Part shown: positions 1 through 64,000 of the stretch, piece by piece
How the letters are laid out: every line of letters starts with the position of its first letter
Position numbering within the stretch: position 1 is the stretch's first letter
Source: Malania oleifera
Taxonomy: Eukaryota; Streptophyta; Magnoliopsida; Santalales; Ximeniaceae
Reading direction: 5' to 3'
NCBI RefSeq assembly: GCF_029873635.1
Contig: NC_080418.1
Coordinates: 149,661,748-149,725,747, forward strand
Length of the DNA stretch: 64,000 bases
Program-made: the position numbers and the translations under genes
The notes under the pieces: model-generated
Seen by the model: the letters and a program-made list of their open reading frames with translations, nothing else
The model's database searches: none
Told to the model about the DNA's origin: nothing

Positions 1-1676
1 CGCACAGGCTAGTGATGCGGAGTTGGTGGAGGTTATGGAAAAGGTACAGTAGGGATTGGTTACGGATTTCAACATCTCTGAGGGAGGTGTGTTGAAGTTT
101 GGGACCAGGCTACACGTTCCAAATGATGATGAGATCAGAAGGACGATTCTAGAGGAAGCGCATCATTCGTTGTATACGGTACATCCTGGTAGTATAAAGA
201 TGTATCGGTACTTGCGCGAGACCTTCTAGTGGTCTGGTATGAAGAGGCAGATTGCTCAATTCGTGGAACAGTGTTTGACGTGTCAGCAGGTGAAAACTGA
301 ACATCAGAGGCCGGTAGGGCCGTTGCAGCCTTTGCCTATTCTGGTGTGGAAATGGGAGCATATTTTCATGTATTTTGTGACTGGATTGCCTCCAGTACTT
401 CACGGGCAGAATGTTATTTGGGTGATTGTGGACAGATTGACAAAATCTGCTCATTTCTTACCGATGAAGGTTAGCTACCCTTTGAGTAGGCTAGCAGATA
501 TGTATGTGCATGAGATTGTGAGAATGCATAGAGTACCGGTGTCCATTGTGTCAAATCGAGACCCAAGGTTTACTTATTGATTCTAGATGAGTTTGCAGGA
601 GGCACTGGGGACGAAACTTACTTTCAGTACAACGTTCCACCCCCAGAATGATGGACAGTCGGAGAGGACGATACAAATTTTGGAAGATATGTTGCAAGCT
701 TGTGTGTTAGATTTTGGTGGTAGCTAGATACAATTTATGCCACTAGTAGAGTTCACTTATAATAACAGCTTCCAAGCTAGTATCGGGATGGAACCGTTCG
801 AGGCTTTGTATGGTCGGAGGTGTCAATCTCCTCTATATTAGAGTGAGGTTGGTGAACGTCAAGTGTTAGGACCTGAACTTGTGTAGCAGGCATCTGAGAA
901 GGTGGGTTTGATCCGGGAAAGGATTAAATTAGTTCAAAGTCAGCAAAAAAGTTATGCAGATGTTCGCTGCCGTGAGTTGGAGTTTGAGTTGGGGGGTAAG
1001 ATATTTCTGTGTATCGTTCCGATGAAAATGGTGATGAGATTTGGGAGGAAGGGCAAGTTGAGCTCGAGGTATATTAGACCATTTGAGGTTCTTGAGCGAG
1101 TGGGTCCGGTAGCCTATAGGATTGCACTATCCCCAGCACTCTCGAGGGTCCACGATGTATTTTACGTGTCCATGTTGAGGAGATACGTGTTGGATCCATC
1201 ACATGTTATCAGTTATGATGGTTTGGAGATTGGGGATACTTTAGCATATGAGGAGATACCTGTTCGGTTTCTGGACCATAAACTTTAGAAGCTTCATACT
1301 AAAGATATACCGTTAGTGAAGGTATTGTGGTGAAACCACGAGGTTGAGGAAGCTTTTTGGGAACTAGAAATGGAAATACTCCAGAAGTATCCACAGTTGT
1401 TTTGAGTACGTGTACGTCATCCTACTTTGGGTTGGGATAGGTGGTTAGTCGTTGGGACTGTGTAATGTGAACTCCTGAGATAGTTTATGTTGTAACCATG
1501 GTATTCCTCCACCAAAAGTGAGGGTATGTATGTATGTGTTATGAAGGGGCTGCGCTATAGTGGTCGCCAATTTTTCTCTAGAGTTGAATGTATGTGTGAG
1601 TGTTTGATTGTATGTATGAGTTCATGAATGAGAGATTGCAAATTTCGAGGACGAAATTTTTGTAAGGAGGGGAGAT
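1..1676 (+). mobile_element. Ty3/gypsy chromovirus internal region, 3' part (broken)
   Basis: Fossil of a chromodomain-bearing Ty3/gypsy retrotransposon, entered at the left window edge just upstream of integrase. Readable parts in order are the HHCC zinc finger of integrase (about 170-330), the integrase core (about 340-900), the GPY/F-type module (about 1040-1150) and a chromodomain (about 1250-1400). A short spacer follows and ends in a polypurine tract (1662-1676) abutting the LTR. The spacer wording just before the tract (aatttcgaggacgaaattt) is typical of the Tekay/Del clade. The element is clearly broken, with several breaks, and cannot be active. Clade assignment is inference. Confidence 0.85.
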
Positions 1677-3180
1677 TGTAAGACCCCGAACCGTGATAGG
1701 TGGGTTTAATTAAAATAAAAGAGGGGTAAAAAGGTAATTAAAAAGGCTTCGTCGACAAAGCTAGAGTTCGTCGATGAAGGCCTCATATTTCTTGTCGACG
1801 AGGAGCAGGTGTTCGTCGATGAGGAAAACCTGAGAGGTATTGTGAAGTGTGGCGAAGTTCAGGGCTCGTTGACAACGAGAAGCCAACGAGTTTCAGAAAA
1901 TCGAAAATCCCAGGCTCGTCGATGAGGTCATGGTCTCGTCGACGAGAGGACTATAAGGTCTCGTCGTCGAGGACGCAATTCGTCGACCAGAACTGCTGAG
2001 TCAAGGGTACTATAAATATCCATTTTCATTACTTCTCAGCTAAGAAATCTCATTTTCTCTCTTTATCTTTCTAGAAACTCTTCCTACTCTCCATCTCTCT
2101 AGATTTCTTTTCCGTTTATTGTCTGATTCGACGATCCGAAGTTACCACGAGGATCAGTGAAAGATTCTCTACAAGTTCTACGGATTGGAAACTCGTTTTA
2201 GAGATTTTTGGGTTTTGGCAAAAAATAGAGGTAAGACTCGGTTTTCTTTTATGATCCGGAAGTTAGGTAGAGAATGAAGTCGTAAGTATATTTTGTACTG
2301 CGTTTTGTAGGTTTTGAGAACTCGATTCAGAGTTTAGAAGCCGTAGAGTTCGGGATTGGTCTTTTGGGGGAAAGGTAAGGGAATACAGTTTATATTGGTT
2401 ATTTTTGAAATCGGACTCAGTAGAACTGTGGTTCACGATCCTGTGTGCGTTTTTGGTTACTCATTTAGGGGGATCTAACAGGTAAAACTATGGGTTTTTC
2501 ATGATTACAATTTTGGGAAAAAAAGGGGGTATTGGGCTGCATCCTTGGTTTTGTTGAAAACCGTATATATATGATGATTTATACTTGATATAAGGATGAC
2601 CGTACCTTGACTTGTTTAAACTGTATGTGTTTGGAAAACTATGATTTTAGATTACCAAATGGGCATGGTTTATTTGGTTATACAAGCATGCATGATTGTG
2701 TTTTTTTGAAATGCAGTAGGAACTGGGTTCCAATTTGTTCTTGGTGCGAAAGATTGTCTGGCTCTATATCCGAGGGTGTGTGTTTATCGCCTGCCATGTA
2801 GGCAAGAGTGTCTGACTCTATATCCGAGGGCGTGAGCCTATACCGGTTGATCACCGAAGGGTGTGGATCCACTAGTTAGCGTCAGTACGATGCCATGGAA
2901 GTCTAGGACTAGCCATGTGCCAGTGGCACCGTGTATCGCAGGTTGGCTATGGGCTAACGCCAGATATCGCGAACCAGCTTCGGGCCGAGGGGTGTGACGA
3001 CACCGGGTAGATCATGGGCATGCGTATGCGTGTGTGTGCATGTATGCACTATATTGGAACTGCATTGTGAAAACACTAGAAATACTTTTAATTGTGTATA
3101 TTTTGCTGTCATGATAACACTCAAATGCCACACACTAATGTAACTTGTGTTTGCCTTACTGAGATGTGTCTCATTTAATG
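1677..3180 (+). mobile_element. 3' LTR of the chromovirus (family A), 3' end truncated
   Basis: Starts with TGTAAGACCCC directly after the polypurine tract. It shares its order of parts with the LTRs at 6222, 54631 and 57246: a CpG-rich motif array (about 1746-1996), a TATA box (tataaatat, 2011-2019), a CT-rich leader, the conserved segment around attctctac, and the ccacacactaat...ttactgaga block near 3128-3175. The usual terminal stretch ending in TGACA is not found; similarity fades near 3180. Confidence 0.75.
1746..2019 (+). promoter_or_regulatory. U3 motif array plus TATA box in family A LTR (copy 1)
   Basis: Repeats of ttcgtcgacgaag and close variants occupy about 1746-1996, immediately upstream of the TATA box at 2011-2019. 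The core tcgtcgacga is a perfect palindrome and unusually CpG-rich for this AT-rich window. Confidence 0.6.
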
Positions 3181-5890
3181 ATTATGTATGTTGATTTAGT
3201 TTAATTAGCCAACTAGTTAAATCCAGTTTTCGAACCGCACAACCCAGTCATGGGGGTAAACATGACTTACGGCTAACAGATCCAAGGGTGGTTTGTTTTT
3301 TTTTTTACAGTATATGTATATACATATTTAATTACGTGTATAGAACTATTGATGATTTGAAGGAAAAATATATATATATTTATGTGAACATGGCCATTTT
3401 TGTACCTAAATGATGATCTAAAGAAAACATGTAAGGAAAAATATATATGTATATAATTAAATATTATAGTTATAGTTTTAAAGTTAAAAGTTTAATTTAA
3501 CAATTACAGTATATGACTATAAAATTTTACTATTGTAGTTGATGGTAAAAGTTTTATGTAGAAAATTTTATATCATTGAACCCATGCATAGGGTATCTTG
3601 CGGTCACCCGCAATGCATATTGATCTGGATCAATATGCAAATATCAATATGCAAATATTTGTATATCTTTTAATACAATTTATTTAATTTACTCTATGGC
3701 TAACTCGAATTGATCGAACCGGCTTAGTACTATAACTAACACCTTCTACTCCAGTGATAATTTCCCCCTATATACAACAACACCGTCATCGGAACAATGT
3801 TTGAGTTTCTTGCCATTTAGATCGACCCTTAGGAAATAGAAAAGACTTACGAAAAATAAAATTGTATATATATAAGTGCATGACATAACAACTCTTTTCA
3901 TTCATGGTAAGCTAATCAACTATAATCATGACTCCATTAATTATGCAGTAATCCTTTAAAATAAAGTCCAGCATGCCGCATTTGTTAATCATTCGACACA
4001 TGGTTTATACACTTTGATTATTTTGGATGGGAAAAATCTTATAAAAAATTCGGTAACATGTCATCTATAAACAGAACATTTTCCCATTCTGCATATCACA
4101 AACCATGAACCAGATATCTTAAGAGTTTCTACAGCATGCAATTCACAAGTTAGTGCAACAGTCAATTAGGTGGCATTCAGTTTATTCAGCATGCACTCCT
4201 AATCAACTACCAGCATGCATTTTACAATACTGCATCGGCCATGCGGTTGGCATTCCAGATTAATCATGGAAAAACAGTATATTCAATAATAGTTAAAAAG
4301 TAAAACTACTGTGTGCATGAACATCAAATAGTTAAGAAGTAAAAATACTATGACTACAATAAGTCATAGTAGTCATCTCAAATAGCTTGATAGTAAGTTG
4401 TTTTCTTTGTAAAACAATAGAAGAATAAAAAATTTTAGAGAAGGGAAGAGGATTATTATCGCATGCCTATATTTATGACTTGAACTCAATGATTAAAATA
4501 CATGGTAATTTCTTTGTAAATTGAGGCGAGATTAAACTTAGAGTAGAAAAGGTGAAGATGTGCAGAAAATTTAAGTAAATTTATTTTTATTTGAAGATAT
4601 AAATCAAAATATTATTTGAACTCGATGATTATTCATGTATAATGCATTTGAACATCTATCATCACCTAATATAATTTTTATTATATGTATTAAAATTAAT
4701 ATTAAATTAATCATAAATGCATTAACTAAAGTGTTGGATGCATAATCTATATTTAATGATGAGTGATTCGCTCATTTTAAATTGTATTTATGTTTCTTTG
4801 TTTTTTTTTTCCTATTAAGAAACATTTTAATGGTTAAATTTGAGATCCTTGACCCACGCTATAAGAAAGATGGGAAGATGTATGAAGTAAGAGATGTGTT
4901 ATCTTTGTTGTATGACTCAAGATTAGTGTGAGCAACAATTATGATAATTATGAGTTATTATGATTATATTTTTTTGATTTACATTTGTAGCATATTTATT
5001 AATAGTTCTCATTATTTTTAAAATTATTTTAATAAAAAATTATAAACTAGCAACCACCAATACATCACATTGGAAAATACTCATGGAAGTTAAAAAAAAA
5101 ACTATTATTGAGCTATTATGTGACGGTATAAATGAATACAAAAGATTATTAGAAATACAATATTTTAAAATACATTTGTGAATATATTATGTTATTATGT
5201 AGTAAATGCATGCCCATAGCATATTTTTACAGGTTGAGGATATTTTCTATTTAAGTTGATATTTTTAACAAATTTTTAACATATTTGTATTTTTTAATAA
5301 AAACTCTGTAATTATTTAATTTATAAGGTATATTTTGCTGAATATGAAAGTTAGAATATTTAATAATTAATTTACAACTGTTTTCTCAATGAGGAGGATA
5401 AAATTTAACTTTTTGTTAAAAAGTTAACCTTTATTAGAATAATTTTTGTTTTTGTTTCTCGTGTCTATAAGTCATGAACTTACTTTATTGAAATAATATT
5501 TAATTCACTCGAATTATGTGCAAAATATTATAATTTTAATTCCTAGTTGTACCAAAAGTTAAAGGAGTGTATAAATTGTAATTTTTTAACTAAATTCTTT
5601 ATAACTATTTTTTTTTTTTTTGTATTTAACTATAACATAGTAAGTTTGTTCTTTTAAAGAAACATAATATTAATTAATTGAAAAGTATTTATTAGATTAT
5701 TATTTAATTTTTATTATCTATCTTTGAAAAGTTTGATTATTATTCATTTGAACGATATTGACGGTTTACAATTAACTTTCTTTTATTAAAATACATGATA
5801 ATTTCTTTGTATCAAATTTTTCTTTCAATACCAATTACACATACACAATACAGTAGAAAATAAATTTTTAATTACATAGATAGTCTACAT
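3181..5890. other. AT-rich intergenic DNA, no gene seen
   Basis: No coding potential was recognised. About 3230-3330 resembles an internal part of the family A LTR that is out of its normal order (its gcacaaccc block should precede the ccacacactaat block). A 26-bp phrase built on ttaaaatacatg and taatttctttgta occurs near 4494-4519 and again near 5787-5812, suggesting a dispersed repeat. The rest is low-complexity AT-rich sequence. Confidence 0.5.
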
Positions 5891-5892
5891 AT

Positions 5893-5990
5893 GCATGAAA
5901 TAAATGATAGGAAATACACATGAAATAAATGGCAGGAAATACACATAAAATACATGGCAAGAAATACACATGAAATTAATGGCAAGAAAT
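5893..5990. repeat. 25-bp minisatellite, about 3.7 copies
   Basis: Units start with gaaatacacatgaaat and end with ggca(a/g). Full units lie at 5911-5935, 5936-5960 and 5961-5985, with partial units on both sides. Confidence 0.8.
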
Positions 5991-6216
5991 ATAATATCAA
6001 ATTCAAGTAAATCAACCACAAAATCATAATAACCCTAACCTCAATCTTGGGGGTTTCCAGCAAATACTTGCAATCAACCACGAATTTATTAAACACTTGA
6101 ATCAAACTAATATATTGTTCACAAAATCATTAATGTGAGCAAGAGTTGAGGAAGTTACATACTTCATATCCCCCTTTTATACCTTCTCCCTAATGTTCGA
6201 TGAGCAACTATCGGCG

Positions 6217-6221
6217 AGTCC
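6217..6221. repeat. Target-site duplication, left copy (agtcc)
   Basis: agtcc lies directly before the LTR starting at 6222 and again directly after its end at 8348-8352. A five-base duplication is the size expected from an LTR-retrotransposon integrase. Confidence 0.85.
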
Positions 6222-6289
6222 TGTAAGAACCCAAACCTTTGTATGTGGAGTTGATTTTGTAAAAGAGGGGTAAAATGGAAGTTCTGTAG

Positions 6290-6488
6290 GCTTCGTCGAT
6301 GAAGGTAGTAGGATTTTCGTCGACGAAATTTAGAGGTTCGTCGACGAAGGAAAGTCGAGAGGCAAAAAATGGGAAATATCAGACTTCGCCGACGAGGCCT
6401 CCGATTGCTCGACGAAATGCGGGATTTTTCATTGACGAAGACACCTTTTCGTCGACGAAGCTCTTCGGGTCAAAGGTCTATAAAAGGA
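6290..6488 (+). promoter_or_regulatory. U3 motif array plus TATA box in family A LTR (copy 2)
   Basis: Seven copies of the ttcgtcgacgaag motif or variants are seen at 6290-6305, 6317-6328, 6337-6350, 6384-6397, 6407-6417, 6427-6440 and 6448-6460. A TATA box (ctataaaagg) follows at 6479-6488. Confidence 0.75.
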
Positions 6489-6542
6489 TATTTTGGGGGT
6501 TGCTTAGCTCCTAAGTGTGGTTTCTCTCTTTCTAGGATTTCG

Positions 6543-6583
<41 letters not shown>

Positions 6584-7367
6584 CCTTCGCCGTTTGTCGC
6601 CGGATTCACTAATCCAAAGTTACAGCGAGGATCAGTGAAGGATTCTCTACATTTCTAGCGGATCGGAATTTCGATTTGAGCGTTTTCAGGTTTCGGGCTA
6701 AAATGGAGGTAAGGCTCGGTTTTAATTTCTGATTCGGTATATGTGAAGTAGTATGGATTGTAAGTATGTTATGTACTGTGGTTTGTAGATTTCGGAGTCT
6801 CGATTCGTAGTTTTGAGGACCGTAGAGTTCGTAGTTGGAATTCGGGTTAAGGTAAGGGGATTCTGTTTATATCAGTCCATTTTTGAAATCAGGATCGGTA
6901 AGCTTGTAAGCTATGATCGTATGTATGTTTTGGCTACTTATTTGGAAAAATCTATCAGGTAAAAATGCGGGATTTTTGGGTTACAGTTTTTCGGGAAAAT
7001 TGGGGATTTCGGGTATCATCTCTATTTTGTTTGGAAAACCGTTTGTCTTGTTTAAAATGTATTATTGAGGTGACCGTAATTTATATTTGCATAAACTGTA
7101 TACTTGAAATTGTAAACGATATGATTTGCCGTAAACCAAATAAGTGTGGTATGTTTGTATGTATGTATTTTGTTCCAGATATTTGTAAAACAGCTATGGG
7201 GCGGCTAATTACCGTACGTTGAAATGTATAGGGACTTGAGTTCCAAAATGATTCCAGGTTTTGTGAAATCAGCTAGGGGCGGCTAATTATCGTACGCCGA
7301 GAGTGGCCAGCTTTATTTTAGGGGTGTGAAATATCACCAGTATGATTCAGCTGGTCATCGAAGGTGT

Positions 7368-7690
7368 GATCTACACTGTATGTAGCAATGGACTCACAGT
7401 GGGCCTAGGTCGTCGCAGCGTAGTTTGCACGTGGTAATATAATTGGGGCTAGACCAGGTGACCTTGTGTAGTTGCGTATGTAGCAATGGATTCACTATTG
7501 GGTCTGAGTCGTAGATCTTCATAGTTTCATGTGTTGGAACGTAACCGCTGTGAGACTAGGTGACCTTGTGTAGTTGCATATGTAGCAATGGATTCACCAT
7601 TGGGCCTCAGTCGTCGTAGTGTAGTTGCGTGTGTAGCAATGTAATCGTTGTGAGTCTGTGGTGACCTGGTGTAGTTGCGAACTAGTGTGA
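7368..7690 (+). repeat. Tandem units inside the solo LTR
   Basis: Imperfect units of roughly 100-120 bp each contain tatgtagcaatggattcac and a phrase like gtgaccttgtgtagttgc. About three units are recognisable. Confidence 0.6.
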
Positions 7691-8347
7691 CAACACTGAC
7701 CGTATGTATGTATGTATGTATGTATGTTGGGTATAGTATGAACTGGAATGGTTTTTGTGAAAATACTGGAACTGTATGGAAATGTATGGAACTATATGGA
7801 AATTGTTTGAAACTGTATGAATTGTTTCAAACCGTATCGTATGTATAGTGTTATGATGTATGTAAATGACACTGGTATGCCACACACTAATATAATATGT
7901 TTTCTCCCTTACTGTGAGGTGTCTCACCCCGAATATATACAAATGTTTTTCAGGTCCTTCGGGTAGCCGAAACTAGCATCCTAGCATCCGGAAGCGAGGG
8001 ATGTTGTTTAGCTACTACTAGTGCCTGATAGGTACGAGTTTTGGTAACCGGGTTGTCGTGATGGATTTTGTAGACGCCCGTAGTATGTATGGTATTCAAA
8101 GGGATGTATATCCTTGTATGGTATAGACTCTTGTATGGTACAGTCATTGTATAGAAAGACCGTATTCCATTGCGTATTTTGATGAGTATGGACGTATGTA
8201 TGTATGTATGTAGGGCATCCATTCACCCTACGGGGTCAGACCCTCTTTTTTTTTTTTATGTTGTATCATGTATGATTTAATTGATACAGAGACAGGTTAG
8301 GTTACATTTTCACCCCTGGATCCCATTTTCGGGTTCGGGGCGTGACA

Positions 8348-8352
8348 AGTCC
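8348..8352. repeat. Target-site duplication, right copy (agtcc)
   Basis: Second copy of the 5-bp duplication flanking the solo LTR at 6222-8347. Confidence 0.85.
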
Positions 8353-8490
8353 TCTCCAATGGTCAGCTGCTCTCCCATCCAATTGTCCGGCCAACTTTGC
8401 CCTCTTCTGTGTCTCTGCTTTACAAAGCCCCTCTCTGGTCTCTCAACACTTCGTTCATGAGCAAAGGAAGGAGGAAAGTCAATATTCAAG

Positions 8491-8790
8491 CAAAACTCGC
8501 TGGATGGTCCAGCGAGTTTTGTCATGCGTCCAACAATGGATGGACGAGCAAAACCCATATTCGAAACAAATCTCGCTGGATAGACTAGCAAGATTTGTCA
8601 AGCGTCCAACGTTGCAGTACTTTCCCAAGGAAATCTCACTAAACCAAGTAACGAGATTTAAATGGTAACCTAATCGAGTGTTGACGCGTGGTAAGAAAAT
8701 TTTGCTGCTTGGTTCAGCAAGATTTTCTTGGGAAATAAGCTAGTCCTGACACATGACAAATCTTGCTGGACCAAGTAGGAAAATTACGTG
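8491..8790. repeat. Series of related hairpins (ctcgctgg / ccagcgag)
   Basis: A perfect 14-bp stem with a 3-base loop lies at 8491-8521 (left arm begins caaaactcgctgga). Four weaker relatives follow at about 8569-8600, 8630-8660, 8695-8735 and 8757-8790. Each has the form (a)atctYgctgg ... ccagcRagat. Between the first units the phrase gcgtccaac recurs. The family was not recognised; a non-autonomous foldback or tandem-hairpin repeat is likely. Confidence 0.6.
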
Positions 8791-9067
8791 AGCATCATTC
8801 TGAAAATTATTTTTCCAAACAGAGTATTATTTAATATATTATTATAAAATAATAATAAAATGGGAAAAAACTCGCCAATTATAGCCTAACATTTTTATGG
8901 GTCTTTTTTAGCTTGACACATTTTTGGTCATTGATTTTTTTTTTTTTCTAAATTTTTTATCTGAATCCCCTTTATCTCATTGTTATCATTAACGTACATT
9001 TTAAATTGTTAAATTTTCAATCACTATATTTTTTAAATTATTGAAATTTTACTCTAATAATTATACT

Positions 9068-9212
9068 AACCCTATCTTTGGAGAGGTCTTAGACTTAGAA
9101 TTATATTAAATTTGAATAAAATGTAATATAAAATTATATTAAAATTTATCAAAATCCACCTAAGTCCAAATCCAAAGCCAATACCAAAAATTCATTCTCC
9201 CAAACGCTGCAT
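9068..9212. mobile_element. Foldback MITE-like element (tttgg-type ends)
   Basis: The left end (ctatctttggagaggtc) and right end (attctcccaaacgctg) are imperfect inverted repeats around an AT-rich centre. It resembles other copies near 10374, 20632, 21585 and 53465. No target duplication could be fixed. Confidence 0.4.
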
Positions 9213-9852
9213 AAGTTTGCACTAACTCATAAAAATTCAAAATACAAGCACATTTACATTTTAAAACACTGCCATTTATAAATCAAACACTACTAAACAC
9301 CTCGTCAACATATTTGCACCTCCATGATATAAATTCTTGGGTGCTTCAAAAGGAAATGGATTAAGAGAGAAGTGCAAAGAAAAATTATTCGACAAACATA
9401 TAAAAATATAAAGATCAATTTGATTTCAAGAGTTCAATATCCCAGAGAATGGCTTAAGAGTGCAAATAAAAGATACTTCTAATAAATATTTAAAAATAAG
9501 ATGACAATTTATTTTTTTTGCAACTAAATTGAGTCAAAAGATGGGAATTCAATACTCATCTCAAATGTTTTTTCCCTTGTTGAGAAACAAAACCAACACC
9601 TAAGTCTCTGTTTCAATGGTATATAATACACTGACCCAAAAAATCAAACCCAAGCAGCCTACCTTCCCCCCATCCAAAAATAAATAAAACAAAAGAGGGT
9701 AATAAAGTACATAAACAAGACTAATACTGAGACTTAACAACAACACATCCTTGTATCGAGCTCATACTTAAAGATTTTAACCATGACGCATCCTTGAAAG
9801 TAGTGCACGAACTGATCAAGCTGGTGCAAAATTGAATAGCCATTCACATGAA
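9213..9852 (-). other. Downstream region and probable 3' UTR of the GH17 gene
   Basis: No other gene is seen. On the minus strand an AATAAA-type signal occurs at 9508-9513, about 340 bases beyond the stop codon. It could mark the polyadenylation site of the glucanase gene. This is inference from position only. Confidence 0.35.
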
Positions 9853-12602
9853 TCACATCAGAGGAATTGAAGCAAGAAACATTGCTAGAACCAAAAATCC
9901 AAGGGGAACTTGCAGGATCGAACTGCCTGCGGTGGCACTCTCCGGTCCAAATGCAGCAGGTGTGACTCCCCCACTTGTGTTAGACTTGACACTGTTTGAA
10001 AACAACACATGTTAGAGGCCAGAGCTTAGGAGTTAAAAGTTTGTTCTGGTGGTAAGGAGCAGAGTTCTCTACTTGTTTGAATGAAGAAAAGACTAAAATA
10101 AAAGTTTGAACTATGATAAATTCAAGTTCTCACCTCCCCGTAAAAATGCACGTCCCATTACCTGCAAAGGGGGAACCACGCACATAGGTATCAGATGTCA
10201 AGAATAAAAGCCGGATAGAAAAAGAAATTTGCAAATTTTCATGATTGGAGAAAGTAACTGAACAAGATGTCTGACAATAAAAAAGAACGCATCACTTTGA
10301 AGAACTTCATTTCCCTTTATAAAAAAATGGATGCATTTAGGAAAAAAAACTGCATAGTGTCGACTATTTAAGATTTCAAGGCTTAGATTTGGAATTGTGT
10401 ATTTGGATAGAATTAAAAGTATATTGAATTCCGTCATTAGCATTGAATTTTATCCAAATACACAACATCAAATCCAAGGCTCTAAATTCACATTTCCAAA
10501 CACTGTTTAAAAGTTGAGAGACACAATAGTTCCCAAATGAAGCTCGGGATGGTTGGCAACTAATCAATGAGAAATACTAGGGAGGAATGGCTCCTCCACA
10601 TGATATTTGGAACCCACTGATCACAGGCTGTTATATTAAATCTGGATCCATTAAAGTGGTCTAGGAACCATCACAGCAAACGCATACCCCTCACTTGAAA
10701 AGGGAAAAAGGTGGGGTGGGGGAGAAGGGGATCAAGTGCCAATGTGGCATCATGTGATTGGTGGATTCTAAATCCCATGTAAAGGTATCTCTTAAGTATT
10801 AGTGCCACTTCTGTTGCCATAACTGCGATCAAACCAAGTTTTTTGTAGATAGAATTTGCAGATAGAAAGTATTAACCCACACCTCCCCCCCGCCCCCAAA
10901 ACCCCGAAAAAACACCCATGGGCTAGGGAAAAAAAGAATAGGGGAAAAAAGTTGGCTCACATGCTCAATGACTCCAAGAAATTCACTAAGAAAACATTAT
11001 GTGAACTTACTTGGATCTACAGTGGTTGTTGTGGCAGCACCATCAAAGTCACAGGTTCCACCAACAGCATGTTTTTTCTGATAGTAATCATTAAAAGCAA
11101 AAGAAGCATGGTTCTGGAGAGTATTGGGAGAATAACATGGCTGTCCTGCTTGAATAGCACTGCAGTCAGCCTGCCCTTGCCCACAAGCCCAACTGAGCCC
11201 ATTTTGCAGCTTGGTGGAATCTGCATCTTCTTTTGCCACACAGAAAACCACAGATGAATTCCCTGTAATTTGGTCAGAGGTATTCAACACCAGAGGGTAA
11301 ACAGCAGACCCATTGGTGAAAAGCAAGCCCCAGTTCTTCTCTGAAACCGGCCCAGGTCTCTTGTCCTCATTGAATAACTCATAAATGTAAGTGTTAACAG
11401 GTATATTTGGCTGAAAAGGAGTACCTGAATCATTTAAAACCCGTCGAATCAAATTAGTATTGAAGATCTTAGCATTTTCTACAGTAGCATCGGGTTCATT
11501 AGCTCCACCAAGCCATGGCCAGCCAGATTCCGTCACAACAATTGGGATCCCAGAAAAATTGAAAGCTTGTATAGAGTAATAAGTTGCATCCACCATAGCA
11601 TCAAACATGCCATTATAATGATAAAGTGTGTTTGGGTCAACAACCTGCTTTACTGAGGAAACTGCCTTAAAAAGAGCATACTCAATTGTGAAAATGCCAT
11701 TTCCGTTGGTGTATCCATAATATGGGTAAGCATTTAACATGTAAAAGGAATTTGTGTTCTTCAAAAACTGAAGAAGCTGGTAAATTGTGGAGTTCCATGT
11801 AGAATTGAAGGAAGCAGCAGATGGGGGGAAAGGCTTAGGGATAATGTCCATAGATTGAGGGGTTGAAACTTTGACCTGAAAATTTAAATTTGATGCAACT
11901 AGGGCTTTATGAAGGTAATTCATGGCAAGAACCAGTGCAGGGGCAGCATGAGGAATTGAAGAAAGAACCTCACTGCCAACAGCAATGGCTGTGATGTTGG
12001 TTGAAGGCAGGTGAGCTGCAACATTCTTATTAATCCATGCTGCCGCTGCTGCCCGTGATTCTCCGATCCCTAAGACTTCCTCATTGGTCACACTGACCAT
12101 GACTTCAATCCCAGTCCTTGAAAGGCCATTCAACATGTCAGCATTAGCATCAAAAAGACGCACATGAGTTATCTGATGTGCTTTAAGGATCGCAACGACA
12201 TCTTGAGCTGATGGAAGGTTGGAAACATCAGTCCCAATGTTTATTCCTACAAATGCACCTACAAGGACAAGAACATGGTTTAGAAAATTAGCAAGAAAGA
12301 TCAAGATATTCACTGCATTAGGTAGGAAACATCAGTTCCGAAGTTTATTCTTGCAAATGCAAACAGGATTGATAGTCACTTCTATTAAGCCTGAAGGGAT
12401 AAACCTCACATGCACATTTGAAACAGTTTACAAATAAAATTACTTCAAAACACTTCATACGAGGGAAAATAGATATGGGGATTCCCCTGACCACAGACAA
12501 ATAATATAAGTATCGAAATCCAGATAATAACTTACCAAGTGCTCTGGAAAACATCCCAGCTAGGAGCAGAAACAAACTTCCAAGCCATCTTTTGGGCATC
12601 AT
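9853..12602 (-). CDS. GPI-anchored glucan endo-1,3-beta-glucosidase (GH17 plus X8/CBM43 domain)
   Basis: Hydrolyses internal beta-1,3-glucan (callose) bonds at the plasma membrane, cell wall or plasmodesmata; this function is known for the family. Coding exons are 12536-12602, 11011-12258, 10134-10161 and 9853-9991. All introns are GT-AG and in phase, giving 493 residues, close to the usual ~500. Residues 1-22 form a hydrophobic signal peptide (MMPKRWLGSLFLLLAG...). The GH17 barrel starts at GAFVGINIGTD. The acid/base glutamate is about E119 in AVGSEV and the nucleophile about E266 in VTESGWP. The X8 domain begins near C362 (FCVAKEDAD) and keeps its cysteines. The C terminus (VPLGFLVLAMFLASIPLM) after a small-residue stretch is a GPI-attachment signal. 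The 28-base exon encodes most of the NGTCIFTG turn. The first of two adjacent ATGs was chosen. The closest family resemblance is Arabidopsis glucan endo-1,3-beta-glucosidase 3 (from memory). Confidence 0.93.
10374..10494. mobile_element. Palindromic MITE-like element in GH17 intron
   Basis: Lies in the intron between coding exons 2 and 3. The 13-mer gtgtatttggata on the left reappears as its exact complement (tatccaaatacac) on the right, inside longer imperfect arms. The centre contains ttgaattccg. It looks like a foldback MITE. Confidence 0.6.
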
Positions 12603-13690
12603 CCACTGCAAAGTGAAACTTCAGCCTACACTTTCACTCCCACACCTCTAGCCCTTAGGTGGAAGTCAAAATAATAAAGGTTCAGCAATTAAACAAAAAG
12701 TGCAATGGAACCCCCAATATCCAAAAGCAATAGAGTTAAATACAGAACTGGAAACTAAGAGTGACATTTGATCACAAGTTTAGAATAACTGGCTTCACAC
12801 AAGCTACAAATGGAAGCTTTTCAGTAAGCTCTTGTAAAATGAAGTTAGAATGTCACAGAAACAGAACTAACACAAGAAGCAAAAGGAAGAATCTTGTTTC
12901 CAAACAAAATACCAGCTGAACACATAAGAGGAAGATATAGAGTCATCATACAAAATAACTACTGAATTTTTACAAGGAATCTGTCAAATGGTATACACTC
13001 CATGGTACACACTCTGCATTTGGTAATTAAGAAGTATCAGCTACAAAATCTGTAACAAATAGGGCAAGGGCTCCTCCTAATGTGACATGAAAGTTTCTAC
13101 ATGCATATTGCTTGACCTATTTTGAATCAGTAACAAGTCTTTTTATGACAAAACCATTGCAAAGAAACAATAAACAGTTGCAAAATTTATAAAAATAAAA
13201 TGAAAAATAACATATTAATGCTAGCTATAAACCTGACTGGCGCGGCATATTTCTGCTATAACTGAGTAGAAATTAAAGAGCATAGCCTATTCCCAGTTTC
13301 AGCATTCAGTTTTGACAGAAATCTATTTCACCAAATTCAATATCTAATGATTGCACGTTGCTTACTGTAGAATTGTGCAAGACTAAAATATTAGTATAAA
13401 CTAAAAAGATGCATCATACTGCAAACAAAAGCCGGTGTAATTGGAAAACCTTAAATAAAATAGGATGATGATAATAACAAAAAATTTACAAACATGGACA
13501 TCAAATGATATCATAAAGGCTAAGAAGATACAGACCTAAAGATGCCAAGACAAAATGATCAAAACCCCACGATATAGAAGTTTAATCACTTCTAAGTAAT
13601 CCATTGGCCCAACAATATATTTAATGAATTTAGTATAATGCACCTGATGCAGGAGGCAATCATGAAAATCACCATATATTAACAGCACTA
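12603..13690 (-). other. Probable 5' UTR intron of the GH17 gene, first part
   Basis: The start codon is preceded by only tgg and then ...ttcactttgcag at 12606, a good splice acceptor. The leader is therefore probably spliced, and this stretch is intron. No gene or clear repeat is seen in it. Confidence 0.4.
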
Positions 13691-13713
13691 GTGATCCTCC
13701 GAAAAAGGAATTA

Positions 13714-14013
13714 TGAATTGGCTCTGTGAGCTCAATCGTGGGCCATTAACATGGCCTAATTGGGTGTAAATTTTGCATTTTCTTCTATCAAGGGCTAGCA
13801 CTGTCAATGAACCTAATTCAAAATTGTTCTAGTAAAATCCAAATAAGTTTCCCTCCCTCTCAATGAATGGGCAATGTAGATTTGGCTTTGTGAGCTCAAA
13901 CATAGGTCATTAGCATGGCCCTAATTGGGTGTCGATTTTGCACTTTCTTCCATAAGGGCTAGTGCTGTCAATGAACCCAATTCAAAATTGTTTGAGTAAA
14001 ATCCAAATAAGTT
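13714..14013. repeat. Two diverged tandem copies of a ~165-bp unit
   Basis: Copies at about 13714-13850 and 13880-14013 share phrases such as catggccctaattgggtgt, gggctagtgctgtcaatga and gtaaaatccaaataagttt. A 70-bp part of the unit reappears at 18036-18105. Confidence 0.8.
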
Positions 14014-14033
14014 TGAATCCAAATCCAAAAGTC

Positions 14034-14040
14034 TCTCCCT

Positions 14041-14100
<60 letters not shown>
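14034..14100. repeat. Compound (CCCT)n(CT)n(CA)n microsatellite
   Basis: ccct repeats run into about twenty CT repeats and then about nine CA repeats. Confidence 0.9.
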
Positions 14101-14103
14101 ATT

Positions 14104-14577
14104 ACAGCTCTCTTTGAATAGTCAAGTTCCAAAATTAATTCAAGGCATCCTTTCAAAAATAAGCATCTCCACCCCCCCCCCCAAAAAAAACCAAAAATTA
14201 GCTCAAGTTTGAACAGTCAAGTTCTAAAATTTTTTTAAGCCGTTCTTTAAAAAATAAGCAAATCCCTCCCTCCCCCCCCCCCCTTCTCTCTCTTATTACA
14301 TTTTTAGCTCAAGTTTGAATACTCGAGTTCCAAAATCAACTTAAGGTGTCCTCTCAAAATAAACATCTCCCTCCCTCCCTATTTAGCTCTTTGAATAGTC
14401 AAGTTCCAAAATTAATTCAAGGCATCCTTTCATAAATAAGCATCTCCACCCCACTCCCCCCCCCCCCCCCAAAAAAAAAAAAAAAAATTAGCTCATGTTT
14501 GATTAGTCAAGTTCTAAAATTAATTTAAGGCGTTCTTTCAAAAATAAGCAAATCCCTCCCTCCTCCCTCCTTTTCTT
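14104..14577. repeat. Five degenerate tandem units with A-B-C-A-B order
   Basis: Units of roughly 80-105 bp begin with gctc...tttgaat/c and contain agtcaagttc(c/t)aaaatt and aataagca. They end in poly-C/poly-A runs or ccct microsatellites. The first and fourth units are nearly the same (ggcatcctttca, ctccacccc), and so are the second and fifth (gttctttaaaa, aatccctccct). This indicates a higher-order duplication of about 290 bp. Confidence 0.75.
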
Positions 14578-14614
14578 ACTAAGGCCATATACAGGTTATA
14601 ACTCCATTCCAAAT

Positions 14615-14950
14615 TGTCAAGGTCCCACATTGGATGTGTACTAAGAAAAACTTGGGCTTATAAGGATGGTTCTGATGTCAACTATCTGAGGTGCCTCTTA
14701 TAAGACAAAATTGTGAGACCAATGGGTCAAAGACTCAAAGCAGATAATGCCTCATCAAAGTTGGACCGAGACCATTACATTTGGTATCAAAATCACCCTC
14801 GGGATACTACCATGTGGGTGGATCCTACATAGAGGTGTGGGTCACTATGATGAGGGCATTAAAAATCTAACAAAAGAGCATGTCACAATCCCACATCAGA
14901 TGTGTACCATGAGGATCTTGGGCTTTTAAGCATGGAAGAACTGTTTGACC
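14615..14950 (+). mobile_element. TRIM-like miniature LTR element (incomplete)
   Basis: LTR-like segment 14615-14779 (tgtcaaggtcccacattgg ... ccattaca) is followed within two bases by a primer-binding-site-like phrase, tggtatcaaaatcacc (14782). That phrase resembles the initiator-Met tRNA complement used by many plant LTR elements. After about 100 bp a second LTR-like segment starts at 14881 (tgtcacaatcccacatca) and is lost near 14950. No coding region is present. The size and layout fit a terminal-repeat retrotransposon in miniature, broken. Confidence 0.6.
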
Positions 14951-15040
14951 TAATAAAAAAAATTTCATAACTTTACACACACACCCTATAAGTGCATGCA
15001 TTTCAAAACTGCAGGGAATTAAATCAAAATTCCCAAATCC

Positions 15041-15460
15041 TGTAAGAAACAAAATAGAAGAAATAGACACGCCAAAGAAAAATCAATTACACGCACAAGG
15101 TAGTGTTTACGTGGTTCGGCAATTTTGCTTACATCCATAGAGTTGCAGGGATTTCACTATTATCAGGAAGAAAATACAAAGAGTGCAGCAGTACAATATT
15201 TTCTCTCACACTCTCTCTCAAACTGCAATGACCAAAATTAACCCTAATCACCATAACAACGAATTTATATCCTACGCAAACCAATGGGCTACAAAATGGG
15301 CCCAAAAATTTTTCCCTTTGGGCCTATCGGCCCAATTCTTTGCTCCATAGACTAAACCATAGGATAAAAATCTCTCATTAAAAGACCACGCAACATTATT
15401 TCCGGTCAGGTCATCATTCAGATCAAACACAACTAGGCTCCACAAAACCCAACAAAAACC
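15041..15460. repeat. Interspersed repeat with a tttacgtggttcggc motif
   Basis: Contains gtttacgtggttcggcaatt followed by ttgcttacatcca, a phrase I recall as recurrent in plant LTR-type or TRIM-type repeats. Paired ggcccaa phrases follow near 15297-15336. Ends and class could not be fixed. Confidence 0.35.
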
Positions 15461-17090
15461 AAACAGATGGCTAAAATAAGAAAAGAAGGCCTCAAAGGCT
15501 CAAAGCTAGCTCTAATCAATTAACTCCAGCAGTCTAGAGCATAGTTAGTTGGGTGAGAGAAGACAGCTTCCGGCTGCTGGGTGAGGGAAGAGTACTATGC
15601 CTGCAGCTGCAATGGTGGATGAATTCAAACAAGTGGAGAGGGAGAGAGAGAAGGGAGGGAGGCAGGGCAGAGCTGTTTGAGTGACTAAGGACTTTACCTC
15701 CCCCCCACCCCCCCCTTGGTGTGGAAAGAAGGAATGCCAACAGTAGTCTTTGACATTCACCCCTGATTGTCTTTGAAACATAGAGGTGCTCAAAGAATCG
15801 TCCAATGCAACGCATGCAACCCAAAACACGCATAAGGAATGGTTATGGAAGTGTTTGGGTTGGGTAGCAAATTGGAATTTCATAAAAACCAAGCATGTGG
15901 ATTGTTGACGAGTTCACTGTGCAAACCGCCCATCCCAAATATGATGGCAAAAAAGCAAAAGTAAACAAGTAAATAAATAAAAGGAGAGAAGGATGAAGAC
16001 TGCATATTGCTACTGTTGCTCTAAGGCTGAGATTCCATGAAACTCTTTCCAATTTAATCTTCATATTTCAAGCCATTAGAGATTTAACCCTATTACCTAA
16101 GTTTTTCACACTTGTTTTCACATTGGATGGTCAGGATTGCACTCCTACAGCATTAGCTTCAACAGTTGATCCTATTGCTTCTCAAGTTGACTATATCACT
16201 CCAAGGTCAAATCTCACTTTATATTTTTCAATGACCTTGCAGATGTTTTACAAAATTGCAATCTCACTCATACTCTTCCTATTATTTGTTTCTTTAAAAA
16301 AATTGATGAATAAACTAAACCACTAACCCAACCCATGGTACAGAACCAATCCAAATTGCATCCAAGACAGCTCAACTTCGATTTGGGTTTTTTCTCAACC
16401 CGATCTAGTCAGTTTGATTGGAATTGTGAGCACAACTCAACCCAAAAACAGTCCTAATGAAAATGGTACATTATTTGAGTACAACCAGTAATTTATAAAT
16501 TTTATTTTTTTAGATTAATTTGCTTATTTAAAGAGTTAACAGCTTTGTTCACTTAACAGTATAATATTACTGTGAAAAAATCAACACATTTTTTATTTAT
16601 TTCAGAAGAAATAAATTAATTTACTAATGGTTGTTCATTTATAATATATATAATTTACTTGAGTAAGAATAACATCGATGTTTTCCATCCTAGGTAAATA
16701 ATTCAAAATCCGAAATTTAACATAGCATACCAACTACCCAAGTAAGTGGTGTACCAACTACCTGTACCTCCTAAGAACCATGTACCTCTTAAGTAGCACC
16801 CCATCCCCATACCCATACCACGACCCAAGATGCACAGCTTTTGGGGTAACTGGTATAGAGATAAGAGTTCAATGAACAAAAATGGCACCACAGCAATTGC
16901 AGGGATATATAAATCCATGTATTCACAAAAACTGAATATGTGAGAGAAAGAAATAGAGTTACAGGGATGAGAAGCAGTCAATACTTAAAATTGAAAAGAA
17001 ATAAGAGGTACAAGTGTACAACATTCCAATAAAAATAAAGAATATGAATAACAAATAATAATTAGAAAGATAAAAAACACAAAAAAATAA
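15461..17090. other. Putative intron/intergenic stretch, no gene seen
   Basis: A poly-C run occurs near 15701-15716. A segment of the aacccaacccat type (about 16325-16460) looks like a decayed hAT-type MITE. Otherwise nothing recognisable. Confidence 0.4.
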
Positions 17091-17099
17091 TAATAATAA

Positions 17100-17419
17100 G
17101 GGCAAAAGACTCTGACCTCCCCTGAGGTTTTGCAAAAAAATACTGATCTCTCCTAAAGTTGCAAAAATTCTAGGGACCTCTCCTAAAGTTTCAAGAATTC
17201 CACAGACCTCTCCTAAGGTTTGTCAAAAGGATGGAAACTTGCTCTTATATTTTGCAAAAAGACTAAGACTTTTGAGCGGTGTAAGTATTTCAAAAATCAA
17301 ATGTCAAAAGAGGTCCATGGGATTTTGAAAACTTAGGGGAGGTTTGTGGAACTTTTGAAGCCTCAAGGGATGTTAGTGTCTTTTTGTCAAACCTCAGGGG
17401 AAGTTAGTGTCTTTCGTCC
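17100..17419. mobile_element. MITE with ~31-bp terminal inverted repeats and reiterated subterminal units
   Basis: The left end (ggcaaaagactctgacctcc) and right end, read in complement (ggacgaaagacactaactt), match as imperfect inverted repeats continuing into cccctgaggttt. Inside, the cct(c/a)aggttt-type unit recurs about four times on the left and three times, inverted, on the right. Flanks are aat/taa microsatellites, so no target duplication can be trusted. Superfamily undetermined (Mutator-like is possible). Confidence 0.75.
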
Positions 17420-17470
17420 AAATAAGTAATAACAATAATAATAATAATAATAATAATAATAGCAACAAGT
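17420..17470. repeat. (AAT)n microsatellite
   Basis: About ten aat repeats directly right of the MITE. Confidence 0.85.
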
Positions 17471-17998
17471 AATAACAACAATAATAACAATAAAATAAAA
17501 GATACAACATCTCAATAACAATAAAGAATATAACAAATAACAATGAGAAAGATAAAAAAACACATATGTTGATGTTGGTAATACTACAATAACAACAACT
17601 ACTACTACTACGAGATCCTTAAAGTTTTATCTTCCTCAAGTAACCATCCACTTCTCGTAAGACAGTCTTTTATCTGGTCGATAACTAGGATGGGACTGCA
17701 ACTTCAAAATTGAAATACCAAGCAGTTGGGAGCTCAATTCAATGTTCACCCAGAGTAGTGTAGTCCATGCATGTCATTTTTCTAAATTTCTCTCAGCATG
17801 AAATTTGGTTAAACAACATTGCAAGCAGATTTTAAAAAAGGTATATTATTTAGAGAAAGTGAAGACACAACAGAGGAACAAGCCGATTTCTAACCCGAAA
17901 CTTTAAGAAAGTTATAAAACAATCCAGGGAATGCAAATTTGTTAAGAAACTACAAATAAACCATAATAACACCCTCATTATGTACCATAAAGATTAAT

Positions 17999-18142
17999 AT
18001 TCGCAGCATTTCCAAAACCAAACTAAAACAGGACATTAGCATGGCCCTAACTGGGTGTAAATTTTGCACTTTCTTCTATAAGGGCTAGTGCTGTCAATGA
18101 ACCCAATTCGCAGCATTTCCAAAACCAAACTAAAACAGGACA
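17999..18142. repeat. 37-bp direct duplication flanking a 70-bp filler
   Basis: The segment attcgcagcatttcc...aggaca occurs at 17999-18035 and again at 18106-18142. Between them (18036-18105) lies a 70-bp block about 93% like 13910-13979. Microhomologies (ca on the left, attc on the right) are present at the joins. Confidence 0.9.
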
Positions 18143-18468
18143 GTTACTCATCCTCAATATCACTGCACCTACCTAAAAACATAAACTCAGAGCAGCTTAC
18201 CTCTGAGTTAAAGGAAAAACAAAAACAAAAACAAAAGGAAAAGGGAAAAAAAAAAAAGAAGGTAACTCTTGAGCCCATACAAGAACAACAAAAACCCAGG
18301 AACCCAGATGTCAAAACCATAACAAAACATAAAATAACTGCTTAATTGGGAAAAATATCCAAACCCCAGCGCAGTCACCTCACTCAAGCAGAACAGAGGT
18401 TCCCAAACCCTCAAAGACGAAAAAAGAACCAACAAGCTGGAGTCAACAAAAAATTAAGGAAAATGTAC

Positions 18469-18597
18469 CTGATTCAATTTGCCCACCTCAAGAAAATCAG
18501 CAATCTACCCTTCTTAGACTTTTCCGAAGTATAGGTAAAACCCTAGAAAGAACCCGCTTACAGATATTATTTTCCGACAGAACCCAGTGCCCTGTAC
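18469..18597 (-). other. Candidate 5' UTR exon of the GH17 gene
   Basis: On the minus strand the acceptor (cttttttgcag) precedes 129 bases without any ATG. These end in gaatcag before a gtacattt donor. A second candidate leader exon ends at 18782 with a gtagct donor (18783 to about 18870 on the window). Both have the look of a spliced, ATG-free leader. Linking them to the glucanase start at 12602 implies an intron of about 5.9 kb. They could instead belong to an unrelated non-coding transcript. Confidence 0.4.
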
Positions 18598-19164
18598 CTG
18601 CAAAAAAGAGAATCAAAGTGAGAATTCTAAAAGATTTAAAAAGCTCCATTAAGTAAAGCCTCATACTTATGTGGGAACCAGAACAGCATGCAAGCATGTA
18701 ATACTTCAGATTCTTGCAAACCATACCCCACCGAAAAAACTAAAATAGAATAAGAATAAATGCAATAAACAAGATAGCTACCGAAACCTCCAAATCTGTA
18801 ATGGGAGCTCCTCTGTAATCTCAGCTCAGCTCAACGACAAGCACAAATCTGCAAATTTGCTGTACGTATTTTGTCCTTTTGTTAGAACTATTTTTGAAAT
18901 TAAGGAAATCTTTTTGGGTTTAATCTGCGAATGTACAACTCATAGAAATCGTCGCCGTCTATTGCCATTATTAAAATTTTAAAATTATTTTAAAGAAATT
19001 AAACACTGAGGAGCCCCCTCTTTTCATTTTACCTTTGGATTTCCCTCCAAAAGGTTTTTTTTTTTTGGTTTTTTTTAAGATTGAAACCTGAAAGAAGGCA
19101 TAAAGTCTTGAGACGGTTTCAAATATGGAAAGGTGGCGGTGTGAATGAGTGGAAAATGCATTTA

Positions 19165-19325
19165 CTGTGATTCAGAGAGGGGTGGGGTCGAAACCGTGAT
19201 TCGTCCGTCCATTTAGATCGGTTTGTGCTTTTATACAAATTGACCCATTTATAAACGAGTTTATCCGGAATCAACCCGTTTATAAACGGGTTAATCCGGA
19301 TTCGGGTTCGGGTCACCCGCACATG
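19165..19325. repeat. hAT-MITE-like acccg repeat, left piece
   Basis: Contains paired phrases such as cccgtttataaacgggt and gggttcgggtcacccgc, typical of a common plant non-autonomous repeat type. A related piece lies at 20055-20187. Confidence 0.4.
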
Positions 19326-19329
19326 AAAC

Positions 19330-19998
19330 CTAATTTCCATCCACCCTTCGCACGCCACTCTGCACTCCACTGGCCGCGTCGGTCTGCCCAGCACACCGAC
19401 TTTATCAACCAGTTTAACAAGCAAATACAATTTCTAGGAGGGAATCACAAATTCATCTACCACGCCCAACTCCTCCATTGCAGCCATAACAGCTACAGAA
19501 CACAAAAAGACCCAAACTGGGAAGTGGCAAAGCTTGAGGCTGGAAGTACCTGAATTTTAGGACTAACAGCACACCTCACGCCAAGCCAAGCTCCCCCCCT
19601 CACGACGGTGAGCGGTGGTCGGTGTTCGGTGGTCGGTGGCCTGATTCTTTTGATTCTTCTGAAAGCTCCCTCCCTCACGACGCTCGGACGGTGGATATCC
19701 GTAGTGCTGTTCGGCGTTCGTTTCGGCGAAGTGTTCACTGTTTCAGCAACGGAAAAGAAGATCCAAAGGAGAACTGTGCATTCTTGGGAGTAATTTCTAC
19801 TCGGCTTTGCTCGAGTGCTCGAACTCGAATCAAAGCCGAAGATGTGGTTCCAGGATCCAGTATTGGGTTCGAGCGCAAGGTGTTTGACGTTTTGCCTGTG
19901 AGGAGTTACGGGCCACGGGCCAAGCTCATAGAAATCGCCCATCAACTCATCAAGGAGGGAGCCAAATGGATTGTTTTTTAAAAAAAAAAAAAAAAAAA
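19330..19998. other. Unidentified GC-rich block ending in a poly-A run
   Basis: The block is much richer in G+C than its surroundings. It has open frames on both strands (up to 169 codons on the minus strand), none recognised. It ends at a run of about 20 A (19979-19998). It sits between two pieces of the acccg repeat. It may be a retrocopy or captured transcript leader. No flanking duplication was found and I assign no function. Confidence 0.35.
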
Positions 19999-20054
19999 TC
20001 ATTTTATATGCAATGCTTAAAAAATTTTAAAATAAAAAAATTTATATTTTTTAA

Positions 20055-20187
20055 ACAAATAACCCGTGACCCGCCCGTTTATTAAGTTAGGATTGACATC
20101 GTTATGGTCTATTTAATCTTGACCCGATTACGATCCGATCCATTTACAACCCGTACGAATTCGTCGGGAACCCATTTTACCATCCTA
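20055..20187. repeat. hAT-MITE-like acccg repeat, right piece
   Basis: Phrases aacccgtgacccgcccgttt and cccattttaccatccta match the usual ends of plant hAT-type MITEs. Possibly the other end of the element begun at 19165. Confidence 0.4.
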
Positions 20188-22560
20188 GATTGGGGACTCT
20201 GTTTTTCAAATGTTATTTAATGATTGTTTATTTGAGGGAGAGATTATAAAGAGTCTTAGTTTTCACTTTACACTATGCAAAGAGTTGGGGAATGAGAACT
20301 TAATAGTAAAATAATAGATCAACTTTGTTAATTTAAGGTATTGGAATAAAGAGTTGGGCAATTTAAACATCTTGATTTTATCTTGATTTAAAAAAAAATG
20401 CATTGTATAAAATAAAATCCATATTTAAATAAAAAAAAAAGAATTAAAAATGAACGATTATTCTTAAATTTCTTAATGAATTTCTTTACCGTTCTACATT
20501 AGATGGAATAATACAAACTTTTGCATAAGTAGTTTGTTTCGAAATTAGTGCATTCCTATATAATTGTCATTACATTTTTATAGTATTTCATATAGTCAAT
20601 AGGTATTATATGAATCAAATGGAACTTAAGGTAGTGTTTGGGAAATAAATTTCAAATGTTTGATTTGGGTTTAACCTTATAGTTAGAGAGCTTTTAGATT
20701 TGGATAAGATGTAATATAAAATTATATTAAAATTCATTTAAATATATTCAAATCCGATTTCGAGATCCTAAATTTATACTCTCAAAAGTCGGCATTAGTG
20801 AATTTGAAAGAAATTTAGTATAATTTTGTATTATCTAAATATGCACAAATCCAAATCCAAAACTAAAAGTTCACTCTCCAAAACTCAGGATCAATGTTAT
20901 ATCCAAATCCTTTTGGTATCAAAGTAATAATAAGTTATATTAATAGAAATGAGACTTTTTTATTTTGTTATTATGTTTTTGCCTGATTTTTAAAATTTGA
21001 AATACCCTCATAATTGCATTTTCCCCCCAACTTAAAAACTAAAGTACCATAATAAAACAAAACACAATTATTTTTAAAATCGATGCTTTTTTAAATTTCT
21101 AAAATGCTTCTACTCGTCTTCTATACTTTGAAAAAATAAAACTATTTTTATTATTTTCAACAATAAAAATATATATGTGGCTATTTTAAAATTAAAAATA
21201 AAAAATCAAAGAAATGTTGATCAACGTGTACATATTCCCTAATAACAATAACAACAATAATCTACATTATTAATTAAAGGAATACTTAATTGTGTTTCAA
21301 TCTATGTTTTTACCCATTACGCTTCAAAATGACTTTCTCTTACAAATTTCTACTGAGTGACAAGTTGCGCACCCAACTATCGATGTGTGGTAGGTTCAAG
21401 CTTATTAATACAAAAAACAACAATGATAACTAGTTAATTGATCGAAGGGTTAGTTCCTAATAGAATTCTTGGACCCCTTTAAGTCATTAGGGTGTTGGGG
21501 TAAATAAATGGATTAAACCAACACAAATGGTGGCCACCAAGGGAAGCAAAGTTTCATGGATAAGGGTTTCCAAAGAGTTATAGCTGCGTTTGGTAGCATG
21601 GATTCAAATTTCGTTGGATGATTTTAGGCAAATTTCAGTACAATTTTATATCATATTTTGTTTAAATTCAACACAAATACATATCTAAGGTCTCCCCAAA
21701 CATAAAAAAAATAGTGCAAATTTGGATTTGTGTACGAGTTGGGAAATGTTTGATCCCTGGCAACTAGGCAGGAGGAGGATTGTTTCAGCCTCAGCCCCCT
21801 GGATTTTTAGGGAACATAGCCTCCAAGAAAATCTTAAGGGCAGTGGATTTCCACCATGTGGCAAATCACTTGAGCAACAGGAGGGGACTTAAACTTGAAT
21901 TTTATTTAAATTCAATACAAATGCGAATCTAGAATCTCTCTAACTATAGAAATTGTGCAGATTTGGATTTGTGCACTAGTAGGGAAATTTTGATCCCTGA
22001 CAACCAAGCAGGAGGAGGATTGTTTCAGCCTCAGCCCTCAGGGTCTTTAGGGATCAAAGCTGGCATACAGATTAAACCCAAGGGTACCTCCCCCTGTTCC
22101 ACGTTTGGAAAGGGAATTCTGCATTTTCATTTGGGGAAAAAACAAAAGGGTACGTTGAAAAAGCTGGCTACGGGGGACAAGAATCATGTGGTCTGTGTGA
22201 GGACTCCAATTCCGATGCGGGATCCATTTCATTTTTAGGTCACTTTAGCCCCTCTTTCAAAAATTTTATCCACGTTTACCTTCCATGCCGATCCAAGAAA
22301 AGATAAAAATAAAAACAAATGTAGAGCAAGATAAAAGAGAACGTTCTCTGCTTCTCAATTCAAATATTGTATCAAACACTTTGCTCCTCAATTAATTTGT
22401 TGAATGAAACTCAAGCTTGGGGATCCTACTCACCAAGCTGATCTCATGCTGACTAAAATTTTGCACTTTGTATACAATTAATCAATTATCATATAGAAAC
22501 ACTGCGTAATCAATTCTGAAAATAACTGCATTCTCCGAACACCCAACCAAACTTACAGCT
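20188..22560. other. Intergenic DNA with MITE-like repeats, no gene seen
   Basis: A foldback MITE-like element occupies about 20632-20885 (tagtgtttgggaaat against ctctccaaaactc). Another partial one is near 21585-21720. Two diverged copies of a ~165-bp segment lie at about 21650-21830 and 21896-22060. Both contain the phrase ggaggaggattgtttcagcc, and the copies are about 234 bp apart. Nothing else is recognisable. Confidence 0.5.
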
Positions 22561-22579
22561 TTAGAGTTGCCTTCAACCA

Positions 22580-23099
22580 TTTATTTTTCAGGCCAAACTA
22601 AATTCAAATATTCCTTGGCAAAGCATAATTCAAGCCTTCCATGATCAGGCAAAGCACAGGTCAGGATGCAAAATGAGTCTCAGATACCAAAGGCAAAAGT
22701 GGGAAACCAAAAAGAACATAATAAAAACATCTCTTAGTTGTAAAGCGAGACGGAGACAATGTCAAAAGTCATTCTTTTAAAGCTGTTTTTCCACATCAAA
22801 AGGATTCCTTCCCTTTTCCCCAAGCAGACAAACCACCAGCCCAATGGCTGTGTAAAATCAAATTAGTCGCAGACATCTCGAAATTCAGAAAATGTAACTG
22901 TTATAAGCCATTATCAACTACTCAAAAAGGCTAGTTCATACACACTCAAAGTCCAGAAGATACCTACACAATCCAAACTGTAACAGCTACTAGAACTTCA
23001 AAACCCAGTCGATAGTACATTGCCCAAGTTAAACTACAGAAGTTTTCAAATCCACCCAGAAAAGCAGTGGCACAAACTATACTGTTTTCCCATGGAGAC
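22580..23099 (-). other. Probable 3' UTR of the SCL33-like gene
   Basis: The stretch follows the stop codon of the SR-protein gene on the minus strand and carries an AATAAA signal at 22580-22585. No other feature competes for it. Confidence 0.55.
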
Positions 23100-26000
23100 T
23101 CACTCACTAGGAGATTCGTCCCTGTTCGGTTCCCTAGAGTATTCTAGGCTGGGGCTGTGGCTCGGACTCCTACTCCGGCTCTGGCTTCTGACTGGACTTT
23201 CACCAGGGCTCCTTGAACCATTTTCAATCGGAGAGTGTGAGCGTGAGTACGACCTCTCTCGACTGTATCGGGAATGTGATCTCTCTCGACTGTACCTCTT
23301 ACCTTGGGGGGAGATGGACCTACCTCAAAATGAAAGACCAGATCAGTGTCTTGGAGGCAAAAGAAGCCCATTATGGGAAGGTAGTGAGTAAAACTTTTTA
23401 TAAAAATTCACTTGTGTGTGAATGTGAAAAAAGACTTAGTCCTAACAGGCAAAATGCAGCATCACCAACTTGATACCCCGACACCAAGTAGGAAAACATT
23501 TGCACACAAGAGAATGGGAATTATAATGGAAGCGTATTTATTACATACTTTGAATAATGCCTCCGTTTAGGAGAAGGGGAGTAGTAGTCGCGGCTGCGGG
23601 ACCGAGATCTTGCATAGCGTGGGGGTGGAGAACGGGAATACCGACGAGGAGATCTCCTTCGATCATAAAACCGTCCCCTGCAGCAGCACAAAGAAAAAGG
23701 AGAAATATGACTACCACAATGCTCAATAAAAACAATTTATGTGCAGTACCAACATTGGAATTATTAGAAAATGTCAGTGATGAATGAATAAGAAAATCTT
23801 TATGATAAAAACATTTATATTATAGCAGACCAAAGACAACTTTAAATAAAGCTTCAATCTGTGAAAAAACTGGCTGGCCTCATTAGAGGGTCAAGCAAAC
23901 CAACCTTGTAAGATGTTATAGAACCAAACCAAAAACAGTAACTGTAATACATGTACGAGGGAAGATGGAAATGATGTCGTTTCATGGGAATCTTGATCAG
24001 GATCTAATAAGTCTAATTTTGACTTTGCACCTAAAAAATGACCTAATACCAAGACAAGCATTCTCATTTGGATAAATTAAAAGAATACTTCAAAAAATAA
24101 AAGAATATAATTACATTTTATGAATTCTCATTTGGATAAATTAAAAGAATAGAATTTCAATTATTCCCACTTGTGTAAATTAAAAGGGCATTCTTTTTTT
24201 TTTAATGATAAGAGTGATTCTTTTGTAATCAACTCAAATATCATAATTCATTTTAAAGAGAACATTTGTCCGTTCAAGTATAAACAGTTAAATATATATC
24301 AGGAAACAGCAAGAGTACACATACATGGCATCAACAAGCTCCACTGTGCCTTATCTTTCTAAAGAGAGCACTTGATTAAAACTAGATTTTCTCTCTCTCA
24401 ACTTTGTAAATGTTAAAAATCCCCTTTTAATGTTGAATGTCCATTTCCATTCAGTTCAATCTTTTGCACGCACTAGGTTGAAATTTAATGTCAGAGAATT
24501 CAGTTACATTTTGTTCCAAGTTCTAAAAAGCTCAAAAATGCCTCTATAACCCAATCAAGTAAAATGATCAAAAAGTACTGTTAAGGTTTTCAGCAAAATG
24601 GGGAAATTGTTTAAAAGATTGTTCATGCCTATCAAGAACAAATTGCAAAATTTCAACTTCATAGAAATTTTTTTGGACAAAAAAAAGAAAGGGAGGAGGA
24701 AAAAAATCAGGAATAGATGAGGAAAAATGTACCTCACTCGTTCCCTTGCCCTCATATCAGCAGGTTTTTTCCTATTCTCCTCTGCAAATACAACTGTCAA
24801 TTCTCTTCCATTAAGAATTTGACCATCCATTTGATATTTGGCTTCTGCAGCATCAGCTGGATCAACATATTGCACAAAACCAAATCCTCGAGGCTCCCTG
24901 CCAGATAAGGCAATAAAAAAACAAACAAAACAAAACAAAATACATGCTGTTAAAAAAGAGGTTGAGGGAAAGTAAAATACTAAGACCCCTTAACTGCGTA
25001 CGCCATTAACCTTTGCATCAATTAAATTTGGCAAAATAATCCCCAGATATATGGAAGGTCATGATAAGCACGTAAAAGCAAGTGCTTGGCTGCTGACCTT
25101 GCAAGTGTCAATTTTAAGATGACTTGAAATTCTTCAAGACTTGAAATCTTCACAATGTATTCAAAACCAAGACTTGACTTCAAGACTTGAGATCTTCACA
25201 ATGTATTCAAACTCAACTTCCTTCCCATCTTCACTACCATTAACATCACCTTCAACAGAACTCTTATTACTTGATTGATGTCTTCATAACTTTAATTTCA
25301 CTGTTATAACTCAAGAACTTTAATAAAAACGCCCAATTTGATAATACAACATATGATCATTTAGGGGAAGCCCCCCAGCGACAAAGCAGAGTTCTTTAAT
25401 GAAGAAAAGCAAATAGAAAGGAGGGATGGAAATTGATTTCATGAATCCATGTGACAAAAGAAACCAAAAAAGATAAAATTAAAAATAAATCAAAATAATT
25501 CAAGGATCCATGTTAACATAAGAAAAAAAAGATGCAAGTTCTTTTTAAACAAAAAAATATTAACGAAGAAAACAAAAAAAAAGAGTGTAAAATTCAAACT
25601 AAACCAACAAAATTAAGTACATATAGACATATATGTATATACATATAGAAAACCTTCACACCCATGGGAAGGTCAGTCATTTTGGCAACCTCACAGAAGT
25701 CAGAGCATTTAGCCAACAAGTTCTATATAGTTAGTAGACATGCTCACCCAGTGTAATAGTCCCTAGGCAAGTAAATGTCCTTGAGAGGACCAAACTGCCC
25801 AAACGGCCTCCGAAGGTCTTCCGGCCTGCATTACAGCATAAATTCAAGAATATAAGTGGTGAATCAGTTGAGAAGAATACGCTAACAAAAACTGAAATAT
25901 ACAGAACTTGAACAACAACATTTCCATGTCGTGAAAAAGCTTATCCCTACATCAGAAGTCCACAAGAATATGTTAACAAAAACTGATTAACTGAAATATA

Positions 26001-29000
26001 ACAGCATTCAAACAACAACATACCCATATTGTAGAAAAGCTTCTCTACATCATCCACAAGGATAAAAAGTTAACGCAAATTACCACATTCAATTTAAACA
26101 CACAGTATTGCTCCTAATAAGGCAAGTACACGGTAAAACATAATAATATAAATGGATAGTTACAGATACATGCACTTATAATACACCCACAAAAGGAGAA
26201 ATTCCTCTCAAGTTCAATCAAACATAATGATATAAGGGTACATTTGGTTTGCCTCCTAGGCAGGGCTGGGCTATGCTAGGCTAATGGCTCTTAGCCCATG
26301 TTTGGTATAGTACATAGGTAGAATGAGACTGGCCAAGAAGGGGAGGCTTGGCCCATTTGTGTGTAATATGGTTGGCCATTTCCACCACCCACCACCAAAA
26401 CAAGTCAGTCCTGGCTAAGTCATGATCTGTCCAAATTGAATAATATCTTCTCCATCCTGACACCCCAACACAAGCTATCCTCCCTCAAACCTTCTGTTCA
26501 TCTGCCTTCAACGAGGAATTCCTCAATTGCGTTGATCATCTAGTGGCTCACTGTCGTCTTACCCAACAAGGTTAGCCTCCCCTCTCTTCCTCCCTCACAC
26601 TCTCTTTCTGGCCAGATATAGAAACATTTTGTACTCAGAACTGTGCACAAATGACAAATATGCCCATTATGGCCATGAAAGCCTCTATTGCATAACCAAA
26701 TTGACAAAGAAGGCGATGTGTGAAGGAAATTGTCTGAAAATCGATATGTTGTTCAATCAAAGAAGGCAAGTGCACAATTACCAATTATGTCTACCATCCC
26801 ATTCAAATCTCAAGACGACCTTCTTGCTTTTCCATTCTGGATCCAAATTCCGGCAATCATTCTCCACCAAAAATTCTCTAGGGAGAAAGTGAAGAGAGAA
26901 AAAAAGGAACTCTAGACCAAGAAACGAAGGGAACCACAAGCAAGGAAAATTGGGGTCATAAAATGTAAACACCTTACTAATACCACAAGCTTAGAGCTCA
27001 TAGTCTGCCATCCTCTCCATTTGAGCTCCATATCAAAAATTTGAACAAGCCTTAGCAGTCCAGGGTGTCACAATCGGAAACCCTTTCTCAAACTGTTTTG
27101 TGTAGGAAATCCTTTCTAGAACTGTTTTGAGCTTGATTAAAGAATGTGGAGATGGTATCTTAAAGTCAAAATCTAACATCTAAAATAACAATTTTATGCT
27201 TTATTTTGCGAAGGGGTATTTTGGTCTCTTAAATGATTACCCTATTCAAAGAAAAAAAAAAAAAAGCAATTACAAAAAATTGGAACGATGTCTCACTTTC
27301 TCTCTTGTCCCCTCTCTCTTCTCCCCTCTCACAAAACAATCTCTCCCTCTCAAATGTACAGCAATATGGAGTCTTATGCAGCAGGTCATGCTGTATCAGT
27401 TGATCCAGATCAGAGGAAAATCTTTTCGATCTGCGCATGGATAAGGTTGGGGAGCTCTCTTCTTTGCTTGTGGTTGAGAATAACGTGATGCATAGCAGAT
27501 GGATTAGGTTTTCTAGTAAGGTAGTTTCTTGGTTTGCTAATGGGTTGTTAGTGTTCAGCCAGATGAAAAGGAGGTGTTGGAGTTTTCGTAAGGGTAGTAT
27601 GCAGTATTGGAAGTCAATTAGATGGACAAAGGTTGGGAAAGTTTATAGAGTTAGGGTTGAGACGGAAAGGAAGGAAATTTTCTGTGTTCAATCCCAGTGG
27701 TGGAAAGGGTGAGGGTTGGCAAAACTTTGCAAGCAACTTCTGCGAGATGGCAAAGGAATTTTGGAAGGAATCTGAAGCTGTAGATGCAGATGACGCAACA
27801 CATCCCCGCTCATGGAGTCAGGCAGTGCTGGGAGGCAAAATGGGCAAAGCAGTGGATTGTAGTAGCCAATCTTGCTCTGGAAATCAGGGTATGGTGGTTG
27901 GAAAAGAAGATCCGTGTTGTTGGTGTGGATGTATGATGCAGTAGAAAGAACCTGGGTTTCTGAAGTCAGCATTTATTGCAGACCAACCAAAATTATTTGA
28001 TCAGACTGGCAAGGAAAGCTAGAGTTTTGGCAGAAGCGGGGATCTCCTCAGTTTCAGTCAGGGCTGCATTTGAAGAGACTGCAAAGAGGAATGGGCCAAG
28101 CTATATTTTTATGGTTTTTGATCTGGCTCAAATAATAGAAAAAGAAGGCAACCTTTTATAATGCGCGCCAATTATTTGGTCAGGCCCAATTTATAGGTAA
28201 GTAAGAAGTGGACTCAAAGGGAGAGACTGCTCCTTTGGGCTTCATGCATATCGGCCAAGGGGGAGGCAAGCTTATGTCTTAGATAATAGTGATCCAGGTA
28301 CTTCATTGCTAGATACCAAAAATGGGCAGGCCCAAAATACTATTTCTAGAAACCAGAAATCGAGTATTGATAAGGACACTCTACCTTTTGATAGTACAAT
28401 ACATTCTCAGTCTATAGATTTCCAAGTTATGAGTCGAATTGATCAAGATTTGGAACAAACTAGGATTAGCAGTAGTGAAGATTTGAAACAAGATTGAGGT
28501 GTTAAAAATGCAGCAAGTTTTGAAGAGGGATTAGAAAGTGATGTGGAAAAGACTAAAAGATTAGAAGTTGATTTGGGGGCCTTCTATGGGTACTGAAATG
28601 AGGAAGGTGTTTGAAGATAAGAGAGAAGAATCTGGTGAGTCAGTGCCAAAGTTATTAAAAGAGATTCTAAAAAAAAATCCTAGTATAGTGGAAGATTCTC
28701 ATGCTAAGGAGGCTGAATGTAGTAATTGGGTAAGTTAAGAAAAAAAAGGGAAATAAATGGGAGACTTCTCAGATTCAAAAAGTAATCATATTAGTGAGTT
28801 TGATTGTGGTAGGGGGTTGTTGTTGGATGAGATTCAAGAACAATATGGACACGTTTCAAATTCTTTTGAAGAGAGAGGGGATTTATACTATCCATCCACC
28901 CCCATTGGAAGGCCTTGAGGGAGTTCTATATTTGATTATGATGGTCTCATTAACAATTCACAGAGAAAGGATGGAATTTTGCCCATGGAGGAGGTTCCTA

Positions 29001-29913
29001 AGAAGGACTTAGAAGCTCAAGATCTTTCGGATAAAATGGGATAAAAGTTGACTGGTTTTGGAGAAAATGTAATGCACATGGTGGCAAAATTTGAAAGTTG
29101 AAGGGACAAAGGGAATTAGCAAAATTGAAGAGGTCAAAAATTATGACAGGGAGGGTCGAAAAGGGGTTTCCTTGGTTTATATTTTGTAGTGTTTTTTGGT
29201 TTTGCTCTTTTTTTTTTTCATTTTTCTTTTTCTTTGGGGTTTTCTTGTTTTTATTTGGTGTTCTTGTCCTGCACATTGTACCATCCTTTCTTTCTATCTA
29301 TCTAATATAGTTTCTTTTTTATCCCAAAAAAGAAATTGATAGCCTATTCAATGGGTGTCACAGTCCAGAGATGGGATGGGATTATAATCATAGTCAAGCC
29401 AGTCCAGTTCTATAAGCCTTAGCCATTGATCCAAATGCACTCCAAATGGGTATTGAGCAATTGGGAGGATGTTTGAAGGGCAATTTCATTTTATGCGAAT
29501 TCTACAAATGGATCACATTGAACAAAATAAAACACAGAACATATTTTGAAAAATAAACATAAATGAAGACATAATTATGCAAAGCAATGTAAACTTCCAC
29601 ACCAAAATCTACGATACTGGAAGGATTATAACTAAAACAATAACAATTTCTGCGAATAAAAAAAAAATTGATGAAAACACAAGATATTATATTGCAGTAA
29701 CAATAACATTAAGTTTAGCTTAAAGTAGGGGAAAAACCAAATGGGCGAAGAAAAGTTATTGAAACCTAACCTACAATCATGGCGAAGGTTACGAACTAAA
29801 AGACTGGTAGGAAGATCTCTACCCCGACCTCCATAGCGACCCCTGGGGCTAGGGCTTCGGCCTCTTCTGCCATATCCCCTGGGCGGTGATGGACTATAAC
29901 TCCTTCCCCTCAT
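23100..29913 (-). CDS. SCL33: SC35-like SR splicing factor (SCL33/SCL30A type)
   Basis: Nuclear serine/arginine-rich pre-mRNA splicing factor that binds RNA through one RRM and contacts the spliceosome through its RS tail (family knowledge). Coding exons are 29771-29913, 25748-25825, 24733-24897, 23549-23677 and 23100-23319. All are GT-AG and in phase, giving 244 residues. The N-terminal extension (MRGRSYSPSPPRGYGRRGRS) is the plant SCL hallmark and matches SCL33/SCL30A rather than SCL30 or SCL28. The RRM runs from about residue 36 (TSLLVRNLRHDC, RNP2) through GEPRGFGFVQYVDP (RNP1) to about 115. RS/SR dipeptides, YYSPSP and SRSRSRSPS fill the tail. The ATG is the first in the transcript after the UTR acceptor at 29933-29934. 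Intron lengths are about 3.9 kb, 850, 1,055 and 229 bases. SCL33 and SCL30A cannot be told apart here. Confidence 0.93.
25132..25285 (-). promoter_or_regulatory. GAAG-rich cluster in intron 2 of the SCL33-like gene
   Basis: On the transcribed strand nine GAAG tetramers fall within about 155 bases (CTTC at 25132, 25148, 25178, 25194, 25217, 25221, 25229, 25250 and 25282). A ~26-base phrase ending in tcttcacaatgtattcaaa is duplicated 46 bases apart (25140 and 25186). In Arabidopsis SCL33, GAAG repeats in the long third intron are reported to bind SCL33 and control its own splicing. Counting the 5' UTR intron, this is also the third intron. The functional link is inference. Confidence 0.5.
26231..29445. 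mobile_element. Possible Harbinger-type MITE split by a LINE
   Basis: The left end at 26231 (taagggtacatttggtttgc) and a region near 29365-29445 have imperfectly complementary ends. The right region contains gatgggatgggattataatc and, read in complement, gtgcatttggatcaatgg, both typical of Tourist/Harbinger-type MITEs. Removing the LINE between them leaves about 1.1 kb. The ends are only partly convincing. Confidence 0.3.
27251..29332 (+). mobile_element. L1-type LINE remnant, ORF1-like region and 3' end
   Basis: Sits in the first coding intron of the SCL33-like gene, in the opposite orientation. Frames at about 27437-27712, 27633-27944 and 27976-28161 carry a pattern like plant L1 ORF1 (SRWIRFSSKVVSWFANG, then a KGEGWQNFASNFCEMAKEF-type segment). 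ORF2 (endonuclease, reverse transcriptase) is absent, so there is a large internal deletion. The 3' end (tctatctaatatagtttc, T-run, tatcccaaaaaag) resembles plant L1 tails. An imperfect ~18-bp duplication brackets it: aaatgattaccctattcaa (27231) against aaattgatagcctattcaa (29333). ORF1 is interrupted by stops and shifts. Confidence 0.6.
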
Positions 29914-29932
29914 TTGTAATGAATTGTTTCGT

Positions 29933-32475
29933 CTATATATAATTCAAAATGCACGAGTAGAACTTCAAGTAAACAAGAAGCATAAAAATGTAAAACAAAT
30001 GTCTACATCAAGTAACATGTAACGAACATGAGATACATGAATCACTAGATTCAAAGGGAAAAATCTTAAATGGACTAACCTGCACAAATTCAAATAAAAA
30101 GAAACAAGGAAAATATTGCTTTTTCAACACATTAATAATTCAACAACAGAATATAGACATAAAACAGAATATCAAAATTTTACATCTAAATCAAAGCATA
30201 TTTGCAGAAACCCTTAGTACTGTTCTAAGCTGAAAAGTTTTCACCAAAACTGCGTGATATATTTATTTGCTTCAAGATACTATGGTTTATGAATCGATAC
30301 ATATGAAGCTACTCCCAAGAAAATAGAATAAATGCATTGATGTGTTGTTAACATTTTCCATGGTAATTGTTGCCCCAATGTTTCATCAGCACTTTTGAAG
30401 AAGACAACAAATTTGTGATAATCTTAATAGTCAAAAGATATTTCATTCACTCAATAAAGTTGTTGTGAACATTTGCTTAATATCCACCATCTGTTATGTG
30501 GACATAAAATTTCAGTTAATTGGATAATTTTATTTTAGTATCTAGTTATGCTAAAATCATGGCTAAGATCCTTTAATTTTAGTCATCTCATTTTGTCGTT
30601 TTGGATGAATTGTACATCACATAAAGAAGTTTCTATTGCTCTATGATTTTGGACAACCTCAAACAGATTTGAGAAATCTAGAATCAGATAATCATTGACT
30701 TTGCATTACTTTAACATCCACATATTATTATTGTTTAATTATAGGATTTTTTTCAAGACTATTTAGCTCCAATGAAACAATTTTTTATTTGCAATAAATA
30801 AAAATTGATCAACGATCCATGATTACTCATTATCTTGTTTTAAATGTGAATCTGACTATGGAAAGGTCTGAAGTGTCTTGTCTCTTGAATGAAATAAGAT
30901 ATACTGCAACCCTAACAAATTACTGATGGGACTTAGAAGCTTAGGGATTTTCATATCTGAGTGCTCTTTTTTAATAACAAAACATTTGAATGATTTTTAT
31001 TTTAATCTAAAATATTTGCAATCGATACACACCAAATATTTGGGGCAAATGCTTGATTAGGACCAAACAACTAGCACACTTTCTGAATAAGGATCTCTAA
31101 CAAGGAGAGTTTGAGAAAGCTTACTTTATGATGCTCAAAATTTGAAGAACAACATAGACACATCTTATACTGGGGTGGAGGTGCAAATAGACAGTCTTTG
31201 GTGTGGCCAGGATAGGATCCATGTGGAAGGGTGTTCTTCATTAGTTTGTGGGAAAACAAATCATAACGTTAGCATGATCTTTATATCAGCCTAAATAACT
31301 TGATCTTCACAATTTTCCAAGAAATTCAAGTATTAGTAAATTCTGAATAAGAATCTCAGGGAGTGGACTTTGGCCTTGACTTTGAGCCAAGCCACTATAA
31401 TTAGTAATTTCTTTCTTATCCCCAACTCTTTTTTATGCATTGTTATATTAGAGCATGATCCTCTATATGCTTCATATTTAATTAATTTAAGCATAAAAAT
31501 GAATTCTCTTTTAAGCATCGTCCCAATACGTAACCTCTCCCCTCTTGGATTGCTAATAGGGCAAACTGCTACCTTACATTATCCAGTAGCATCCATGCAT
31601 TTCTCTTTGAGAAGTAAAATGCTTATTTTTATTCTGAGTTGAGTTTCATACACTCCATTTTCCCAAAAAATGTGAAAATACATTCCTTTTGATTCTTCTC
31701 CTTACCTCACTGCCAAAAACAATAACATTTAAAATTAACTACAACCATCAAATGGAACTTTATCCCACACAGAGTAGTGGAATACAAGTCACACAACAAG
31801 TATACATACAAGACTATGAACAGTGGGTCTCATAAATAAGCAAATTCTTCACATATGTCAAGCAATAAAACACCAAGAAAAAAAATATTGCAGGGTATGG
31901 TGTATGAGTCAGCTAAAACCTTGGAATCCAGAGCACCGAAAAGTTTTTATAAAACAATGGATTAGCTGGAATGGGGAGATAAAAGATCAAGCCGAGATAT
32001 CTGTAATGTAGGCCATCGAGAGTGTAATTTTTTAAGTAAACGCAATGCTTGCAGTAAAAACCCTACACCCTACAGAGCGAACACACATTCTAAAACCTAC
32101 AACGGACTATTTCAGTTGAGATATCAAATGCATGCAAATATCCTTAAATGCCCTAAAGAAATACAAGTACACAAAACAAATCAAACAAATCTGGGTTTTT
32201 GTTAATTTCTCCAGCAGAGAAATCAAACCCCCGCGATTTCCCCAACCAGTCATCTTACCCTACGTTTCTCGAGTTTACGATAACAAGCAATAACAGGCGA
32301 TACTTGTAAAATTAGCCATGAAAAACAAAAAACCCAGATTTCATAAGCCCACAAGATTCCCAACCCACCTCTCCCAAAAAGAAAAAAAGGGAAAAAGAAA
32401 TCAAGAAAGAGAGAAGGAAATCAACCATGTTTGTCAAACAGCATCATCCACATTACAACTTACTGAAATCCCACA

Positions 32476-32517
<42 letters not shown>

Positions 32518-32521
32518 TTAC
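29933..32521 (-). other. 5' UTR intron of the SCL33-like gene
   Basis: The acceptor tatatatag lies 19 bases before the start codon and a strong donor (gtaagctcg) lies at 32513-32521. A (CT)n run on the transcript strand begins about ten bases inside the intron. No gene is seen in the ~2.6 kb. A long leader intron is common in plant SR genes and often boosts expression. Confidence 0.6.
32478..32512. repeat. (GA)n microsatellite
   Basis: About 17 GA repeats just inside the leader intron. Confidence 0.9.
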
Positions 32522-32650
32522 CGGTAGAATTATCGAGAAGCAGGGAGGTGGGCGGCTGTGCACGGGGAGGTTCGCGTGTGTAGTCGGAAATGAGGGAAGA
32601 GGTAAATAGGGTTTGGGGATTTTGTATGTACTAATTTGGGCTTTTCTTCT
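32522..32650 (-). promoter_or_regulatory. 5' UTR exon and promoter elements of the SCL33-like gene
   Basis: The non-coding exon ends ...attctaccg before the donor at 32521. Upstream on the same strand are a telo box (AAACCCTA, 32607-32614) and a site II element (TGGGCT on the plus strand, 32637-32642). This pair marks many plant housekeeping genes for translation and RNA processing. The exact start site is unknown. Confidence 0.55.
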
Positions 32651-33650
32651 TTGTTAAGGGCAAATGTGTCATGTGGTATTAATTAGGATGGGCAATGTGC
32701 AATGTTTGTCTAATGGGTTAAATTTTTAAATAAAGTAGTAATGAGTTAATTATCTAAAAATTTTGGATTCTAATTTTGTTGTTGTGTATATTGTATATTG
32801 TTTTAAAAAAATTATTATATTTTGTACTATAAGTGTTATTTTTCGTGTGTTATCTGTTTATGTTGTCGAAAATGTTAAAATTTGATGTACATTCTTGACA
32901 CACGACCTAATAACTTAAAATTTTAAATAAATTGATAATCTAACAAGTTTTAAATGTGATTATCATAATCTTGAGTAATTATTATAATTATAGATAGAAA
33001 ATTGTCAACTAACAATCAGTGTTTAGAAGTTTAAATTTTAGATTTTAAATTTTAAAAAAATTATTATAATTTTATATTATATTTTGTCTAATTCACACAA
33101 AAACCTAAAATCTCTATCAAATGTAGAATAAGTAAATATTTTATTTTTATTCTAAATTTATCGAAATTAGAGGATGTTTTTGGAATATAATGGGTGAAAA
33201 TGTAAATTTAAAATTAGCACAATACTTCTTTGTGTTTGGGTAACTACGAATATTATGTATAGTTTGTATGAAAATTATGGAAAATCATATGCAGTCACTG
33301 AAAATTAGAATCTATTTACATTATTATTTTAAAAAAATATATATGTTGTTCTTGATATGCATTTTTGCTCATTATGTTTCAAAAAAGTAATTCAATTTTT
33401 GTAATTTTTTTATTGGGAACAAATTCTAAGTTGGGATCTACCTATTGTTACTTGAAAAAAATAAAAATAAAATAAAATAAAATACATGTTAGTTCTCAAG
33501 CCGCATTTTTTGCCGATTATATTTCAACATTATAATCCAATTTTTATATTTTTTTATTGAAAACAAAATTATCATAATTTTCACTCAATAATAATTTTAT
33601 AAATATAAATACAAATCAATTAGCTAGTCACAACCATATTAACCACAAAT
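32651..33650. other. AT-rich intergenic DNA, no gene seen
   Basis: Very AT-rich sequence without recognisable coding or repeat structure. Confidence 0.5.
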
Positions 33651-33659
33651 AACTATGGA

Positions 33660-34960
33660 TAAACATAATTTGGTTTTAACTGAATTACTGTTTGGGTAAT
33701 TTATAGTTCAATTCAGTTTGATTCGATTCAATTTAAGAATAGAGTAATTTCGAGTATTCAATTTTCGGTTTAGTCAGGGGTAATTTGTATTTCGGTTAAC
33801 GGAATTATCTAAAATTTTAATTAACTAATAATTAAATATAAATTATTAAATTATATCATTTATTATTTTAATTTTTAGGCTAGGTTGAACGCTAGGTTTC
33901 ATTCAGGATTCAGCCATTTCTAAATCCCAATTTCCCATTTGCCTCTTCCAGTCTTCCCTCTTCTTTACCCTCTTCCCTCTTCGGCTCTTCCCTTCCCAAG
34001 TTCGCAGTTCGCAAGTCGCAACTTCGCCGGCAGCCGGCACTCCCTGACTCCCAGTGCCAGTTCCCTTCAGCTTCAGCTTCCCTTCCCAGTTCCCTTCCCA
34101 CTTCGCAGTTTGCATACAGTCGGCGACGGCGAATTCGAACCTCCTGTTCCAGATCGGCAGATCCAGTCTTCCCCTTCGGACTTCGGCTTCCACCCTCCCA
34201 ACTTCGCAGCTCGCACTCTCGCAGACTCGCAGTACTCCTTCAGACCTTCCGTCCTTCAGGTTTTTCATTTTTCCGTTGTGTTCAAAGCTCAAAAGTCTTT
34301 GCAGTTTGATGTTTATTGATATTTTATAGTACCCTAAGATGAGCACAATGTGTTTGATTAAATGTATGAGAGAATATTTCCTCCTAATCATTATATTCGT
34401 GTTGATCAGTCTCCCTCTTTAAAATGGGTTTCTTTGTGTTATTTGTTTATATTTGTTTGAGTGTTCATTGAAATTGAGTTTTGTTCCTTTTTAATTTTTT
34501 TTATATTTGTGTTTTCTTACTTTTGTTGTACCCAAAGTCCAGTGCCCTGTTCTCTTCTTCTTCGGTTCTTCCCTGCTCTTACCAATAACCCTTGTTTGTG
34601 CATCATGGAAAAGTTTTTTTGTGTCGAGAATTTGTCTGATGAGCTGTCTTCATTAGTGGATGCAAAATTCTCCGAGTACAAAAGCATAAAGTAAAGGACA
34701 GAAAGAAGATAAAAGGATGGAGGATGAAATTTTTTTGAGAATTACTTAGTTGTTTTAAGGGAGAATTTCTCATAATTAGTTTTATTTTATTTGGTTAAAT
34801 TAGGTTAACCGAAATACCCAACAATTTGCTTTGGTAGGGTACGGTTCGGTTAAATAGACCAATTCGTTCGGTTCAGTTATGGGGTGGAGTTAATCGAAAT
34901 AATTTGGTTAATTTGATTAATTGGCCGAATTGGCCGAACCAACCGATGGCACATCTCTAG
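33660..34960. mobile_element. hAT-like non-autonomous element with a leader-like interior
   Basis: The right part (34800-34960) is rich in ggttcggtt/aaccgaa phrases and ends ccgatggcacatctctag, typical of plant hAT MITE ends. The left part (about 33660-33850) has related aattcggtt/gattcgattcaattt phrases. The interior (33900-34320) is GC-rich and CT-rich like a transcript leader. It has a plausible donor (tccttcag|gttttt, 34259), an acceptor (aaagtccag, 34540) and a short frame from the ATG at 34606 (MEKFFCVENLSDELSSLVDA). The frame is not recognised. Confidence 0.45.
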
Positions 34961-35689
34961 TTATTGCTAATGGATTTCTAGCCATTTTAACTAAAACCTT
35001 TACAAACTTCAACTATTTTAGTTAAATGTATTCAGATTTTGTTATTAACAAACTATGTTACTACTGGGTTATTACTAGAGAAGTAATGTAATCTGACGTA
35101 AGCCTCACTATAAATCAAATGACGCTCATTTGAAATTATAGAAAATTTGTATAATGAATATAACATTTGACAAAACTTAAATGTAATTAAGGAAAATTAT
35201 TCAATACTCGAACACTAATATCGTACATGTAAATACTAGATTTTTAATAATAACATATAACAATGTAATCAATCAATAATAGTGTGCACACGTGTTACTA
35301 TACATAAAAAAAATAATTGACGTTTATTTATAATGTCATCCTGCACACAAAATAAATTACAACTTTATGTGTGACAATATGTGATGCAATGTTAAATATC
35401 GTCTACTGGCGATTGTGTCATTTTTACGTACTTGCATTCAAGATTGCAAGATTAGATGGACCAAGTTAAACTTTTCAATATTTGAATTTGGGGTAAAATG
35501 CACCTATGATCACTGAATTTTTAACTAAAATGACACATTAGGCAACCTAGTTATAACATGATGAAGTATTCTCTTCCAGTGATGCTTGAATGCAGGAGGA
35601 TGTGTTTCAAATAATAGTCTAACAAGGTTGTAATACTAATTCAACTGGCAAAACAGGCCCCCCTTGTTGGAATGACCAGGAATAAATGA
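34961..35689. other. AT-rich intergenic DNA, no gene seen
   Basis: No coding or repeat structure recognised. Confidence 0.5.
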
Positions 35690-37620
35690 GCCCTGCTCAT
35701 ATATTCATATCAAGAAACGAGACCTACTCATGTCGATGGATAAACTTTGTTCATATCAACAAATGAGTCAATACTTTTATTGATAGATAAAACATGCTCA
35801 ATAGATAATGTCTGATTATATTAATAGATGGGTCTTAGCGTAATTGCAACAATCAATGAAAAAAATGGGTGAAATGAAAGCTCAACTTGATCATGAAAAA
35901 AAAAAAGAAGGAAAAATCACGGTAGAATGCTTGTTCAGTTCACAAGTAAAAGAAAAAAAAAAAAAAATGAAAGGAAAAAGGCTTGATCGGTTTGGTAAAG
36001 AAAACAAAACATAGAGGGGAGTTATGCTTGGTTTTTTGAAGCACTAGTTGTACTTTTTCTTTACGTGCATGTGTGTGTGAGAGCACTTTGTTAACTTTCC
36101 CACCGCTCATGTCTCATAAGCATATGGGTCCACTGTAGCATAATTCAACTAGACAAAAATTTGAAGCGTTGCCCTTTGATCATTATTTGAAGGGTTGAGA
36201 TTCAACTGAGCATCTTTGTGTATATCTCTATCTTGCTAGTTTATTTTGTATTTTAATATTGACAAATGAACTTTGCCTTGTAGATCGGTGAACTCTACTT
36301 ATATCAATTGATTTTCCTTGAATGTTTATGAAATAAAGATGTGAAATATTTGAATGTTTATGAAATAAAGATGTGACATTCAAGGAGATAATTAGCTTCA
36401 GGATTACAAAAGCTTAACAAACAAAAATGTGGGAGGGCATAAATAAGGTGAGAAAATATTTATGCATGTCATATCAAGCATGTTTATAAAAAATAAAAAA
36501 TAAAAAAACAACGGTATGCTTGGCTTAGTTACATACAACCAAAAAGGATGGCTTTTCTTAGCCATGTGCCAAAAAAGATAAAAATCAAAATAAAAAGGGT
36601 ATACTTGGTTCATCAATATGGCCTATTCGACTTGGTGACTAGCGTGATATGTGGCTCAACAAATCGTAGCAAGAAAAGATTGTAAAAGGCCTCAACTAAC
36701 CCCTTTTCCCCCTAAAATATGGGGGTTTAATCAGGCCCAGTCGACTCAGTTGGACAAGGAGTGTTAAAGTAATTCAAAAATCATTCTTACAATTCCATTG
36801 AAAGTTGGAATACTTCCCAAGCAAAGTAATAATTTTTACTTACAAATGACTTATAGACCTTTTAAAAAAAATTTCTAGGCTCAAAAGTGGGAGACAATTG
36901 ATAAGATACAACATATCTTTGAGATCAAGGGCATCTTGAGGATTAATTTAAGACATTAAAAAAAGGGTTAGTAAAACGCTCCTAAACCCCAAGTAAATGG
37001 GGTAATAAAGGTATATAATTTTTGTAACCCTTTCTCAATTAAAAGTGTAGGATTAAATATAGGGAGGGTTTAACCACTGTCAACAAAAATCATAAGGAAG
37101 ATTTAAAGCATTCCACAATTATGTAGTCTCCACATTATTGTCCATTTCTTATTCCCTGGTCTTGACTCAAGCATTGAAAAAGGCCTCTCAAGACCACCGG
37201 GGATCCCCAAAGTTTTTCTTTTTCTTCTTGATTGTAGGTGATCACCATATAATGTGGGTGTGAAAAATCAAGTTTTATTTTTGACATTGACAGTAACTAA
37301 GTGAAAAAATATAGTGAGTGAGTGGGCAAAACCCCTTCCCCTATCTTAAACTTCCCAATATCAAGAAACCACCCATAAGATTGATCTTACGCATAATGGC
37401 CTCTTTTATCGTAAGTGACCATTTCTTAGAAACAAGGAAACACTCATTATAATTTGCATTAATGAGAGCTAACTTAGGCATCAAAAAGGTCCCCAAAGGC
37501 CACTCCAATCCTTTCAAGCATTCTTATCTTCCTTGGTTGTGAGACAGTGGGTGGATGCTAGTCAATCGTTAATTGGCGTGGAATCATAGTCCAGTATAGA
37601 TCAATTTTTGCTTTAACAAT
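35690..37620 (+). mobile_element. Tat/Ogre-like LTR element remnant (broken)
   Basis: The stretch ctcaaaagtgggagacaatt near 36880 resembles the polypurine/LTR junction of Tat-lineage Ty3/gypsy elements. The following LTR-like DNA has the family's phrase taacttaggcatc (37470) followed by ccccaaaggcc. Upstream 35690-36880 is non-coding and shares the at-gagc...actcat flavour of the element at 38830. Clearly a decayed fragment; ends approximate. Confidence 0.4.
36316..36378. repeat. Two tandem copies of a ~32-bp unit
   Basis: The phrase ttgaatgtttatgaaataaa occurs at about 36317 and 36349 in a row. Confidence 0.8.
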
Positions 37621-38824
37621 TGTTATTATTGCATATTAAATCACATATTATATTATTATTTGGATTTGATAACAAATGTGACATATCACAGCCAAACAAC
37701 CACCCACAAAATTGGGAGGAATCCTCTGCAAAGGGACTTGAACCCTGGACTTGCCCAACCTAAGTTTGGTATTATTATTTAAAATATAAAGATTACATGA
37801 TTATAGACATAATAATTATAAAATATAAGGTATGAAAGATGTAGTTATAACAATATATAATAATGACAGTAAATGTAATAAGATACAATATGCATTAATG
37901 GATTTAATTATTTAATGTGATTATAAAAAAATTATTACATAATTGATAACTAAGGTTGATTGTCATTTTTATGTTTACATACATAGCAAACATAACACTA
38001 CAATATGTTTTCAATTACGATTATTGTGAAGCCAAGTTAGAGAGAGGTAGAGAGAGAGAAACCTGCTATTTGTTTTCTTATTCGAGTGCTTTCCAACTCG
38101 AATTCTAATTCTTTCCTTAGTTACTAACCAAATTCTATGTAAACAATATTAATTATGTGTGCATTCAATGTTTACGTTTACCAAAGTTTAACTTATTTGA
38201 CTTTGATCTCGTTAAATTTATCTAGCCTAAATATTTAATTTATTTGAATTGTAGTTCATTGAGTTGATTGAACCTACAGTTGAGCTCGAGCTCAACTCAA
38301 ACTTGCTATATAATTCAAACATATAAGAGTGTTATTTGAATAAAATTCAAATTGTTTTTGAATAGTTGTTACTTGTATCTCTGTAGGTATGAAAATTGTC
38401 TCGACTGTTATCATTTAATAGTAATAAGGTTGTGATGCCAATATTTTTCAAATTAAATGTAGTTTTATTCATTATCCATTTTTCTCCTTTTAAGGGCAAT
38501 TGAAATTCCAATTGGGCCTAGGTTTCTCATCAAAGGCTAGATCATCTCGCACACCAACACATTCTCAAATTAAAACATGTTTGTATTACTAGTATATTTT
38601 TGCTTGAGTTTGAAATTGGAATAAGTGGAATTAGAAGTTTCATTGCAACCATTCCAATTATTTTGATTTAAAATGGATCATTCTTCTTCGTGTACCTAGA
38701 TTAATAATGTTGGAATTATAATCATTATGATAAATTGAAAAATCAATAAACTTACAATTGTACCATTTTATACATCATTGCAAAACATTTGGGTCGAGTG
38801 CGTAGTCTATAAAGTATTTTATTA
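37621..38824. other. AT-rich intergenic DNA, no gene seen
   Basis: No coding or repeat structure recognised apart from a short gagagag stretch near 38040. Confidence 0.45.
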
Positions 38825-38829
38825 AGTAT
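38825..38829. repeat. Target-site duplication, left copy (agtat)
   Basis: Matches agtat at 40924-40928, directly outside the LTR element 38830-40923. Confidence 0.75.
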
Positions 38830-40923
38830 TGATATATTCAAAATTATTAAGGTATATCAATCAAAGATCAAAGTCAAGGAACCACCATTACTCCATATTA
38901 TAAATACCTTTAAATTATATCTAAACCTCCCTCCTTCAAATAATTAACCGTAAATACAAAATTTAATAGAAGTATGACCTCCACTACTATAAAAGGGGTA
39001 CTATAAAAAGAGGCTAGCATCTCATTCTCATATATTATTTTTTATTGTTATAGTCTTATCCTCCCATAGTCCCTAACTTAGGCATCAAAGCAATCCCTTG
39101 GAGTACACCTTGAGTCTTCCAATTCTTTTTTGTTTGATTCCTTGCAGTTGGTCTTGGTCAAAGATCAGCCTATACCAGCCAATTTTTTGCAGCACTGTCT
39201 AGGGGAAATTAAGAAGATTTTTATCTTTGAACTATGGTCGTGTCACATGACTCCAAATCAAAACCTATTGTTGAGGATCAATCACCGCAATCAGTATAGT
39301 CTACATTGGTAAACATTTCATTGCAAAGTGTGCCCCTAAACAAATTCTTGACTTTTCAAAAAAAGGGTGGAAGAAATGTTTAGCATGATCATACAACTAA
39401 AAAAGGATTATGTGGAAACAACACCTAAAGGAAAGGTTGGGTTGCCACCAGAGGCAGTTATGGAAGTATCGAACCCCAGAGCTTTGGGATGCATCATATT
39501 CAACTCGTAGGAATCTTCTGAGAGAACTGCACATCAATGGGCTACGTCAAGAACTACCAAAATATGTAAACCAAAGTCTTCAGTAGCGGTAGTAGAGGAA
39601 AGGGGAGGCGCTTCTTCCTGACATGATTCCCTTTGGACCATCTTCTTCTTGGAGTAGACATTTTTTTTTTCTTCGCAATCATTTGTTTAAATTCAGCCCA
39701 ATCTGTCATTAAAAAAAAAAAAGTGAGAAATATAATAATACACACACACACATATACCTTTGTCCTTTGAAAGCAGTATGAGGGATTAGAAGAAATGATC
39801 CATTTGATGAGCACCGTTGATGAAGCCCGAGGACGCCCACTTGATGAGCATAACGCAAGAGACAACAAATAAGTGAGCATGACTCGCAAAAAAATGACCC
39901 ATCTGATGGGCACCGCTCATGAGGCCTGAAGACGCTCACTCGATGAGCACAATTCATGAGACAAAGTGAACACAGCTCACAAAAGATGGCTTATCTAATG
40001 AGCATCGCTCATGAGACTCAAAGATGCCAACTTGATGAGCACAACTCATGAAGCAACAAAGAAGTGAACACAACTCGCCAAAAATGACCCATGTGATGAG
40101 TACTGCTTATTAAACCCGGAGATGCCAACTTGATGAGCGTGACTCATGAGGCAACAAACAAGCGAACATGACTCACTAAAATGATCCATATGATAAGCAT
40201 TGTTCATGAGGGCACATGAGGTTCAAAGGTGCTCACATGATGAGTACAACTCATGAGACAATAAAGAAGTGAGCATGACTCACAAAAAATGACCCATCTG
40301 ATGAGCACTGTTTATAAGACCTAAAGATGCCCATTTGATGAGCACAACTCATGAGGAAATAAAGAAATGAACATGACTCATAAAAAATGACCCAATTGAT
40401 GAGCACCGATCATGAGACTTGAAGATGCCTACTTGATCAGCACAACTCACGAGGCCACAGAAAAGTGAGCATGACTCACCAAAAATGACCCATATGATGA
40501 GTACCGCTCATGATGCCCGAAGACGTCTGATGAGCACAACTCATGAGGCAACTGATATAGCCAAAATTAATAGGGTATACAATCAAAGATCAAAGTTAAG
40601 GAACCACCATTGCTCCCTATGATAAAATACCTTTAAATTAGATCAAAACCTCCCTCATTCAAGTAATTGACCATAAATACTGAATTTAATAGAGGTATGA
40701 CCTCTACTACTATAAAATGGGTACTTCAAGAGGAGGTAAGCATCTCATTCTCATATATTATTTCTTATTGTTGCAATTTTATCCTCCTACACTACTTGAC
40801 TTAGGCATCGGAACAATCTTCGGAGTACATCCTAAGTCCTCTAAGCCTCTATTGTTTGATTCCTTGCAAGTGGTCACGGTCAAAAATCAATCTACATTAA
40901 CCAAACAATTTTTGGCAGCAACA
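38830..40923 (+). mobile_element. Short non-coding LTR element (Tat-like) with an internal minisatellite
   Basis: Two LTRs of about 365-370 bp (38830 to about 39194, and 40553-40923) begin TGATAT and end around gcagca(ca). They share the TATA region (actataaaa), gacttaggcatc-type text and gtttgattccttgca. A 5-bp duplication (agtat) lies outside both. Just after the left LTR the phrase tgtctaggggaaatt sits where Tat elements carry the primer-binding region. The interior (about 1.36 kb) holds no retroviral genes but contains an 8-unit ~98-bp tandem array. It looks structurally whole as a non-autonomous element. LTR divergence visible by eye suggests that it is not recent. Confidence 0.8.
39797..40552. 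repeat. Eight-unit minisatellite, ~98-bp period
   Basis: Units begin near 39797, 39894, 39985, 40083, 40180, 40288, 40386 and 40484 with atgacccat or a variant. Each has two half-units built on gatgagcac...ctcatga, a near-palindromic phrase. Units are 92-108 bp and diverged. Confidence 0.85.
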
Positions 40924-40928
40924 AGTAT
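40924..40928. repeat. Target-site duplication, right copy (agtat)
   Basis: Right partner of the duplication at 38825-38829. Confidence 0.75.
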
Positions 40929-41432
40929 GTTATTAATTAAAAATATATACAATTTATTTATTTATTTTGCTAGACACAATTTGTTAATTAATTCAACTAA
41001 TTCCACACCATAAGAAATTAAATATTGTAGTTATGGTTTGTGAAATTATGTTTGTTTCATTGATAAAATGCTTGTTTGAAAGAATCTGGGCATCGACATC
41101 TTGGAAATCAAGATTCTCACAAATCTAGTCGCTGGGGAAATGGGTATCATAGATCCCCTTAATCAAATGGGAAATCAATATTTGTTAACCAATTAAAATT
41201 TGTTTCCATTTGTCTTTCTGAATGTTCTTTGTCAGTGAAGCTGGCTGTTTGGTCCCTCCTGGGTTTTGGGACCTGTATTTTGCATATTGCTGCTAGATTG
41301 AAATTAAACCTGCACACAAACATTGTTTGATGCTCTGGGATTTGGAGAAATGTTTCATTTGTAGAGTTGAGCTTGTATTTTGTTTCTGTTATTGACTAAT
41401 TCTATTTGAATTGAGCTTTGAATTCTGTAGGC
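40929..41432 (+). promoter_or_regulatory. Upstream/leader region of TAF7
   Basis: The TAF7 start codon is preceded by gc and a clear acceptor (aattctgtag, 41421-41430), so the leader is spliced. A leader exon probably lies within 40930-41300; a possible donor is gtatca near 41143. Only about 500 bp separates the start codon from the LTR element, whose right LTR carries a TATA box (about 40711) in the same orientation. Confidence 0.4.
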
Positions 41433-44400
41433 ATGGAGGAACAATTTATACTTAGAGTTCCGCCTTCTGTCTCTGAGCGCATAGACCGGCTATTGAGTGA
41501 GAATGCCTCTTCTTCTGAAGATAAATCCCTGGATTTGTCCTTTTCTGGTATCTATTTTCTCCAAGTATTGTTTTACAATTTTTTCATTTTTTACTGTTAT
41601 TGTTAATATGATCTCATTGGTGCTTCTGTATATGTGCACTATAAATTTACTTTTGTTTCTGCATGAGTTTATATCTTAACGTGATTTGCAATTTATCTTT
41701 CTTAGTGCATGCAAATATTAATCACACTGAGAAGCAAGCAGTGCATCTTTGATGCATGTAAATAGTTTTTGCAATTTTTTGTTATTGTATGCAAAATTTG
41801 TAACTGCATATTATATGAAAAAGTTGTCTCTGTGTTTGCACCAGGCTGAAGCTTTTAAATCTCTCTTTATATTCTTTGCTATTTATTTATTTGTCTGTTG
41901 TTCCTTTGGTTTGGTAGGAGGATCTATTATCCTCCACCCCTTGTAAATTATTTTCTCTCTTGATAATGAATTTATTTTTCTATAAAAAATATTTATTTAT
42001 TTATTAATTAAGGATAACAATATACTTTGCAGTTGACATGGTCAATTGGGGTTTTTCTCTGTCAAAAATGATGGTTTAGAAAGGTTTTGTGCTCCTTTAA
42101 AGGAGCTGGATAAGAGGGTGTTTGAAGTTGACAAATATGTTTATGATTGTGAATAGATAACCTAGAGAATGGTTTGGGGCATCTTGGAGGTCAAGGCAGG
42201 GGGATCCCTTAACAACTGTTTACTTCATGTTTTAAATTGATTGATCTTGGATGTGCAGGGTTTAGGGGTGATTAAAGGTTTAACACTTACAGTAGGTGGG
42301 AATGGGGTGGAGATGTCACACCTTAAGTTTGCTTATGATACTATTTTTTTTCCCCCCTAGAGGATAACATTGAGAAATCCATAAGGTTATTATTTTGTAT
42401 AGAGCTTTTGAAAAGATTTTAGGATTAAAAATTAACATGTCTAAGAGTATGGTGGATGGCACTAATTTTGATCATAGTGATATAGAGGGGTTCAAGGCTT
42501 TGGTTGATTATCTTTCTTTAGCCATTTTTATCCTATTTAGTTTTCACCCTTTGGGTTACCCTACATCTGTGGCTTTTTGGTATCCATTGGTCAAGAGAGT
42601 GTGTAGGAGGTTGGAGGGGTTGGTAGAGGATGTTCTTATCTCTAAGAGAGAAAGCAGTGTGGGTCATTTCGGTTTGGTTCATTTTTAGACAAAACTGAAA
42701 ACTGAATTGAACCATTCAATTTTCTAGTTTTATGAGAAACGAAACAAAACTAAAAATGAAATGAGGAAGAATCAACAAACTGATTTTTGAACTGTGCAGG
42801 TCAGTTCGGTTTGGTTCAGTTTTGGACAAAACTGAAGACTGAGTTTGAACCATTCAATTTTCTAGTTTTATGAGAAGCAAAACAAAACTAAAAATGAAAT
42901 GAGGAAGAATCAACAAACTGATTTTTGAACTATTCGGTTATGGTTTGATTAGTTTTTTAACCAATTCAATGTTCTTCCTAGTTCCTAGTGATTTTGAGCA
43001 TTTCTCCATTCAAAACTGAAAGGGAAATCTCAACATACAATTCAATCAATCTCAAGGCAAGTTATTGGGGCTTACTTGCAGAACAACCAATTTTCCCCCA
43101 ATGCCATTGTTAAAGTGTTGTGAAAATTGGAAGACCTAATCACAATGATAGGTCTCTCCCTCTATTTATAATATATTCCAAGTACATAATAATGATCATA
43201 ACCATGGTTGTTAGAATCTTATGATTCATGATTTGATTCATACAAATCATATCAGTTCCGTAGCAAATCGATTCAAATCTTACTAGTGAATCTTAAAAAA
43301 AATTTGAATCATTGCCGATTTTATTGATTCACCTTGTGAATCTAACAAATCGATCCAAATCTATCAATTCACACAATTCTGGAGCTGTCATATCCTGACA
43401 GACTTGACCAGTTTAAAACTCCAAAAACATTTTTTTTATTTGCTTTTATTTTTACACACTTAACTTATGTTCCTTGTCTACATCAGTTTTGTTCCAGAAA
43501 ATAGGAGAAAATAGAACTTTAGGTCTTATGTTGCCTTTCAAAACCATTCTTCACTCTAAGAGGAGTATAGTATTTCGATATTGAGAAGAAGGGCGGAGTA
43601 TAGTTCTTTCAGTGGTTTGTTCAATTATTATCTTTATTTTAGCTTAATTATTTTTTTTCCTTTTTAATCCGAGAATTAATATGCATGAAATATTATTTTT
43701 AATTGTTGATAAATATCAAAAGTTCAATTTTTTGTGATCTTTTCTTGATTCCTTCCTTAAACAGCATAAAGTTCATTTTTTTATTAACATTTCCTAACTC
43801 ATTCCTTATTTTTCATTTGTTTAAGGAAAGCATACACATGAATATGATTTTTTTAATGTCAAAATTAAATGTATCTTACTATTTTGCTTGTTGTTCATAT
43901 ATCAATGTATGCATTCCATCTAGAATTGGTTTTGAAAATTTTGTACCGAATCTTATGATTCGATTCGATTCTCAATTCTCAATTCCCAAATTTGGAATTT
44001 TAATTCATGATTTGAATCTCGATTTGACAACTATGTGCATAATACCCTCACCAACTCTTAATTACTTGCGTAGTGAATATTACTAGTTGACCAATAACCA
44101 ATAACCTTTACCACTCAAGCTGGAGCATAGATATCACATGCTCCTAACATGTATTGATTAACTTGAGCAATGAGCACCCCCTAAAGTTTTAGCGAACGTC
44201 AAGAAGTTGGTGTTCATACTTCACCATGAGTGGTTTCGATGTGCTTTTGCACAACTTTGTCTTGGACAAAATGACATTCATCTTCGATAATCAATATCCT
44301 TCATTCTCTTGTGGAAGATTGGATCAGAGGCAATGTAAATGGTAGCTTATTTATCACACATCAACTCCATCAACTGAGATTGTAGGAAACCAAGTTCTTC

Positions 44401-47400
44401 AAACACGTTTTTTTAGACAAACCAACTAACGTGTAGTGCATAACATTGCGTTATATTTAGACTTGGCACTCAATTGGGCCGCAACAGTTTGTTTTTTACT
44501 CTTCCAAGAAACGAGATTACCAACAAATACATGATGCCTGGTTGTGGATCACCTATCACAGGGTGGCTTAGCGCAATGTGCATCTGTATAACCATGAATG
44601 CAGTTGCGATGCGGATTCTAATACAAAAGATCTCTTCCGTTGCACCTTTGAGATACTGCAAGATACAAATGCAGCAACATTTTCTGGGAGAATTTAGGAA
44701 ATAACTCACAACACTTTCTGCAAAAGATAAGTTTGATTGCAGTTAGCAACAAATCACCAGCATCTGGTAATAATTTGCAGATCTGGTCCATAGGTGTATA
44801 GCGTTCTTGGATTCCAACAACATAGTCTCATCTAAAAGACCTAGAATATGCTTTCTTTGTGACAAGACATCCCTGCATGAAATCTGCTTGCTTTTGTACC
44901 CAAGAAATATTTTTGTGGCCCAAGTCTTTGGTGTGAAACTTACTTTGGAGAAACTGCTTCAGACTCTAGAGTGATGGTCCTAAGAACCCTAAAACCTTGA
45001 AGTCATCATCGTGATGATGTACAATATTGCGAATGCTCTCCATCAAAATTAACACACTCTTCACCAAAATCATTGCTGAAAACATATCTTGCCACTGTCT
45101 CTTGTGTCAACAATGCTCCAGAGCTCCTTTTGAAAAACTAACTTCATAATTGCATTCAGAGGTACTAATTAGCTTACCCCTTAAATTTTATATCGGCTGC
45201 CGATGCTTGCACTCTAACTTGCTGGTCACCTTCTGGTAGGGCAATGCCATGCACTGATGCATGACGAGTTTTCTGGAAAAGTTCTTCACTCCAATTTGGT
45301 TTGGATGGTCTTGGTTGTCTGGGGCTATAGAACATGTTTTTGAAGCAAAAAAAGGCTTGTGGGTGCTCTTGTGTTTGTTTATAGGTTAGAATTGTTTGAT
45401 CTTGGATGATTTTGTTTGCTCATTACTATCTTATGTGAATGTTTTGCATCTCTGCTAAGGTGGCATTTATTGATTATGTGTGATTGACACTTGTCTAAAG
45501 CATGTGTTGCTATCCAGTATATCTCAGTGATGGAATCGATGAACCCCAAGTCTTGTTTCCTCTATGTTGTCACAAATTACAACTAAAAATCTATTTGGTG
45601 ACAACTACTTGTAGTGGTTCAAGCCAGTCAAGATCTTGACCAGCCTAGGCAAGCTCAAACACCTTCTTTAGGCGTCGATTGTTTCCTTATTGTGCAACCC
45701 AATGACCCTTCAAACTGCTAGAAGGTGTATGCACCTTGATATGTCTTAAGGAGATACAAGATTATGCTAAAGTGTTGTATTCTAGTAATTTGACTTGTAT
45801 ATATGGTTTGTTGTCAGTGTATTTTCAACTAAAACAACAGGAAAACAAGTGTCACTGAGCACTTTGTAAAGATGAAGCGAACTAATGAGGAACCAGCATT
45901 GTCCAACTCATAGTAGTACATGTCTATTAGATGCCAAGACAGAGGGAGCATATGATTGTTCTTTGGGTCCAAGCTTGATTGAAGCCTAAGTTTGAAACAG
46001 TCCAATTTTAGATTCTTGGTAATACAGAGTTGCCTTCTTTAGCTGCTGTTTACCCGCTTGTACTTTGTACTTCTTCTGGCACTCATTCTGTGCCCTTGGT
46101 CTGCATGTCCTGGTTTCTGGTTCTGAAAAGTTTGTTTTTGCCGCGCAAAGTAGTTCTAGGGGCATTTAAGTAATCATGGAGGAAGGGATAGACGTGGGAA
46201 AGGCAGGGGTGTGGGATTCTATTGAGTGGTGTTGGCATCTCTCATGGTAGACTTCCACAAGTAGTCAATGCAGCCACCACAGATTCTACCTCTACTAGTT
46301 GAGCCACTGGAGATCAGCATACCATATCTGTCTCATTTGAAGAGTATATAAAGTTCTCGATCTTTCAACTACACCCCTTGATCGGATGGGTTACCGTACA
46401 GTTTGTGTGTCATCCAGAATCTTTCCCACTAGTTTTTTGTGTCATAGATTCCATTGTCCCGATCATATGACAGGTACAACCAATATATTTTCTGCCCTGC
46501 AGTTCAACTTACCTCGTGTTAGTCTTGCCAATGGGTCTATTACTACATTTAGGGGAATAGGGAGAGTTAACCCTACTTCATCCATCTCTTTTCTTTTGCT
46601 CTGTATTCCTTCACTTTTAATCTCATGTCTGTTAGCAAGATGACAAAATCAATGAATTGTTCCATAGCATTTTTCTCATTCTATTGTCATTTGGGATTTG
46701 AAGATGCAGAAGATGATTGGTGGAGGACATGTGGTTAGTGGACTTCTCTACTTTTGAGTCATTGTCTCCTTCTACTACTTTTACTGCTGTTGCCACACTG
46801 CTTCAAATCCATTTCATCTTGGTCATCCTTAGTTGGAGAAGACTAGTTTGTGGCTTTGGTTGTGTGTCAGTTTGGAGTGTGAATCTTGTTAGTTAGGAAA
46901 GCATCATCATGATGCATTTGCTTCTTGAGTCAATACATAGGTTGTTATCGCTAGCTTCTTATGGTGTTTGGTGTCCTAGTCATGTCAAAAGTTGAGGTTC
47001 TACCCAAAAGTGGCTTGGCCTTATTTAATAAAAGACTGTTCCAAGTTATTTAATATGTTTGGTGCCTTTTGTTCCAAAATAACGACTTAGTTAAATTTAC
47101 CTACCTACCAACTATTTCGTAGTGAGAATGCCGAAGGATGCTTTAGCACCCAACTCAGTACCTATACGACTAGATCTAGAATGATTCTTTACTCATCTTG
47201 TGCCCACATTCCCCAACAAAATGGGGTTGTAGAGTGGAAAAATATGCATATTCTTGAAGTCACTTGTACCTTGTTGTATCAAATGAATATACTCAAAGTT
47301 TATGGCCTGATGTGCTCATTGCTTGCTCCCTTATCAACAGAATGCCATCCTCTGTCCTTGGTGATGTGATAGCTAATCTTGTTCTCCTTCATGCAGCTCC

Positions 47401-50400
47401 ATTGTTCCCACTGCCTCCTTGTATATTTGGATGAGTCCCCATTATTAGCTCCAGGGTAGGTAATTTGGATCCTTGTGTCGTTCCTTTATCTCTGATGATG
47501 TTACCTTCTTTGAGGCTACCCCATATTAGTATTGACTACTAGAGTTTTGCCGATCATGATATGTCCTTTCCTTTGCCTAGTTGTCTTCTAAGTTTTCATC
47601 TTGGTTGAACCCTCTAGTCACTTGGATATATACTCAAAGTTTTATGGCCTGATGTGCTCAGTGCTTGCTCCCTTATCAACAGAATACCATCCTCTGTCCT
47701 TAGTGATGAGATAGCTAATCTTGTTCTCCTTCACGCAGCTCCATTGTTCCCACTGCCTCCTTGTATATTTGGATGAGCCCTATGTCCATTATTAGCTCCA
47801 GGGTAGGTAATTTGGATTCTTGTGTTGTTCCTTTATCTCTAATGATGTTAACTTATTTGAGGCTACACCATATTACTATTGACTACTAGAGTTTTGCCGA
47901 TCATGATATGTCCTTTCCTTTGCCTAGTCATCTTCTAAGTTTTCATCTTGGTTGAACCCTCTAGCACTTGGATCATCTAATCTGCAAGCGCACATGTGAC
48001 AAAGGAGGAGAGATTCCTCTAGATCCTAATGTCACTCCTTTGGATTCCTCGTGTGGTGATAGTCTCCTGTGATATTGATTATTGACCTACTTATTGTTGT
48101 TTGGAAAGGTTAACACACATGTACCCAATATCCAATTTCTAACTTTGTTATGATTTTTTCACCTTTGTAATATTTTTTTATTGCTATGTCATTTGTTTCC
48201 CTTTCCAAGTATGTGTTAGAAGCCTTATCCCTCTTTGGGTGGAGAGCTACAATGGAGGAAGTGATGTGCCACTTCCTGCTTGTAAGTCTGGTTTTGTTGT
48301 TATTGGGCGTATATTGTGAAGGTCGATCTTGTTGGTTCTGTGCCTCGCCTTGTTGCCCAAGGCTATAGTCATATCTATGGTTTAGACTACAAGTTCTTCT
48401 TGGTTGCCAAAATTACACAGTTCGTTTGTTTCTCTCTCATTGGCCATTGCATCAGTTAGATGTGAAGAATGCTTTCTTCCATTGGGATCTTAAGGAGGTC
48501 ACTATGGAGCAACCACATGAGCTTGTTGTTCAAGAGGAGTGAAGCTGGTCTCAAGGAGTCTCCTCAAGCATGGTTTGGCAGATTCAGTGCTATAGTACTT
48601 GATTTTGGCCTTTAGAGATGTGTGATAGCTCACTTTTTATTCTACCACCATACTACTGTTGGAAGGATTTCGCTGGTTGTCTACGTGAATGATATTGTTA
48701 TACTACTTATGATAGCTGGGGTATGCAACTAAAGGTTTGGAACCATTGAAACGCTTCTCAGGCATTAGAAGTATTGAGATCTCATATGGGAATTGTCCTG
48801 TAAGTATGTTATAGATCTTTCGGAGGAGACTGGATTTTGGCTTGAATAAATGAGCCAAGCCTGAACGTGACGACTTTGCTTATTTTAGCTCGTGAGTAGC
48901 TCTATTACAAGCTTGGTTGGTTTGATAATAGACTTGTTCGTGGGCTTGGATTAGGCTTAGATAGTGGGCTTGTTTAGTCTTAAAAGGCGTGGGCTGCTGG
49001 GCATGGGCTTGTTTTGCTCAATTTCAGCTGATGTGTAACTTATGAAACAAATCAAACAAAAACCCTAGTTTCAGTTCTCTTCTCATATAGTCATTCTGCT
49101 TCTTCCAGCTCCTCTTCCCCCCCTGGCTCTTCAATCTTGCATCTCCTTGTTGCTCTCCCTGCTCCTCTTGGCAATTCCTGCATGTTGCGGTCTCGTCTCA
49201 GGCTCTCGTCTCCCCTCTCGTCTCTGCAACTGGTGAGTTTATAGAATGCATTTCAGATTGCTTTAGTATAATAGCCCAAAGTTAGATTCCCTCTCATCAC
49301 TCGTTACTTAGATGTTGCTATTTCAGATTTATATTAGATATTTAATGCTTTTTCAATGGATGAATAAGAAAAGCGGAATGGCTGCTGCCCACCCAAAATG
49401 CTGCCTGATTGCTTCAAACTTGATGGCAACTTCATGCTACACTATACACACATAAACATAGTGTAGTCTGCCTATCCAAACTTGAACATGTTAAGGCTTG
49501 GCTTGGCTCTGCTCATTTGCTGCCTTAGTTGAGCCACCCTCCGACAGAAGATCCACAACCTGACATTGTGTTTTGTTGGTGCTAACTTGGCATCCTTAGA
49601 ACCAAGCTTTGGTTGCACAGTCGAGCCGATTCCTATATGACATCTGAATTGATTTGGCTGAAGAACATGTTAGAAGAAATTTGTTTTCCACAGTCGTGGC
49701 CTATGGAGTTGATTTGTGATAAGCAGGTAGTTATTTCATATTGTCTCCAATCTGGGTTTTCATGTGAGGACAAAATTTACTGGGGTTGATTGTCATTTTG
49801 TTCAGGAGGAACTTGTGCAGAAGCTCATTACAACCTCTCACTTTAAGTGAGAATATCAGCTAGCCGATTCACTTACCAGACCTTTAGGGATGCCCGGGTA
49901 GAGATCATTTGTAACAAGCTAGGAGGATGTGATATCTATGTTCCAGCTTGAGGGGGGAGTGATACTGGTTTCTTAGTGTGTTGTTGTTGTTCGTTAGTGT
50001 GAGTTGATAAGGGTATGATGGTCACATTATAATGTACATGATATATTATAAAGAGATAGGGAGACCTATCGGTAAGTTGGTTCTCACATTTCAACAAATT
50101 CTTTTATTCTCTTCTTCTCTCTGTGATATCTGATTTCCTCTTGTCATGGTTGAATGACCAAATTACCCAGTTTGATTTGCTGTTAACAATTATTTTGTTT
50201 TTTGGCACAATAATTTTTATATATTCAGGATATTGAACTTGAATATGTTGCAGAGGATGGGAGGAGTGGTACATTCGTCATTGGCAATGATCATTTTCCA
50301 GCAGCCCTCTTGGATCTTCCTTGCATTGTGGAGTCGTACAAAACATATGATGATAATGTGCTAATTAAAACTGCTGACATTGGTCAAGTAGGACACTGCA

Positions 50401-51395
50401 ATGATATTAATGTTCCTAAGAATAGAAAGTGAGCACCTCTAAAAACTTTTGGTTTTTAACAGATGATTATGGTAAGAGAAGAAGGTGATGCTGCTCCAGA
50501 TGATGTGGAGTATAGACATGGCCTTACTCCTCCCATGAGGGATGCTCGGAAACGCAGATTTCGTAGGGAGCCAGATCTAAATGTACAGATACTTTATCAG
50601 ACGTAATTTATATATTTTTTTAATGAAAAAATGCCAACTTGGTGCAACAGAGAGAGAATTTTTTATTTTATGTTATTTATCTTTCAACAAATGAGCATGT
50701 GTAGGAGGAAACGAATGAGGGATGCCACTATCATGTTTTTTCCCTTTTTGTCTAGATTTATTGTACTGGCTGTGATTTTCTAACCCCTCCTTTTTTTGGC
50801 AGCCTGAGCTTGTGCGGCGTGTTGAGAAAGATCTTTCAAATATAATGGCTGGTGGAACAGCTGAAAATGTTGATATCCTTGCATGTTATATTAGTAACTC
50901 TACTTTTGCTATTACCCTTTCAGATCACAATGGCAAACTTGGCAACTGGTTAAATAATTTGCTGCAAGATTTTATTGGCTTCTCAAAGATTCATTATCTG
51001 AACTCTTTTTTTTTTTTTTTTGGGGGGGGTGGTGTGGTTGTGCTTTTGTTTAGTGCTCGATCATGTGAAAACAGAAGTAATTGTATCCTTGTGTGATTGA
51101 TACAAGCACACGTCTTTATCACAAGCCTTTCTGCTTAGCATAACGGCTACTTTGGCATTTAGGGCCCAGATTATATTAGATAATGCCCAAATTATATTAG
51201 ACCCTGATTGTTCCTTAACCGAGTAGCTCACATGTTGAAGCAGTTGAACAAGAGGAAGATGGTGATGAAAATGCTCGTAATGTGAATAAGAAAGCTGTGC
51301 CTGCACCTGCGCCAAAGCCTAAGGTTCCTGAAGCTGAAACTAATGCTGGGGAACCCGACAGAAGTGATTCCGACGAGTCTGATGATTCAATATAA
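41433..51395 (+). CDS. TAF7: Transcription initiation factor TFIID subunit 7
   Basis: TAF7 is a component of TFIID, which recognises core promoters for RNA polymerase II. Coding exons are 41433-41547, 50254-50387, 50463-50582, 50803-50872 and 51232-51395. They are all in phase and give 200 residues, against 203 for Arabidopsis TAF7 as I recall it. The start MEEQFILRVPPSVSERIDRL is the conserved opening of the TAFII55 domain. Further hallmarks are EDGRSGTFVIGN, ALLDLPCIVESYKTYDD, KTADIGQMIMV, YRHGLTPPMRDARKRRFRRE and a Lys/Pro then Asp/Ser-rich tail ending SDSDESDDSI. Intron 1 is about 8.7 kb and full of transposon remains. Introns 1-3 are GT-AG, while intron 4 is U12-type AT-AC. For exon 2 the acceptor ttgcag at 50253 keeps frame; an upstream tcag does not. 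The exons look intact, so the gene is probably functional. Confidence 0.95.
42060..42665 (+). mobile_element. L1-type LINE reverse-transcriptase fragment
   Basis: In TAF7 intron 1. Broken frames show RT signatures: an RQGDPL-like phrase near 42190, HLKFAYDTIFF near 42320 (the usual FADDT motif is altered to FAYDT) and FEKILGLKINMSKS (42410-42450). The fragment is truncated at both ends, with several stops and shifts. Confidence 0.65.
42668..42932. repeat. Two tandem copies, 137-bp period, ~95% alike
   Basis: ttcggtttggttca begins at 42668 and again at 42805. About 128 bases match with only a handful of differences, indicating a recent duplication inside TAF7 intron 1. Confidence 0.9.
43109..44117 (-). 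mobile_element. 3' LTR of a minus-strand copia element, split by a MITE
   Basis: The LTR runs leftward from about 44117, next to a ...cttgagtgg junction. Its other end (43109-43195, with tataaatagagggagagacc in complement) resembles the LTR at 49960-50096. About 840 bp of foreign DNA lies between these parts. Confidence 0.5.
43197..44045. mobile_element. MITE-like DNA element nested in a copia LTR
   Basis: The ends catggttgttagaatc (left) and, in complement, catagttgtcaaatcg (right) are imperfect inverted repeats. Subterminal text is full of gattcga/tgaatc phrases. It interrupts the copia LTR. Confidence 0.5.
44118..45250 (-). mobile_element. Ty1/copia pol remnant (RT end, RNase H), minus strand, broken
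   Basis: Reading the minus strand downward shows late reverse transcriptase (about 45050-44700) and the RNase H region with SWKSKKQT near 44500. The C-terminal GACDIYAPA-type ending lies near 44130. A fossil with several breaks, inside TAF7 intron 1. Confidence 0.7.
47289..47960. repeat. ~337-bp tandem duplication inside the copia fossil
   Basis: tatactcaaagttt begins at about 47289 and again at about 47627. The copies are closely similar throughout, including gatcatgatatgtcctttcc. Confidence 0.9.
48848..49518. mobile_element. hAT-like element with a leader-like interior, nested in copia
   Basis: The left end (aatgagccaagcctgaac) and right end in complement (aatgagcagagccaagcc) are imperfect inverted repeats. 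The interior (about 49060-49230) contains aaaaccctag and a CT-rich leader-like stretch ending ctctgcaactg before gtgagttt, a plausible splice donor. No transposase frame remains. Confidence 0.5.
49960..50096 (+). mobile_element. 3' LTR of the plus-strand copia element
   Basis: Starts TGATACTGG directly after the aggggggag polypurine tract. It contains the tatattataaag TATA-like stretch and an end near tttcaaca. It resembles the minus-strand copia LTR at 43109-43195. The exact right end is uncertain. Confidence 0.55.
50873..51231 (+). other. U12-type AT-AC intron of TAF7
   Basis: The 5' splice site is ATATCCTT (50873-50880). A branch-site consensus TTCCTTAAC lies at 51211-51219, and the intron ends ...AC at 51231, twelve bases after it. 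All three match minor-spliceosome consensus exactly. Splicing here keeps frame (GTT G|AT GTT GAA, giving NVDVEAVEQEEDG). I found no GT-AG alternative that keeps frame and the conserved GGTAENV segment. Confidence 0.9.
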
Positions 51396-51640
51396 CACCT
51401 GCAGAACTTGAAATTTGACATCAACCAGATGGGTGTTTTCCACTGTAATGGTGGCATGAAGGTAGTGTGAGGCACTCTAGATTCCAGTCTCTTCCAATGT
51501 GTCTTGTATCAATTTAATTGCTGTCCTGTATTTATGGTGGGAATGTATTCCATTTGACGTGTTTTGTTATATTTCAGTTGTAAATTTGCTCGTATAAGCC
51601 TTAACACCAAGTCTTACACGCCTCGTTCTCTTGATCTCCT
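51396..51640 (+). other. Probable 3' UTR of TAF7
   Basis: Non-coding sequence after the TAA at 51393-51395. No canonical AATAAA is evident, and the end is a guess. Confidence 0.4.
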
Positions 51641-51647
51641 TGTTTTC

Positions 51648-53189
51648 ATATATATATATATATGTTCTATTGATCACGAGAAAACTTTGGAGAGAAATGA
51701 GAAGTTGAAATCCCTGGCATGGGTTGCAGCAGGTTCCAACTGCCTTGAAATTGGATTTGTATAAATTTGAATGAAATTTAAATAATATTGGATTGCATTC
51801 AAACTCCCAATGTATGTTATGGTAGCTCTATGTTGGACTCTTGCCAATATGCTTGTGGAAGTGTTGCAATCCCCTAACATTACATAAGGAAGATCCTAGC
51901 TAATCTAAAGCTTGTCAGGAAACATCTTTGGATAACATAACTGAGAGTTCAGGATAAAGTGGGATGATATCGTTTGGATCGGAGTTGGGGTAGTAGTTAT
52001 GAAATCTTAATAGAGATGGATCGTGGTTTGATCGAGATTGCTATATTATGGCTTTAGGCCATTAGAAGAGGCACGACCCTTTGGCCTATCATAATAATAA
52101 ATGGGGAGCTTAAATAAGGTCCTGGTGTTAAAACTCACATTTCAGTATGCAACTGTGACATGGAATTATAAAAACTGTTGTGTACTTGAATACACACACG
52201 TGTGAAAAGAATGTAAGGTATAAATGAAATTGAATTCAATTATTCGACTGTTTTTAATAATTCAGATAATGTGACATCTAAGTGTGTATTTTGTAAGAGA
52301 GTGAGTGTAGGAGAGACATATAGTGTGGTTTTGTGGCGCTATTAGACCCAATCCTAAACCCTAAAAGAGAGAAATCATTTCGGATTCTCTATCCAAGTTT
52401 ATTAAATTTGATCCACTTAATCATTTTTTAAGAATTCACATGATGTCACACTAATTGAGTTGTAAAGCAAGTAAGTGTTCGAAAGATATAGCTGTAAAAT
52501 TTTTGACTCTGCAAACTTCCGTAAGAGCCCCATTCTAGAAGGTCTTCATTTTAAAAAGTGCTAAATTTTCATATGCTCGAAAGTGAATCGAACTCTACTA
52601 GTAAAAAGTAGATACAAGATTACTCAAACAATCTTTATATATATATATATATAAATTTTTTTAAGTTCACAAAATTGCATAAGAAACACATTTTCAAAGT
52701 GGATCGAATTCCATTATTAAAAAGCAGGCACAAAATTGCTAGAACAATCTTCGTTCCCTCTCTTAAAAAGAGAGGTAATGTGGCAGCATCCATTTTGAAA
52801 GCCATTCTTCTACATCTGATCCACATGGTTAACGTAATTTTTTCTAGTAGTAAATAAACTTAGACGATTACTTTGGAGACATAAATTGGTAGGGCATGAG
52901 GAATATAATAATGGAGATCATAACCAACTCCAATGGGGGGTGGCTGGCGTTGTTTTCATTAATTTAAGCTATTTTCATTATTCAAGATCAGGTAGATGCC
53001 AGCTTGCTCTGAGCAGATGTGGTCTCAGTGTTGACTCTTATCTCTTGAGATCTGCTGCCCTTCTTTTTCTAACCCATAATCAGATTTGTAAACCATGCAA
53101 ATCAATTTATCAAAAGAAGAAGCAAACCCTAGTTTAATGCTACTACTACTTGGCTACCTACATAGCCAAACAGAGCTCTGCATAGGTCA

Positions 53190-53231
<42 letters not shown>

Positions 53232-54524
53232 AAGATTTTCATCTCTTAAAATTTATCTTTGATTATAAACTTATAATTATGAATCTGTGAAAGAAGCACT
53301 TTTTCTTTTTCTTTTTTTAAATATGGAAAAAATAAAGATTGAAAATGTTGACTTCCTTAGTAGGGATGTTTGGAGGGATCCAAAAATAAACGAATTAATT
53401 ATTATTTGAGCTACTTATTTTAAAACTTGTTCTTATTTCTATGATCTCAAACATTTCTTATCCTGCGTTTGTCAGTAAGAAATTCGAGTTTTGAATTTAA
53501 AGTTATGTGAATATGGACGAATGGTAATGTAAATTATATTTTATATAATTTTTTTTTCCAGATTCACAAAATTCAAATTCAAATCTCAAAAATTATATTG
53601 TCAAACACTATTTTATATTATTTTCCAATAAAATGACTGAATTAAACTATTTTTAAAAAACCAAGCTGGACCATGTGCAGTCCTGCTTTGTACTTTTACT
53701 TTTTTTTTTTTGAAAAAATAAAAAAGTAAATATTTTTAATGAATTATTTATTTGATCAGTGCAGTGGGTTTTCCAATATGAAACGACTGTGTGTAAATGT
53801 GTATATGTGCATAGACTAATGCTTAATTAATACACTTAAATTATGTATGTGATCATGCACAAATACTTTATTGTATTAATATGAAAGTACTTTTACGACA
53901 TAATTAAAGCTCTTTGGATGGAATTAACCAAGAAGGACTTATTTATAAGTACTTAATTGTACTTAGAGACAGACATGATGAGTAGTAATACTCTGTTTAG
54001 CCACTAAACATGTTTTTGTTTTGTTGGGTCTTGGGCAGGCATGCAGCATACATTATTCTGTACGAATTTAATTTTGTTTTTCCTTAAGCCGATCTACGCC
54101 CATATATGTATTATTATTAAACTAAGTGCGATTTAAAAAATGTCAAAAATAATTTTGGATCATGGAATATTGTGTTTTATATTGTATAATCGCTAAATTA
54201 TTAATTAAATATTAAATTATATTAATTATAAAGCTAAAAAATTATGCACGTATTATGTATTGAGGATATTAATTAAAAGATTGTGTCTTTTCATTAAAAT
54301 ACGGGTGTTTCTTGGGAAATGATTAGAAAAATTAAGGGTTTGTTTGCTTGTAAGAGTAGTTTTTTTTTTTTTTTTCCAAATTTTTAAAGATGTACAAATT
54401 TATCAATTTATTTTTATTTTTGTTAACATTTATAAAGTGAAGAGAAATTAATTAGGTCAGCAACTTCTGGGAGGGAGGGGATGACTGCAGCCACTCCCAA
54501 ATTACTTGCAAGTCAACACAATGG

Positions 54525-54591
<67 letters not shown>

Positions 54592-54620
54592 GTTTTTTTT
54601 TTTTTTGGTCAATGATTTTA
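51648..54620. other. AT-rich intergenic DNA with microsatellites and a MITE, no gene seen
   Basis: AT repeats lie at 51648-51662, 52636-52653 and 53190-53229. A (CT)n(AT)n compound repeat lies at 54529-54588. Two ~53-bp related segments (gtgRatcgaa...aacaatctt) occur at about 52584 and 52700. A foldback MITE-like element lies at about 53465-53622 (tgcgtttgtcag against ctgtcaaacacta-type ends). No coding signal. Confidence 0.5.
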
Positions 54621-54625
54621 TGAGA

Positions 54626-54630
54626 TAGAG
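54626..54630. repeat. Target-site duplication, left copy (tagag)
   Basis: tagag directly precedes the LTR at 54631 and directly follows it at 56841-56845. Confidence 0.85.
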
Positions 54631-54930
54631 TGTAAAGACTCGGAGAATTTATAGTAATTAAATAATAAGAAAAGGAAATAAAAGGGAAATTTCATAGAAA
54701 AGGAGAGGGTCTCGTCAACGAATTGTCATCTTAGGCTCGTCGACGTTGACACGTGTTTCGTCGACGAGAAGATACTGAGAAGATAGTTTTCTGGACCTGA
54801 ATTTCGTCAACAAGAAGTAAGGATTCGTCGACGAACCACCTTCATGGACTCGTTGACGAGGCCACATGGACAACATTTTATATATAGCCCTAAAATGGAT
54901 TTTTGATGGGAAATTCATTTTATAATTCTT

Positions 54931-54993
<63 letters not shown>

Positions 54994-56840
54994 AAACGGT
55001 TTCTTTGCCTTCTCTCTAAGATTTTAGTTCTGTCTCTTCCCGGTTCGACGATCAGAAGCTACCACAAGGATTTTAGGAAGATTCTCTACAACCTAACTGG
55101 AGCGGAAATTCAATTTGAGCAGTTTGGGAACCATCCTAAAATTTGGGTAAGTGAATTTTTAGATATTTTCAATATTACCAGTATTATTTGGGGTTAGATT
55201 TTGTATACTATGAGAATATACTAGTATTTTGTGAAATAAATTTGGGGTGTTATATTTTCAGGAATAGGGTGTTTTGGGCCCCTATAGTCATAGGTTGAGG
55301 ACCCCAGCAGGTATCTATTCGGGAGCCCAAGTAATTATAGTTCAAGAAATTATGAATAAGCAATCTTAAGAAATATGTGTATATTGAGTTTCTGGAAAAT
55401 ATGTATATGTAAATGCAGGTTTTTGGGGTTGGTGCACCAAGGGTGCGAGAGTTGAGTGGAGGCCAGTCTCCCAGTCGAATAGGTAAGAGAAATATGTTAT
55501 GTTAAGAATTTTAGAAAGTTTCCAGAAAATTATGTATATATCAATATTATTATTCAGTTTTCCAGAATATTATTATTATATCAGGAGATGCAAATTTTAG
55601 AGCATGAAATTTAATTACTCAATTGTGGGCATGAGTTTATTACAGTTTAGTATAGTATTTATACAATTTTACTAATATCATGTTTTACAGTTTATTAGCA
55701 GAAAATATTGATATGCAGTTTTCATAAAATATGATTTATAGTATTATTTAGAATGTCATGACTTCAAAACCATAACATTCAGTTATTCAGTCAGAAATTT
55801 AGATTATGTAGATCAATTTAAACATGCTATGGTTATTTCAAAATCATGGTAAAAACAGTAAGATAATTATATATATTAGTACTAAATAGTATCAGACCCT
55901 AAGGAAATATTTAGTCAGATTCAGACAGCAGAGCACGTACCGTTGCAATTTCAGATCAAAGTGCAACCACATATCTCAGATAGTGTATGGATTCCGTCTA
56001 CCGTGCTAGGAGAGATTGCAGTCTCCCTAGAGAGTTGGGTTGAGGTGGCCGGTTTAACGAAGTAGAGTAGTATCGTGCCCGGCGAGACTGCAGTGGGCCA
56101 GATTGTTGATTGGTAGAGTTTTAGATTGACTTACTTGGTAGGCCAACCAGAGTTAAGTCCCACTTACGGGCCGCACAACCCTATCATAAGGGGTTAAATC
56201 ATGACATTTAGATTCCAGGGTATTATCACAGTTGTTTATATATATATATATACAGATTTACAGTACAGCAGTAGATTTACTATGATACTAGAATTAAGTG
56301 TAACTAGAAAATTCAGATATACAATTGTATTTTAAATTATAATAAATGTAATCTGTACGATACATTAGACTATCAATTTTACAATTTTAGTATTATATCA
56401 GTATATCACATGTGTAACTCAGTTGCCACACACTAATAATAGCATATTTCTTCTTACTGAGCGTTGTCTCATCCCAGTGACTTAACATTTTTCAGGTGAT
56501 CTAACTAGGCGAGCATATCAGGCTCATGGGTAGAGAAGTTCTTGCGCTGCCCTTTTTGGAAGGGTGAGTGTGTCTTGGGTGTTGGTTGTTTGAGATAGAT
56601 CCCAAAATTTTTGATTGATGTCACTGGGTATTTTGTGATGTATATTTTGGGACTTTCTAGATTTATTCTATTGTAAATATAGTATACAGTTTTATATGTA
56701 CCGCTGCTTAGGAATGTATTGCGTACAGAGTTTCCTTAGTGTTCCCTTGGGCCTGAGATGTGTTTAGCAAATAATACAGGGAGATTTGCTATATATGTTT
56801 AAGTGGAAAAAAAAATGGCATGAAAAATCAGGTCGTTACA
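54631..56840 (+). mobile_element. Solo LTR, Ty3/gypsy family A (2,210 bp)
   Basis: Runs from TGTAAAGACTC to GGTCGTTACA with a perfect 5-bp duplication (tagag). The motif array is at about 54711-54868, the TATA box (tttatatatagc) at 54877-54888 and a long (CT)n leader at 54933-54990. Its middle differs considerably from the copies at 6222 and 57246, so it is a separate subfamily. The gcacaaccc and ccacacactaat blocks are at about 56170 and 56425. Confidence 0.88.
54711..54888 (+). promoter_or_regulatory. U3 motif array plus TATA box in family A LTR (copy 3)
   Basis: About six copies of tcgtcgacga or close variants (tcgtcaacga, tcgttgacga) lie directly upstream of the TATA box. Confidence 0.65.
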
Positions 56841-57245
56841 TAGAGGGGCAATTTTTTAAAAAAATTTTAACTTTAATTTTTTTAAAAATTATTTTATGTT
56901 TGGGAGAGGCCTTCGAGACCTGAAATTCATTCTCCAAATGAAGTTATGATTATTTAAATATAATTTTAAATTAATAAAAATTAGAGGTTTAAAATCTTTG
57001 ATTAGGACAAAGTTTTTTCATACTTTTTAATGATTTATTGCTGACTTAAGAAATGAAATCTTGGGTTTCTTTAAAACTAAAGACATGTAATTCCTAAGAT
57101 ATTTGATGTTTAGGAGAAAAATAGATGGGCATAAATGCCTCGTAAAGGAAGAGTAACCCCTAACCCCTTATCCAAAGAAACAATAAACCAAATTAAACAT
57201 TTATAAAGGGAAAATACACAAGGTGGGGGGGGGGGCAATATATAT
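56841..57245. other. AT-rich spacer between two solo LTRs, no gene seen
   Basis: Begins with the right target duplication tagag (56841-56845). A run of about 13 G lies near 57222-57235. Nothing else is recognised. Confidence 0.5.
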
Positions 57246-57606
57246 TGTAAAAACCCAATCCGAGATACGTAGATTGACTAAATAATGAAAGGGTAAAAAG
57301 GTAAATTTTGCAGGCTTCATCGACGAAGCCATTGTTCTCGTCGACGAAGGCCCTCGTACTCTTCGTCGTCGAAATTCAGAGTCTCGTCGAATGAAGAGAT
57401 ACCGAATGTGTTGTAAAATATCGTAATAGGATTCATCGCCGAAGGAGCCGGTTCGTTGACGAAACGTGTGGATGACTCGTTGACGAAGGCGTTGTTTCAT
57501 CGATGAGGTTGGCAAGGTCAAAGGGATTATAAATATCTGTTTCACTTACTTCATTGCTAAGAAAGCTAAAACACACACACACTCTCTCTCTCTCTCTAGA
57601 ACTCGA

Positions 57607-57640
<34 letters not shown>

Positions 57641-59126
57641 GGATTTCAGGTCGTTAGTTGCCAGAATCAATGATCCAACGTTACCACGTGGATTAGAAGG
57701 AGAATCTCTACATTTTTAGTGGATCGAAAAGTCGTTTTGGGGATTTTCGGGTTTTGACCCAAAAACAAGGTAAGGGTCCGATTTCAATTTCGTTTCTGAA
57801 TATGTGTAGTAGTAAGAATTATAGTGAAATATAGTTCTTGGATGTTTAGGTTTTGGGAACTGGGTTCGTAGTTTTGAAATCGTAGAGTTCGTATTTTGAT
57901 ATTCGGGAAAAGGTAAGGGGATTCTGTTTATATCAGTTATTTTTGAAATTGGTATTGGTAAACCTGTAGTTTACAATCGTATGTATGTTTTGGTTTCTTA
58001 TTTGGAAAAATCTATGAGTTAAAAATGCGGGATTTTCGAGTTACAATTTTTGAAAAAAATTAGGGATTTCAGGTATCATTTTTATTTCTATTGGAAAATC
58101 ATATGTGGTATAAAATGTTAGTATTGAGATGACTGTACATGTATTTGTATTAAATTGTATTTCTCGAATTGAAAACAATATGATTTGTTGTATACTCAAA
58201 TAAGTGTGGAATGAAATAATGTATGTAAAATGTTATAGGGTTTTGTAAAAACAGTTAGGGATGACTGATGACTAATTACCATACGCTGATGAGTATAGGA
58301 ACATGAGTTCCAAAATTGTTCCAGGTTTTGTAAATCAGCTAAGGGCGGCTAATTATCGTACGCTGAATCAATTAGGTGCGGCTAATTACTGTACGCTGAT
58401 GCCATGTCTCGGCTAATTACCGTGGACGAGAGTGTCCAACTCTATATCTGAGGGTATGAAATATCACCTGTTTGTTCCGGATGGTCACCAATGGGTGTGA
58501 GTGGACACCGTTCTGGCATGATATCACTGTGAGGCTTCAGTTATTGAAAGATATCGTTTGCTTGAGTGTGATGACACTGACCGTATGTTTGGTATCGGGT
58601 GTACTGGAATTGAATTGTGAAAATACTGGAACTATATTGTGTTATGTTTTATGTTGAAATAACACTTGTATGTCACACACTGATATAACCTACTTTCTTC
58701 CTTACTGAGAGGTGTCTCACCCCAAATATACAAATATTTTTCAAGTCCTTCGGGGTAGCTGAAAATTGCATCCTAGCGTCCGAAAGCATAGGTGTCGGTT
58801 AGCTGCATCTAGTACCTGTGTAAGTACGAGTTTTGTAATCGAGTTGTCATTGTTGGGTTTTGTAGACATCCGGAGTATGTATTGTATTTTGGGAACGTAT
58901 ATTCTAGTTATGTATAGACTCTGGTATGGTATGATGTATGTATAGAAAGAATATTTCTGCTACGTATTTGATGAGTATAGATATGCATGTGAATTTGTAT
59001 AGGATGTACGTGTATCCCACAAGGTCGGACCCTCATTCAGTTTAGTATCATGTATGTTTTAATTGATACAAAAAGATGTTATGTTACTATATTCACACCT
59101 AGGACTCATCCGTGAGTTCGAGACGT

Positions 59127-59130
<4 letters not shown>
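57246..59130 (+). mobile_element. Solo LTR, Ty3/gypsy family A (1,885 bp)
   Basis: Runs from TGTAAAAACCC to GAGTTCGAGACGTGACA and is closely related to the LTR at 6222. The motif array is at 57314-57508, the TATA box near 57527-57538 and the (CT)n leader around 57583-57640. A cggctaattaccgtacgctga unit repeats about four times between 58250 and 58430. The right end runs straight into (CA)n(TA)n, so the target duplication cannot be read. The left flank is tatat and the right microsatellite ends in tatat. Confidence 0.85.
57314..57538 (+). promoter_or_regulatory. U3 motif array plus TATA box in family A LTR (copy 4)
   Basis: About eight copies of ttcgtcgacgaag-type text, several diverged (tcgttgacga, tcatcgatga), lie upstream of attataaatatc. 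Confidence 0.7.

Positions 59131-59192
<62 letters not shown>
59127..59192. repeat. (CA)n(TA)n microsatellite abutting the LTR end
   Basis: The terminal aca of the LTR continues into about 17 CA and then about 15 TA repeats. Confidence 0.9.
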
Positions 59193-59196
<4 letters not shown>

Positions 59197-61378
59197 ACAT
59201 TTATGTTTATATATATAACTTTTCTTCCACTTGGTTGTAAATGGTTAACAATGGTCTATAAATGCAGAAATTAAGGCTCCATTTTTGGCATCAAGAGAGC
59301 TAAGGACATCTCAAAATCATTTTTTCCTATTAATTGGAGTTTTAAATAAACCCATAGAGCATAAGTATTATACACTGAGACATAGCAAAATATTTGAAGT
59401 CAAGAGTTGGCTTCCCAAATCATGCATATAGTATATAACTATTTTTTTTATTTTTTATTTTAGGTATGGCTATCTATGCATGTAGAGTTTTAACTCTACA
59501 ATAAGGATACTAGACCTAAACTTGAAATACACAAGCTCTAATTACAAAAATAATGTTTTAAAATATATAATTTAGACGATATACATCTTGTCCTTTCGAA
59601 ATCCTCAGTGGGCGTGAGAGCCTTGTGCACGAGCATTAATTTTATTTTAAAATTTAGGGTTTCACAAAGTGTGTCCTTTCTAAAAGTACATGTCAATAAA
59701 TTCCATAAGGAGAATGAATCAAAAGACTAATCATTCATCTCCCCTTGATTTGAAGGGTTAAAACTTAGTCAAGGGGGAAAAGATAATGGTAAGGCAACAA
59801 ATGAGATGTCCAAATCATATATATATGCAAATCCCAAAGGGACCAAACAGGGAAGTCTAGTTTGCCAATTGATTCCATTCTTTGGAAAAGTTAGAAAAGG
59901 GCAGAGAGAAAAGAGATGACTGAGGAAAAATAGAAGATGGCCGGCTGTGGGCTGCTCCCCCATATGATGCATCCTAGCACTTTCTTGGTTTGACGGCTGA
60001 CTCGTATAAACTTGCTTGGTAAGCATTGCTCCTTGTTTGGATTTTGAATTGACTAGCTGGTTGTGGTTTGCTGATTCATTTCTCTATTATTTTTTATTTT
60101 TTTTGCTTTCTTGGGGATTACATTTGCCATTTGGATGGTTCCAGAATGGGTATTTTCTCCATTAAAAATTGCAAAAAAAGTATTATGGTTCTCCTAAGCT
60201 CTTGTAGTTGTTGCAATTTGCCAAAACCCAAAGGCCCGTTTGGAACTCAGAAAGTTTTAGCGCAACGAAAGGAAAATGTGAAGAACCCTCCTTTTTATGT
60301 TTGGCTATTAAAAAAATGGGAAGGAAAATAAAAAATATGTTAGATCTATAAACAAAATTTTAATTTCACACATCATTAGTATTTTATTTTATTTTTTAAA
60401 AATTTTTAGTAGTGTTAAAATAAACTTTTATTTTTAACAGTATTTAATAGAGAATGAGAATATAAGAGAAGATAAATTTTCTTTTTTTTTTTCCCTCACG
60501 TAAAATCGTTGATCCAAACAGACCCAAAAAGTTTTTTCTCACAGTGCAAACCCTCTAGATTTCAACTTGAGATCACAATTTAAAATCTCAACTTCTTAAT
60601 TAATACCATTTGGGTTTCCCAATCGAGACCCATATTTCATTTTTGTTGTGCGATAAATATGCATAAGTTAAACTTTTAAAACGGTAAAAGTAGTTTGGTA
60701 AGAAAGTAGGTTATCTTATTGAATAGTTAAGTATTAGTGAAGCTTTAAATGTGTAACTATGAAAGGATGAATGTGCCATTGTTTAGTCTTTAACACACAT
60801 GAAGAATATATTAGAAATAATTTCTGGAGTTGTATCGCTACCGAACTAAAGATTTAGTTTAATTGTAGAAAATAGTTTTTATTTTTTATATCTTTCTAAA
60901 TAATTATAAAAATGTCAACATATTTTGTAGTTTTTCAAAATTAATATTAAAAAGGTAGAAAATGAAGGATTTTTTTAGCTGTAAAAAATATTTTTTATTT
61001 TTTATTTTTAGATTTTTGAATAAGTACAAAATCATGCACTATTTTCTAGCTTTTTTTAAAAAAATTATATGAGAATATAAAAATATAAGAAACAATAATT
61101 TTTTTAACTTTCATATTTAAATTTAAATAATTACAAAATAGGGTTGTTCAAAGACTTGATGATTCACGGGGTTCTGCATTTCAGACCAACTGTCGCATTT
61201 TATGCGCTCTTCAACTATGCGAGAGTCGAAATATCTATTGTCAGTAGTCGTTATGATTCAAAAGCAAACATATCGCATTACACATTTTTACAAGTAAATA
61301 ATATCCAAACTTTTTACTAATTTTTAATTTTATTATAAAATATTGTAAACTTGAAAAATAAGATGTTTTTTTATTATT

Positions 61379-61422
<44 letters not shown>

Positions 61423-62290
61423 AATTTGGGGAAAAGGGGTTTTCCAGTGTGCCGACACTCTATCCATATGTATTTTCTTCCAACTGCTTCATTCTTTTGG
61501 GACATGACGTGGCATTTACTTGCAAAGTTCCAAAAAATAAATTTTTGAAAAAGCAAAGAAAATAATGGGACTCATCAGTTTTGTCTAGTTAGACTTGCCA
61601 GAGTCAAACAAATGGACGGTGATGGGCGGTCTTAGGCCTGGTGATGATGTACTGGATAAGGTTTTGTTGCCCGGCCCCACTCCATCTTCAAGATAATCTA
61701 TTTTTTATTTTTTAGACTTTGTTTCAAAATTGAAAAATATTTAAAAAAATATATATTAAAGAATCCGTATTTTCGTGTTTGGTTATCGAGAAAAATAAGA
61801 AAGAAAATAAAAATATTTCAAATTCATAATCAAAAATTTGATTTTACACATTATTAATATTTATTTTTTAAAATTTTTTTATCATATAAAAACAAAATCC
61901 CATTTTTAATAGAATTTAATATAAAAGAATTATGAGTTTCTTTCTTATTTTTTTTCCCTTTCCTTTTTCCAAGTAAAATTTTTTTATCCAAACAGACCCT
62001 TCGAGTATACGAGTTTTTTTTAAGGAATAAATGGAATTATACACACAGACATTAGAATAAAATGAAAAAAATTATTTGTTTGGTTTGGTGGAATAATTAT
62101 TTATTGAAATAAGATGAAATATAGTTTAAATCTTGGGAATTAAGAGAATAGTTATTCTTTATATATTTCTAATTATTTTATTCAACATGTAATAAGAAAG
62201 CAATTGTCATTCGCATAATGAAATTTTGAGAATAATTATTTCTTATCTATTCATTTTTATGAATTCGTAAAATATTTCTATTGACCTTAT
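59193..62290. other. Intergenic DNA with MITE-like repeats, no gene seen
   Basis: Two related MITE-like elements are seen. One is at about 60233-60529 (ggcccgtttggaactcag against gatccaaacagaccc). The other is at about 61716-62001, ending atccaaacagacccttcg. Both interiors have tttaatttcacacatcattag-like text. An AT microsatellite lies at 61385-61419. A short complementary pair (tccccttga / tcaaggggga) lies near 59740-59780. No coding signal. Confidence 0.45.
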
Positions 62291-64000
62291 TGGTTACACC
62301 TAGTTTTGATAATAACAAATACTTATGTATTTAATGGTTTTCGAGTGTATATGCAAATTCAGATGAATATCCCAAGGAATGACACTTGAAGCAACTAGAA
62401 GACCCTGAAGACCTTTTACTTTGTAATTGTAAATTCAATATTTGTAATATGAGTCTGTAATAGTAACTTAGATGTGGTATGTATTTATCTTACTTGCACA
62501 TCATGTATATTGGATATATGGTAAGCTCAAAATGACCATAGGGGCTGAATGACCTTAGGGCACCTTCGGTCGACCAACGCCGGATTTTTGGGACTATATC
62601 AAAATGGCCCTTGAAAAGACCCTAGTATGACTCTAGGTCCCAACACTCACACACACATCATATAATGTACATGAGTGTTAAATTTGTGCTAAAATTGAAA
62701 AAATCTAAGCAACTTGAAAGAGCTTGGGCGAGTGAACCCTTGGAGCACAAAACTCCTCGAGCACCCGAATGTTGATAAGTCAAAATGTTGACCAGGCTCT
62801 CGAGCGACCGAATTAAAATATACTTATCTTCCTCAGGCGCCTGAATGTTTCGAAAGGGACAATTCACCAACTCGGGCGACCTATCATTTTAGTTCAAAAA
62901 GGCCCCCGGGCGACCGAACACAAGGGTTCGGGCCACCAAACATTGGACCGCGCACCCCAAGTCACAAACAAATGTTACTAACTTTAATTCGGGCTGCCGA
63001 AGCACTATCTGGGTGACCGAACTGTGTTGAACACCTTTTGTCACTGAGTTAGGTCGGGCGACTGAACCAAGGTTCAGCCACCCGAACCTCGCCCGGTTAA
63101 AATTAGTTTAACCGCGGGTAAACAGGGTTATTTCGAGCTAATTATATTTTAATCATTTGGGACTTTTTAAATTATTCCCATCATATCCCAAACGGTTATA
63201 TTTTTAGCCCTGGTTATAAATATGACTTCATTTGCAAGATTAGCTATAGATTAGCACATTGATTAGCCAAAATATCCTCTCTTTTCAAAATACTCTTTTT
63301 GGCCAAACACTCTCAAATTTCCATTCATTTGATATATTCTAAGATTGTGAGAGTTCTTTTTGTGTGATTGTGATTACTAAATCTTGCTAAATACTCCTAC
63401 TTGTTTGTGTGATTGAGATATTCTTGTTGGGGAGTTTAGCTTAAGTTTATCCCACGAATTTTTATATTATAAATCTTGTGTGGGGATAAACTAAGGAAGC
63501 TTAGGGTATTTGCATCTTTGTTGCAAACATCCAATAGCTTGATTTTTTGTGTGCAAAAATTCTTTCAAACAAGCAAATATTTTCAAACTAGTTTTGTGCA
63601 TATTACATTGAAGAAAATTTTCTTAAACTAGTTTGATTATCTGATTCGTATACTTGGAATATTATTTTGTTATTGAAATATCTTGTTTAAATTCCAAGTC
63701 ATTGCTTGTGTTGAATACTCTGGAGCATCATACTGATTATACTGTGTTGAGTATTGATTGCACAAAACTTGTATTACTGAACTTACACTACATACATGTT
63801 ATTGAAGTGTATGTGAATGTGCGTATTTGGGTACATATCTGCTTTATGTGAAAGCACTATTTCGGTACCATTTATTTGAGCGAATATTGTTGTATTTCCA
63901 TGTGTGGCCTGAGGGGGCTGTAATCCAGCCCGGTAAGGATTGTGTAGGTTGAGGTAATCCCTGTGTTAATTGACCTAGTTGTAAAGGTTGAGGTCAGTCT
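62291..64000 (+). mobile_element. LTR of a second retrotransposon family (family B), cut by the window end
   Basis: Begins near tggttacacctagttttgat, an opening I recall from large plant LTRs. It has a motif array (62564 to about 63110), a TATA box (tataaatat, 63215-63223) and late text such as gtaatccagcccggtaagg and gttgaggtcagtc that resembles SIRE-type LTR ends. More than 1.7 kb is in view without reaching the end. Lineage is uncertain. Confidence 0.55.
62564..63223 (+). promoter_or_regulatory. U3-like motif array plus TATA box in the family B LTR
   Basis: About a dozen variants of tcgggcgaccgaac are scattered through 62564-63110, for example near 62796, 62907, 63052 and 63082. They are followed by the TATA box at 63215-63223. 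The motif is CpG-rich and different from that of family A. Confidence 0.6.

Follow-up and report, generated by a model that had tools for sequence, protein, structure and literature searches.

A complete gene lies on the + strand of the window, the 64-kb stretch of DNA that was analysed as a whole. Its five coding exons, when joined, make 603 bases, encoding 200 residues and a stop (Table 1). The spliced product matches Pfam TAFII55_N (PF04658) over residues 1-139 and profile positions 1-154 of 160, with an E value of 6.8e-35. When the 170-residue form without exon 1 was used as a query against solved structures, all three distinct sequences matched were TFIID subunit 7 (6.6e-13). As judged from its sequence, the gene is TAF7, and it hosts an intron with AT-AC ends.

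Table 1 Positions of the coding exons and introns of TAF7 and of the splice signals discussed in the text
Feature	Position	Strand	Description
Coding exon 1	41433..41547	+	Starts MEEQFILRVPPSVSERIDRLL
Intron 1	41548..50253	+	GT-AG, phase 1, 8706 bases; end picked by frame
Coding exon 2	50254..50387	+
Intron 2	50388..50462	+	GT-AG, phase 0, 75 bases
Coding exon 3	50463..50582	+
Intron 3	50583..50802	+	GT-AG, phase 0, 220 bases, strong pyrimidine tract
Coding exon 4	50803..50872	+	3' end is GGTAENV plus the first base of the following codon
Intron 4	50873..51231	+	Predicted U12-type AT-AC, phase 1, 359 bases, 63.2% A+T
U12-type 5' splice site of intron 4	50873..50880	+	ATATCCTT; 8/8 to consensus RTATCCTT
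Second U12-type 5' site	51083..51090	+	GTATCCTT; 210 bases downstream of the first, in frame
U12-type branch site of intron 4	51211..51219	+	TTCCTTAAC; 9/9 to TTCCTTRAY; probable branch A 51218 (or 51217)
3' splice site of intron 4	51230..51231	+	AC, 13 bases past A51218
Coding exon 5	51232..51395	+	Acidic tail and stop

Exon structure and genomic surroundings of TAF7

Three of the four coding introns have GT-AG ends, and intron 4, the fourth and last, has AT-AC ends. It is inserted after residue 146, just beyond the TAFII55_N match, and so stands between the conserved domain and an acidic tail (16 D/E and 6 K/R in the last 53 residues). Joining exon 4 to exon 5, from 50872 to 51232, gives ...GGTAENVDVEAVEQEEDG... 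in frame, with the stop at 51395. The end of intron 1 at 50253 was chosen because it keeps the frame; the AG at 50228 would instead lead to a stop two codons on. Exon 1 itself, which was absent from the initial annotation, sits upstream of exon 2 at a distance of 8.7 kb.

Intron 1 contains a near-tandem duplication of ~320 bases at 47299-47964, in which two adjoining families are 95-96% alike with a spacing of 342-347. By eye, this region looks like a retrotransposon remnant. Four ORFs of intron 1 (42374-42688, 43703-44086, 44470-44742 and 47091-47369) gave no match in Pfam.

Elsewhere in the window, retrotransposon integrase pieces with Integrase_H2C2 and SH3_Tf2-1, which we take to be Ty3-type, occur at 230-1288 (+), and a gene of the plant beta-1,3-glucanase type, with a glycosyl hydrolase family 17 and an X8 domain, at 10997-12331 (-). 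What looks like pieces of a putative SR-type splicing factor gene extends over 24555-29943 (-), with an RRM at 24555-24989 (Pfam) and an RS-like start at 29632-29943, recognized by eye and lacking a Pfam match. In Arabidopsis, SCL33 (At1g55310) presumably adjoins TAF7 (At1g55300); if so, an SR-type gene near TAF7 would represent an old gene neighbourhood. At gathering thresholds, Rfam matches the window in one place only, a degraded 5.8S rRNA-like stretch at 61105-61249 (-), which scores 66.1 bits, has 34% G+C and is decayed in its last third as judged by eye. It is probably a nuclear rDNA relic.

Splice signals of intron 4

Intron 4 was compared with the features of the U12 class given in the available text of PMC3584512, PMC5932401 and PMC2831892, and the 5' site was assessed as in that of PMC2846911. 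The intron starts with AT and ends with AC, and its removal keeps the reading frame. The available text of PMC5932401 gives the plant U12 branch site as TTCCTTRAY and links A at its upstream purine to efficient plant U12 splicing; this purine is A in intron 4. Counted to 51231, the branch is 13 bases from the 3' end if it is A51218 and 14 if it is A51217, compared with an optimum of 11-13 bases and with either A of the branch site usable, as described in the available text of PMC3584512. No distinct pyrimidine tract is present, the last 20 bases being TCCTTAACCGAGTAGCTCAC.

Sodium channel genes have AT-AC introns of the U2 type with G at +5 (PMC2831892, available text). Position +5 of intron 4 (50877) is C, which, as far as these sodium-channel examples go, speaks against the rare U2-type AT-AC intron. 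When the 5' site is scored as a U2 donor with an approximate matrix, it obtains -5.5 versus 3.4 to 6.3 for the other three TAF7 donors. Position +9 is G, which is less typical for the U12 class, as the consensus of U12-type 5' sites usually has T there. Also less typical is the position as the last coding intron, against the bias of minor introns to the 5' end of genes that the available text of PMC10639083 gives for 112 of 290 Streptophyta species.

How much of this could arise by chance was estimated with the whole signal set. By itself ATATCCTT is not rare, occurring five times in the window on both strands versus 4.75 expected, and TTCCTTRAY occurs once on the + strand (51211-51219) and five times on the - strand. 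The scan required [AG]TATCCTT, followed within 3 kb by TTCCTT[AG]A[CT] and then, 9-20 bases past the branch A, by AC where the donor starts with A, or AG where it starts with G. The 64 kb contains one full set on the + strand, namely intron 4, and none on the - strand. Shuffling the whole window 150 times and counting one strand produced 24 sets, spread over 17 of the shuffles, and shuffling 50803-51395, the 3' end of the gene, produced the set in 2 of 20,000, frame not being required in either test. A single set at some place in the 64 kb would be mildly surprising. That chance would place one so as to link two coding exons of a conserved gene with the frame kept is very unlikely.

From its letters, the last coding intron (50873-51231) of this intact plant gene for TAF7 almost certainly belongs to the AT-AC subtype of U12-type (minor) spliceosomal introns, and it is an ordinary member of a rare but well-known class. 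The initial annotation had called it a textbook case, and the intron agrees with that description in every sequence feature that could be tested: ATATCCTT, TTCCTTAAC and AC are in the places it had named, and the rank of last coding intron holds for the fourth of four in a five-exon gene.

Intron 4 also contains 16 T followed by 8 G at 51006-51029, a likely spot of sequencing or assembly error, and a direct repeat (51164-51180 and 51185-51201) without evident role. RNA structure was considered as well. The intron is not more stable than its shuffles (77 of 100 fold at least as well), and with a z of 0.71 versus shuffles a role for its RNA structure was dropped.

Alternative splicing choices around intron 4

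Splice pairs that keep the frame and the stop were enumerated for donors between 50806 and 51179 and ends between 50900 and 51329. There are 81 GT-AG, 47 GC-AG, 50 AT-AC, 103 AT-AG and 37 GT-AC pairs, and those that also retain GGTAENV and EQEEDG number 22, 12, 21, 28 and 16, respectively, the 21 AT-AC pairs including the proposed 50873-51231. The earlier claim that the AT-AC splice is the only one to preserve both the frame and GGTAENV...EQEEDG was thus overstated, as 22 GT-AG pairs do likewise. The alternative pairs fail on site quality, not on frame.

The 22 GT-AG pairs would allow an ordinary U2-type intron with other ends, by which TAF7 gains extra or changed residues from this stretch. 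Its best-scoring case is 51077-51243 with 64 extra residues, and its case without length change is 50885-51243. Some of the donors score well (6.2 and 5.7), the 6.2 of donor 51077 being on a par with TAF7's own donors. On the other hand, the 22 pairs share four 3' sites, which score -0.1 (51226), -0.3 (51243), -2.9 (51223) and -4.0 (51240), below the 0.7, 2.8 and 4.3 of TAF7's own three GT-AG introns, although these matrices are approximate and intron 1 (0.7) is little above the best of the rival sites (-0.1). Furthermore, all 22 donors are located inside the AT-AC intron, at 50885 or later, so that 27-76 residues are added in 18 of the pairs and 0-4 in the other four, and the 51077 form would translate the T/G homopolymer run as FFFFFGGGGVVV. 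A GT-AG intron would also leave the U12 signal set as an accident of the kind seen in 2 of 20,000 shuffles. The sum of the U12 signals, more than the splice-site score, decides for the AT-AC intron, and GT-AG splicing here is very improbable.

Another possibility is that intron 4 is spliced in two ways, from 50873 and from GTATCCTT at 51083, with the branch site and the AC end shared. This would be compatible with a U12-type AT-AC intron as the best explanation, and use of the 51083 donor would add 70 residues in frame. GTATCCTT is exactly 210 bases on, and the frame is open between the two donors. However, the frame match is a one-in-three event that needs no explanation, and donor 51083 with the AC end would make a GT-AC pair, a mixed type that appears disfavoured according to the available text of PMC3584512, where alternative splicing of U12 introns also appears almost absent. 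We give splicing in two forms very little credence, and GTATCCTT at 51083 is probably a decoy.

The open frame itself was evaluated by shuffling. The frame of exon 4 stays open into intron 4 until codon 74, the first stop being at 51094-51096, and intron shuffles were as open or more in 76 of 5,000 cases, or in 72 when ties were left out. This openness is mild, crosses the T/G homopolymer run and was noticed after the fact. The second donor and the open frame are probably due to chance.

Finally, a decaying TAF7 copy with U12 signals as relics might suit the 8.7-kb length of intron 1, but it is extremely unlikely with a coding sequence that is complete over 200 codons without a stop and a Pfam match that spans profile positions 1-154 of 160.

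Relation to known U12 introns and predicted minor-spliceosome dependence

With intron 4 taken as a U12-type AT-AC intron, its closest parallel is the U12-type AT-AC intron of plant CBP20, as described in the available text of PMC5932401. Both introns have AT-AC ends and a TTCCTTRAY-type branch site, their A+T is alike (about 65% for CBP20 U12 introns versus 63.2%), and both lie between a conserved core domain and a tail that is less conserved (PMC5932401). However, the CBP20 intron is present in the ten species compared, from bryophytes to seed plants, and was tested in mini-genes and in plants (PMC5932401), whereas the TAF7 intron comes from one sequence.

The AT-AC U12-type introns known from Arabidopsis and from other plants share these ends and signals (PMC7367187 and PMC5716242, available text). 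The AT-AC share of U12 introns is given as 26% in Arabidopsis, 23% in soybean, 22% in rice and 13% in maize (PMC7367187), and a lower figure of 4.8% is quoted from an earlier Arabidopsis study (PMC5932401). Arabidopsis U12 introns number 238 in U12DB and 292 in ERISdb (quoted in PMC7367187), a count in Arabidopsis Nd-1 gave 66 AT-AC pairs (PMC5716242), and AT-AC makes up 0.06% of all plant splice pairs (PMC6310983). By these published shares and counts, as far as the available texts give them, the AT-AC type is rare per genome and the class well described (PMC7367187, PMC5932401, PMC6310983).

Among the titles and abstract openings listed in a literature search, none described an AT-AC or U12-type intron for TAF7 of plants. 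In the accessible main text, the term 'TAF' is absent from PMC10639083, PMC2846911 and PMC2831892, and 'TFIID' from PMC7367187. Relatives of TAF7 were also sought outside plants. None was confirmed among 16 pattern-matching stretches in viral contigs and 152 in bacterial and archaeal genomes, and tblastn gave no match in plasmids, as would be expected because none of these sets is a plant collection.

Steps in the removal of intron 4 can be proposed from what is general to its class. The intron would be recognized by the U11/U12 di-snRNP, with U11 pairing with ATATCCTT and U12 pairing with TTCCTTAAC while the branch adenosine is left out. U6atac would then take over from U11, and catalysis would proceed with U6atac. 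Intron 4 would be released in lariat form, which would connect the TAFII55_N domain with the acidic tail, and its removal would be slower than that of the neighbouring introns. The cell should then require the minor spliceosome (U11, U12, U4atac and U6atac) to make full-length TAF7, just as for the rest of the genes that carry U12 introns, and this implies no special regulation. That TAF7 expression depends on this machinery would follow from the class, and regulation through intron 4 is something that we infer.

We conceived that intron 4 could act as a switch, where retention or use of 51083 yields a stable TAF7 and minor-spliceosome activity sets its form. The retained intron gives a predicted product of 220 residues. 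If the switch were true, TAFII55_N would be kept, and an intron-coded stretch would replace or precede the acidic tail. Provided that no intron lies in the 3' UTR, the last exon would contain the stop of the retained form, so that junction-dependent decay might spare the transcript. Such a switch is very improbable.

As for annotation, the first gene set that AUGUSTUS made ab initio for one Arabidopsis assembly contained no non-canonical introns (PMC5716242, available text). The remark in the initial annotation that GT-AG gene finders would mis-call this exon is a fair one, in agreement with that paper on the Arabidopsis assembly. Ab initio finders limited to GT-AG can be expected to mispredict the TAF7 tail.

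Intron 4 of TAF7 offers a clean, hand-checkable example for annotation, and with it a TFIID subunit joins the candidate genes expected to react to impairment of the minor spliceosome in plants.
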